Shown: positions 1 to 64,000 of the stretch, in pieces
Numbering within the stretch: the first letter of the stretch is position 1
Layout of the letters: each line of letters begins with the position of its first letter
Assembly (NCBI GenBank): GCA_963930775.1
Contig: OZ005696.1
Coordinates: forward strand, 248,001-312,000
Reading direction: 5' to 3'
DNA from: Cliona cf. orientalis
Lineage: Eukaryota > Porifera > Demospongiae > Clionaida > Clionaidae
DNA length: 64,000 nucleotides
Notes under the pieces: model-generated
The model's database searches: none
Seen by the model: only the letters and a program-made list of their open reading frames with translations
What the model was told of the DNA's origin: nothing
Made by a program: the position numbers and the translations under genes

Positions 1-28
1 TGCATGATAGCGCTAGCCTGGAATTAAT

Positions 29-3000
29 ATGACCATCGAATGCAATAGGTTCAAGAAGCAATGGCTGAAGAGCGGATACAGTGATCAGAGTAAAGTGGAA
101 ACAGACCGTGACTCAGGAGTTCTACCAAAGAACGTGGCAGAAGCTCTTCTCGGCGTTCACTTGCGCAGCTCAATTCCATTGGCAGACAAACCATCCGACA
201 TGGACATACAGCTGCTCAAGGATCTCTATGGTAACCAGCCACTAAACCAATAGCTAGCTAGCCTCGTTCCCATGCAGGCTTCTCATTGCAAGCGGAAAGG
301 CTAGAGGCATGCGACAGTGAGGAGCCTGTGGACAAGGCTAACTAACTTTTAGCTATACTGCATGTTTGATTGATAACGTTCTGTCATGGCATGCACTGCA
401 GGAAACACAAGCTGCACAATCCTTGGACTACCCTCTCAGTCGAAGACGCTTCAAGGTGTGTAGCTAGTCAGCTAGTTATTGGGTACCTTTGTGTTTCAAA
501 TTTTGTATCCATATCATAATGTAATTACATTCACGTGGCGTGTCAGTTGATGTTCCCAAGCTAGCACTACCACTACTACCATAGCTGCCCACATAATCAT
601 TGGTATGTTCTACCATGACGATAACATCTTCCTAGTCCTATATGCCATTCTATGTACGTTGCACGCAGAAGTCTGTATACTCACTGTTTATGCTAAAACG
701 TGCCCCATCTTGGCTGCCAAAATACCCGAACGATAGCAGCCACCGAAGTCTTGATGATAAACATTTCTAAGGATAGTTAGTACGCATTATTTATGTGCAG
801 CTGCCATGCTTATCTAACCGCAGTGCATGCCATGGGCACTAGCACATGACAGTTTACACAAGTGACCACTGGGTCGTACAGTGGATGGAGCAGCACTCTA
901 CTTTTGCTTGGGTCATTCTACCAGAACGTTGTGTAGACTTTTCTAAAAATAGAATAGACACTGTCGCTATAGCTAATGTTAGCACTTACAGAATTTTGTG
1001 ATTTCGGTCAATCTGCAAAGAATTGTAAAAAAAAACATACAATATATAGTCATGTTAAGATTCTGTGAACAAAAATTTTTTTAGGTGGACAGGAGATGCC
1101 ACTAAGTGACCCTTCTTCAGGAAGTACCAATAGAACAGTCACACCTTCACATCGTTTTAAGTGGTGTGGTAAGTCCATAGTGTAATATTGCTGGATTGAA
1201 TTGTAGGAGGCCACTAATAATAACTAGCTATTGGTTGTTTGATCCCAATACAGTACTAGTCATTATTGAATTTATTGTTTCATAGGGTGGCCGTTGCAAT
1301 TGTTTGTGATGATGCTAGTCTTAGTTGCAGCCGGCTTGCTTCCTTTCACTTTCACTATTCATCCAACAGGTATGTTGAGAAGGAAACCTATTACTGTGTA
1401 CGTAGAAATTTTCACGAGTTTCGCCACCTGCTCTCATTAGTAAATTTTTCTGCCAAAAGTTTATCATAGCTTGGTGAAATTTTATTTCTATAATATTATA
1501 ATTATTACACCAGTACAAAATATGATAAGTATGCAAAAGGTTGAATATTTGTTTGAATTAACCCGACCAGCTGTAAAATTTAAAGCATCCTATAGCTGAG
1601 TTTCAAACTATACAGGTATGAAAACTTGACCACATGCCCAGTAGCTGCATAATGGTTCATATGCATGGTAAAGGTCGTCAATATAGTGCGTACACACATT
1701 GACACTGGCGCCTGGCCCTCACTGATCTTTTTCAACCACAGGAGACGAACTCGATAGCTTCTGAACATCAGGTTAGTCGTGGCATGGCACACAGCGTGCG
1801 TGCTATAGAGAGCACAAGGCTAGCTTTATTTATCCACGGGATTACGTCAGCCAAGAGAAAGCGTGAAGTTCGGCCGGCGGTACTTTGCAGAGAAAGTAGC
1901 GCTGAGCTTATAATGTATTCGCTGGATACATGCGTCAGATACTCTACATATATACCAATTTTCAAGTCTCAGAAAGGCTCCACGGAGGCCCTGAGTTTTC
2001 TGGCAATTATCTCATAGATTAGGTCATCATTACCTAATAACCGCAGAAAAGTAAATTTCTACTGGGCATGTAATATATTATACCGACTCGGGCTTTTAAT
2101 AGGCCTAGCTGTCTTAAAAATGTATTTTTAAGCTACCACACAGCACAAACCTCTAGACAGCTGGAATACTACAAGTTTACATAGAAACACTGACACTTGT
2201 AATTAAAATTCTTTGGTTAAATTATCATCCATCTGACGGACCGACCCTACTATAATTTTGCAGTCATGTTAGTTCAAACAAAAGATTGAGGTAACTCTCA
2301 TCCACTTTTTCCTGAAAAATTATTTTTATCAGGAGAGCAGTATCTGTATATAGCATGCCGTATAGCCGGAAATATTGGCGGGCATTAAATTTGGCGGTTG
2401 AGCCCAAAATCGCTATTGCAAGAATATTGGCAGATTTAAATTTGGCGGTTCGGTACGGGATCGCCATACGTGTATATGAGAGTAGGAAATTTTGGCGGAT
2501 TTTAATTTGGCAGTTGTAGTATAGACTGTCAAACTGCCAAATTTAATTCCCCGTCAAATTTTCCGGCTATACGGTATTTTCTAGATATTTGGTAAAGGGT
2601 CGCTACAGTGCACACGCAATAGCTTTATAGAGGCAATCTGTAAAAACTGGGACGTTAAGGTATTAATTTTTGTACCTGTACACTTGTATAATTACATTTC
2701 CTTGATGAGTTGGGTCTAATGGCTAGAGTATCTAGTCAAGTGCCACAGGTGACAGCATCGTCACCCAGGGATATTCCATACCGTACAGTGGGTAACTTTG
2801 GTGAGCATTAAATTTGGCAAAATGGCACTCCATTGGTATTGGTGAAGTTTAAATTTGGTGATCGGAAGCCTTACTGCCATAGGTATGCGTACCAATTGGT
2901 GAGCTTTTAATTTGGCAATCTATACCGAATTTGCCAAATTGCCAAATTAAAAATCTCACCAAAGTTTCCCCGCTATACAGTATGAGAAGCTGATCTAGTT

Positions 3001-3416
3001 TACTATTTATTATTCTATTTACAGGGGATGTTGGGGCAAAACCGGTTGACGGGGAACAGTATAGTATGCGTTTGGACTTGGCAGACAGTATATTCGATGA
3101 AAGGCCAGACATGATGAAACTGCGCCACCTAGAGCTACCCAATGAATCATCACTTGACATTGCAGAAAGGATAGGAGATTCATACAAGGAAGTTGGAGGT
3201 GAACTATTGCAAGATTCAGACGGAATTAAAGTGAAAAATATCCATGCTGACAACTTCTACAGAATTATTGGTACTAATAATGATATTTTATTTGAATGGC
3301 TTCAAGGCAGTGGAAAGATGCCAGTGAATTGGAAAACATTGATCCAAGTATTGGAGAAACATGGGAAAAAAATATTAGCTCAAGATATAAGAACAGCTTT
3401 ACTTATGAATAGGTGA
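29..3416 (+). CDS. Death-domain protein, four exons (5' end may lie outside window)
   Basis: Exons are 29-230, 402-455, 1085-1168 and 3025-3416. Every junction falls in phase 1 with GT/AG ends, and the spliced frame is open for 243 residues to a TGA at 3414. The last exon carries a Death-domain-like region (about residues 140-243). It contains the run AERIGDSYKEVGGELL, then FEWLQGSGKMPVNWKTLIQVL, then KKILAQDIRTAL, the layout of sponge Death domains. Death domains form homotypic helical assemblies in apoptosis and innate signalling. No enzyme or membrane segment is seen, so an adaptor-like role is inferred. The first 110 residues match nothing I recognise. The start is ATG 29; an in-frame TAG lies at 14-16, but an upstream acceptor and further 5' exons are possible. 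Two TA-flanked miniature elements sit in intron 3. Confidence 0.75.
2358..2574. mobile_element. Miniature inverted-repeat element, CCGTATAGCCGG ends
   Basis: The ends CCGTATAGCCGGAAAT and its reverse complement face each other, and the inside is full of TTTGGCGG-type runs. It is non-coding and lies in intron 3 of the Death-domain gene. A TA follows the right end. The left flank reads TG, so the duplication is imperfect. Confidence 0.6.
2781..2980. mobile_element. Miniature inverted-repeat element, CCGTA end, TA duplication
   Basis: A relative of the 2358 element in the same intron. It starts CCGTACAGTG and ends CGCTATACAG, with TA on both sides. The interior again repeats AAATTTGGCAA-like runs in both orientations. 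It is non-coding. Confidence 0.55.
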
Positions 3417-3652
3417 CACTGATTAGTTTATACTTTTTTGTACATGGTCCTGGCCATCACTGGCAAGAGTATTGTAGTGAGCATTAGGAGTAAAAATATC
3501 CCAAGTAGTAATTTTTACTTTTATAATGGCAAGCAATAATCAAATCATGAAATTTGGTACAGGCATAATAATATTATAGGTATACAATTGAAATCAATTC
3601 AGTAAATATTTTTATAGTTCATTTTGATTGCATAACATTGCATAACTGAAGT

Positions 3653-3962
3653 TAGTCTCGTTCCCAGACCCCGCCCCAAAAAGAAGGGGAAAGGGTCTGG
3701 GGACTGGCGAGGATTTTCTTGGTTGTGCATCATCAGCAGTTTTGTTTTCAGGTAAACCAATTAGATCACAGCTTTGGCACGGTCATATGACTCACTGCCC
3801 ACAGGAATGTAACGGTAGAGCCTACTAACCAATCAGATTCGAGGTTTGTTTGAGCGCTGGCAGTGTCAGCGCGCACACCAAAAGCCGGCCAAACCCAGCA
3901 AACGCTCGCCAGTCCCCAGACCCTTTCCCCTTCTTTTGGGGCGGGGTCTGGGGCCAACACTA
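3653..3962. mobile_element. Mutator-like miniature element (TAGTCTCG ends, 9-bp duplication)
   Basis: The 310-bp unit starts TAGTCTCGTTCCCAGACCCC and has the reverse complement near its right end. It is flanked by the exact 9-bp repeat AACTGAAGT at 3644-3652 and 3963-3971. A 9-bp duplication with long inverted repeats is typical of Mutator-like elements. It is non-coding. Confidence 0.75.
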
Positions 3963-4092
3963 AACTGAAGTATGCTCCAACCTAATGACCCTTTACCATA
4001 ATAATATTACAATGGAGCTACTAGGGATGTATGCTAGCTACTAGAATGTTGTGGTTTCCACAGAAGACTGTTAGGTTGTGGAATCAACCCAC

Positions 4093-5525
4093 CTTCCACT
4101 GTGACTTCGACTCTAAACAGCTGCGATGCATTAGCTCCAGCCACATCCACTCCTGTGCACTCGTAGAACATACTGTCCTCTTCCCTGGCCAGGGTAAGAT
4201 CCAACTGCCCCTGCTCGTTAACAAATGGACCACTGGTCACATTTGTTGCCATAGTGACCATCGTGTACCTTAAATTTTAGGTGGAACATAGAACAGTATA
4301 TAACTGTTATGGAATAAAACAGTTACTATTGTGGAATTGGAAACAGCCCACATAAGCAACAGATTAGTCACACTATCTAAGCCATTCCTGGCTTTACAAT
4401 CACTGTTGCATGCTGGCATGCAAGCTGAAAAAAAAAAAGCTGGCAGCGGTGTGAGGATGAAAGCTATTCTAATTCTCATTGTGGATAAATATTATTTTAT
4501 ATATCTACCCAGATGTGTTGAGGTTGTCTCCCCTAGTCCAATAGAAGCGGGTTGGACCGGGCACGCCCCCCAAGGGACAGTCAATCAATGACTGTTCGGA
4601 CGACTTCACCAATCCAAACAGGCCAGTGCTCTGCCTCCGAGGCGGCTCATAACCTGGCAGCATGTACATATGCGGGCAATGATACCAATAATAATACTGC
4701 CAGGAACTTCATCGATCAGTGCACACTTAAATTCTAAAAGTACAATCTGCTGTAAAATTCAAGGATGCAGTGTTAAAGTTACAGAGTGCTACATTATTTA
4801 GGCCAAGGGGGAGGGGAGGGGGGGTGGAATATTACGTAAGTTTCATACAATACGGTATATATACTACCTACATGCTATTGTAGCTGTTTCTAACCTTGTA
4901 TGTTGACGTAGAATGAAGTTGTGAGTGTGACTGTCTCATTGCTGTCAGGGTCTACTGCCATGGCAGTGCAGATGTACTGGCCGTTGTCAGAGTACTGTGC
5001 TGACTCCAGGACCACCAGCCTAGAGCCTTCTACCAATGAGCCACTGAAGATGGAAAACATAACGGTTACGTGCAAATTATCTATCTTGGCAAAAAAAAAT
5101 AGTGTAGCAGAAATAATATTTGCAAGCATTGCAAATTTAATAGGCTGACACGACTGCTACTAGTATAATTCACTTATCAGGAGAGAAGGAACCAGCTGTC
5201 TTGCTTAGGCCACTTCAACTTAATACTCTGTTTCTCGGGCCCACTTTTGTTAGTTTTGAGGTCAGAGGTCGGGTTTAATTACGTTCTGAGCATGCGCAAT
5301 AGGTTTTTCGAGATAAATCTCGATTATTGACCTAGGACACGCCCAGTTAATTGAATTTACAAGCCGGCCTACCGACCCTATCCTGAGGAAAGGCCAGCCC
5401 GAGAAACAGAATATTAAATTGAAGTGGCCTTATGATGATGCTGACAGCGCCCGCCCCATCAGAGTAGCTCGCCAATGTGCAGTTGAGAAGAGCTGGATCG
5501 CCAAGGGCAACCGTGATGTTGTCAG
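4093..5525 (-). pseudogene. Ig-like domain protein remnant, minus strand
   Basis: Minus-strand exons at 5043-4895, 4653-4509 and 4232-4093 join in phases 1, 2, 1 and read through without a stop. Each Ig domain is split over two exons. The half at 4653-4509 carries SLIDCPLGGVPGPTRFYW, giving the first Cys and the Trp. The halves at 4895 and 4093 carry DNGQYICTAM and EDSMFYECTG, giving the D-x-G/M-x-Y-x-C end. A further first-half exon starts at about 5525 (DNITVALGDPALLNCTL) but is broken by a 212-bp element. No signal peptide or membrane exon is found. The upstream part would overlap gene A, so I read this as a truncated receptor-like gene. An overlapping live gene is less likely. Confidence 0.6.
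5218..5429. mobile_element. Harbinger-like miniature element (TTA duplication)
   Basis: The 212-bp unit has inverted ends of about 36 bp starting GGCCACTTCAACTTAATA. It is flanked by TTA at 5215-5217 and 5430-5432. A three-base TWA duplication is the PIF/Harbinger signature. It interrupts the Ig-like half-exon on the minus strand. Confidence 0.7.
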
Positions 5526-5606
5526 CTTTGCCACACACATGCAACCGTGCATGCAACGCAATCCATACCTTACCATCGTGCAGATCCACCCCACGAAAGA
5601 AAAAAA

Positions 5607-6759
5607 ATGGCTACTGGCGGAAAGATTCCCTCGAAAGGTGAAAATACTCCCGAGCACAACGCTGTTCGAAAATCGCGTGGAGAGATTGAGCCCGCGATTG
5701 TTCGTGATGATTTCGTTCGTCAAGCCCATAGCTGTGGACTGATTCCCACTCGTAATCTACCGGTATCAAGTCTGCCTCTGGACATGGTTTTAGACGAGAT
5801 CTCTCGCGATCCAGTTAACTATTATTCCTTGCAACATGTCCTTGCCACCGCTAGCGCTCTGAATGTGGGGGGTCGCTTCAATAACGGTATTCGGAAGATG
5901 AAAAAAACATTTGAGTGTAAGGATAATATTATTATGATATTGAATATATGACGTGAGGAGTTGACACTGTTTCACTGGATGCTATGATTTTACAGTGGAA
6001 ATGAGAAAGTATATTCCTGCTGGTCCATCTGAAGACCCTCAAATTGAACCAGGTATGCATGTCGGTAGGGTAATGAAAAAAATTTGACCAATTCTCTGCT
6101 GCTTTATAGAAAATTGTCCCAAAGTGTTTATTAGCTTCAGTAGGAGAAAGGTGGATGAGCATCGCTCACCAAATGCATATACTGAAGCCAAAAGCCTCTA
6201 TGATGAGTTGGAGGCTCAAGGATGCAGACCTTGGATGGATGAAAAAGGGCTTGATTATGGCGATGTCCTGGCTAAGGAGATATTCCAAGCAATTGAACAG
6301 TGTGATTTTATCATCCCCATCATGACCGGCGGCTATGCTACCTCCCTCTGGTGCCTCAGGGAACTATATTATGCTGCCCTGCAAAGAGACCCCAAGCGGC
6401 CGAAAACGATCATTCCAATGCTGTTGGAAGATGAGGATGTTATCGACGACCAAAAGGCGGGCAAGTGGCTGTTGAGTATTGGAACAGAACAAAAGTACTT
6501 CAGAAAAGAGGAAAAGGATGCCGTGGTCCAATCTTTGAAAGAGAAGGTATTTTCTGTTCTGTCCATACATGATCAAGAGATAATTGACCCAGGGAGAGGT
6601 TACCATAAAGAGGGATTCTTTTGCTCTGTTATAAATTTCATCAAGGGTACAGACTCCTCTAAGCCCTTGATTTTGTGGAGTTGGTTGCCTCCCTACCCAA
6701 TAACATGTTCGTGGTGGTTTGGGGAGACCATACAAGAGCTAGTGGTTGTGATAAGCTAG
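5607..6759 (+). CDS. Gene A: CARD-like death-fold plus TIR protein, 3'-truncated paralog
   Basis: Exons are 5607-5916, 5996-6052 and 6110 onward. Introns are 79 and 57 bases, and phases match genes B and C. Residues 1-103 form a helical CARD-like domain (EIEPAIVRDDFVRQAHSCGLI, then LDEISRDPVNYYSLQHVLAT). About 19 linker residues follow (KYIPAGPSEDP). The TIR domain starts at KVFISFSRR, with RPWMDEKGL and TSLWCLREL; Glu 207 sits where TIR NADases have their catalytic Glu. A donor at 6547 matches the one used in C, but no downstream exon is found. Read-through gives a 338-residue protein ending at 6759. Sequence at 7014-7078 matches intron 3 of gene C, so the 3' part was lost after duplication. 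It may still work as a stand-alone TIR protein. Confidence 0.78.
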
Positions 6760-7183
6760 CACAAGGTGGTCAACATTTTTATCATTCTTAGATATGTGGC
6801 AGCCAGCCTTGCTATCTAGCCACAAACCTATAGCTTCTGTGTGCCATATGGCCTGATATGGCTCAACAGGATTTAAACTATGCCTACCATTATTATACAG
6901 ATTCAGGCTGCTAACTAGGAGCCTTATGAAGATGAGAAATGATTTCAGTCTGAACTCTAGAGTAGCTATAGCATTTGCATTGTAGTTTATTCTATAGTTT
7001 TTTTTACTGTTCTATAGTCTGAGAATGTTTATTGTACATAATATTATCGTGTATGTGTGGACATTTTCAGTAGGATTATTGTACCTCAAATACCTGATCC
7101 AATCTAAACCAGCTCCACCAATAGTTGGCTGTCCAGTTGGTACCATTTCAAGTGGCTAAGCTAAATCAGCTACAGAGCTGGTA
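6760..7183. other. Non-coding remnant of the paralogous third intron
   Basis: No gene is seen. The stretch at about 7014-7078 (GTCTGAGAATGTTTATTGTA and the following bases) is closely repeated at about 56414-56470, inside intron 3 of gene C. This shows that A and C come from one ancestral gene. Confidence 0.6.
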
Positions 7184-7362
7184 CCGTAAATCGCGAATAT
7201 TTCGTTGTTAAAATATTTTCGGACAGCCTGGCTTGTGCGAAAATTAAAAATACATACGCAATATTAATGATAATGCGGTACAGGGTCGTTTGTCTGAAAA
7301 TTATTTAACATGAAAATTTATCGCATGAAATATTTTTAACATGAAATATTCGCCATTTACGG
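7184..7362. mobile_element. Miniature element, CCGTAAATCGCGAA ends, TA duplication
   Basis: A 179-bp unit with CCGTAAAT at the left and ATTTACGG at the right, flanked by TA. The interior has inverted AAATATTTTC-like runs and no coding. Confidence 0.6.
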
Positions 7363-7686
7363 TAATTGTCTCTCCAGTCATCTATTTTTCAGTAGCAATA
7401 CTGTCAGACATTTCCGGGTACACTTCCGGGCGTAACGATGATTGTAGAATTTTCGCGAGCGTAATAATGTATATATAGCGTTTCCAGTCCATCTGAAAGA
7501 TAATGTAACAGTATAGTCCCTGGCCACACCCTCTAGTTTACGTCATTGTGCACGGAAAAATCAAATGCCCCACCTGCACCCTAGGCCCTAGGTCCGGACG
7601 TCCAGCTTCTCCTGTAAAACCCCCTTGGTACCCCTTTAATATTGGTTTCGCGCGGGAGGGGGATAGTGGGGCATGCCATTGACATC

Positions 7687-10268
7687 TAGCCTCGTTCCCA
7701 GGCCACTCCCATGTTTTCAATGTTTCACGCAGAAAAGGGGGAAGGCCTGGTAAGCGAAATCACGTGCGCGACTTCTAGGCCTATAGGTACAGGTAGAACC
7801 GTAATTATTGTGCGTGGGTGAGGCGGTACGTACACCGCGGGTGTGACGTTCACAGAGGCCGGCTGGTCGGATCCGCGGACCGGCCGGCGTTTGCGCACAC
7901 GACTCTAATGTTGACCTTTGTACTTGCAGGGTGAACAAGGATCATCGCAACCGCGAGCATGACAAGCTAAGCAGACAGTATACGCTAAGCCCAGGTCGCT
8001 TTTGCCTGATCACTTCCGGTTTGCGGTTGCTGTATTGAACATATGGAGACCGCGATCGCGGTCAACATGCATGACAAAAAAGTTTAGTTTCTGGCTACTG
8101 GTATATTTCCGGGTTTTGAAACACAGCAGACTGCAAGAAGACTAGCTAAACAACATATGGGCACGTTCAGTTCGTGTCCAAAGCGTAGCTACCTCGCTAT
8201 ACACGGCCGAATATCGGCCGTAAATGTTTGGCCGACTCATTTTCAACATTCTGGACAACCTGATGCGAAGACTGCTGAGGCTTTCATACTTCAGCTGGAA
8301 GGAGAGTACCACTAGCAGTATAGTATATTTGCTTAACTAAGTAATATTTACTGTATTTGTTGAATTATAAGATCATGAAAAATGAAAATAATTTATACAT
8401 TCAATAACGTACTGTCATAGTATAAACAGCTCTGTAGACTAGCTGACTCACATAGAGATTAGTTTTACAACTCTACTAAAGGATGGAAGAAGTTCCGTTT
8501 CTTCAACTGTCTTCGTTGTTGAGATATGGAGGCGATCGCTCACCAATCAATCGCCATACTCGTGGCTAGCTCGATTTCAGCTTACTGGACAACCTGATGC
8601 GAAAGGTCAGAGCCAAGTCATATGAAGATCACATGGACAGTTTGACCTCGAGAGTTGCCCAGTGCAATATCCTTGGCTAAATCCCTTGCTCGTGTTGAAT
8701 ATGAACTTGCAAAATGTCGACCAGGACCATTTTTCTCTTGCTTCTGGCCGGCCTCAGGACCTTGTGACGTCACGAAGGGTAAGTGTGGGCGTTGCCGATA
8801 CACTACAATATATGGCGCGGCGCGCGCGCGAAGCACCGCAAATGCAAGATAACGTAATTAGTGGTTACTACTGAATCACATTCCACAATCAGGCAAAAGT
8901 GAGGGCTTAGTGTATACTGAGACTGGAACGATGACAAAGCAAAATTAAAGGCCAGTGCACCGTCACTGTGAAAGATTTTGACAATATTTAATATAATATT
9001 ATTTGTTTAGCAAGTTCAAGTTAGATTTTGTAATAATATTATTAACAGTATTGACCGCTATTCTTGAATACTGCTGTTTTGTTATTCTGTTGTTCTCTTG
9101 TCAAGTCTATCTTCTCTATCACTGGTAAAAATGATAAATCATTATAATTTGATACTTGCATGTACATAAAATTTTAGCATATTTAACCTACAGCTATATA
9201 GCACAGAGACAAATTAAAATTAAATTATGTGAATAGGCATGGAAACTGAAGAAGTCGAATACTTGAAGAAACGGTACCGCGAGTGTCCCACTGGTGAAAA
9301 AAGGATAAAATTCTCTGATATAGAGGATGATCTGGTCTCTCAGTTTCCATCAACGTCATGGAATTCTCGGTCCGTATCTCAAGTAGTACGTACTGCTTTT
9401 CCATCCTCGGAGAGCAAAAAGCATGGGAAATCTCGTCATGTGTATGTACATGGCATTGACCTCAATGCACGTGATCCCATGGAGAGTTCAGATGTTAGTT
9501 CACTTCAGCAGTCTCTATCATTTGAGCGGAAGAGAATTGAAGAGCTAGAATCACGACTGAAGCAGATGGCAGAGCAACATAAGGTTGAGTTGGAGAAAGT
9601 TAGATCGACAGCAATTTCATCAGAAACACTAGAGTGTCAGGTTCAACAGCTCATGCATTCCTCACGTGCTGTATATCATGGTCCAGACACACTTGAGCAC
9701 TTCAATATGTACAGGAGACAACTTACAGACTCACATCACATTCCTTTTGTACAAATTTCTAACTTCTGTATACCTACCTTGATATACTTGATTCGACAAA
9801 AATAATGAATCGATCCATGACAACTTGATTCCATCATAGATTATATCTATGATTCCATCAGCGACGATGGCCACGATCCACTCGCTAAGACCAGTCCAGG
9901 AATTGATTTCTTACACTGCTTCGGACAAGCACACGATTAAACACGGCTTAGAATCGCCGATTTCTTCTCTGGGTCACAAACACACACGTAAACCCCGCGC
10001 TCTGATCTAAACTGCTGACTCAGCTTGTGCTTAAGCGCTAGCGCTAGCGCTTGAGCTTAAAGCTTACGTAGACGCACGTGATTACCGTTGCGTACGTCAC
10101 GGCTTGCGGTTTCGCGCGCGCGCGCGCCGCCCACGTTCATTATGTATATGTATATGTTCATCGCTTGCGCACGCGCTTCACGTGATTTGGCTTATCATTC
10201 TCGGGCTCCCCTCTTTTCTCTCGTGTGCGTTGAAAAAGATCGGGGAGACTGCACTGGGGACGAGGCTA
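7687..10268. mobile_element. Mutator-like element, 2.58 kb, 9-bp duplication
   Basis: It starts TAGCCTCGTTCCCAGGC and ends GACGAGGCTA in inverted form. The similarity of the ends runs about 80 bp. The 9-bp repeat ATTGACATC flanks it at 7678-7686 and 10269-10277. It contains one intact reading frame (9239-9805), a repeated GACAACCTGATGCGAA motif (8263 and 8587) and a palindrome at about 10033-10052. Its right end lies only 46 bp before the ATG of gene B, so it may supply promoter or 5' UTR sequence. The same end family occurs at 54383-54945. Confidence 0.75.
9239..9805 (+). CDS. Element-borne protein: HTH-like N-terminus plus coiled coil
   Basis: A 188-codon frame inside the Mutator-like element. 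Residues 1-75 (EEVEYLKKRYRECP, then KFSDIEDDLV, then WNSRSVSQVVRTAFP) look like a small helical, perhaps Myb/SANT-like, DNA-binding domain. Residues 85-125 are heptad-rich (ERKRIEELESRLKQMAEQHK), predicting a coiled coil. The last 30 residues look like intron read-through, so the true protein may continue through an unseen splice. I do not recognise a transposase catalytic domain. A DNA-binding accessory protein of the element, or a fragment of a larger protein, is the best inference. Confidence 0.5.
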   Translation: METEEVEYLKKRYRECPTGEKRIKFSDIEDDLVSQFPSTSWNSRSVSQVVRTAFPSSESKKHGKSRHVYVHGIDLNARDPMESSDVSSLQQSLSFERKRIEELESRLKQMAEQHKVELEKVRSTAISSETLECQVQQLMHSSRAVYHGPDTLEHFNMYRRQLTDSHHIPFVQISNFCIPTLIYLIRQK

Positions 10269-10314
10269 ATTGACATCACCATCGTGAACGCTAATTATAA
10301 CGGAAGAAAAAAAA

Positions 10315-10621
10315 ATGGCTACTGGCCATGGCAGTATCAAGATTCCCTCGAGAGGTGACACTACTCCCGAGTACAACGCTGCTCTAAAGTCGTGTGAAGA
10401 GATTGAACCCGCGATTATTCCTGATGATTTTGTTCGTCGAGCCCATAGCCGTGGACTGCTTCCCACTCGCAATCTATCAAGGCCGCCTCTGGACGTGATC
10501 CTGAACGAGATTTCTCGCGATCCCGTTAATTATTATTCCTTGCAACATGTCCTTGCCACCACTCTGAATGTGGGGAATCGCTTCAATGACGGTATCAGCA
10601 AGATGGAAACAACATTTCAGT
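10315..10621 (+). CDS. Gene B exon 1: CARD-like death-fold domain
   Basis: It encodes 102 residues from ATG 10315, preceded by a GGAAGAAAAAAAAATGG context like that of genes A and C. The core EEIEPAIIPDDFVRRAHSRG, LNEISRDPVNYYSLQHVLAT and FNDGISKMETTFQ aligns without gaps over most of its length to exons at 5607 and 50243. The donor is GTAAGA at 10622. Confidence 0.75.
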
Positions 10622-13600
10622 GTAAGATTAAGGTACCATTTAATTGCGTGGGCGTGATGGCTAATTCAATTAGCGAATCGTGAAGGGGCGTGGCCGGAGA
10701 GGCCAGGAGAGGCCATACGAGTGCTTGTGGTCGAAGGTGGGCGTGTCCAGAATCGGCCAGGGATGATTATGCGCGTGTAATTAGCGACCGGAAATGGCCC
10801 CTGAAGAAAAGACCGGTAATTGCCCACATCAAAGCAAGATCAAAGCATTCTTTCTTAACTATTAACCGCAACGACTATTACACACTAAGTAGAAAAAAAA
10901 AAAGATTTTAATTATTGGGACTCTGGGGAGCGGTTGGGACCGTAAGTTTTATATGGGCACGCAGAATGGCTCAAATTACGAACTTTGATCGAGAGACTTT
11001 TTTGATTCACACCCTAGAATTAAAGTTATGGCTCTTTGAAGTTTGTATAGGAAGCCATTCACTTGCAATGTTTGCCAAAAAATTTTTACGGGCACGCGAA
11101 AAAATTTTACGGGCGCGCGGCGTACGTTGACGACCCTTTACCGAAGATTGTGCATATTGCTGTTTGGGTGCCTGCTTGCATTGTATGGCTCTACTACGCA
11201 TCCAGCTCGACTGTGTGGTGCTTTTCGGACCATTTTTTTCAGCCACAACAGTAACTCTCCCGTTTTTGCTGAGAGGTAGGTGGGGTAATACAGCTATAGT
11301 TTTAATTTAGCTATGTATGTGTGGATGTGTGGGAAAGTACATCTAGTTGAGAAACATAACTAAAATTGTTTTGTGCTTTTCCCCTAGCCTTGTGTGTGTG
11401 CTGTGGTGATCTTGAGTACTAGTACGAAGTGTTTGAACGTGTTGCAGGGGCCACAGGTACTGAACCTCTTCCCCTAGCCTTGTGTGTGTGCTGTGGTGAT
11501 CTTGAGTAACGTATTGCAGTGGCCACTGGTACTGAACCTCAACACTGATCATATTATACTCTGAGTTTCTAGGCTCTATTAGGAGCATAGACGGCCTTGT
11601 TTCCGATTGTATGGGCATCCAGCTCAACTATGTGGTGGTTTCTGGACAATATTTTTACAGTAATACTCGGGATGACTATAATATTATGCTGTAGTGTGTG
11701 AATATTATATACATGCATGTTTCTGATTATGTGGCACTTTTATCTGCTTAGTGTGCATGGTAGCTCCTTAGATGATTTCCAACAAGCTCTAACTGCGCCG
11801 CAGGCACAGTTAGAGCGGGTGGAAATCATCTAAGGTACTTGGTATTGTTACTATGGTATACCAATGCTAAATCGTACAGCCACTGTACACTGATTAAATT
11901 ATTGTGGGCTAGGGTAGCTGTTTTGAACACGACTTGACTATGGATGCTCTACTGAAGAATAGTTTTAGTGACATTAGATGTTGTTACCATAGTAGTATGT
12001 ACCAAATGTACATAAAGTATTGCAGTGTATGTATCTACATGTACATGGTAAACGATCAATATAAAATAAGCCTAAGTGCGTATTAATTTGTGCAAACCTA
12101 TACAATGCAGGTACGTAGACTTATGTGCCGCAGTTTTTTTTTTCTGCTTAGTGTGCACGGTAGCTTGTTACACACTAAGTAGAAAAAAAAAAAAGATTTC
12201 TTTGCAGTAAATCATGTTTGGAGGGATTGGGAGCACTTGGGGAGATAATTTTTATATGGGCACGCAGAATGGGTCGAAACACGAGATTTGACATGAGAAA
12301 ATTTTGATTGACGCCTTAGAATTAAAGTTACGGCCCTTTGAAGTACCCCCATGTTTGTATAGGAAGCCATGCACTTGCAATGTTTGCCAAAAAATTTTTA
12401 CGGGCACGCGAAAAAAATTTTTCGGCCGCACGGCGTACGTTGACGACCCTTTACCGAACATTGTGCATATTGCTGTTTGGGTGCCTGCTTGCATTGTATG
12501 GCTCTACTACGCATCCAGCTCGACTGTGTGGTGCTTTTTGGACCATTTTTTTCAGCCACAACAGTAACTCTCCCGTTTTTGCTGAGAGGTAGGTGGGGTA
12601 ATACAGCTATAGTTTTAATTTAGCTATGTATGTGTGGATGTGTGGGAAAGTATCTAGTTGAGAAACATAACTAAAACTGTTTTGTGCTTTTCCCCTAGCC
12701 TTGTGTGTGTGCTGTGGTGATCTTGAGTACTAGTACGAAGTGCTTGAACGTGTTGCAGGGGCCACAGGTACTGAACCTCTTCCCCTAGCCGTGTGTGTGT
12801 GCTGTGGTGATCTTGAGTACTAGTAGGAAGTACTAGGCTATTGCAGTGGCCACTGGTACTGAACCTCAACACTGATCATATATTCTGAGTTTCTAGGCTC
12901 TATTAGGAGCATAGACGGCCTTGTTTCCGATTGTATGGGCATCCAGCTCAACTATGTGGAGGTTTCTGGACAATATTTTTACAGTAATACTCGGGATGAC
13001 TATAATATTATTATACTGTAGTGTGTGAATATTATATACATGCATGTTTCTGATTATGTGGCACTTTTATCTGCTTAGTGTGCATGGTAGCTCCTTAGAT
13101 GATTTCCAACAAGCTCTAACTGCGCTGCAGGCGCAGTTAGAGCGGGTGGAAATCATCTAAGGTACTTGGTATTGTTACTATGGTATACCAATGCTAAATC
13201 GTACAGCCACTGTACACTGATTAAATTATTGTGGGCTAGGGTAGCTGTTTTGAACATGACTTGACTATGGATGCTCTACTGAAGAATGGCTTTAGTGACA
13301 TTAGATGTTGTTACCATAGTAATATATACCAAACGTACATAAAGTATTGCAGTGTATGTATCTACATGGTAAATCAATATAAAATAAGCCTAAGTGCGTA
13401 TTAATTTGTGCGAACCTATACAATGCAGGTACGTAGACTTATGTGCCGCAGTTTTTTTTTCTGCTTAGTGTGCACGGTAGCTTGAAAAAAAAAAAAAAAA
13501 AAGCTTAATTAGGCCTAATTAAGCATGTGGGCGTGTTCCTGGCACTGTGTGGAGTGTGTGCATGTGCGTTAATGCAGGTTATATTGCTTCCGATTGGGCG

Positions 13601-16600
13601 TGGCTTCACGGGCCAGTGCTTGGATATCGGCGCCTAAGACTTGACCTCGGCGATGGATGGGCGTATCCCGGATGCGGTGGTGACCTTTGAACCCTGCCAG
13701 GAGGCTTTGGGGGCGTGGCAGGAGGTCAAAGGTGAGGCCATGTCAGTTAATGAGGCACTGTACGCCGGTGCGATCGAGGGGACCGTACGGCTGGACGGAA
13801 GCTGACGATGGTTTGAAGCGGATGTGGTTGCGATGACGTGTTGTTACTCCGCCCACACAGGAAATGAGGTGAGCTCTTGCGTGGGCGGTGTGGCAGAACG
13901 GCCTCCAAGTGTTTGTGTGTGTTTTGGCCTTGAGGAAGCTGTGGGTTTTAATTGGGATTGATTGTGGGCTTCCGGTGGACATCCGGTGGCCAGTCGGCAC
14001 TTGATTGAAAATGGTGGTCCTTGAGGCACAGGGTGGTGCTGTTTTGGGCGTGGCCTGGCCCCTCCCTTCCGGCTCGGCTTCCGGTCCATGGAGGATATTA
14101 AATGAACACTTCCGGCTCTAGCAGCCACACTCCTGAGACCTGTGCAATTAAAAGGGCGTGGTTACGCAACATGCACCTCACTAATGACTTTGATGTGGTT
14201 TAGGTGTCATATCCCCCACCTCACGCCCACGCAATTTAATGGTACCTTAAGATTGAGTATGAGGAGTTGACATAGTCTCGTGACCCAGCCCCCTAAACGC
14301 ACGCGAAAAGGGGTCTGGTATAGGTAACAGGGCCAAGGGTTGGTGCAAAAGCTGGACTCTGGACTCTGGACTGGACTCATGGACTGGACTGTGGACTGAG
14401 ATTTGGACTCGATTTTGGACTGATGCGCAGGGCGATGACGACCATTTCCAACAATAAACTCGGTTGGAGGCAGATAGAATGTACTAAGGAGCTGCTTGTA
14501 TGTAGAGGTAGAGCTAATTATTTCCCTTGGAAGATTGGTGAGGGGTGCATCTCCTCAGGGCATTGGGCATCAAGTTGAGACTCGGATGCAGTGAAAGATA
14601 GTAGCCCCCTTTCAAGCACACGGAGCTGGGGATGAGAGACTTAATGCTCTACAACTGAGAGATGAGGCCAAAGAAGCCTCGAACGCAGGCTGGTTTTCGA
14701 GGAGGAGCCTGAATTCGAGACTAAGTTTGAGCATAAGGTAGATACTTTCTACATGCAGTGTTTTATAAAATTTAATCCACTCTGACTTATCCCGAGTCTC
14801 CACATAACTTGAGCGTGAGGGTATGGTGCTATCAGTCTCATTGTCCCTTTTAATAGCCTCCGTAGGCGTCTCGGTGATATTGAAGTCCACTCCTGTGAGG
14901 AGATGCCATCCCAGCTGGGCTCACCGATTTTGCAACTTCTACATGCTTACAAGTAGCCTCCAGGCCAGCTCCTTGAGACTTAACCTCGTATCCTGAAGGG
15001 CCTGGGAACGTACGTACAAGACCGCTTGTGACTAGCCTAGCTTGCACCGTGCCTTCTATCATATTCTATATATTCGCAGTCTCTTGGAAATGGTCGTCAT
15101 CGCCCTGGGCATCAGTCCAAAATCGAGTCCAAATCTCAGTCCACAGTCCAGTCCATGAGTCCAGTCCAGAGTCCAGCTTTTGCACCAACCCCTGGTAACA
15201 TTGTGTACAATGAGTTGTCGCAGCGGAATGCAATAATTGCGTACTTGCGGTTTCGCGTTTTAAATTCGAAAACTAGTCTACTTTTTGCTGGCCAAAACGA
15301 CCTGTTTTACGATCACTATCGTTTCTACGATAGTTTCGTTGCCTCTATTACTCACCTTTTCGAAGTAAATCTTCAGAGTTCGAGCAGTCTCTCATTTGAA
15401 TTTGAAACTACAGTCAGCTTTTTGCGTCCGGAACTATTCTATTTTTGCTTGCCATCAGTCCTTCAGATCGTTTTGTCGTCTTTGCCACACACACTTCTTG
15501 AGTAGATCTTCGGTACTGGTGGAGCACGAGCTCAAGTGAAAACAGATGCATATGTTTATAATACGCGAATATATAATTATAGCGATTTGATTGCAAATGG
15601 AGCGATCTGATTGGTCGCGCCACATTCTTGAGTTTTGGACAACTCGTTGTACACAATGTTATCAGACCCTTTTCGCGTGCGTTTAGGGGGCTGGGCCACA
15701 AGACTAGAGTTGACACTGTTTCACTGCGCATTATAATATGATTTTTACAGTGGAAATGAAGAAGTATATTCCCGCTGGTTCATCTGAAGACCCTACTGTT
15801 GAACCAGGTATGTTGGTAGAATAATGGTTATATTAAACAAGATTTTGACCAATTTTCTGCTATTTATAGAAAATTGTCCCAAAGTGTTCATTAGCTTCAG
15901 TAGGAGAAAAGTGTTGGATGACTCACCAGATGCACTCACTGAAGCCAAAGGCCTCTATGCTGAGTTGAAGGCCCAAGGATGCAAACCTTGGATGGACGAA
16001 AATGAGCTTGAGTTTGGCGATGTCCTGGCTATGAAGATATTCTGGGCAATTAAACAGTGTGATTTTATCATCGCCATCATGACTGGCGGCTATGCTACCT
16101 CCCTCTTGTGCCTCAGGGAACTATACTATGCTGCACTGCAAAAAGACCCCAAGCGGCCGAAAACGATCATTCCAATGCTGTTGGAAGGTGAGGCTGTTAT
16201 CGACCACCAAAATGCGGGCAAGTGGCTGTTGAGAATTGGAACGGTACACAAGTACTTCAAGAGAGAGGAAAAGGCTGCCATGGTCAAATCTTTGAAAGAT
16301 AAGGTATTTCTGTTCTGTCCGCACTTAAAGGCATTGTGCCACGATATAAGGGCTATTTTTAGTAAATTAGTGTCACACGTGATATAACCGCGCCCATTAG
16401 ATTGAAATCTGGCAGCCACTTTTCAATCAATGGTTGTAGTTCGCGGTAACAGAACGCGATCGGTCCAAGAAAGGCTCAAGGGTTGGAGCTGGAAGGTCTT
16501 CAGCTAGCGGCGGAAGGTAAGAGGTCTACCAGGGGGACGGGCGAGAGTCGGCCTTGCCAGAGCAGTGATGTCTACGTCTAGCTAGATCCACCACGTGCGA

Positions 16601-19600
16601 GGTGGTATAACACGAGTAGATTTACCTGTAGTGAGGGCTAGTAGGTCCAGAAGCAGACAGAGATACCAGTCCTAGGGCAGCACCACGAGTAGCTAAGTCC
16701 TTGCCTTGTCCTTCGATGGCGTTCTGGAGTCCACGAGGAGCGCGCGACAATATTTTTGTACGTGCGCGATTTATCACAACGCGAGCCCGTACACTAGATC
16801 TAAAAATAGTAACAATCACTGCTTATATCGTGACACAATGCCTTTAAATGAAACTGTGATACTGTACTCGCTCTAATTATCCGAATGGCCAAAAATAATT
16901 ATTTGTATCGTTGTTTGGCGTTAAATAGAAAGTAAATAAATTCGGCCAATGGTTTGTTCGGAGCGGATCTGGTGAAGAAAGCACTAGCGACAAAGGATGT
17001 TCAACTATAGGTTTATCATTGTCAGCTCTTGAGCTCCAGTGTCGCTGTGCTCTGAACGATTGCAAAATGATCGCCGTCTGTGCAAGTCCGTGTTACTTTT
17101 TCACTCATATATGCTGTCCAAGATGTGGTAGCCACACACTTCGATGAATATGGAAGAGTTGTCTCGAGCTCCTGCCATGCCGTACTGCATGGCCGTTTGA
17201 TTGATTAGAGCGGGTGAGAAAACTGGAAATCCAAGATGTTAGATGAATTAGGAAGGAAATAAATTTGCTATTCAGGCTATTAGAATGTTTGAATAATCAG
17301 AGCGAGTATGGTAGTTTTGGTAGGGGGTAATGTAGTTGTGTTTATTTACCGGAACGGAATGGAATAAATCTGGAATATTCTGGAAGCATGTAATTACTGG
17401 AACTGCACTAGAAGCATTTTAGTATTTTTTGAGCAGGAGGACTGGGTATTGAATAAAGGTGAGCTAGTTTTCTAGCACTAGCACACATACATTTATTAAC
17501 CCTCGGCCCACGCGCACAAGGGTTACAGTAGTCTGTCTGTCTGTCTGTGTGTCTGTCTGTCTGTTTGTCTGTTACCGCTCTAATGCCTGCGTAGGACATT
17601 TATTCAACAAAATGAACATACCAGCCAATTTTGCGCCAAACTCCAAAGATTTTCAACTGAGGAATTTCGCTAAAAAGCTTTCTCTCACGAGTTATATCTT
17701 ATTCTTTGTCTTTAGCATAGCGAAGTCAGCCATTTTTCAGTTCCCAGTATAGTAAACTATAGTTAAGGTTACGGGATAGTATTTGACGCACAATTTATAA
17801 ATGATTGCGCACGGACACAGTTCACATATGTTTTAATGCGGTTTAGTTGGAAACATGAACGAATGTCGACCATTTCCAGTTGTAAACAAAGTCCAAGTTT
17901 CTGTGTCAACTTTCGAAGACCAGAGACTCGAATGAACTGACTTCGCTGTCGTTCACGATAGTCCATCGATCGGAGCAGGGCCAAGTATAGCGCTTTTTTG
18001 AAAACTCTAAGATGGTGAGTCGTCCGACAAGATTTTGTCCTGTAGGGCCACCATTAAGTGAGTCACATGGCAGCTGAGCAGTAAGTTTTTATGTTCGCTT
18101 TCTGTTTGTATAACTCGACAGAGTTCAAACACTATACTGGCCCTGTAGAGACTCGTAAGCTATCGTTTCGTTTGTATGTCATTACATAGAAGCTGTTTAC
18201 CTTGGCAAAAACTGACGCATGAAATTGCAAAACTTACCCGTGCTTGCAGACAGGTGGTGGCAGGTTTGCTTTTCGTTTTTGTGGACCATGGGGCAGGCAT
18301 CAGGAGAGCTACTTACCTGTGCCTTGACTGTGCAAAGAACGTGGACAAAAACCGAAATATAACTGTCTCATTGATTATTCATGTGAACTTTAACCATGCG
18401 TGGGTGGAACACTATCCCGTAACCTTAAATCCCCTCCGTATACTACTTGTGGTAATGCCTATAACCATATATGGCTACAGGATACAGTTCATAGGCTATA
18501 TGTAGAGCATCTCAGGAATGCATGCAATCTGTAGTTGCCACGTGGCAGTGCATGTCTAATAAAAGCCCACCATTCATCCTGGTCATAGCTTTTCCTGAAG
18601 TGAGCCTGCCTGGGTTTGAGGCTAGATCATAGCTATATGGTCTCATCTTAGAATTGAGTAGGTTGCATACATGTACTGACTATCCTGTCATAGCCTTGTA
18701 GTGCATGAGGCCATGCAAGCTTGCATGCATGTGATTGTACATGTATCTTGATGACATTAGATCCTAGTTGTAACAAATACTGTTATCTGATTGGTCAGGA
18801 GCAGGTATCTGTTTCCCATATAAACCTGTAAATTTCTGTAAAAAATTGTTGCCTATGGTTAGGATTGTTGCTAGGCAGCAGTTTATGTGTCTAGCTTTTG
18901 GGCATTGTTGCTAGGATCTAAAGTTGTTAGACACTGTTTAGTCGGTGTCTACGTGATTTAGAAGACCTCAGGGCTCAGTAGAACTTGCTTTGCTCGGGAT
19001 TCTACATAAAGCCCTTCGGTCTTCTAAATCACATAGAAACCTCCTAAACAGTGTCTAACTATTATGTACCGTATTTCCTCGAGTAGACGCCACGGCGACT
19101 AATTTTTTCCCTCTGCTGAAACTAGCGGTGACTATTCGAGGGCGGCGACTACTCGAGGGCGGCGACTAAAACTTTCATAGTAGTAGAACTGCATACAAGA
19201 ATAATGAAAAGGTTTGTTCTAAGTTCAATACCTAGCTGCTTTTCACCGTCTGCCTTCATCAGAAGCTTTACTAGTTCCTTGATGGCTTTCTCGCGTACAG
19301 TAGCACCGCTCGCAAGCACGTGGACACCGTTTAAGGGCATGGCAAGTGGTCTCTAATTAGAGAGTGCGGCGATAATTCAAGGGCGGCGACAGTAAAGATA
19401 GGGCATGTGTAGCTAGCGGCGACTATTCGAGTGCGGCGTCTATTCGAGGGCGGCGTCTGATCGAGGAAATACGGTATTAAACTAGCTGTCTGCAGTCCAG
19501 CAACCTGGCCAGTATTACTGCTTTAATGAATAACAGCTCACACACATCAGCACAATTTAAATAATGCATAATCACTGCAAGAACACCCCAGAACGTCATT

Positions 19601-22600
19601 TGCACAAAACTAATATTCCATCTTTACTTGTGACTCGCATTGCACAATCTCAGCATTATTAACCATCATAAGTAGCTACTGTTTTAATATGCTGAATTTG
19701 TGCTGAGCATTTTGCACTTTAGTGCTTTCATTATACACTGCACACATTCCACAATTGGTATTGGTGCTGTCAACTGAGCATAGTCTCGCTAGCCACACCC
19801 TTCTTTAGGAGGGTGTGGCTAGCGAGATCTCCTGATCTTTTTTCTCCCACTTTTTAAGTTTTTGGTGGGCTAGTTGCTGGTACTCATAACGCAAAATTTT
19901 AGTACCCATGCCGGTACTGTAGACACAATACTACTGCAAATGATTGTGTAGGTACAGTCATTTTTTTATGCTACTGGGCATATGGTATTAAAAAGTACTC
20001 CATTAAGAATCTGATGTTAAATACAAGGTATTGTCAAGGGCTTATCGAGCCGCCGTAGGCGGTGAGAGGGCATGTAACCCGCATAGTGTAACGTAGACGG
20101 CGAAATCCTAATTGTTACTAAAAATAGCAAAACGTTCGATGAACAAACTAGTATAGGCAACGTTTGTACCTGGTTTTATAGCGACCTACTTCCACGCTAA
20201 GCCTTTGTTGGCGTAGACGGCGAAATCCTAATTGTTACTAAAAATAGCAAAACGTTCGATGAACAAACTAGTATAGGCAACGTTTGTACCTGGTTTTATA
20301 GCGACCTACTTCCACGCTAAGCCTTTGTTGGCAGCACCGAAGATCCAGAAGGCAACACCGATCATTGAGACAAGTGAAAACAAAGCTATACTCGAGTCGA
20401 TCAGAGACGGTGGCGGTAAAAAATAGCTCTGAGCTGACAAAACGCCATCACATACTGTATCAGACTAAGCTGGGGTCATGAGACGTCGAAGGCCTTCATT
20501 CTAAGCTAGAACAAAACCAGAAGCTTACCCCATCGTTTCTATTTCTGTCATTGGGCGGTAAAGTAAATGGGAGCTTTATACTGTTGAAGACTCAGACTCG
20601 GCTCGATTTTGTTACTGACACTTGGCAGCGTTGAAAACCACCTGAAAGGACCATGATAGCCTCTTTTTTTTGTCAAATCTCAAAAAGAACGGGCTGACAA
20701 GCCGTCAAACAAAATTTCATAGCTAGTCAAAAAAATCTATTTTTAGTAACATATTGGATTTCGCCGTCTACGTACGTTACATGCCCTCTCGCCGCCTACG
20801 GCGGCTCAATAAGCCCTTGATATCATACTTAATACAATATCATGACAATTGTGACATAATTAAATATTTAAAGTTGGCTAGCTAAGCTACCTTGTAGACA
20901 CACGGCTGCATCAGTAGCTACATAGAGCATGCTAGCACCTGCAGAGCATTAGAGTTCTGATACATGCATGTGTGAAAAGGGGCGTTCTTGTAATTACATG
21001 CTTCCGGAATATCCTGGTAAAGGTCATCATCAACGCGAATTGCAGCAGCGCAGTATGATTCGAGCTCAAGGCTATAAGAATGACTGTGCCGTTCTCCAGC
21101 TCATTAAACAATGTAAGGGATAAGTAAAGTATTAATACCGTACTCAAGAATCATGAAGTTGAGAGCCTGGCTGCTGATAATTTGTGCACTTGGCACTGCT
21201 GTAACTGCCTGCATACCTGCCATTCTGTGCGAGGTAGTAGACACAAGTAGACTTTGTGACTCAAAACCAGGGACAACCGTTATGGAACAGATTGAATTTG
21301 CCATAGACTTAGTACATTACGAACCTCCGAGGAGCAGAAAACCTCTCAATTCACTATCACGGACGGATTGTTTGGACCCGATTGAACCTCTCAGTATGAT
21401 TTTACTTCTAATAGTGGACAGATAAGAAGCCGTATCCCTTTTCACAGCCAGTGATGTAATAAATTGCTGGTGCCATGGTGCATGCGTAACTTGCACAATA
21501 CAGTTTTTGGGTGGATTTATAAATTCGAATTAAGTGGACTACACTGTATTATGGTACCTGAAGCACACATAGTAATTATTATACATACGTACATAAGCGC
21601 AACTGAGATATCTGTACAATTGACATTGTTCTATCCAGAACCTTTTTATAGAACGGGGCTGGGGAGGGGGAGGGTATACTAAGATTCTTGCTTTTATGTT
21701 ATAGTTATATGGCAGCCACTATCTTGTATTGGCGGGACAAAGACAGTGGCTGCCATATAACTGACTTGTTATAGGAATTTAATTAGTACCTATTCTCTTA
21801 CATTGAGCATGTTGCCCACAGTGTCACTGTGTACACTAACATGAACCTATTTGAGACTGTAATATTGATGTTTCTCTGCATTGGAGAATATTCTGTCACT
21901 ACCTAGGTAACATCTAACAAATTGTAGGGCCTGTTTGGGGCGAGCCTGAGCTGAGCCTCTGAAAGTCTCTGTCAGTAGCTGCTAGTCGAAAACTTTAATA
22001 AAGCCATAGCACGATAAATCTTGAAGACTACTGGTACAGATCCAAGCAAACAATGACAGACAGTCTCATAGTGCCGTGTAGGCCTGTAGGTCTACAGCTG
22101 CATGATAGTCCCCTTCCATCCTTCAGTACCGACAGTCAATACAAAGTTTTACCAGAGTCATCAGTGAGCAGTACGTCTAGTCTATCTTTATCGTATTCTT
22201 AGCTGGTCCTTGCGCTATTGAGCTGATGACAGGCTCTATCTCGCTCAGAGTGTCCTCCTTTGGAGCCTTCTGCTTGCTTCTGTACGGCGCACGATGCGCT
22301 CTCTCTCTTTCGCGCCTTCTTTGAAGCCTTTTCTCTCTCTTCGCTTCAGCAGATTGAGTGTTAGTAGAACTCATACTAAAACAGTAGCAAAGAACAAGTA
22401 TAGTCGTAATAAAGTGGCCTTTGAAATAATTCAATGTGTCAAAAAAACACGTGACTATGCTGACGCAAATGTTTTCATGCGGCCTTTTGAAATATACCGC
22501 GCAGCGCTGTACAATGTCTATGGCGGTTCGCGCGTGACGGACGTACCATACATAATAATAATAATAATCATAGAGTCGGTAGACTCTATAAGTAGGGAAG

Positions 22601-22786
22601 GCCCAGATATGCCATATATGTAATACATTACAAATATCCAAATATCTCAAAATAGGTAACTTTGTAAAAATTTTAAGTGTGAAAATCAGAATCTCCAGCA
22701 AATTATCTATCTAATAAGACCTAGATCATTCATCAAATCAATTGTATATGCCAGAACCAGATGTTCATAAAAATGGCCATTTCTCA

Positions 22787-22830
<44 letters not shown>

Positions 22831-25800
22831 CATTTCCAGGGCTAGCTCAAGACTGTCTGGACCTCTCACCTTAGTTCTCATATAAATCCACTCTATTTTG
22901 TAGCGCGCAGTGCAGTGGTACGCTAGTTTGGCGTTATCTCGACAGTTACGTGATAGTGGGTGTGTCCGGCGCATTAACGATTGGGTGTGTCTGATACGCC
23001 GCCATTTTGAAATATAATGCGCATGCTCGGAATGTGTTGCTATGGTGAAGTCATGTGACCGCGCCCTAGGCGATCGCGAGCTACGTAGCTAGCGCGTACA
23101 GCGGTGCGCTGGATCGCATGATCATGGATATGATGGTGCTAGGCTCGAGGAGCGGTAAGGCGCTAGGCATAGGCGAGCTATTCGCTAGCGCGTGCAGCGC
23201 TAGTGCTCCACTGGATCGATCATAGATATCATACTATCATACGAAGGCTCGAGGAGCGGTAACGTACAGATCACAAAATTATGCCAGGTAGCTACTGAGC
23301 TATAGCTGCTGCCAACAATAAAAATTATTAGAACTCGGTTTTCTCCCTATTAAGTCTCATGGGCCGCCTAAAATTAATACTAGTATAGGCATATGAACGC
23401 AAATTAATGAGGGGCATATAGCTACGAATTTTGACACCACCCACACTGGACAGAAATTATGATAAGATGGCATTGATAAACTATACTAAATACAATAAAA
23501 AAAGAACAGAAACAAGTATAAAAAACAATTGAATAAAATTGAAGAATGAAGTAGGGATGGCAGGATCAAAAAGTACACAAACAAGAGATAATCGTATCTA
23601 TTGTACATCCCTACGATTGCTTTTTGAGGGGTACAAAAATAACCAGTAATAATGCGATTGAATCAAAACTGATAAACTCGAACCATTATGACAACTAGGG
23701 AACAACCTGAATATCTCCCACATACTGCACTCAATAAACACGTCGACATTAATAGGTGCATAATAGTCGAGAAAAGCAAGCGTAGGGATGTACATGTATA
23801 GTAGATACGATTATCTCTTGTTTGTGTACTTTTTGATCCTGCCATCCCTACTTCATTCTTCAATTTTATTCAATTGTTTTTTATACTTGTAATATGGATT
23901 GCGAGCGTTCACCTCGTCTATGTGGGGCTCGCTCAGGCTCGCCCCAATTATACGTACCATGTCACTAGTAATATACTGTCAGCAGTTTGGCTACACTACA
24001 TGTGTAAGTGGGCAGTTAGTTTACACAAGCCAACTACTCGTGGTTAGTACAGCTAGGTATTTGTGGTTGTGTACTTGTACTGCACACTTAGCACTGTCTA
24101 GCAAATGCTCTATGTGCTCCAGTACTATTGCTATAGCTTGTATATATATATGCAGGATCAGGACATTAGAGCCCCGCGTTCCATAGCGCGGGGGGGGGGG
24201 GGGGGGGGGGGGGCGCCGCTCAACTGTGCTTTAGTGAGAACGCTGATTGATTTGCACTCCGCTCGAATTGTTAGGTCCATGCCTTGAGAACTTGATTTCT
24301 GGTTTATTGAATTAAAATGAACCACATCATAGGAAATATAGGCATACCAGGGTGGTGCAGCACCGTTCTAGCATACTGTGCTATGTGCACTATATTGACG
24401 ACCTTTACCATATGCACCATTACTGGCTGTTTCTTCATATAAGACTCATGAAATGTGCACAGTCAGCATTCATGTCTGCACAAAGGTAATATTATATACA
24501 CCTAGTTGTTGTTATATCGTATAGTCGTAGTGGTTGCTTTTGCTATTAGCCAGTACTGGTTAAGGTTACGGGTGACAGTTCGCCCACGCACGGGCATTTC
24601 CCATAGTGAGTAATGGAGCATACCAAGGTGAACCGCAAATGAAAATTCTGCGTCAAGTTTCGCGTAGATGGCTTCTCTTTTGACCGTAAGGAAGTGTTTA
24701 TCTTATTACTCAGACATGTGGGCAAGGCTGGAGTTGGTGTAAATTTGAAGGCCACCTATCAGAAAGCAGCTAGACAGCCGTGTTGACGACCTGGTCCGCC
24801 ATTACGCTTGGCGTGAATTACCTTCTTTTGTGTAGCTTTCTCTTTGTGGAGGCTCTATGAACTTGGGAACCAACTGCAGCACTGGAGTAAGTTAATTAAG
24901 TACTTCATAAACTAGAGCTCTCTCGAGCACAAAACCCTCGACGCGCTGCATGGCATTTAAGCTAGCTACATGCTTCAACAGTTGCATGCAGAAAAGGGGG
25001 CAGCTAAAGGGCTGGGGCCAGGGCCAGACAGGGATGAGGCTAATGTTATACTTGCACAGCAGTGTTATTCAAGACGGTTCAACAGCTCATAGCCGCTGAG
25101 CAACAACCCTAGCGTGTTGTATCGAACTCCACACTGTCCAATTCTTGGGGACTTAGCTAGCTATATCTTAACTAGAAGGACTATGAAGCAAAGCCTTGGC
25201 ACAAGACTGAAGTACACTGAGCAATATTGCATGTCCAATATTATTGCAACTCACTTGGTTTCAAGCACTGTAATTCCATGCATGCATACAAGCCAGAGAG
25301 TCAAAGGGTACCAGAATACAGGCAGCTAAGCCGCTTAGAATTGAAAAGAAGCAGCGGGCCACGATTGTCAAAAGCTCGCTGGTGGACTGAGGGGCGGGAT
25401 TGATGCAACAGCGCATGCGCTGAGGGTTATAGACGTGTATATACCGTATATAGTGCGCAACCTATTTATACGTTACATCATGCTATCGCTAACTCGGGCA
25501 AAGTCAAGAAGCTTAGAATCGGCAAATGACGCCAAAAACTGGCGAACAAAGCGTTTTCGGAGAAATCCACACAAATCATGAATTGGGAACGTCATAAGGA
25601 ACCTTGCAACACCGCAAATTGGACTCGCAAACGAGGTATGTAGCAGCTAGCGTGGTAACAGACAGACAGACAAACCAACTACAGTAACCCTCGCGCATGC
25701 GCCGAGGGTTAATAAGCTGTAGATAGTAGACTAGACCCCTTTGTCTAGGTAAAGCTTGACGCAAAAGTTCGTGACAATGGCGGCCATTGCCTGACTTTCA

Positions 25801-28722
25801 CGACGGGAAGGTCGCTTCAATGTTGTGACAGCTGTCTTTATCATCATGTTAGCTATAATTTCGTTTTTATTTCAGCTTCATAGCTGCTTCCCTTGTGGAG
25901 ATACAAGTAGCTTGTTACTCGCGAAAATTTCTAGATGCAAACTGTCACTCGTAACCTTAATGTAGTTGCCTATGGCTATACTGGTCACCAAATGGTTGTA
26001 CTGGTTGTATATGGTCGTATTGGTTGCTGTAGTTGACGATGGTCGTACTGGTTGTAGTAGTTATCAATGGGTGTATTGGTTGCTGCAGTAGTGTATTAGT
26101 TGATGGTTGCTGTAGTTGCCTTATAGTTGTACTGGTCACCAGTAGTTGTTCATAGTCGTAGCAGTTGCCAGTGGTTGTACAACTACAACCAATACAGCCA
26201 CTGGCAACTGCTACAACTATGAATGGCAACCAGTACAACTATACACAACTACTACAACCGTACTATGAATAGTACAACCTTTGGCAACTATAGCACATCC
26301 ATAGGCACTACCATAGCCAGTACAACCATATACGGCTACGATAACCAGTATAACCATTGGCAACTACTGGCGACCAGTATAACCATAAGCATGCAACCAG
26401 TACAACTACACTACAACCAGTACATGTATTGGCAACTAAGACAACCCATGCAACCATAGGCAACTACATTAACCAGTACTGGCTAATAGCAAAAGCAACC
26501 ACTACAACTAAACGATATAACAACTACAATGTAGGTGTAATATTACCTTTGTGCAGATATGTGCACATTTCGTGAGTCTTACATATACATGAAGAAACGA
26601 CTAACTGTCATACTATACTATTGCAATTATTATAAAAAAAACATTCCGGTACACAATACCTTTCCACACTATTAGCTTAGATGCCATGCATTCGTTTTCT
26701 TTGTGTAATAGATTGTGAACACAGAAGAGCCGGATCCATCAAATGGTAAGTATATAATACACTTGTCGTGTATTAATGCCATAATAGGCCAAGGCTCATT
26801 GTTGTACCGTATAACTATAATCCATTTATGTACAAGTATAAAAACAATTGAATAAAATTTAAGGATGAAGTAGGGATGGCAGGGTCAAAAAGTACATAAA
26901 CAAGCGGATTTGTAGGGATAATCACATCCACTATACATCCCTACACTTGCTTTTCTCGATTATCATGCACCTAACTTATTCATTAAGCGTTCTTGACTTG
27001 TGTATGGAAGATATTCCTGTTTTGCACTCCTCAAAACGCAAGTGTAGGGATGTATAGTGACCGGGTACCCGGACGTGACCTTCACGTGCACCTGCCATGT
27101 GCTTGACTGAACAGGGAAATCCCCCCTGAGAGCAAGCTCGCTAAAGAAAGCGAACTGAGAGAATCGCCATATATCATCGATAGTCTACGATCTCTTCTAC
27201 GCTAGGTTCAAATTCTGGGTCTCAACACCCTGTCATGCGCACTATACATTTTGAAGCAGTCATCACACCAATTTCGGCCGAATATCGATTTGTTGATTGG
27301 GACTCTGGACGTAACTGTGGTTAGCAGGGTTTCATTTAGGATTTTTGTCAAGGGGGAGCAAACATGACAATTCAAGAGCTAAGGGGGGGCAAAGACTATA
27401 GTATGTTTTTAATTATGAAGAATGATGTGCTCATGAACTTCATTATACTAGGGTGATGTAAATCATCGAGGGGGCGAGCCTTCGCTCATAATAATATTTT
27501 AAGTAGTAGAGGGGGAGGATTGGGATGCCCCTCTAGTACAAGCAGCTATTTGTTGCTCAGCTGAGTCAGTCTATCTTGTCACTCTGAAGACCAAGGGATG
27601 AGGAGCATGCGCCATTGAGGCTACTCTGACTACTACATGTATGTGGCTACAGAATTGTACAGCTAGCTAGCTACTAAAGTTAGCAGTCATTGCACCCAGA
27701 CTATAGGCCTAGCCTTTAATTTTGCTGTAGATACTTGTACTAATGCCTTACCTTTTCTTGTCTTCTAGCCGTCTACTCGAATGGGTGTGAGCTGCATCTT
27801 TTGGTGAGCTTTATTTAGAATTAGCGCGGCTAACGTTGACGATCTTTACCGCAATGATTACGCGCATGCGCTATGAGCTAGCGAGCACGTGTTTGACGTA
27901 TCGCTACATACATGTACATAAAAACATACATAAGTACAGCGATTTTCTCGTAGTATACTGATTAGTGTGGGGCTCGCTCAGGCTCGCCCCAATTAGGGGG
28001 GGTCTGGAGGTATGCTCCCCCAGAAAAAGTTTTTACTGTTTCAACCTCTGAGCCTGTTTCTGGTGGCTTCTGAGCACTCGTATGGGGAAAGTCTGTCAGT
28101 AATATCAGGAGTACATTACCTGGTAATATCCACTGGTTCCTGTATATTTCAAGTCAAATGTTGCAAGGATATGGGATATGTGTCTCCTACTGCGTGTAGC
28201 GCGAAGCTTCAGCTCATTTATGGCTTAAAAATGAGCAAAACTGCCTCTTTTACTTGTGCATGTATTGCATGTATGGATGGTGGCTACTCTCAAGGGGGGG
28301 CAGCCAGCCTCCAAGGGGGGGGGGCGAATGACCCCTCCCACCCCCCACCCCCCCCCCCCCCCCCCAAAATGAAACCCTGATTAGAGTAAAGACTCTGGCA
28401 GTTATACCATAGCCAGTCAGTTATACCATGCACCATGTACAAGGTGTTGGTGTACATACAGTACAAGCCACTTATACTCTAGCCTTATCGTGGTTTACAT
28501 GATTGTACACTCGAGGGTATATAGTATAACTATAATATCACTGATATTCCCACCTCATCTTCAGATAATTTCCCTGATGGTAATTTTCAAGCTGAATGTA
28601 ATCCCATCGCTGACACTAATGCTCAAGCACTAAGTGCTAATCAATCACCACAAGACAATTTCTCACCGGCTATTGGCACTTCCTCCAACCAGGTGGCACA
28701 CAAATTACCGTATAAAGGGTAA
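10315..28722 (+). CDS. Gene B: CARD-like plus TIR receptor with truncated D-type cassette
   Basis: Proposed exons are 10315-10621, 15751-15807, 15870-16303, 26712-26745 and 28565-28722. They sum to 990 bases, with all phases compatible and a stop at 28720, giving 329 residues. Exon 1 is the CARD-like domain, exon 2 the linker, exon 3 TIR, and exon 4 the short linker (IVNTEEPDPSN). Exon 5 opens like exon D (GNFQAECNP, then SANQSPQDNFSP) but runs into a TA-flanked element that supplies the TAA. Alternatively a donor at 28693 could splice in phase 0 to the basic tail exon at 29242. Intron 1 is 5.1 kb against 79 bases in A, wholly because of inserted elements. The 10-kb intron 3 makes expression as one transcript uncertain. 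Confidence 0.55.
10881..12155. repeat. Tandem unit 1 with CACACTAAGTAGAAAA ends
   Basis: A non-coding 1.28-kb unit bounded by CACACTAAGTAG at the left and CTGCTTAGTGTG at the right, which are inverted ends next to A- or T-runs. It is repeated almost base for base at 12171-13472, and a damaged inverted copy lies at about 55805-56395. It contains a short internal tandem repeat (CCCCTAGCCTTGTGTGTGTG) and a 70-nt hairpin. Confidence 0.6.
11766..11835 (+). repeat. 70-nt near-perfect hairpin, copy 1
   Basis: CCTTAGATGATTTCCA pairs with TGGAAATCATCTAAGG, and the inner GCTCTAACTG pairs with CAGTTAGAGC. The same hairpin recurs at 13093-13162. It may be element structure or an RNA hairpin. Confidence 0.6.
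12171..13472. repeat. Tandem unit 2 of the same 1.3-kb repeat
   Basis: A direct copy of 10881-12155 with few differences, separated by about 15 bases. The reading frames in it are repeat sequence, not genes. Confidence 0.6.
13093..13162 (+). repeat. 70-nt near-perfect hairpin, copy 2
   Basis: Same stem as at 11766. Differences in the apical part improve pairing here (TGCGC with GCGCA). Confidence 0.6.
14273..15706. mobile_element. Mutator-like non-autonomous element, 1.43 kb, in intron 1 of gene B
   Basis: Starts TAGTCTCGTGACCCAGCC and ends GGGCCACAAGACTA. The exact 9-bp repeat GAGTTGACA flanks it (14264-14272 and 15707-15715). A second inverted pair sits inside (14340-14455 and 15085-15190), made of GGACTGGACT-type runs. 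No coding frame is convincing. Confidence 0.75.
15870..16303 (+). CDS. Gene B exon 3: TIR domain
   Basis: Begins after TTTATAG and ends at a GTATTT donor, phase 0. It carries KVFISFSRRK, CKPWMDENELEFGDVLA, IMTGGYATSLLCLRELYYAAL and KTIIPMLLEGE. The Trp of SLWCLREL in A and C is Leu here, while the Glu in the putative catalytic place (about residue 205) remains. A TA-flanked element lies just after the donor. Confidence 0.8.
16328..16844. mobile_element. Miniature element, AAGGCATTGTGCCACGATAT ends, TA duplication
   Basis: A 517-bp unit with inverted ends of about 25 bp (right end CACAATGCCTT), flanked by TA. It lies just downstream of the TIR exon of gene B and is non-coding. Confidence 0.6.
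16845..17493. other. Non-coding, no recognised feature
   Basis: No supported exon, RNA or clear inverted repeat is seen here. It is presumed intron 3 of gene B. Confidence 0.4.
17531..17573. repeat. GTCT microsatellite
   Basis: An imperfect run of GTCT units lying inside the dispersed repeat. A shorter run occurs in the second copy near 43335. Confidence 0.7.
18925..19063. repeat. Foldback repeat, copy 1
   Basis: GTTAGACACTGTTTAG at the left faces CTAAACAGTGTCTAAC at the right, with GATTTAGAAGACC pairing inside. A second copy is at 47087-47222. It is a short foldback or miniature element. Confidence 0.65.
19069..19474. mobile_element. Miniature element, CCGTATTTCCTCGA ends, TA duplication
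   Basis: A 406-bp unit with ends CCGTATTTCCTCGA and TCGAGGAAATACGG, flanked by TA, with GGCGGCGACTA-type subrepeats. A close relative in inverted orientation is at 34155-34526. The reading frame inside is repeat-derived. Confidence 0.7.
19786..19832. repeat. Short hairpin repeat
   Basis: TCTCGCTAGCCACACCCT pairs with AGGGTGTGGCTAGCGAGA around a short loop. It is probably the fused ends of a miniature element. Confidence 0.55.
20033..20820. mobile_element. Inverted-repeat element with a perfect 120-bp tandem duplication
   Basis: TCAAGGGCTTATCGAGCCGC at the left matches GCGGCTCAATAAGCCCTTGA at the right in inverted form. The similarity continues about 50 bp. Inside, 20093-20212 is repeated exactly as 20213-20332. 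No reading frame is convincing. Confidence 0.7.
21153..21425 (+). CDS. Possible small secreted peptide or orphan first exon
   Basis: A 90-codon frame starting MKLRAWLLIICALGTAVTAC has a credible signal peptide (basic, then hydrophobic, with a likely cut near VTA-C). The rest (CEVVDTSRLCDSKPG and onward) has no family I recognise. No partner exon or promoter is seen, and an antisense frame of similar length exists. Chance is a real alternative. Confidence 0.2.
   Translation: MKLRAWLLIICALGTAVTACIPAILCEVVDTSRLCDSKPGTTVMEQIEFAIDLVHYEPPRSRKPLNSLSRTDCLDPIEPLSMILLLIVDR
21703..21762 (+). repeat. Hairpin with perfect 18-bp stem
   Basis: AGTTATATGGCAGCCACT pairs exactly with AGTGGCTGCCATATAACT around a 24-base loop. 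It could be a tiny inverted-repeat element or a hairpin RNA. Confidence 0.6.
22177..22371 (-). CDS. Short basic protein fragment, mobile-element-like
   Basis: From the Met at 22371 the frame gives 64 residues with a strongly basic run (EAKREKRLQRRRERERAHR) and an acidic end. Arg-rich runs of this type open many mobile-element proteins in sponges and cnidarians. I cannot name the family. It is probably a decayed fragment. Confidence 0.3.
   Translation of the reverse strand, partial: SSTNTQSAEAKREKRLQRRRERERAHRAPYRSKQKAPKEDTLSEIEPVISSIAQGPAKNTIKID
22788..22831. repeat. TTTC microsatellite
   Basis: About eleven TTTC units. Confidence 0.9.
23065..23268. repeat. Degenerate two-unit tandem repeat
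   Basis: Two units of about 95 bp, each ending GGCTCGAGGAGCGGTAA, rich in GCTAGCGCG. It is non-coding. Confidence 0.45.
23514..23889. mobile_element. Foldback element, 376 bp
   Basis: Arms of about 110 bp: AAGTATAAAAAACAATTGAA at the left and its reverse complement at the right, with GAAGTAGGGATGGCAGGATC inside. A partial copy lies at 26834-27053. It is non-coding. Confidence 0.65.
24190..24213. repeat. G homopolymer, 24 bases
   Basis: An unbroken run of G next to CGCG. The length is likely unstable or an assembly estimate, and it could form a quadruplex. Confidence 0.8.
24214..25965. other. Non-coding with a decayed dispersed repeat
   Basis: No supported exon. The part at about 25440-25710 is an inverted relative of the ACCCTCGGCGCATGCGC repeat seen at 17494 and 43296, including a GACA/GTCT run. 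Confidence 0.4.
25966..26480. repeat. Inverted minisatellite of CAACTAC/CAGTACAACC units
   Basis: To about 26178 the strand reads GTTGTACTGGTTG-type units. After that it reads the complementary CAACCAGTACAAC units, making a large imperfect palindrome. The frames inside, rich in Thr, Tyr and Asn, are repeat artefacts. Confidence 0.7.
26712..26745 (+). CDS. Gene B exon 4: short linker exon
   Basis: Acceptor GTGTAATAG and donor GTAAGT bound 34 bases reading IVNTEEPDPSN plus one base (phase 0 to 1). Exon 57308-57350 of gene C has the same flanks (GTGTAATAG), phases and a CCATCAA-G end, so the two are homologous. Confidence 0.6.
26834..27053. repeat. Partial copy of the 23514 foldback element
   Basis: ACAAGTATAAAAACAATTGA and the following 100 bp match the 23514 element. 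The right end is replaced by unrelated repeat sequence. Confidence 0.55.
27060..27240. repeat. Dispersed repeat, inverted copy at about 35490-35720
   Basis: TCACGTGCACCTGCCATGTG through AGCGAACTGAGAGAATCGCC and the CTACGCTAGGTTC stretch recur reverse-complemented at 35490-35720. It is non-coding. Confidence 0.5.
27325..28379. mobile_element. CAGGGTTTCATTT-ended element with a nested insertion
   Basis: Starts CAGGGTTTCATTTAGG and ends AATGAAACCCTG. It is a relative of 52288-52780. About 540 bp (near 27452-27994) with GGGGCGAGCC-type ends has been inserted inside. The right part has long C and G runs. It is non-coding. Confidence 0.6.
28565..28722 (+). CDS. Gene B exon 5: truncated D-type cassette
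   Basis: After CATCTTCAG the frame reads DNFPDGNFQAECNPIADTNA and then ANQSPQDNFSPAIGTSSNQ. This closely matches the opening of exon D at 36466, including the preceding intron. Similarity ends exactly where a TA-flanked element (28708) begins, and TAA at 28720 lies in that element. Confidence 0.65.
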
Positions 28723-29107
28723 TTTTCGTGGGGGGCTAATTTTCGTTATTTTCGTGACTGCTCTAACAGTCACGAAATTTACACCCCACGAAAATTTGCC
28801 GCAGTAGGTAAAGGTCTTCTGGTAAAGTTGCCTCGAGTGTGCGTGCACGTGATCGTGGTCAAAACGCATGGTATCGGCCTCCAATCAATTGAGTCTCTGC
28901 GACCATCGAACACAGTATGAGACTGGAAAATTTCTGTTTCTGTCACTTCGGTGACAGTCATCAGTAGGTTTGCTTGATGATGGCGAACGGGGTGTGGCAA
29001 GTGCAATCGTCAAGAGCCACGGAATTTAGACCCACAAAAATTAAATTTGGAAGCTAAATCTTACTTTTCACGAAAATTAATACCCTCGAAAATTTCCCGC
29101 TATACGG
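28708..29107. mobile_element. Miniature element, CCGTATA ends, TA duplication, truncates gene B
   Basis: Starts CCGTATAAAGGGTAATTTTC and ends CCCGCTATACGG, flanked by TA. Immediately after it begins sequence homologous to the region before the tail exon of gene C. Confidence 0.65.
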
Positions 29108-30115
29108 TATTTCTTGATGTACAATTCTTCCCTTCCCTTGAAGAGAAATGTTTTGTCCCAGGAGTATTTTCATTCTAGTGAAAACATGTCCGACCTATGA
29201 AAATATACTACCTTAATTGAATTGATGTTTTTTCCCCTCAGGCCTCGAGTGGAAGTGACTCTGAAGTTCCAGTGAAGAAACTGAAGACCACACCCCTGGC
29301 CCACCCACACCAGCACAAGCGAAGGAGGAGCAAAGCTCGCACCAAACTCAGCCCCCAACCGAAGACATCGAGACGTCGAGAACAGAGACTGAAGGAGGAA
29401 CTGAGTAATAAGCCTTCATACTCAGGACACAAACAAGGTAAAGCAGGAGTACATGTGGTTAAATGATTGGGGTTTTACCATGTAGGCTAATCAGGCCAGC
29501 AAAATTTCATTTTGTCCATACAGATGTGAATGACATGGATTATCAGCCATGAATATTGTATCATAAGTAGATAAACTCTGTCATGATGCTTTGATTGTAC
29601 GTATACTGCTTGCATCCATGAGCTCTTCGTAGTATGGCAATCTAACTTAAACTGGAGACAAAAGCTCATTACAAATCAAGATAATCCTTTCCAATATATA
29701 TATTCAAACACTGCTACTTTTGTAGACATAAAATTGATTTTGGAACTGGTACAGGGGTGCATGTGTTGTTGCTTTTGAGCTGTCAAAGTATGAAAAAATA
29801 GACCTGTGGCTCAATAGTACACAGTTTACCACAAGAATATAACAAGCCACAATTGCTTCCTGCTTCCTGGAAATCCATGTAGCCCGCCTAACCAACAAAA
29901 GCACACCCAGCCAATAGACTCTAGACCATGCTAGAATCTGTATGTGCAGCTGCTCAAGAACAGAAACAAGGCTTTTCCGTAGAAATTGTTGCCTGAAACT
30001 TCTCAAAACTCTCAGAAACAGCTCTCCATGAAAGGGCCTTCACTGGGAGGTGGATGCACTTCGGTAGAGAACGCTTTCAGGTTACCAAGTAAGACTTGTC
30101 TGCCTCTTCTTGAGT
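29108..30115. repeat. Segmental duplication of the 3' end of gene C
   Basis: This stretch is colinear with about 60717-61805: upstream intron, basic tail exon and about 650 bp of downstream sequence. A second, internally deleted copy follows at 30166-30480. It is evidence for past tandem or ectopic duplication of whole receptor genes. Confidence 0.7.
29242..29466 (+). CDS. Basic tail exon, copy linked to gene B
   Basis: Acceptor CCCCTCAG and phase-0 start GCC TCG AGT as in gene C, with a stop at 29464. It encodes about 74 residues, rich in Lys and Arg (KKLKTTPLAHPHQHKRRRSK). It could be spliced in phase to the donor at 28693 of gene B; otherwise it is a relic. Confidence 0.5.
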   Translation, partial: ASSGSDSEVPVKKLKTTPLAHPHQHKRRRSKARTKLSPQPKTSRRREQRLKEELSNKPSYSGHKQGKAGVHVVK

Positions 30116-30297
30116 AGCTCTTTCAGTAGTCTCATGAGCCAGCCCCACAAATTATTAAAATTTTATTTCTTGATGTACAATTCTTCCCTTCCCTTGAAGA
30201 GAAATGTTTTGTCCCAGGAGTATTTTCATTCTAGCAAAAAAATACCCAACCTATGAAACTCAACTACCTTAATTGAGTCGATCTTTTTTCCCCTCAG

Positions 30298-30370
30298 GCC
30301 TCGAGTGGAAGTGACTCTGAGCTTCCAATGAAGAAACTGAAGACCACGCCCCTGGCCCACCCACAGGAGG
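30298..30370 (+). pseudogene. Truncated third copy of the basic tail exon
   Basis: Identical opening (GCC TCG AGT, then KKLKTTPLAHPQ) until about 30366. It then jumps to sequence equivalent to about 61798, showing an internal deletion. Confidence 0.65.
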
Positions 30371-33300
30371 GGCTGGCGCGTGAGACTATTCTTTCAGATG
30401 AATGCTCAATAAAGGCTTATGTTAGTCTCGTTTGTGAACTGTGCTTCACTGAAGTTCGTGCATTTCCATCTCTTGTAAAATTCCGTGTGTACATGTAGCT
30501 CGAACACTGCTAGTACCCCCAGAATATGTGTGTATTAGGCCAGGCAAACAGTTTATCGTCATCGCCATGGATTTTCAGATTTCTCAAAAAATTTCGGATT
30601 TTAGATTGTATACAGCAGCTATACGACACTTTGGCCCCGCCCCCTCGAGCGCTGCAATTGAAGGGCGTGGCCTCGGTGATCGCGAGTTCGTTATCGCACT
30701 CTTTACTAGTTTGTAATCTGAATAATGACCACCTGCCCGCATGCAAAATCGAAAAGTCTGTGATGATGAACTGAATTGTGACCCTCCACGAGGAAACCAA
30801 GTATAATGCGCTGGATATCAATCTGAGATACAGGCCAAAATAGTTGCCCAAGGTGATAATTATCGTTTTTCACTTTTTGGTATAGATTGATAGAGGAATC
30901 ATTCCTCTACACAAGAATCTGCTTCGTAGCTTCTAGAACGCTATACTTACTGAGTTATGGCTCAAAGAAGTCGGCTGTGTAGCTAACATTGACCGTCCAT
31001 GATACGAAGCCGTTGCCATAATTGCAGTAGGCAAGCATGGCAGCTGCATAGAAAAAAACTCTCCAGTCACTTCTTTCTTCGATTTAGTGTACTAACGATC
31101 TATAGACACGCTTATCTCTTTGTTATTTTCCACCGAAAAGCCCGCTCCTACTCTCTTTCCAATGTTTTGGCAGCCATCTACCTTAAGGACAGGTTTAATT
31201 ACGAGTACTTAAATTTTGCTATTTGGCTACCCCTCACATTTTGCTGGTACTAATAATTGCGGAATTGCAAAAAATCAACCACACCCACTAATTATACAGT
31301 TAATGTTCTTCAACAATAGTATTGTTGTATAACCAATAACATTAATAAGATAATACTGCAGAATCCCACAATTACGCCCCCCCCCCTTGTGCGTGCTAGG
31401 ATTGGGGAGGAGGGGGCTTATATGCGGGATTGTTACATTTCTGTGTGACGACCATTACCGACCTTCGAATACAACGTGGGCGCGCGATCTGTTCTCTCTC
31501 TGGTTCTTTGCATGGTGGGAAAAACGACAAAAGTAAGGCATAATATGACGAATAGCTAGCTTGCTAGCTGTAGCTACTGTTTTTGTTAGTATATGGACTT
31601 TATTAATTTATCAGTCAGGGAGGGCGGGGGGCGTAATCGCGGCTACGGTAGCCAGAAGACTGTGGAGAAGATATGGACTCAATCTCTGACCTTGACATAG
31701 ACCATGTGTATTTATTTCTAATTAATTGAATTTCAAAATTATGTTTATATATTCGCGGGTATTAAATATTGCGATTTTGACATAAATCACAAAATTTGCA
31801 ATTAATAGTACCCGTTATTAAACCTATCCCTAAGGTATATAGCTCTTTGATTTAGTGGGCGGGGCCACGTATTTTACATAAACGGCGAATATATGGACTT
31901 CCACGAGCAATGTACGTAGCAATGTTCATTGCAATTTTTTGTAAGACTTAAGTAGGGCGATCCGGGTACATTTTTGCTCACATCTCCATGACTACACGGG
32001 CTAGAGACTTCAAATTTGCTTGAGCAATAGTTCAAGGGTTGTAGTTGGTAATGATGGCCTTAATTCAAAATTTTTCCGCACATTATGCTGGTTTACTCAT
32101 GGAAGGTCAATTTAGTTTGCCTCGCCTTACTTTGAATCACTTTTGGTCCATCCTATTCAGCCCCAGAACATGCTACGGACATAATTCAAAAACCAGCAAA
32201 TAGAGCATAAAAACTGAAATTTACACATTCCAGAATTTTTAGTTTCACTTTCATCGTTGAGTTAGGCCAGACCAAATTAATTTATTGTTGCACGGATTTG
32301 CCAGTCCAGTTTTTGCCTTATTTGAAGAAAAATAAATGTGCATGCGCAGTGTCGACCCCTTATGTAGAACCCACATGCAGCTGAAAAGACAAGATGATTG
32401 GACACTAATGACAAGTGCTTGCTTATATATTAGCCAGTCATTTATCTACTCTATCACTCAATCTCTTGCTCACTAAACCTTTATGTGGCTCGAGTTAAAT
32501 TCCTAGCCTTTTTATAATATTATAGCTCACAGTCTATATAGTCAGTAACTTATGAATAGAATGTCAATCTGCACGAAGACCCCACGTTTTCCATACATTC
32601 TCTTACCCACACAGGAACTATCAAGATAAGAGACATCTATAATATAATATTATTATATTGAACTACTAGTGGTAATGTCTTCAACTACTAAAATTCCAAA
32701 AACTCGCCAGACACTAATCTTCAAAAAATGGTGTTGCAGATTCAGGTATATCTCCAGAACTACAGAAAAATAGAGGACAGGGGATGATTAAATTACAACT
32801 AAAGTAGTGAAAGTACGAGTGTTCAGCCCCAGTATAAACTAAGTCTCTTTCCCAGTCGGGCTACAACGTGCTGAACATAGTAAATATTTTTAGTTTTATA
32901 CCTCGTATAGTTCTGATCTGGAGAGCACTAGTCCCACTTGAACAATAAATGTTGAAGATCCTAAGGTACTGCACCCACAAACCAGGCTTGAAGGTTATTG
33001 CAGGTGTTTTAGTGCGTACACTATAATTGTGAAGTTGGCTCAGACACTCGAACATGGAAGATAGTGGCGGTAGCCTTTGAGTTCTTGTGACAAAAATAAA
33101 TGTGGAAACAAGTTAATACTACGATAATTACAGTAACTTCAAAGTACCATAGTTAATCGAATACAATGCATGATCCAATCTAACGCAAGAATTAGCTTTT
33201 TATGAATTCTCATAACGTTTATATATGGAGCGATTGACGACCTTTACCAGAAAAATGCACGTTTTCTTCCATGCGTTGTATTAGATTAAGTACGGTAGTT

Positions 33301-33719
33301 CTTGGTTCAAAAGCTTTCGTACTGGCTTTGTTGACACGTAGCATCGACTACAGTTGACCAGCTGTTTTGTCTACCATGTTGGAATTCGCCTATACAAAAT
33401 CCCCATAGTGTAAATGTAACTTCTGCATGCATGATTCACTTCCACATGCGCAAGAGAATTGGGGGTCTTCGTGCAGACTGTATGAGCCGAATAAAAAAGC
33501 TAGGGAATGACAACAATGACCAGGATCTTTTCTTTCTCTCTTCATGAAGTGTAGTGCCAGATAAGCTCTTCTATCACTTGTGATGAAAATATACCGTGTC
33601 TGTCGAAGAAATAAGTAATTCAATTATGATTTCCAGCCACTCCCACTTAATTACTTTTCTTTTTTTCAGTCGCTCGACCCAATTTTTTGATCAGAAATCC
33701 AAGCAACAACAAATTACTG
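30371..33719. other. Non-coding repeat-rich stretch
   Basis: No supported gene. It contains a GAATCCCACAATTACGCCCC-ended remnant at about 31361-31645, related to the element at 33720. A 100-bp piece at 32148-32250 is closely repeated at about 62809-62920. Confidence 0.4.
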
Positions 33720-34092
33720 TAGAATCCCGTGATTACGCCCCCTCCCTTGCGCATAACCTCCCCTGCATTTTTAGCTCAAGTTCCTGCATAGGTAGTTTTG
33801 TCTCGCGTATAAGCCCCCCTCTCCCTGACTGTAAAAAGGAGTCCATAAGTCAACAAAAACAGTAGCTACAGCTAGCAAACTAGCTATTTGTATCATAATA
33901 TGCCTTACTTTGTCGTTTTCTCGAGTTTTGCCCACCAAACAGCCAGAGAAAGTACAGAGATCACGCACCCACGTGGCATTCTGCAGTCGGTAATGGTCAT
34001 CACACGGAAATGTTAGGATCCCGCGTATAAGCCCCCTCCCCACTTTTGCCCAATCCTAGCATGTACAAGGGGGGCGTAATCGCGGGATTCTA
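33720..34092. mobile_element. Miniature element, TAGAATCCCGYGATTACGCC ends
   Basis: Inverted ends TAGAATCCCGTGATTACGCC and GGCGTAATCGCGGGATTCTA, with a second inner pair of GCCCCCTCCC-type runs. A decayed relative lies at 31361-31645. Confidence 0.6.
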
Positions 34093-34154
34093 CGATAATT
34101 TGGTCTGGACTTATGAGCAAAAATGTCCTTGTCAAAATACAGAAGCCATAACTA

Positions 34155-34526
34155 CCGTATTTCCTCGATCAGACGCCGCCCTCGAATAGACGCCGCACTC
34201 GAATAGTCGCCGCTAGCTACACATGCCCGATCTTTACTGTCGCCGCACTCTCTAATTAGAGCCCACTTGCCACGCCCTTAAATGGTGTCCACGTGCTTGC
34301 GAGCGGTGCTACTGTACGCGAGAAAGACATTAAGAGACTAGTAAAGCTTCTGACGAAGGCAGACGGTGAAAAGCAGCTAGGTATTGAACTAAGAACAAAC
34401 CTTTTCATTATTCTTGTATGCAGTTCTACTACTATGAAAGTTTTTGTCGCCGCCCTCGAGTAGTCGCCGCTAGTTTCAGCAGAGGGAAAAAATTAGTTGC
34501 CGCGGCGTCTACTCGAGGAAGTACGG
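34155..34526. mobile_element. Miniature element, CCGTATTTCCTCGA ends, TA duplication, copy 2
   Basis: An inverted relative of 19069-19474 with the same TCGCCGCC-type subrepeats and TA flanks. Confidence 0.7.
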
Positions 34527-36404
34527 TATGTCATTATCCAGATGGTCAGCCCTGTGACTTCTAAGCAATGTCAAATGTGCGCACCGGTTCGAACCCTGCC
34601 TGGACCCATTTTTTTCACTGTCAATGAATCAGAATGCCATCAAAAAGATTATAGAGGCTAACAATAACAATAGTATTCTACCTCAATTACGAATGGCCAG
34701 CCTAATGCAAATGTTGTTCTCGCTACTTCAAAGCTACTTTCCTAGTTAAAGGGTGCTCACTGAGTGAGCAGTATCTGGAGATGAATCAGTAAAGAATTGA
34801 AATCCCAGTTGGGCACAGACCATAGTAAAGCTGCCCATAGGGCTAAAGATGTCCAGAAAAAAGTCAAACTGTCCCGGGTAAGGGCTGGCCCACGGGCACT
34901 TAAACGTAACTCTCGATTTTGGCCCACATGGGCGCTTACCCAGGATCAAAAATCCATACGTTTGTATAGAAGCTGCTACACAATAGCCCCTTGAACTGTG
35001 GTACATGGGCGTTTACCCGGGACACTACGGCACTATTCAAGTTCATTCTTGTAACCTTTCTACCGTGATATTGCTAAATATTTGTTTTTGTCCATCTGCA
35101 CGTGCCAATAAAATTTTGGTAGCTAGTTGTACATATATAATATATTCTTGCCTCATATCCAAGCCATGAACCAAGTATCTCAGAAATCTGAGGATAATTA
35201 TGACTACCTTGCAACAGTGGAGAGGGAATTTTTTGCATTCATAATTTTGTGGAGTTACCACCCAGGCTTTAAAAGAAAGTTTGTGGTTCTCTACATTTCA
35301 CTTGAGTGGTCAAAAACAAACCACATCCACCATCAGCTAATCAGCACAATAATTATTACGTCCAGAGTCCCAATTAGAAAAAAACTATTCGGCCGACCGA
35401 TGAGGTAATTGTGATGTAAAATATGATGTAAAATATGACGAAAATGCGGTTAAGACTGTTTCAAAATGTTTAGCACGCATGAAAGCTTGTTGGGGCCCAG
35501 AATTCGAGCCTAGCGTAGAAGACATCGTGGACTATCCGATGATATCCTTATGGCGTTTCTCTCAGTTCGCTTTCTCTAGCGAGCTCGCTTTCAGGGCAGG
35601 GGGATTTCCCTATTCAGTCGAGCACGTGGCAGGTGAAGGTCAACCGGCTCAAGCCGCGCGCCCCAATATTGTACTCGTATACGGAGCATGCGCGGTTTGT
35701 CAATGTGTCCTAGTTCGAATTTATGGCGGCTTATTCATGAGGGACTCTGGACGTAGTCTCCAAGTTGTTCATTACATCCCCAGTATAAATTTACTTTTTT
35801 GCGGTTATTAGGTAATTATGTTGTAATTATGATGTAACCTATGTCGTCATAGCGCTAAAATTCAGAGCCTTTATAGAACACTTCTGAGACCTGAAAATCC
35901 ACAGAATCATATATTAACTTACATACATATCCAGCGAATACATTAAAAGCTGAGTGCTACTTTCTCCGACAAGTAATGCCGGCCGAACTTCACGTGTTCT
36001 CTTGGCTGACGTAATCCTGTGGATAAATAAAGCTAGCCTTGCGCTATTTATAGCACGCGTCATGCCACGATCGATCTGAAGTTCGGAAGCTGTACTGTGC
36101 TGTCGAGTTCATCTCCTTTGATAGAAGCATCGAAACTCGAAGTCGAAAGTTGATCTTAGACTCCATCTCTACGATTGAGGCCCCAGCATCGATGTGTGTA
36201 TTGACGACCTTTACCACATGCACCATTAGAACTATGCAGCCACTGGGGATGTGGTCAAGGGTTCATATTACATAGCTCATAATCTGGGTATCTTACTGTA
36301 TGCTAGGTCATGTTAGCAAAAGTAACATTTTTTGATGAAAATTTTGGTACACGAATTTCAGCCTTCAAAGGATAGCACTGGAGTTAATCATACACCAAAA
36401 GCGC
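34527..36404. other. Non-coding stretch before exon D
   Basis: No exon is supported; the TIR and linker exons expected upstream of exon D are absent. At 34579 GGTTCGAACCCTG resembles an RNA polymerase III B box but no tRNA fold is seen. 35490-35720 is an inverted copy of 27060-27240. Confidence 0.4.
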
Positions 36405-36465
36405 ATGCATAATAATATGTTTATAGTAGATCTATACGTTACTGATATCCCCACCTCATCTTCAG

Positions 36466-37877
36466 ATAATCTCCTTGATGGCACTTTTCAAGCTGAATGT
36501 AACCCCATCCCTATTAATCAAATCAATACTAACACTAATGCTCAAGCACCAAGTGCTAATCAATCACCACAAGACAATTTCTCACCCACTATCGGCACTT
36601 CTGAACAACGCATAGCCTCACTTCATTCCTCCAACCTGGTGCCACACACAGATACATCACCACGACAATCCATTTCTTTTTACTCAAGCATACAAGCTAG
36701 GACATCTGAGCTTAACCCACGTGATCGTGAAGCAATTCTACGTTCGAGTGCTAATGAGATGAAAAAGAAATTTGCATCCCTCTTAGTGGATATCATTATA
36801 TCATTCAAAGATCGAGGTATTGATCCACAAGACATAACATCATGTATTCTTGCGTTAACAGAATATGATGATCCTGCCATTGGTAAGCCCCTGCTCGAAA
36901 GACAAAAGGAGAAACTTAGGAGGGCAAAGAATGTCAATCGTATATTTGACATAGTGCGACCACATATGACTTTCTTTAATCATGAAATTTTGGAATTTAT
37001 AATTGAAAAGATTGGATCACGTAATGATAAACACAATCTGCAAACATTCCTGGATGAATTTAACGACTTTTGTCGTCGAAGTGTTTTTGAAATCCCACCC
37101 AACACGCTTGGACACGGCGAAGAAAATGCAGCAGATAAACAAAAATTTCACGTAAAAATAACCAACGAGTTTAAGGCGGCTTTTTTGGTTCAATCCCAAG
37201 AATACGACAAGCAAGCTACTTCATCAAATCCAACATCATCAGATCATGAGGAGAGGAAGAGAATATGTACTCCAGAGTTGGGTATTAGCTTGGAGGATGC
37301 AAAATACATCCAGAGAAAACTTGCCAAAGTCCTGAATTTAAAGGCATCTTCAATCTACTTAGATTCAGCCACACCAGGATGTGTAATATTAACATTTCTA
37401 CTTCCATCACACATATCTCTCGCTGGTCTGGATTCTAACCCTGACGCTATTGCTTTGTCAGATATTGGTATTCGTATTCTATGTGGCCCACCTGGTAAAC
37501 CTGAACCTAAAGAATTAACTTCAAAGGGGTTGATTGTGCAGTGGTCCCGGCCAGAATATGGTTGTAGCAGCTTGAAACGGTACATATTATACTATCAACG
37601 TAAGGACAATGAAACTACACTGCTGAATGACTGGCAGAAAATTGAACTCAGTTCACAACAGACACACGCATGTGTACCTGATTTCAGAGATGGAGACACG
37701 TATATCTTTCGAGTTTCCTCCGTGAGTGATGCTGGAACTTTACAATACAGCGATGAAAGTGAGATTGCCAATCCTGAAACATTATTAGCCTGTTCATCAG
37801 CTGATCCCAGCTCAGCATGGCTAGCTTCATTTGAGGCCAACGTTGAAGATGTATCTTTGTTGGGTGAGGAAGTGAAG
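36466..37877 (+). CDS. Exon D: helical domain plus fibronectin type III
   Basis: One open exon of 1412 bases, phase 1 in (acceptor CATCTTCAG) and phase 0 out (donor GTAAGC at 37878). If an ATG at 36405 is used instead, the frame gives 517 residues. First come about 90 Ser/Asn/Gln-rich residues. Next is a two-part helical domain (MKKKFASLLVDIIISFKDRG, FDIVRPHMTFFNHEILEFII, FCRRSVFEIPP, AKVLNLKASSIYL). I recognise it as recurring in sponge and cnidarian predicted proteins but cannot name it. A fibronectin III domain follows (PGKPEPKELTSKGLIVQWSR, then YILYYQRK). No TIR or tail exon is nearby, so this is probably an orphaned middle cassette of the TIR receptor family. Its long open frame suggests recent origin or constraint. 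Confidence 0.7.
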
Positions 37878-37977
37878 GTAAGCAATACACACTTGTTGAT
37901 GGTACCATACTTCAAAAAATTCTGCACCCTTTACCAAATGATTGAAAATAGTTTCTAATCTTTAGCAAAGCATACAT

Positions 37978-38635
37978 GTGACCGGATTTGGGAAAACCCT
38001 CCGTATGGGATCCGCGCGCGATTCGCGCAATGTGCATTTTTAGTAGCTCAGGTCGAAATTTGTCAAAGTCCAGATTTTGTCATATACATGTCGAATAACC
38101 CTTCTTCTAACTGTTGCCGTCTTCTACGGAGGCTAGTCATGCTATACGAAGGCGAAATAAGCCTTCATTTTGACCCATCTAGTCAGCACAGCTGCCGTAC
38201 ACGGAGCCCGTTGCTATGGGCGGTAATTAGAATTCTCTACCTAGATACAGCTAGATTCATCGATCTACTGTATGTTCGCTCACCTTTTTAGCTTCTTGGG
38301 CATCCAAGAACAATCGGCTATCGTTGTCAACAATGAAATTCAACTCTTGCTCGATCTTTACGTTCCATTTCGAACGGCTCCGCTCAGGTCCATTAAATTG
38401 ATTTCCGGGTCACGCGTAGTATGCGGAAATGCCATATGCGTGCATAGCAACGCCTTTAGACCGTAATTTCTCGATTATTGGGGGTGTGGCGCGATCGCAA
38501 AAAAGCGCTGTATCTCCATAACCAAGCACACGATCGGCCTAAGACTTGAATGCGTATGGTAGAGCTTATCAACCAAGCATCAAACTCAATTTTCTGAAAA
38601 AATCCCATACGGAGGGTTTTCCCAAATCCGGTCAC
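37978..38635. mobile_element. GTGACCGGATTTG-ended non-autonomous element
   Basis: A 658-bp unit with inverted ends GTGACCGGATTTGGGAAAAC. It shares its interior (GCCTTCATTTTGACC, CTACGGAGGCTA) with elements at 53593, 54033, 61960 and 63215. It is non-coding. Confidence 0.7.
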
Positions 38636-39185
38636 ATATGCTATAAATGGAATCACGCAAATGGTAGCTTGCCTTTGAGCTATTGCATCCTATTTACCAT
38701 CGCTCATGATGAAAATTTCTTATTGAAAGCCATAACTTCAGCCAGGAGTACATTAGATAGGAGTGTTAAACTACATGCAAACGTGATCCGGGAGGATGAC
38801 GTAGATAATACGTGAGTAAATGAATCTGTGGTCATGTAGATGCAGAGGAGGTTGGACACGGTTACGTGTGCGCAAAAAGTGGGCGTGTTGCCCCATATAC
38901 AACACTGTACAAAATCAGGAGCTTATGAGCGCTGCGAAGCAGCGCGATGGAGCGTCTATCTCTGGTATGGGGTGGAATTCACGTTTCATAAACCACGCGC
39001 ATCATGAAACGCCTTATAAGGAAGGTGTGATCCCGCATTGGGGATGTACGGTAAGTGGTCGACAAGTGGCTGTGAATAACAATGACGTACGTGATCGTGA
39101 TTGCACAACTCGCGTGTACGTGTATGCCATGCTGTATGCTATAAACAGTGCGTGAACCGTTCTTTTGATATGCCTAAAAGAAAGT

Positions 39186-40470
39186 GACTAGCACTAAGTG
39201 AACTCAGAAGCATCGCCAGAGAACTACGAAAGGCCGATATCGATGTGATCCAAGCGGTGGTGGTAAAGGAGGTTCAGAAGGAACGACACATTTACGTATT
39301 CCCAGAGAGACAAGCCCTATGGTGCTACCTAATTAGAGAACGTAGCCCAGCCTTTCGCGAACTACTCAAGGATGGGGTGAATAAGTTCTGCTCGCTGTAC
39401 GTAGGTGAGTGCTCTAAAGGAGCTGAACGTCATAGCGTGGAATAACTACAGTGCAACGTACACTGTTGCTAGTATGACTACAGAGGCGACTCGTAAAGAA
39501 TGGAGTAAGCTTACCAGTGGATATTCTTGTGGTATTTCTGATGAGTGTAGGAGTGCAGTGATGTCAACTGTCTTTTCAGCTCTGTTGACATACATAGTTC
39601 GGCAAAGAGATATGATTTTAGACAATTTAAGAACAAGGTATGAGTCAGGGATTCGTCAAGATTCATCCATACCAGTTGACGATGTAACGTTGTATCGCCT
39701 TTTTGGGTTCAGTCTGCATGTTTGTATACGTTTTCGTGCACGAAGTTGCTGGAGTCGCTCGAGAAAGGCAAAGCATTACACCCTCACGAGGAAGCAGAAC
39801 TTTCGGAAGCAAATGTCATTGTTGCAATTGTTACTTGAGAAGGATAAAACAGTCATTCCTGCCATTCTAGAGAAGCAAGACCGGGGACGAATGAAGTTCC
39901 CCCGACAGAGCCTGCTGCCATTTTGCCGTAGATGTTCGGTGAAAATCAAACATACCCTCAACATGCAGGCTTTACTGAAAGATGGTCGAACGATATCCAA
40001 GGTGATTTACACATGAGCAACCTCAGTGCACTTTGTATGGGTTTGTGCATGCACATAAGTGTTAACGTTGTGTGTGTGTATTGGGGGGGGGGGTATGAAA
40101 GTGTGATTAGGAGTGTGTTCCAATAATGTAAGTGTGAATGTGTGTGTGTGTGTGTGTGTGTGTGCGTGCATGTGAAACATTCATGTGCATGTGCAAACAG
40201 GGAAGATGTGTGATGCAAACTACTCTTTTGTAGGTTACCAAGGATAGTATTTTAGCAGATGACAGTTTGAAGGAAGAGTTTCGTGCAATGTGTGACCATC
40301 TGATGAAAGATTCATTGCAACCAATTGAGTGTCCACCGTCACTCATAGATGAAATATTCTCAGAGTTACTCTCCCGTGTAATTAACACTATGATGAACTC
40401 TCTACTTCAGTGTGCCGCTGTGGTAAACCGTATTGAGTCAAACAAAGGTGTAGATGCTGATGTAGCATAA
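39186..40470 (+). pseudogene. Second gene of the P-like transposon, function unknown, damaged
   Basis: Coding similarity in character runs from about 39186 (LALSELRSIARELRKADIDV) through 39400, then in another frame from 39405 to the donor at 40002. It finishes in 40234-40470 after an acceptor at 40233 (phase 0), ending KGVDADVA. A candidate Met-Pro-Lys-Arg-Lys start at 39171 is followed at once by TGA, and a one-base shift lies near 39404. The protein is helical and basic, with no domain I recognise. Its position, convergent to the transposase within the same ends, suggests an element accessory protein. Confidence 0.5.
40139..40171. repeat. TG microsatellite
   Basis: About 14 TG units in the intron of the plus-strand transposon gene. 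Confidence 0.9.
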
Positions 40471-40573
40471 CTAATGGTGTATGCATCTGAGAAAGAATCT
40501 TGTATTAGGCTTTAATGAGACTGTCATGACATGTTATACAGCAATACATTAGGATGTATAATTAATTTTGAAG

Positions 40574-42532
40574 TTACTTGGATCTCTTTAATTGATGTTG
40601 TCGAACAAACAATGGGGCATCTCTGTAGTCATCACCTTTGTACTTGCCAGAAATACAGCCTTTGATGAGCACTGAAGCTCTTGCGGATGCATAGTTAGTT
40701 GACATTAAGTTTCCACCACTGGCATACTTAAATTGACTAAAAAGTGTCTCCACAGCACTTCCATTAAGACGTATGGGATAGATGGTGTAACCTGGATGTT
40801 GTCTTAAGAATTCCTCACAAAATCCAGTGAAGCCATAGTGCATAAAACGTAAAAGATCCCACGTCTGCCATGAAAGGAACATGCGATCCGATGTTTCCGA
40901 AAATGAGTACCCTACATTAAGTGATGAAATAAATATTACGATGTGTTATATTATTTGAGTGGATGTACATGTGCACTTTACCTTCATTGATTGCCTTGTC
41001 TGCCCACTCCGAGAAAAAACTAAACCCTGATTTTATTGATGTTAAGAGTGGACTCTGTGTGGACTTGATGAAGCCTTTCTTTTCCAGAATTCCCCGTTCG
41101 AACACCTTATTGCATGCCTTCAGGTACATCACAACATGTTGAACACTTGCACTGTCCTCTGGAGCGGGGGTTTGCATGGTGTATTCCTCAAGTTCACTCA
41201 ACACATACTCTTGCTATTATAATACATTGTTATACATGTAAGCACATAATATACACAACAGTGATGTATTCAACATGTATTACCTGCATGATCTTAGCTG
41301 GCTTTACGTTGAGTCTAGTCCAGGTGTCACGGTGTACAAAGCTTTCTTTCAATCCTGGAACTCGGACCAATTTACCACTCTGAATCCTTTGTACCTCTCT
41401 TTTTAACATCCCTTCAATGGCCTCCCACCCAAAGGGTATTGCATTGTTTCCCTGCCTGAAACGGTTGGGTTTCGAACCATGTGCTCGGGAGTTGTAAAGA
41501 GCAGCAATCATTGACTTTAGCTACAAAAGAGGGAAACTTCATTTGTACACTATTAACAGGTTTAGAAGCAAGTAATACACACCTGGTGTGAAGGGCAAAC
41601 AATAATAAACACTTGTTCACCAGAGAAGGGATTTGTAAATTTGGCTGGAATACTGTGAATATCAGCTTGCAACTTGTCATATCCCAAGATACCACGCCGT
41701 CCAATTAGCATCTTCAACATTGTGAGATTGGAGGAAGCACCATCACAAATCAAGGCTGTGACCTAAACAATAATAGTCATGTACAATAAAACATTAATTG
41801 AAAGTGATTTAATTAAAATACCTTAAATCCGTACGCATGAAATTTCCTCATGGCATCCATGACGCAGGAAAGTGTGAAACTAGCTGTCATGCTACCACTA
41901 CTCGTATAATATGGCCCAATGATGTCACAGTTTGAGGAGTGATCTCGCCACATAGTCTGCATGACGTAGTCTGTCTTGGGAACACACTCGTCCTTGTCCA
42001 AGTACTGGTAAACATCATTCATGGAGGCCATCTCATCACCCGTCATAGCATACCCTACAAGAGAGTTGTCACGACTGTTCCATTGCAGCTTTGCTGTCAC
42101 TTTGACCTCGTCAAATATGAGCGATCCTTCACCGAGGTACCAACTTTCCCTTTTCTTTAGCTTCCTGCTGTCTCTGGTGGTAGATGTCACACTCCTCCTT
42201 GAGTCTTGACTCAACTTCACCTGCTCTCTCAGTGTAACTGGATTTAAACTGTTGCAGGGTTGAAACAGACGGTAGCTGTAAGAGCCGGAAACTTCGAAGA
42301 GCATGGTAAGCAGCAGGACTCCTGGCATATACAGCAAGAGCTACATTTATGTGAAATGTGTACAATTGCAATGGCTACCCAGCATAATAAAATCACATAC
42401 CCATTCGGGAGGAGGTCGGCGTCCAGTACGACTCGCAGTATCAAGTACTAGTCGTCGTCTCTTGGGAGCGCCGGCTTCTCGGTCGGGAGTTCTCAGAGGC
42501 AGAGAGCGCTTCACGCCAGTTCTAGGGTCCAT
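40574..42532 (-). pseudogene. P-like (THAP9-type) transposase, six exons, frameshifted
   Basis: Minus-strand exons at about 42532-42401, 42342-41822, 41762-41583, 41520-41284, 41213-40982 and 40911-40574, with GT-AG ends. Hallmarks are LRSFRLLQLPSVSTLQQF, then GEGSLIFDEVKVTAKLQW with the first acidic residue, then ALICDGASSNLTMLKML. A late RLNGSAVETLFSQFKYASGG segment completes the RNase-H-like P-element transposase pattern. No N-terminal THAP finger is visible; the first exon has a basic KRRR run. A one-base shift near 42137 separates the LPSVSTLQ part from the FDEVKV part, so this copy should not make a full enzyme. Confidence 0.72.
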
Positions 42533-43295
42533 CGTTGACGCTGCTTGTAGCTGACTCAGCGCTAGCGCTGAAATTCATCGCGTCACGCACAAGCGGTATT
42601 AATTACATAACCGCGTACACCCACAACCGCATGCCACTTAGCACCTGCAAGGTGTGATGCCATATAAGGCAAGTGGTTGTAGCTAATTCTACGAAACGTG
42701 ATTCTAGTAGTAAAGCGCTCCATCGCGCTGCTTCGCAGCGCTCATAAGCTCCTGACAAAATGTAAGACAGTTTTAAATGTGAAAGCAAGTTGAAATCCAC
42801 GAGACAAGAAGATCCAGCACCATGCCCGTCCATCCCTCATACTTCTTGCGAATGGAGAAAACTCGTTTCTCAGAATGGCAACAACAAAAACAGTATTTGT
42901 CGATCGCAGTCGGCTTCTTTCAATGTTACAACATTAGATCTACACGATTCATCTCTGTTCCAGCTTCAGCTTTGGCCATAGTTCACAAATGCAAACATTT
43001 TCGCTACCAGCTACACTCGCAAATGGCATTCTTTTGAACGTGTGGCAGCATAATTACATGTGACTTTAGCGTAAATGTGCTTCATGTCCAACCTCCACTG
43101 ATATAGGTGAGTAGAGCGGGTGTGTCCCATCCAGGCCACCATAGTACCAGCTGCACTATACAGTTGTACAGCTGTGTTTACATAACACCCACTTAAAGTA
43201 CAAGATGTGATAGTGCATGGCTGCCTTGATTACAATTTGTCTATCCTACCTGAAAGCTGTACGTTTGTACTGTAGTTCAGCAGAAGTATGCATTT

Positions 43296-44900
43296 TTAAC
43301 CCTCGGCGCATGCGCACGAGGGTTACAGTAGTCCGTCTGTCTGTTACCACTCTACTGCCTGCATAGGACATTTATGCAACAAAATGAACGTACCAGCCAA
43401 TTTTGCGCCAAACTCCAAAGGTTTTCAACTGAGGAATTTCACTAAAAAGCTTTCTCTCACGAGTTATAGCTTATTCTTTGTCTTTAGCATAGCAAAGTCA
43501 GCCATTTTTCAGTTCCCAGTATAGTAAACTATGGTTAAATCCCCTCCGTATACTACTTGTGGTAGTACCATATATGGCTACAGAATACAGTTCATACGTA
43601 GGCTATAGGGCAAACTCAGGAATGCAATTTGTAGTTGCCACGTGGCAGTGCATGTCTAATAAAAACCCACCATTCATCCTGGTCATAGCTTTTCCTGAAG
43701 TGAGCCTGGGTTTGAGGCTAGTCTCGTGAACCAGACCACTCCCTCTGAAGCGCTGGATATATTGCATCACCAGCACGCGGAGCTAGGGAGGCCAAGCTTG
43801 CATGTATATAGTTGTATGTGTATCTTGATGACAGTTATTACTGCTGTCTACAGTCTAACAACCTGGCCAGTATTACTGCTTTAATGAATAACAGCTCACA
43901 CACATCAGCACAATTTAAATAGTAACTAGTGGTGATGAAAATCATCTGTGCGGGGCGAGCCTTCGCAAAAATCACAAGATTTCTTTGAAAGCACACAGGC
44001 ATGCATGTGCACATGGGGTTGGTACCCCAATATAGCTAGGTCTGAGAAGCTACCATGACAATGAAAGTATCACAGATTGCTAGTATAATAGCTATAGTCC
44101 AATACTGTTTATCACCTATACTATAGTAGTCTGCATGCCATGACCATGAGTCCAAGTACAGGCCCTGAGGGGATAAGCCTCCATGCAGTCATCTCACCTT
44201 TTCCAGTTTTATGCCTTGCTTACACTCGAGTTGTCTCTCAGATCGATGGTGCAGTGCGGGCGTATGCGCATGCGCATGCGCATGACGACCATTACCTTAC
44301 GCGTTCAAAATTTAACTCTCTCCTCACTGAAATGATCACCCCACAAACATACAAATATATATATATATTTCTAGCCCGTTGCTATGTGGTTACTAAGGTA
44401 TACAAGGTACTGTATATGTGATACAGTCCCTCCTTGTAGGGCTCATGTCCATATGTTTACTATTATACAGTTCCTGAGGGCCAGGGCAAACATTCATACA
44501 GTTCTTGGGGGCTAAAAACATGTTGATTGTATCCATGGAAACAATGGGCTAGAAAATAGTTATTGACCAATCCCTCGCTTTGTGTGCAGTATAGAAGCAC
44601 TCATCCCTCGGGCTTTGCCCTCGGGATTTGTGCTTCTATACTGCATACAAACCTTGGGAGTTGGTCAATAACTATTACATAATTATATATATACATATAA
44701 AACCGCTTCCTGTCTCTCGTGTATTCGGGGCTTGCCCCAAATACAGCAAGAACACCCCAGAACATCATTTGCACAAAAGTACTATTCCTCTTGACTTGTG
44801 ACTCACATTGCACAATCTCAGCATTATTAACCATCATAAGTACTGCTGAATTTGCGCCGAGCATTTTGCACTTTAGTGCTTTCATTCTTACAAGCAAGAA
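43296..44900. repeat. Dispersed long repeat, copy 2
   Basis: Colinear with blocks of 17494-19760 (see copy 1). It is interrupted by GGGGCGAGCC-type sequence near 43930, a GCATGCGCATGCGC run near 44270 and the foldback at 44556. Confidence 0.5.
44556..44678. repeat. Foldback repeat
   Basis: AATAGTTATTGACCAA faces TTGGTCAATAACTATT, and CAGTATAGAAGCAC faces GTGCTTCTATACTG around a CCCTCGGGC loop. Confidence 0.65.
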
Positions 44901-44923
44901 TTATGCCCTTGTTAACATGAATA

Positions 44924-45669
44924 CAGTGGACTCTCTATTAACGGACACTCCCAATAGCGGACCTCTACCAAATAACGGACACTGTTATATGTACCAACCG
45001 ATATCTCCATATGTTTAATACAGTAGCAGCACCTGAATAGCGGACAACCTCCGAATTCCGGATAACGGACACAGCAGCTTGCACGAAGTAATACATTACT
45101 ATACAAAAAACGTTCCGACTAACGGACGGCGGTGGGTGTGGCTAACCCCGCCCACGACCATCTTGCATGCAGTTCATGGCATTATTAACAATCTGTACAA
45201 AAATAATAAGACGGCAATACATGTAGACATTCTAAAAAACGGTAGTACTTTGTCTAGCTATAGTAATGATAACAGCCACTGCTTTACTAGTCTGGTCCCA
45301 GACCCTTCCTCTTTGGTCGCGAAAAAAACGCAAAAATTAAAACGCGTATTATATCACGCGCATAGGGAAGGGTCTGGGACCAGACTACTGCTTTACTTGC
45401 TCAAATGGCAAATAGCTAGCCATTCATCCACATGACGCAATTGACTCTCGTCGAGTCGATTACTTCTTTGAAACAGACTGAATAGTGCAATACAATGTCT
45501 TGAAAACACTTGAGTATGTCATGAATTTCTTTATAACAATGAATGGCAATAAAATTAATATTAGATGAAGTGGGGGGTGACTAAGGTAAAACACCCCAAT
45601 AAAGGACATACCCCGAATAAAGGACAGAAGCCTATGTACCAAGGTGTCCGTTATTCGGAGAGTCCACTG
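44924..45669. mobile_element. Pogo/Tigger-like non-autonomous element, TA duplication
   Basis: Ends CAGTGGACTCTC and GAGTCCACTG with TA on both sides, the usual pogo-like pattern. The interior has repeated AACGGACAC-type runs. A 100-bp Mutator-like element (45288) is nested inside. No transposase is present. Confidence 0.7.
45288..45387. mobile_element. Smallest Mutator-like miniature element, 100 bp
   Basis: TAGTCTGGTCCCAGACCCTT and its reverse complement make up most of the unit. The exact 9-bp repeat CTGCTTTAC flanks it (45279-45287 and 45388-45396). Confidence 0.8.
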
Positions 45670-46205
45670 TACTCCTATAGCCCACCCAACATCATGTACG
45701 ATTCATTATTTTTTTGCATAATTGCGTACACCCTCTTTCATACAATACCATCATAATGATAGGTGGTAACAGAGAAGAGTAAAACTTCAATGGCTCAAAG
45801 AAGGCTGGCAGATCTGATTGCCTCGATACCAGAGAGCATCAGTGGAAGGTGGACAGAGAGATCGATTTTGAAAACACAGACATTCGAGGTTGCACAATAC
45901 CGTAGCACCTTCGCAGGATTGTGGCCGACTGGGAGGGCGAAATAGCCGACCTAAGATTGACTCACCCCCGGAAAACCTTCGCTTCATAGGTACGACTAAA
46001 CTGAAATAATTAGTATAATATGCTGTGATGTTTTGTGGTTATTAACTTTATGCTTCCTTGTATCATTTCCTGTCTGTAGTTTTTTTTTTTGTATCAGTAT
46101 ATAGTGCATGAATATTTTCTAAATTATCAGTCTGCCATGGTATTTCTATTGCTAATAATACTGCGAGGTTACGACATATTTTTGGCGGTGAGGATGGGAT
46201 CCTTC

Positions 46206-46375
46206 TCGTAGTGATGGCAGCCATCCTGGGGAAGGTGGACGTGTTCGATCCACAGCACGAGGAGTGGCCACAATAATTATGTTGAGCGGCTTGATCAGTT
46301 CTTTGAGGCGAACAATTTAACGGGTGATGCCAAAGCTACTAAATGGTGTGCTACTTTTCTTACGGTCATTGGACT
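46206..46375 (+). pseudogene. Decayed retrotransposon gag fragment
   Basis: MAAILGKVDVFDPQHEEW followed, in a shifted frame, by YVERLDQFFEANN and FLTVIG resembles the start of Ty3/gypsy-type gag. Two frame changes and the absence of pol, LTRs or later gag show it is a dead fragment. Confidence 0.55.
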
Positions 46376-47086
46376 ACAAGTTGCTACTGTTGATTTCATC
46401 GGTTTGAACATTGCGTTGCGTGCTGCGTGCTGTGTGCTGCGTGCGCGTGCATGTAATAATTAAATTATGAATTTTTTTAGGTGCGCACAACTTCTGAGCC
46501 TCTTCATTCTTTACTGTGTCCGTCTGGCCTGGATGCTGATGGAGTACCACAATACATACTACGACCAATATGGCGGCTCTCATGTGGTTGGCAGTGTTTT
46601 GCCCGAGGCTGGCATGTCTACTTGTGGGGTGTAAGTATGAATATATCCCACCTAAGTATATCTAAGTATTATACCAGCTGGGGTATAACTAGGATATTTT
46701 TCCTCCCCTGAGGGGTACAAGGGAAAATATGATCCATATTTCCCTCCCTCTGGCTATTACTTTGACCAATCAGAGCCATTGTTTTAGTTCACACAAGCAG
46801 TCACATCATCATGCCTACTATAATATATTTGCGTGTGCATCAGCACTACTGATTGCACCATGGTTGCGCTACACTGTACAAAGCACAGTATAGCACGGTC
46901 TGGGGGTCACTAATTACTTTTAGATCATACTTGTAACAAATACTACAATCTGATTGGTCATTAGCAGGTATCTATATGTGATAGTACCCCTACAAGTCTG
47001 ATAGAACCCCTACAAGATTTTGATAAAACCCCTACAACTTTGTATCCTTGGGCTATTACAGTGTTTTACTATTATGATCTAAACTT

Positions 47087-47222
47087 GTTAGACACTATTT
47101 AGTAGGTTTCCATGTGATTTAGAAGACCTCAGGGCTCCGTAGAACCCTCACTGTGCTCGGGATTCTACATAGAGCCCTTCATCTTCTAAATCACGTAGAA
47201 ACCTCCTAAACAGTGTCTAACT
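47087..47222. repeat. Foldback repeat, copy 2
   Basis: Same sequence and arms (GTTAGACACTATTTAG and CTAAACAGTGTCTAAC) as 18925-19063. Confidence 0.65.
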
Positions 47223-48161
47223 AATATGTAGTCACCTCATCCATGCTGTGGTTGGTTTATACACCTGGCAGTGCCTTTGATCTGTATGGCTTCCATAGTA
47301 CAACATAGGCAGTAGACATTGATTACACAGATAGGAAACACACAGCACACTAATTGACACTAATCAGGAACCAATCAGCTATCCCTGATCTGGCATGGGG
47401 CAAGTTCAACAGAGTGCTAGTACAGTCTAAGTCTAGATATGTAAATAGCCATATATTTGCCTGAGTTTGTTGAACAGTGAAACTATTCTAAACTTGTTTT
47501 CGAAGCTACCTGACTGTCTTCTATTCACGGAAAGCTGAAGTACTGGTTGATTCAACTAGCCATGGTTCCGTGACTCAAGCCATCCGACGTCATTGGCTGT
47601 TTCTTTGCTGGTTTGTTTACTGCATGTGCAACTCTCTTTCTGTTCCGAACTATTGTTACTAGGCTAGAACGGTTGTTGCTATGCATTATAATTAAAGCAA
47701 GCTCTAACTTAACCAACTGCTGTGTCACGGGGCTACTTGGACTCGCAGGACACGTAAATGTATGCACCAACTTAAAAGTCAGTATTTCAGCACAATTTGA
47801 AACTTTATCTCATGATAATAATCATCAGTGGATACTTGTGCAAATAATATAACAACGTGTGCCTAACAATAATAAAAATTCCAAAGAGGGTTCAAAATTG
47901 TATATGGTAGAGTAGTTTCCGGTGTGATACCAGCTATTAAAACTACATTGCTGTTTTGCTCACTCTGAAATGGCAATATTGGACCAGAAGAGTCATTTTC
48001 AGTCACTGATATTCACAAAGTACCTGAGAGGTATATACAAAGAGGAAATTAATGACCTCCCACAAGGATTAATTCCTACGGCCACATGCTTGTTTTACTG
48101 TGTATTGTTTATAGTTATCCAATGACTGAACATAAGGTTGGCATAGTACAATAATAATAAT

Positions 48162-48383
48162 TGAAGGGCTCAGAAGCAAAGTGGGCTAACCCACAAATGG
48201 TGATTTAGCCCCCCGAATCTTGAAAACATGTTTAAAATGTGTTTCATGAGGTATAGAAAATCATTTTTTTTATTTTGGCAACTTGGTAGAGTACAATGTA
48301 TAGTTTTTAGCCCCTTTTTGAGCTTTTTAGACAATTCCCCACATTTAATTCGGGGTTAGCCCACTTTGTTTCTGAGCCCTTCA
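48162..48383. mobile_element. Miniature element, GAAGGGCTCAGAAGCAAAGT ends
   Basis: A 222-bp unit with inverted ends of about 32 bp. It is non-coding, with an unclear target duplication. Confidence 0.6.
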
Positions 48384-49106
48384 TTATTGCAAGACACACT
48401 ACTACAATGCCATGTAGATACCATAGAACTTCCCAGTTTTTCAATGTATCTGCATGAAATATAGAAAAACAGTGGGGTCTGAGGACAAGGAAAAGAAAGC
48501 TTTGAATATTCAATAAACAGTGGCTGATGAAAAATTAATTCTGAGCGAAGCAAGGTTTCTACTCGGACTCAAGAGTAGTTTCGTATGGCTTCATGGCGTA
48601 TCTTTCGTGTGCATCTAAATTTTCTTTCTTACTTCCTTCGGTGACTCAGGCCACGTCGCCATGTGCTACTGAGTCGAAAGTTGTGGGCTCCCTCAAGGCC
48701 TACAAACTCTACTGTTCGGCTGGACTATGCTTACCAGGTAAATCAATTTTTGCGCGGCCAAAAACAATCGCACTTTCTTGGCCCAAAGTTGTTCGTCCTG
48801 TCGCTGATGGTAAAGATGTTGCTAGATGTGGCCTGTCAATTGGTCTACTCTTGGCTTCATTCTTCCAAGACTGACGATATAATGGAGCTCCTTTTGTTGC
48901 TAATACTTCAGCAAGATCAAGAAGCCACTCCCTTGTCATGTGATCTACATGTGCAACACAAATTTAATTTACAGGGAAGGCGGGGAACCCTAAAATAATA
49001 CAATTCATCATGCATAAACAGCAATACAGGATATTGGTTGGCATATATAGTGGCTCGCTGAGCGAGGACTGCTACACAAAGTGTAACTCTAGTTTAAATA
49101 TAACAA

Positions 49107-49480
49107 TGGGCTATTCCAGATAATGGGCGTACACCCCTGTGGAGGAAGAGATTTGCATTTTCTACCCTTAAATTTGTAAAATCATCATCGATACTAATCA
49201 ATTTTCTGATTTTATCCCATAAAACTAATCAAAATCCCCATTTTACCCTATAAAACTGATAATAATTCCTCCATGCCCTGGATGAGCTACCCCATCAATA
49301 CTCGTTATTCGCTGCCATGTCCCCTCAGGACTTCATTACTATCCACAATGGTGCCTACAATACTTCATTAAAATCCATAAAAATACCATCGATACTTCAT
49401 TAAATCACCTCAAAATCGACCCTTCGGTACTATTAACCTTCCTCCACAGGGGTGTATCCTTATTAACTGAAATAGCCCAA
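49107..49480. mobile_element. Miniature element, GGGCTATTCCAG ends
   Basis: Inverted ends of about 40 bp (GGGCTATTCCAGATAATGGG and ACTGAAATAGCCC) with AAT on both sides. The inside is AT-rich with ATCGATACT-type runs. Confidence 0.6.
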
Positions 49481-49795
49481 TGAAACCATGCATATGGCTG
49501 GCTATCTAGTAGAGTGTGTATTCGATACGTACCCACCACTTGAGTCCAGTAGACAATCACAGCAATCAATGAGCTTGACAGTCTATGCCGGAATTTAATA
49601 TAGAGTGGGATCCACGGCTTGGTGAAGTATCATCTGCACATGATTACCAGAAAAGTTTAAACATGACAGCTCATAATTCGCATGCCGTTCATACTTACAT
49701 TTTAATACGTGTACACATAAATTATTTGAGTCGACAGCTCCTCATTCCTGGCCAGATTGCAATGAGGTCGGCATGTTTCCGATCGAGTATACATG

Positions 49796-50146
49796 TAGGA
49801 CACGCTTGACCTTTGGCTATTAAATAGTTCACTAATTAAATCGCCAGTATAGGCTTTCGTGAAGAATATCGTTGCGATTTTCGAACTCAGCGCTATTGAT
49901 TTAGTGGGGGAGCCCCTCTTAGTTAGCACTGTAGAGCAGGTCTTTGGAATGTTAATCAAAGCGGCTGATTAACATTCCAAAGACCTAAAAATTGCTCTAC
50001 AGTGCTAACTAAGAGGGGCTCCCCCACTAAATCAATAGCGCTGATTTCGAAAATCGCAACGATATCCTCTAAAAACCTTCACGAAAGCCTATACTGGCGA
50101 TTTAATTAGTGAACTATTAGCCAAAGGTCAAGCATGCATGTCCTAC
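49796..50146. repeat. 350-bp near-perfect palindrome upstream of gene C
   Basis: Arms of about 160 bp meet at ATTAATCAAAGCGGCTGATT-like centre sequence near 49965. Long stretches such as GAGGGGCTCCCCCACTAAAT are exact inverted matches. It ends about 97 bp before the ATG of gene C. It is a foldback element or recent inverted duplication. Confidence 0.8.
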
Positions 50147-50242
50147 CTCCTCTGGTATAGTACATAAATATTTCGTAACCGACAGGTTAAGATTGACCTT
50201 TAACCTCTCAACTGCATCCAAATTCGTCAAGACGGAAGAAAA

Positions 50243-53200
50243 ATGGCTGAATGCACTCCTACTGGCGGCACCAAGATTCCCTCTAGCGGCGACAGTACTC
50301 TCGAGTACAACGCTATTCGAAAATCGCGTGGAGAGATTGAGCCCGCGATTAATCCTGATGACTTCGTTAGTCGAGCCCATAGCTGTGGACTGATTCCCAC
50401 TCACAATCCTTCGAGGCCGCCTCTGGACGTGGTCCTGAACGAGATTTCTCGCGATCCCGTTAACTATTACTCCTTGACACATGTCCTTGCCACTCTGAAT
50501 GTGGGGAATCGCTTTGATAAGGGTATCAGCAAGATGGAAACAACATTTCAGTGTAAGGATGATGAGTGTGATATGACATACATGTATATAAGGAGTTTGG
50601 ACATGATTAGCCTCGTATCCAGGCCCTTTGAGGAAGAGGAGAAAGGGCCTGGTACACACTGTACGCGAAATTTACGGAGCATTTTCTAGTACTAGGGACA
50701 CACGTGAGTGCAGGAATTTCCTGGCTCAGTGCACAAGCCAATAAGGCCATACCAATTTGAATATATGTTTCTCGGATCCGGCGGGTCACATTTTGCTGAA
50801 TTCCAAAAAAAAAAAAAAAAAGGGTGTGGTCAAGTGTTGGCAATAATAAACGCTGTATATCGACATGGCGCATGCGCATAAGTATACTGTCTACGTAATC
50901 GACGAAAATTAATTAATTTTAGGGCTTTGTTAACGGACATGTGGCTTTTATATTAATTTTATGTCACTGTATTGTGGTTTTGCTTGAACTTTGCATTGAT
51001 AATAATCAGATTCAGATTTTTTTTTTTTTTTTTTTTTTGCCTGCCACCCGGGTCTCTTTTGATGGCATGCCTGTCCGAGAAACATATATTCAAATTGGTA
51101 TGGCCTAATTGGTTAGGATGCGGTGAGGATACTGGATTTAGAGTTGCACCACACCCCACAAAGGAAGGCAAGGTAGGACGAGCGCTGGACGGGGCCCGAC
51201 TAGCCTCGTGCTTTGGCACGTCCTCGTGCTTGGCACGTGCCAAAGCATGGGGTGGGGCAAGTTTGCCTCAATACGAGTCAGACGGTGCTAAAATCCTTGC
51301 GGTTTGTAGATCTATTTGACTGTCTCTGGCGAGGCGCTAGTTAAGACTAGGAGTCTGAAAGTTTAGTATTGGATAGGTACCGGCTTTAGGCACCTCCTAT
51401 GTTTGTGAAGGAGCTGACGAAGGGACTACAGGATATGTGCAAAAAAGTCCACGGACGCAACATTACGCCCACACAGTAAGTCCAATTTTTAGCTATAGTA
51501 CAGCTCACAGGCAACTTGACAAACGAGTGCGAGTGACACGCGTGTAGTGAAGCGCTTGCTCGCGAGTCAATTTCCGGCAACCGCGTGTACCCAGGAGCCA
51601 CGTCTCGAGTGCACGCGCTCGCGAGGGCACACGCAAGTATTCGAGACTCGACAGCAAAAAACCTAGCTAGTTTGTGAGCTAGGTATAGTTTTACTGCCTC
51701 TCTTCTCTCAACAAGCTGCTAAAGCTTTCTAAAAGTCTCATGCCTCGGCTGCTCGCGATCACGTTCGCGAGTACTCGAGACTCGTCATGCAAAAAGACGA
51801 AGAATAGGAAGCTTATCTATGCCTAGCGAATCTTTTACTACCTCTCTTCGCTCGGTAAACTCACCAGCGTTCATCAAAAAGTACGATAAGTGCGCGAACT
51901 GCCTGTTGTCTCGATCTTGCCACCATTATCTTGTTGGTGCAATAATTGGACCACGCCCTAAACGTACTCGCGAGTACGTGCGGATATGCACGAGCGTGCA
52001 AGTACTCGCGCTTGCGCGTCGAGGGTGCCTTTTGCATGCGCGCGTGAACGTCCAGGCCACGCGAGTCACCTCCTCGCTACTCGCACTCGTTTGTCAAGTT
52101 GCCTGTGATCTGTACTGTAGGTTGTCAGTTTGACATGTTCAAAGAGTGGGCCGATTGTCAGCCAATCTGTGAGTAGTAATGAAATGGGGGCCACAACTGT
52201 GACAGTGGAGTGCGACCTTTAAGGGAGGCGCACAATTTTTCAAATGGGGTACATATACTTAGGCAAGATGAAGCATTGCACGGCTTTCAGGGTTTCATTT
52301 AGGGGGGGGCGGGAGGGGTCATTCGCCCCCCCTTGGAAGCTGGCTGCCCCCCCTTGAGAGTAGCCACCATCCATACATGCAATACATGCACAAGTAAAAG
52401 ATTTAAACGGTGAAAGTGTTGAAAGCGGCAGTTTTGCTCATTTTGAAGCCATAAATTAGCTAAAGCTTCGCGCTACGTGCGGTAGGAGACATATCCCACA
52501 TCCTTGCAACATTTGACTTGAAATAGAGGAGAACCAGTGGATATTACTGACAGACTTTCCCCATCCGAGTGCTCAGAAGCCACCAGAAACAGTCTCAGAG
52601 GTTGAAACATTAAAAAATTTTCCTGGGGGAGCATACCCCCAGACCCCCCTAATATAATGAAGTTAACGAGCACAATGTCATTCTTCACGGATGGAAAAAC
52701 ATACTATAGTCTTTGCCCCCCCTTAACTCTGGAATTGTCACGTTTGCCCCCCCTTGACGAAAATCCTAAATGAAACCCTGGCTTTGTACACTTGGCAGCA
52801 GGTTAGCAATCTGATCAACAGTTGATAAACTGCAAAGGCTGGCCTGTGTTGCTCTGGTGGCCGAAAGCGATATTTTAGAAATTTGGGAAACCTCGTAAGT
52901 GCAACCAGGACCTGAGTGGGAACCTCGCTTCGCTCGGAATAATTTGCCGGATATTGGCATTACCACGCGGTCGGACAATGTATATACTAAGCAGCCCATG
53001 GCATCCGAAGTCGGTGAAGCCTACAGACTGGATATTTCTAAAGAATATCGTACAGAAGACTTTCTTTGCTCTCATTTGACTTTAAATAAACCTTCTTGAG
53101 CTTCAGAGATCTGACAAAGTCACTTCGCTGCCGTTGGACAACTGCCTCGGTATCGATACTTCCATTTTTCATAAAAAGTCGACTAAATGTGAGTCGATGT

Positions 53201-56200
53201 CCTTCTCATAGCTTCTTTATTATTCTTCTGTCGATATTGCTCGATTGTGATAGCTAAATTTGTCATAGTAGGCGTCTTGAGCCCGAAATGCTGCCAGCAA
53301 AAATGATTTTTAGGCATATACCTGAGATCAAGGTTCACGTTTACGGACAGATAAGCGGACAAAAATACGAATTCCCAGCTTTTACTGGGAAAATAACGCA
53401 TGCGCACACAGTGTGTACCAGGCCCTTTCTCCTCCTCCTCAAAGGGCCTGGGTACGAGGCTAGGACATGATAGTTTCACTGCACATTATGATTAATTTTT
53501 ACAGCGGAAATGAGACAGTACATTCCTGCCAGTTCACCTGAAGATCCTACAGTTGAACCAGGTATGTCCGTAGAATAATGGTTATAATATATCACCGGAT
53601 CTGAGAAAACCTGGCACATTTGTCAAATGCGCATATGGCGCAATGCGCATTCTTAGCATCTCCAGTCAAAAAATATGAAAGTCCAATTTTTGTCATATTT
53701 ATGTCAAAGAACCTTTCTACTAACCGTTGCCACCACCTACGGAGGGTAAACGTAAGTCACCAAGGTGAAATAAGCGTTAGTTTGTACAGTATGTTCATTT
53801 CGAACGACTCTGCCCATGGCCATTTAATTTCTTTTCTGGGTCACGCGTAGTATACGGATATGCTATACTGTACGTGTGCATAGCAACGCCTTTAGACTAT
53901 AATTTCTCAATTATTGAGGGTGTGGTGCGATCGGAAACAAAGCGCTCTAGCTCCACAGTCTAGCACGCGATGTGTCTGAGACTTATAGCCCTATGATGAA
54001 TATGGGGTGTTTTGTCAGATCCAGTCACATATGTGACGGGATCTGACAAAACCTGGCATATAGGATCTGCATACTATTCGCGCAATGCGTGTTTTTAGTA
54101 CCTCAATATTAAAAAAAATGTCGAAGTTGAGTTTTTGTCATATTCATGCCAAAAACCTTTCTACTAACCTTTGCCGTCGTCTACAGAGGCTAACCATCAT
54201 AAGTTACAAAGGCGAAATAAGCCTTCATTTTTACCTGTACCTAGTGTGTACAGTTGCCGTACACGGAGCCCATTGCTATGGGCGCTAATTAGAATTCCCG
54301 CCAGCGGGCTATCTAGATACAGCTAGATTCATCGAACTACTGTATGTTCACTCACCTTTTTAGCTTCGAAGAACAATCGGCTTAGCCTCGTCCCCAGGCA
54401 CCCCGATCTTTTCAACTGCACGCGAGAAAAGAGGGGGAGCCTGGTAAAACTTATCACGTGCGTGACGTCAGGTGGAACCAACTTCCATATATGGCACAAC
54501 AGCGAGTTGGCCAAGATCAAGCCGAGAGTTCAAGTTCTTCAATCACTACGTTACAATCGGCTATGAATCAGCAAGAGGAGACGCTTCAGCATCATCTTTG
54601 CTATGTGTCAAAAACTGCGATTTGCATGGTAACTCAATCGTGTCCATGCTCAGGTGAAACCGACTTGGACGTGGCACGATCGAGTTTATCATGCAAATCG
54701 CGGCTTTTGACACCCAGCAAAGGGACTGAAGGGCCCTGGCTTGCTGATTCATAGCTGATTGTAACGTTCAGATCGAAAAGCTCGAACTTTGGTGAGAAAT
54801 TCTGTGCCTCAAGCCAGCCAACTTGCTGTTGTGCCATATATGGAAGTTGGTTCCACCTGACGTCACGCGCGTGATAAGTTTTACCAGGCTCCCCCTCTTT
54901 TCTCGCATGCAGTTGAAAAGATCGGGGCGCTTGAGGACGAGGCTACAATCGGCTGTCGTTGTCAACAACGAAATTCAACTATTGCTCGATCCTTATGTTC
55001 ATTTGAACGGCTCTGCCCAGGTCCATATAATTGATTTCCGGGTCATGCGTAATATGTGGAAACGCCATACGCATGCATAGCAACACCTTTGGACCGTAAT
55101 TTCTCGATTATTGGGGGTGTGGTGTGATCACAAACAAAGCGCTGTATCTCCGCAATAAAACGCATAGTTGGTCCGAAACTTGAACGCGGGTTAGCTCTAT
55201 GGTAGAGCTTGTCAACCATACATCAAACTCAACTTTCATAAAAAAAATCGCATATGCCAGGTTTTCTCAGAGATAGTCACCATGGTTATATTTTGACCAA
55301 TTTCCTGCTATTTATAGAAAATCGTCCCAAAGTGTTTATTAGTTTCAGCCGGAGAAGAGTATATGAAGACTCACCAGATGCATACACTGAAGCCAAAGGC
55401 CTCTATGCCGAGTTGGAGGCCCAAGGATGCAGACCTTGGATGGATGAAAAAGGCCTCGAGTTTGGAGATGTCCTGGCTAAGGAGATTTTCTGGGCAAGTA
55501 AACAGTGTGATTTTATCATCCCCATCATGACCAGCGGCTATGCTACCTCCCTCTGGTGCCTCAGGGAACTATACTATGCTGCACTGCAAAAAGATCCCAA
55601 GAGGAAAAAGATCATTCCAATGCTGTTGGAAGATGAGGATGTTATCGACCACCAAAAGGCGGGCAAGTGGCTGTTGAGTATTGGAACGGGACAAAAGTAC
55701 TTCAGAAAAGAGGAAAAGGCGGCCATGGTCAAATCTTTGAAAGATAAGGTATTTTCTATTCTATCCACACATGATAGGCTTGGTACATTAAGTTTAAGAA
55801 TCAGGGGATAATTGCAAATGCATGGCTTCCTATACAAATATATGGGATAACTTCAAAGGACCCTAACTTTAATTCTAAGGTGTGAATCAAAATTCCCCAC
55901 AGTCAAATCCTTAGTTTCTACCCATTCTGCATGCACATATAAAAATTGTGGCAGAATATGCTTTATAGACCCCTAAGACTTTTCTTCTTCCCTATTCCTT
56001 TTTTCTTTTCAAGCAGACCATGGCACACTAAAAATTTGTCCAAACAGTTGAGCTGGATGCATAGTAGAGCCATACAATACAAGCTAGTCTATCAAGCGAG
56101 ACCCCTTTTTTGCCCGACGACCTTTACCCACTCTATCCACCGAAGTGGGTAATGGTCGTCACGTTGATGTGCGCGCGTGGGCGGAAAACATTGCAAATGC

Positions 56201-59200
56201 ATGGCTTCCTATACAAACATATGGGGAAACTTCAAAGGGCCATAACTTCAATTCTAAGGCGTGAATCAAAATTCCCCAGGGTAAAATTTTTTAGTTTTGA
56301 TCCCTTCTGCGTGCCCATGTAAAAATTATCTCCCCAAGTGCTCCCAAACTCCCCGTGAATTTTTATTTGCTTTTTTTTTCTACTTAGTGTAGTACTTAGT
56401 GTGTTAATTAATTATAGTCTGAGAATGTTTATTGTACATAGTATGTGTGGACATTTTCAATAGGACAGAATAATATTATTTTTCCCTGTGACAATGGTGC
56501 TAGATATTCCTATAGTACTTCCTGAATGTATTACACAATGATACTACCGTAGATCGCAAAATTTTTGCCATTAAAATTTTTTCGTCAACGGCCTTTTTCG
56601 ACGAAAGTTAAACAAGCAACATATTTTTGCTAAAATCTGGTGACAAAATTTAGACTATGCAAAAAATTTACAAGCAGAATATTTTACTAGCAAAAATATC
56701 CTGGTCTACTGTATATGCATGCTAACTGTCATGTTATGACAATAATATACTAACCACAATACCGTATTTTCTCGTTATTAGGTGCATTTTACTTACAAGC
56801 GCATATTCGTTATTAAGCGCATGCTATTTTGTTGGCCTAAACACTCGCTATTAGGCGCATTTCACGTAATAAGTGCATAATATTATGTGACCCTTGACCT
56901 CAATATCTGCATGCTTGCTAGCGTTCCAGCCTTTTCAAGTTAGTCAAAATCACGATGGCTATTGTCAAATTTTCAGGTTCTTCCAGCATAGATAATAGCT
57001 ATGCTTCCAGCAATGAACGCCATTTTGACCTGGGCTGAATGCAGTAACGTGAACGATCATGCGATCAATCGATTGGCCATGCCCCTTAAATGATACCGTG
57101 AACACGCATGCGTTCTTGATGTAGCTATTTTAGTTAGGCGCATCTGGCTGTTAGGTGCACTTCGCTGTTAAGCGCAGGTTTTCTTCCTGTGGAGATATAA
57201 GCGCATGCGCTTAATAGTGGGAAAATACGAAATGCATGCCTGGACACAATATTATTATTTATCTCCCACACTACTAATTTACATGTTATGCATTCTTTGT
57301 GTAATAGATCAGTGTGAAAAAGCAAGAGAGATTGCCGCATCCATCAAGTGGTGAGTATACACTGTGGCTATTAATGGTCAAGGCTCATAATGTTGACACC
57401 ACCCCCCACCCCCCTCCCCCTTCCCCCACACGCACACACACGGGCCTGTAAGTATGGATAGGAACCTGGCTACTAAATATGTATTGAATATGATTTGCAT
57501 CATTAAAATCCTTTACATGTTTGTGTGGAATCCTCCCATTACACTCTATAGTGCAGATACTGAAGTGGGGCTAGCTAACTTGCTGTACATTATGTAGCTG
57601 AGCACTTTTTCAAGAAGATCTATTATTAGCTTGACTAGTGTAATAAATGCATATTCTTCCATATAGAGTATAGTGCATTCAATTCCCACTAACGATAACA
57701 AATTGTGTATTACTCATAGGTGCTCACAGGAAGATATCAGTTGAATGCTCCAGGTTTATCTCCAGTATGAAAGGAAAGTATCTAGAAAGGCGTATCATTC
57801 ATGGGAAACAGTGGCCCCCTTGCCACTCAAACAGACTGGTGAGGTTAGAGAGAGAGAAAGGAGAGGGCTACTCTGCTAACACACAGAGAGGCAGAGAAGA
57901 TAAAGGTATCAAACGCACTTCCCTAGCTTATGGTGACCTCTTTAAGGTGGAGAGTGGGAAGAGGCGAGTTAGAAAGGTCCTTGTAGAAGGTGATGCTGGC
58001 ATAGGCAAGACCACTCTCTGTATAGCAGTCTCTGAGGACTGGGCAAATGGGAAGCTATTTCAGCAGTTTGAGTTAGTTCTCCTCTTACCACTTCGGATGA
58101 AGGCAGTAGCCTCAGCAGGCTCCCTTCCTGAGTTGCTCAAGCTACTGCACCCTAGTCCAAGGCTCTGTGACTCAGTAGCTAAGTATTTAGAAGACGAGGA
58201 GGGAGAGAGTGTGCTCATCATTGCCGATGGATGGGATGAGCTTGGTAAATCTGAACGACAGGAAGGATCTTTTTTATACCAATTTCTTTTTGGTCCCAGA
58301 TTTTATCTCATGTCCATTGTAGTGACCTCTCGACCTACTGCCTCTGCTCCACTTCGTGAGCTTCCTGATATTGATCGATTTGTTGAGGTGTGTGGCTTCA
58401 GCATAGAGCACATTGTAGAGTACATCCAGTCAGAGTTTACCAGTGACCAGGGAAAGGCAGATCGTCTCAGAGAGCAGTTAGAGGGCAACCCACTAGTTGA
58501 GAGTGTGTGCAGTGTTCCCCTCAACTGTGCCATTATTTGTCACTTGTGGCGCACTCATGAGGAAGCCCTTCCCACCACCATGACAGAGCTCTATACTAGG
58601 ATCATTCTTAACTCTGTTTTTCGGAGCATACATAAATTTGACTCTTACAAATCTGTTTTAAAGCTGCATAAATTTGATTCACTCCCTGCAGACTTACAAC
58701 AGTCTTGGTGGCTTCTGTGTGAGTTTGCTTTTCGGGCATTGGAAAAGGATCAACTTGTTTTTTCTCAAGAAGAGCTAGAGGCATTCTTCCCCGAAAGCTT
58801 AGCTTTGGATAAAAGGATCCTATACTTTGGCTTACTACAGTCTGCTGAGTCAGTTGGTGTTGGCATATCTTTCCACTTTCTCCATCTGACCTTCCAGGAG
58901 TACCTTGCTGCCCTGAACCTGACAAGACAACCAACAGACAAACAACTTGAGATCTTTCAGACACACAAGACAAAATCTTGGTCCTCACCACATCATTTTA
59001 TAATGGTATGCAGGTTTTTCTTTGGCATTAATTTTAATCTTGAGTTCAATGCCGACACAATTTCTTCTATTCAGCAAATGTTGGAATGTGTAGCAAGTGA
59101 TCTTATACCCGACCGTTTATCCATTTGCCACTGTGCTTTTGAAGCCCATAATGACTTAATCAATAAGAATGTTACTCAATATTTAGTCACACACCCCTTA

Positions 59201-61100
59201 CTTGATACGGTTTACTTTGGTCATCCTCGCACTGCTCATGACTGTAGTGCAATACTCTATGTTATTGCTAACTTGCAGGAGTGTCGTTATGGTTTGGAGG
59301 TTAGCCTTGATAATGCTAGTGAGAACCAAGTTAAAGAACTAGTGGGCATACTAGCTAATAAGAAAGGAAAGCTATGGATTTCTAAATTGGATCTGAGTGG
59401 TAGTAGACTAACAATCTCTAGTCTGCAGGTATTAGAAAGTGCAGCACGTGGTTACATGTTTGCTGAATTGGAGGACCTTAACCTGGAGGGGTCTCTCACC
59501 AGTGATGCTGACACTAATGCTAAGTGGTTAGTTACTCTTTCAGGTCATTGTCCTAACCTGAAGAGGCTTGATCTTTCTTACAACAATCTTGGTGTTCCTG
59601 GAGCATGTGCTCTAGCGAAACTATATGTAAGTGATCAGTTGTATTTAAATGAGACCAATCTTGGTGACAATGGTTTGGCTATTGTGGTTAAGAGTTTCAA
59701 AGTCATATCTCACGGCCTTGGGTTGGTAGACAATGATATCCATGCCTCTGGTATTTCATGCTTGGCTGATGCTGTTTGTTCAGGAGAGCTTGAGCTGTTA
59801 TCAAAATTTAATATTATTCATGATTATGAGAGTGCGCTTGATCTCAGTGGCAACCCACTAGGACTTGAAGGAACCATAGCTGTTGGTAGGATGCTCAGTA
59901 GTAGTCACTGTGAACTGTACAATGTTAACTTGTCCAGGTGTGATCTAACAACAGCTGGGGGTTGTCTTCCCAGTACTGACTCTATATCTTGTGAGGCTGT
60001 GGGACGACAGCTTTGTCAAATGCTTCAAACTAATACCGTAATGTCGCTTATTCTGGATCACAACAGCTTTACAGGTGATGGTATTCACATTCTAGTGTCC
60101 TTAATGCACTTGTGTCCAAGTTTGGAATATCTCAGTACCCATAACTGTGGTATCACTTCTGATGACCTCATATGGCTTCTTGATAAACTCGAATCTTCAT
60201 CACCTGATCTTTGCAGTGAGCTAAGAGAATGGTACCTTCAGGATAATCAAATAGATGGCAGAGGTGTGTCTGCTCTAATAGATCACCTACCATCACTCTT
60301 GCCTCGTTTGGGATGTAGTGCATTTGATATTGATAGCCTTTCCAGAAACCCAGTTATACACAATAGTGAGATGATGGAGACGCTGAAGGAGGAACTGGCT
60401 AGACATCGAGAGAGAGAATCCGATGAGGAGGAACAGACAAGACTTCATTATGATATGGAGAAGAGTCATGAGGTGAAAATGCATGAAGAGGTGAGCTGAT
60501 CTGAATCTACTGTAACTAGATACTATGCTTTACTGATTTCTCCCCCAATGAATGATGCATTGTTGCATGACAAGATGTTCAACACATATAGCTATAATAT
60601 TTAAACAATCGTTTGTTAAAAGTATCCATATTTGAATATATGGAATTTTTTGAACTGTTTTCTTATGGATGTATACACTATATTGAGGCTAATGCATTTT
60701 TATTGAACTTTGTTTTCTTGATATACGATTCTTCCCTTCCCTAGAAGAGAATGTTTTGTTCCAGGAGTATTTTGCAAAATCATTCTAGCCAAAAAAAGTC
60801 CAACCTATGAAACTCCACTACCTTAATTGAGTCACTTTTTCACCTCAGGCCTCGAGTGGAAGTGACTCTGAGCTTCCAGTGAAGAAGCTGAAGACCACGC
60901 CCTTGGCCCACCCACACCAGCACAAGCAAAAGAAGATAAGGAAGCAAAGAAGGCAACGAAAGAGCAAAGCTCGCACCAAACTTAGCCCCCTACCGAAGAC
61001 ATGGAGACATCGAGAAGAGAGACTGGAGGAGGAACTAAATGATGAGCCTCTATACACACAACAAAATCGAGGTAAAGCAAACCAACAAAGAGTGAGTTAG
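50243..61100 (+). CDS. Gene C: CARD-like, TIR, NACHT, LRR receptor with basic tail
   Basis: Exons are 50243-50552, 53505-53561, 55318-55748, 57308-57350, 57720-60490 and 60849-61100. Lengths sum to 3864 bases, so the frame closes exactly, giving 1287 residues. Order: CARD-like domain 1-103, linker to 122, TIR about 123-266 (KVFISFSRRR, RPWMDEKGL, SLWCLREL, Glu 206). A short linker precedes NACHT at about 365-530 (GDAGIGKTT at 371, LIIADGWDEL at 446, VVTSRP). LRRs lie at about 835-1170, then an acidic coiled segment and a Lys/Arg-rich tail. NACHT proteins oligomerise on ligand sensing. TIR and death-fold domains would be the outputs, so an intracellular immune receptor is inferred. No signal peptide or membrane segment is seen. 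Introns 1 and 2 are filled with transposons. Confidence 0.8.
50608..53462. mobile_element. Mutator-like element, 2.86 kb, in intron 1 of gene C
   Basis: Starts TAGCCTCGTATCCAGGCCCT and ends GGGTACGAGGCTA, with inverted ends of about 55 bp. The exact 9-bp repeat GGACATGAT flanks it (50599-50607 and 53463-53471). It has no transposase frame. Nested inside are an inverted pair at 51497-52110 and a CAGGG element at 52288-52780. Confidence 0.8.
52288..52780. mobile_element. CAGGGTTTCATTT-ended element, 5-bp duplication
   Basis: Ends CAGGGTTTCATTTAGG and CCTAAATGAAACCCTG. GCTTT is duplicated on both sides. The same family occurs at 27325 and, with diverged ends, at 63299. It is non-coding. Confidence 0.65.
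53593..54028. mobile_element. GTGACCGG-family element in intron 2 of gene C
   Basis: Left end CACCGGATCTGAGAAAACCT, right end GTCAGATCCAGTCAC. It directly abuts a second family member at 54033. The pair is bracketed by ATGGTTATA on both sides of the intron. Confidence 0.55.
54033..55280. mobile_element. GTGACCGG-family element carrying a nested Mutator-like element
   Basis: Left end GTGACGGGATCTGACAAAAC, right end GGTTTTCTCAGAGATAGTCAC. About 685 bp of its own sequence surrounds the 563-bp element at 54383. Confidence 0.6.
54383..54945. mobile_element. Mutator-like miniature element, 563 bp, 9-bp duplication
   Basis: Starts TAGCCTCGTCCCCAGGCACC and ends GGACGAGGCTA. The arms run over 100 bp and include the CACGTGCGTGACGTCAGG stretch. 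CAATCGGCT flanks it exactly (54374-54382 and 54946-54954). The ends match the 7687-10268 element. Confidence 0.8.
55318..55748 (+). CDS. Gene C exon 3: TIR domain
   Basis: It takes one base from exon 2 (phase 1) and ends in phase 0 at the GTATTT donor. Box 1 is KVFISFSRR, box 2 lies around RPWMDEKGLEFGDVLAKEIF, and IPIMTSGYATSLWCLREL contains the Trp-Cys-x-x-x-Glu pattern shared with NAD-cleaving TIRs. Confidence 0.85.
55805..56395 (-). repeat. Inverted, rearranged fragment of the 1.3-kb CACACTAAGTAG repeat
   Basis: AATGCATGGCTTCCTATACA occurs twice (about 55816 and 56197) in inverted relation to 12360. The end CTACTTAGTGTAGTACTTAG at about 56380 is the repeat terminus. It lies in intron 3 of gene C. 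Confidence 0.55.
56762..57229. mobile_element. Miniature element, CCGTATTTTCTCGTTATTAG end, TA on left
   Basis: A 468-bp unit in intron 3 of gene C with inverted AAGCGCATGCGC and TTAGGCGCA runs. The right end is slightly decayed. Confidence 0.55.
57720..60490 (+). CDS. Gene C exon 5: NACHT-LRR cassette
   Basis: A single 2771-base open exon, phase 1 in and phase 0 out. The Walker A at 57989 (GDAGIGKTT), Walker B near 58214 (LIIADGWDEL) and SRP motif mark NACHT. A winged-helix-like region follows, with FLHLTFQEYLAALNL typical of NLR proteins. LRR units read LKRLDLSYNNLGVPGACALA, LDLSGNPLGLEGTIAVG and LILDHNSFTGDGIHIL. The last 40 residues are charged and coiled-coil-like. No internal stop or frameshift is seen. 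Confidence 0.9.
60849..61100 (+). CDS. Gene C exon 6: basic C-terminal tail
   Basis: Acceptor CACCTCAG, phase-0 start, stop TAG at 61098. The 83 residues are rich in Lys and Arg (KKIRKQRRQRKSKARTK), which resembles a nuclear or nucleic-acid-binding tail, then an EERLEEEL helix. Copies at 29242 and 30298 show that the exon travels with the gene family. A donor-like GGTAAAGC at 61072 might add a further exon. Confidence 0.65.
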   Translation, partial: ASSGSDSELPVKKLKTTPLAHPHQHKQKKIRKQRRQRKSKARTKLSPLPKTWRHREERLEEELNDEPLYTQQNRGKANQQRVS

Positions 61101-61959
61101 TGTTAGGAGTACAACGTGTGGTTAAATGATTGGGGTTTTGCCATGTAGGCTAGTCAGGCCAGAAAGATTTCATTTTGTCCATACAGATGTGAATGACATG
61201 CCGTGAAAACAAAATTATTGTATCATAAGTAGATAAACTCTGTCATGATGCTTTGATTGTACGTATACTGCTTGCATCCATAAGCTCTTCATAGTATGGC
61301 AACTAACTTAAACTGGAGACAAAAGCTCATTGCGAATCAAGATAATCCTTTCCAATATATATATTCAAACACTGCTACTTTCTAATTGATTTTGGAATTG
61401 GTACAGGGGTGCATGTGTTGTTGCTTTTGAGCTGTCAAAGTATGAAAAAATAGACCAGGTCCTGTGGCTCAATAGTACACAGTTTACCACAAGAATATAA
61501 CAAGCCACAATTGCTTCCTGCTTCCTGGAAATCCATGTAGCCCCACCTAACCCTAACCAACAAAAGCACACCCAGCCAATATACTCTAGACCATGCATGC
61601 TAGAATCTGTATGTGCAGCTGCTCAAGAACAGAAACAAGGCTTTTCCCTAGAAATTGTTGCCTGAAACTTCTCAAAACTCTCAGAAACAGCTCTCCATGA
61701 AAGGGCCTTCACTGGGAGGTGGATGCATGCATGCACTTCGTAGAGAACGCTTTCAGGTTACCAAGTAAGACTTGTCTGCCTCTTCTTGAGTAGCTCTTTC
61801 AGGTGAATACTCAACAAAGGCTTATGTTTGTCTCCTTTGTCAACTGTGCTTCACTGCATGAAGTTCGTGCATTTCTTGTAAAATTCCGTGTGCAGCTTGA
61901 GCACTGGTAGTATACCCCCAGAACATATGTGTGTTATTTAGAATCGTTTTTCTGCATAT
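61101..61959. other. 3' flank of gene C, duplicated at 29467-30115
   Basis: Non-coding. Colinear and highly similar to the sequence after the tail-exon copy at 29242, including ACCAACAAAAGCACACCCAG. I see no clear terminator or polyadenylation signal. Confidence 0.5.
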
Positions 61960-62796
61960 CTGACTGGATCTGAGAAAACCTGGCATATTGCCAAAATGTG
62001 CATATGGTGCAATGTGCGTTTTTAGTATCTACAGTCAAAGAATATGAAAGTTGCCACCGCCTATAGAGGGTAAACGTAAGTTACCAAGGTGAAATAGCCT
62101 TTATTTTGACCTACCTGGTCTGTACAGCTGCTGTGCACAGAACCCATTGATTTCTGGTTCACGTATAGTATATGGAAACCCTATACACGTGCATAGCAAC
62201 GCCTTTCGACCATAATTTCTCAATTATTGGGGGTGTAACGTGAGCGTTCTAGCTCCATAACCAAGCGTGCGATATGAGGCAGGTTAGCCCTATGATACAG
62301 CTATACAAATATGTGAGCGGATTTGAGAAAAGGGCCCACTTCGCGCAAAACGCGAATTTTTGGCACTTTTCAAGCTGTCACCACACAAAAACTGTAAGAG
62401 CCTTAGGCTTCTGGCTTGGTTTGTAAGTGAATCAGGCCTTCTACTAAATATATCCAACGTTAGAGAGTCTGGCTAAGCTCCTGTCCAAAGCACTGAACGC
62501 TTGAAGTGAGGCATAAAACGGCCGATTTCGAATGCGATCGATACGCGCGGGCGCCACGCCCACACCGGATGTGGGCGGGGCGCGACATTTACAGCGAGTG
62601 TTGACTAATGACTGAAGAATGTTTGCTCCAAGTCTGAAGCTCATAGCTACTATAGTTCAAAAGTTATGCGCGATTTAAAACGAAATTTCGGAAAATGCGC
62701 GAAGTGGGCCCTTTTCTCAAATCCGCTCACATATACTACTAACTAAATTTTCATGGATTGTCAAATAATATGGCAAGTTTTCTCAGATCCAGTAAC
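61960..62796. mobile_element. GTGACCGG-family element, ATAT flanks, with nested relative
   Basis: Left end CTGACTGGATCTGAGAAAAC, right end TTCTCAGATCCAGTAAC, ATAT on both sides. A 408-bp unit (62323-62730) with ends GTGAGCGGATTTGAGAAAAG is nested inside and also has ATAT on both sides. Confidence 0.6.
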
Positions 62797-63214
62797 ATAT
62801 TATGGTCCCATTCTATTCAGCCCCAGAACATGCTATGGACATAGTTCAAAAATTAGCAGATAGAGCATAAAAAAACTGAAATTTTTACGTTCCAGAATTT
62901 TCAATTTCACTTTCATTATCAAATTATAAGCAAAAATTTAATGCCTTTTTTTCACTGCCAGTGATGCTGTGAAAGATTGTCGAAGGTTTTTTAACAGGAT
63001 TCAAGTATAGGCAAAACCACATTGTGGTCAGCAGCTACTATATATATAAATGAAACGATTTACCATATCCCTAGTAGCTTAATAATATGGTGAAGGGTTA
63101 CTGTTTATGTGTAAGTAGCATACTTAATTTATGCAATGTTACGTAATCATCAACTACTTTAAAGTGGCATAACTTGAAAATGAAAACAGATGACAAATTT
63201 TAAAATATTAATTT

Positions 63215-63967
63215 GTGACCGTCTCAGAGAAAATCTGGCATATGGGATTTTTTGTGAAAGTTGAATTTGATGCAGGGGTTTATCTGCATACAGCCCAGCA
63301 GGGTGTGTTTCCCCCCCAAGAGATTCTGTTTCCCCCCCCCCTAAAAATTAACAAAAAATTAATTAAAATCTGGACTAATTATGTTGAAGTGTTACTTAGG
63401 TGCCTTTATGGGAACATTAATATTAATTTATGCTTTAGCTTCCCGCGCTTTGCGCGGGAGGGGGCACATCCCCCTCCCGCACCCACCCCCTTGGGCCGCC
63501 AAGGCGGCCGATTACTTCAACTTCTCCCATGTTTCCCCCCCTAAATTTTTGGGCCAGATAAAACCCTGTGATGTATGGTTAATAAGCTCTACCATAGAGC
63601 TAACCCGCGTTCAAGTTTCAAACCGACTGTGTACTTTGTTGTGGAGATACAACGCTTGTTTGCATGAGCGAACGTACAGTAGTTCGATGAATTTAGCTGT
63701 ATCTAGATAGCCTACTGGTGGGAATTCTAATTAGCGCCCATAGCAACGGGCTCTGCTGTACAGACTACGTAGATCAAAATGAAGGCTTATTTCGCCTTTG
63801 TAACTTACGGTTAGCCACTGTAGACAACGGCAAAGGTAAGGTTCTTTGGCATGAATATGACAAAAACTCAACTTGGACAGTTTTTTTACTTAAGTTGAGG
63901 TACTAAAACGCGCATTGCGCGAACAGCATGCAGATCCCATATGCCGGGTTTTGTCAGATACGGTCAC
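63215..63967. mobile_element. GTGACCGG-family element with nested CAGGG element
   Basis: Left end GTGACCGTCTCAGAGAAAAT, right end TTTTGTCAGATACGGTCAC, ATTT on both sides. Unit 63299-63568 (CAGGGTG and ACCCTG ends, C-rich) is nested within it. It is non-coding. Confidence 0.6.
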
Positions 63968-64000
63968 ATTTGTTTCCAAAATATTCACTTAAATTTCACA

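Follow-up and report, generated by a model that had tools for sequence, protein, structure and literature searches.

A sponge gene family predicted to join an N-terminal domain, TIR, NACHT and LRR in one receptor

Cliona cf. orientalis carries a clustered, expanded family of NLR genes in which an N-terminal domain (E1) and a TIR domain are encoded in front of NACHT and LRR. The member analysed here lies within a window of 64,000 nucleotides, the whole stretch of DNA that was examined, and a sequence-only reading had described it as a single gene with a CARD-like front end. With the exception of the CARD-like label, we confirm from the genome sequence that the observation of an E1-TIR-NACHT-LRR gene is real. 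We consider it probable (about 0.6) that in this family the E1-TIR front is joined to LRRs that would sense, a NACHT that would oligomerise and a TIR that would consume NAD+.

The gene occupies positions 50243-61100 of the plus strand. Its six exons join in phase without internal stops, as had been proposed, and yield a predicted protein of 1287 residues; all five introns have GT/AG borders, and their phases are 1, 1, 0, 1 and 0. The exons are as follows.

50243..50552, plus strand: exon 1 (E1), with start codon and donor CAGT/GTAAGG; N-terminal domain of ~100 residues, weakly CARD-like
53505..53561, plus strand: exon 2, a 19-residue linker that is seen again in paralogs
55318..55748, plus strand: exon 3, TIR domain; WCLREL motif with putative catalytic Glu
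57308..57350, plus strand: exon 4, a mini-exon of 43 nt, 40 nt long in paralogs, that connects TIR and NACHT
57720..60490, plus strand: exon 5, NACHT and LRRs
60849..61100, plus strand: exon 6, Lys/Arg-rich tail and stop; the least certain exon

Exon 6 gave no Pfam match above cut-off, and is supported by homologs found 3' of several NLR copies. Were the last intron retained, the frame would stop at 60499, before this exon is reached.

The TIR, NACHT and LRR domains named by the sequence-only reading were all recovered with Pfam: exon 3 matched TIR_2 (4.5e-17) and TIR (1.4e-7), and exon 5 matched NACHT (E 8.2e-19, above the curated cut-off) and LRR_6 (E 3.5e-9, above cut-off). Exon 5 contains GDAGIGKTT at residue 371 and LIIADGWDEL at residue 446, which we take to be Walker A and Walker B-like motifs respectively, together with FLHLTFQEYLAAL at residue 667 and six motif-like repeats in the LRR region. 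The best solved match of the NACHT in the PDB is NLRP3, and NB-ARC was absent among the hits to Pfam and to solved structures, so that the nucleotide-binding domain is not of the plant TNL type. A bona fide NLR is defined, in the available text of PMC12909245, as a protein with NACHT and LRR; the predicted protein has both, a NACHT with Walker motifs and a C-terminal LRR.

Among solved structures, the TIRs of plant L6 and Roq1 were the top matches of the window TIR in the single-sequence and the profile search alike. A TLR TIR chain (7ylf) also matched, with an E value of 5e-4 singly and 5.3e-6 by profile, and in the profile ranking bacterial Cat1 and this TLR TIR came before RUN1 and RPV1. 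NCBIfam models of bacterial anti-phage TIRs matched as well, far under their cut-offs (retron TIR 3.6e-8, Thoeris ThcB4 3.3e-7). The nearness to plant TIRs is therefore not exclusive, and by its sequence the window TIR is of the broad TIR_2 kind. SARM1 was not among the PDB sequence hits of either search. The Glu aligned to the plant WCLxEL motif, a putative catalytic residue, is kept in 20 of 22 TIR copies; it is replaced by Gln in L025 (C8:1070647) and by Ala in L028 (C8:1063225). The full WCLRE is found in 18 of the 22, the Trp being missing in L024 and L030. At the L028 locus exon 1, mini-exon 4 and NACHT/LRR are in place, and at L025 exon 1 is broken. As in plant TNLs, a predicted TIR with this Glu precedes the nucleotide-binding domain, here in second position, behind E1.

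E1 itself resembles no family closely. The window sequence had no Pfam or NCBIfam family match, and searches with a profile or with individual members gave chance-level matches only (lowest E 1.2 in the PDB and, for one of 12 members, 0.21 in Pfam). The notion that E1 is a recognised CARD or Death domain was accordingly dropped, there being no usable match in the Pfam, NCBIfam and PDB profile searches. We compared the E1 profile with 10 CARD and 12 Death sequences, all of them Pfam matches from the same genome. Against CARD it reached a weak score of 13.8 over 32 columns, equalled by five of 150 column shuffles (shuffle mean 9.9, maximum 16.1), and with the profile reversed the score was 9.6; its Death score was equalled by 72 of 150 shuffles. 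Single CARDs compared with the other CARDs, as a positive control, scored 26-97. Profile alignment paired E1 columns 18-51 with CARD columns 2-35, 34 columns in all, at a probability of 0.9%. On these comparisons E1 is at most possibly a diverged CARD. Near-full-length E1 paralogs are 71-84% identical.

The genome, whose 149 contigs total 216.8 Mb and in which the window is C8:248001-312000, was searched for further copies of the exons. The TIR exon was found in 23 copies at E <1e-20, including a partial one with two stops, exon 1 in 22 copies after split matches were joined, and the NACHT/LRR exon in at least 49 copies after joining (49 of 494 candidates scored). At 17 of the 23 TIR-exon copies, E1, TIR and NACHT/LRR follow one another in this order on one strand. 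Sixteen of these 17 loci, the window gene included, have gaps of <5 kb; in the seventeenth, on contig C1, the gaps measure 2.6 and 13.5 kb and mini-exon 4 stands between TIR and NACHT. Of the six TIR copies outside this group, three are at C8:245319, C8:254112 and C8:263872, C14 carries two, and the last is the partial copy of C1. No TIR stands in front of 32 of the NACHT/LRR copies listed (at least 49). Five of the 17 loci have a stop within the NACHT/LRR exon, and exon 1 is broken in L015 and L025. Nine other TIR matches of the genome (31-37% identity) were considered as additional TIR-NACHT fusions and rejected, none being within 500 kb of a listed NACHT match; this was judged by eye against the NACHT matches listed (103 of 490 candidates scored). 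Two of the incomplete family members share the window with the intact gene.

5607..6546, plus strand: copy of E1, exon 2 and TIR; a downstream NACHT/LRR exon was not found
10309..29445, plus strand: apparent decayed family member; NACHT/LRR exon not found
10321-10620, 15753-15806 and 15869-16303, plus strand: first part of the decayed copy (E1, exon 2 and TIR, respectively)
26697-26752 and 29242-29445, plus strand: later part of the decayed copy (mini-exon 4 and exon 6, respectively)

We infer that the pieces between 10309 and 29445 are a single decayed copy. The window also holds, at 36339-37958 on the plus strand, an open frame of 539 residues encoding a fibronectin type III domain (Pfam fn3 9e-9). 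On the minus strand, the open frame at 41813-42340 matches a transposase RNase H domain below threshold (PF21787 6.8e-5).

At least six of the TIR-less NACHT/LRR copies have a Pfam Death match within 5 kb upstream on the same strand. Five of them are on the plus strand of C8 (1076133, 1083823, 1089788, 1096102 and 1102185) and the sixth is at C8:443572, as counted by eye among the matches listed (150 of 1292 candidates scored). These sister copies of the window gene, with Death exons in front, are like sponge NLRDs. At a TIR-type locus whose exon 1 is broken, a Death match lies directly 5' of that exon (C8:1069273-1069479), like two front ends in tandem. In two Death-type NLRs (L044 and L045) an apparent second Death-like stretch was seen by eye 5' of NACHT, in two frames. 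A tree of 25 NACHT segments was built, 15 with TIR and 10 without, the latter including three with a listed Death exon in front and one with mini-exon 4. It required seven changes between TIR and no TIR, compared with 8.1 in shuffles, and 150 of 500 shuffles were as low; a single NACHT clade of the TIR types was rejected (p-AU 9.9e-5). Most branches of the tree were weak, with two of 22 starred. The tree is compatible with two histories: either front ends have been repeatedly exchanged or lost, or the NACHT exons have been homogenised.

In order to describe selection, dN/dS ratios were estimated for the separate parts of the gene. For the TIR the ratio against the window gene was 0.18-0.44 in 18 of 21 paralogs (L015, L021 and L025 were left out), and for exon 1 it was 0.38-0.80 in 14 of 16 paralogs, the broken L015 and L025 being left out; as the window gene is common to all these comparisons, they are not independent. 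Exon 5 was analysed in all ten pairs of five sequences, one of which has a stop. Here the ratio was 0.57-0.93 for residues 281-640 and 0.71 for residues 641-800, and on the LRR side 1.00 for residues 801-1010 and 1.03 for residues 1011-1204. Sliding windows within 801-940 reached 1.24-1.55, NACHT residues 401-460 also reached 1.45, and between 921 and 1020 the values fell to 0.65-0.78. Synonymous distance was low, 0.08-0.10, at residues 365-640, which fits gene conversion. The coding sequences thus record purifying selection on the TIR, and much less of it on the LRR, where the ratio is near one.

That the window contains two neighbours, an E1-TIR adaptor gene and a separate NACHT-LRR receptor gene, might be argued from the E1-TIR copies that stand without a NACHT/LRR exon and from the many NACHT/LRR copies (the 32 of at least 49 listed) without a preceding TIR, but the splice sites speak otherwise. 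The exon 1 donor TGTAAG follows the same codon in 16 paralogs with exon 1, and the borders of exon 2 recur in those paralogs, except in L023, which has the donor GC for GT. The exon 3 donor has the identical position in 21 of 22 loci, window counted, and lies six bases further in L021; past this donor the frame differs between copies by indels, so read-through is not kept. Between TIR and NACHT, mini-exon 4 with AG/GT borders and matching phase occurs at every one of the 16 close loci (the window and 15 paralogous ones). In the 15 paralogous loci it agrees with the consensus at 30-40 of 40 positions, the weakest being L039 with 30, whereas in a shuffle control (60 shuffles, one locus) the matches averaged 20.4 and reached 24 at most; the intervals before two Death-type NLRs gave best matches of 22 and 20. 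Genome-wide, a search for mini-exon 4 listed 20 copies and missed the known one in L039; by this search, which misses at least one known copy, it precedes just one of the 32 TIR-less NACHT/LRR copies (C8:627597). The recurring order at 17 of 23 TIR copies, together with mini-exon 4 in 16 of 16 close loci, thus indicates one spliced gene of a family. The two-gene reading, very improbable by comparison of paralogs, is rejected in view of the conserved mini-exon and splice sites, and the earlier proposal that one gene encodes the N-terminal domain, TIR, NACHT and LRR is upheld by 16 further loci.

A different doubt concerns the state of the window copy itself, whose first two introns contain large inserts.

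50608..53462, plus strand: transposon-like insert in intron 1, 2855 bp, with 60-nt terminal inverted repeats and the 9-bp flanking repeat GGACATGAT
53587..55281, plus strand: probable insert in intron 2, 1695 bp, its borders resting on the 9-bp flanking repeat ATGGTTATA
54383-54945: hairpin element of 563 bp inside the intron 2 insert

When the inserts are subtracted, intron 1 measures 88 nt and intron 2 measures 52 nt, so the long introns of this gene are mostly insertions. The paralogs likewise have a short intron 1, and most of them a short intron 2, which measures ~340-410 nt in L013, L015, L020 and L023. With two inserts of this size the window copy may be poorly spliced, and one could go further and regard it as a decaying locus of a live family, silenced or mis-spliced through the insertions. 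Sister copies in the same window have decayed, and the stops in NACHT/LRR at five of 17 loci and the broken exon 1 of L015 and L025 point the same way. The window copy, however, retains its 1287-codon frame and every splice site intact, and we think it improbable that it is such a locus. At 49823-50118, ending 125 bases 5' of the start codon, lies an element with inverted repeats of 85 nt and 42 nt that can form a hairpin; an effect on the promoter is possible.

Building on the gene structure, domains, family, active-site-motif Glu and selection pattern established at the level of sequence, the receptor that we favour, with an NAD+-consuming TIR, may work as follows. The LRR would sense a microbial or altered-self ligand, upon which the NACHT would bind ATP and oligomerise; the TIRs stacked in this way would consume NAD+ and lead to defence or cell death, by analogy with plant TIR-NLRs and SARM1. 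E1 would serve as one more module, for assembly or as an adaptor, and may be a diverged death fold. In plant TIRs the Glu is required for NAD+ cleavage. The catalytic Glu of SARM1 is likewise described as needed for NAD+ cleavage, and TIR assembly is described for the plant receptors ROQ1 and RPP1, in the available text of PMC8635717. The replacement of the Glu by Gln or Ala in two of 22 copies, the missing Trp in two others, the match to a TLR TIR, the lack of SARM1 among the PDB hits, the large inserts that may impair splicing of the window copy and the missing family match of E1 all count against our explanation. Some of these observations would suit a receptor of the same build whose TIR is a non-catalytic scaffold and recruits a MyD88-like adaptor. 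Animal TLR-type TIRs act in this manner, recruiting adaptors by TIR-TIR contact, and the TLR chain 7ylf is among the hits (before RUN1 and RPV1 by profile). Yet L6 and Roq1 rank above that chain in both searches, the bacterial anti-phage models also match, if below cut-off, and 20 of the 22 copies keep the Glu. A scaffold TIR seems rather unlikely to us. Two outputs on one LRR sensor, death-fold assembly and TIR, had been suggested for this gene; their coexistence is something that we can only infer.

In plant TNLs, TIR stands before a STAND ATPase and LRR. The window gene is like L6, Roq1 and RUN1 in this order, and shares WCLxEL with L6 and Roq1; unlike them it has an NLRP3-type NACHT, not NB-ARC, and E1 in front. 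Plant TNLs and the animal E1-TIR-NACHT-LRR gene have presumably assembled the same parts independently. Animal NLR-type receptors usually have a death-type domain as their front end. With NLRP, NOD and the sponge NLRC, NLRD and NLRX types the window gene shares NACHT and LRR, NLRP3 being its best solved match; it differs from them in having E1 and TIR where they have CARD, Death or PYD. SARM1 and MyD88 couple TIR to other assembly domains, and are similar to the window gene in that TIR is joined to further domains, but are without NACHT or LRR.

For the sponge Dysidea avara, the available text of PMC12909245 describes NLRs that begin with CARD, with Death or with no identified domain, a few NLRX whose N-terminal domain is of another kind (left unnamed in this text), and 14 TIR genes, of which six have Ig domains and one a Death domain. 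TIR counts are given as 56 for Terpios hoshinota, 36 for Halichondria panicea and five for Amphimedon, without architectures, in the portion available of PMC12465263. The accessible parts of the respective papers report TIR-NACHT in amphioxus (PMC2575513) and TIR with NACHT in cnidarians, TIR being the domain most often combined with NACHT in Cassiopea xamachana; proteins with NACHT and LRR are absent in the surveyed medusozoans, the group of Cassiopea (PMC8260672). As in the window gene, TIR and NACHT are joined in one predicted protein (PMC2575513, PMC8260672); E1, the exon structure and the clustered array are features of the window family that the accessible parts do not describe. An animal TIR-NACHT-LRR protein is not named in the parts available of PMC11797021, PMC5094078, PMC8242945, PMC4083563, PMC10236652 and PMC10952240. 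The phrase 'TIR-NACHT-LRR' had no match in the literature searched, main texts without supplementary tables, which does not imply its absence from print. The sequence-only reading was right that TIR occurs with NACHT in some cnidarians (PMC8260672, as available). Its remark that the four-part order is unfamiliar holds insofar as that phrase is unmatched; since TIR-NACHT is already in print for amphioxus and cnidarians (PMC2575513 and PMC8260672, available text), the novelty is narrower than it had stated.

The usual contrast is between plant TNLs, with an enzymatic TIR output, and animal NLRs, with death-fold recruitment. It is conceivable, at somewhat less than even odds, that the family represents a TNL-like class of animals independent of that in plants, in which a new assembly domain and an NADase-type TIR are driven by NACHT-LRR, and in which E1-TIR and Death fronts are swapped within the array so that one pool of sensors serves two outputs. 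If this is true, a TNL-like TIR placed before an NLRP3-like NACHT-LRR would mean that animals have reached the same combination, and NAD-derived signalling as an output of animal NLRs would become testable. In the array, closely similar NACHT/LRR exons are preceded by E1-TIR in some members and by Death exons in others, and this arrangement would then amount to a natural experiment in which one sensor is given different outputs.
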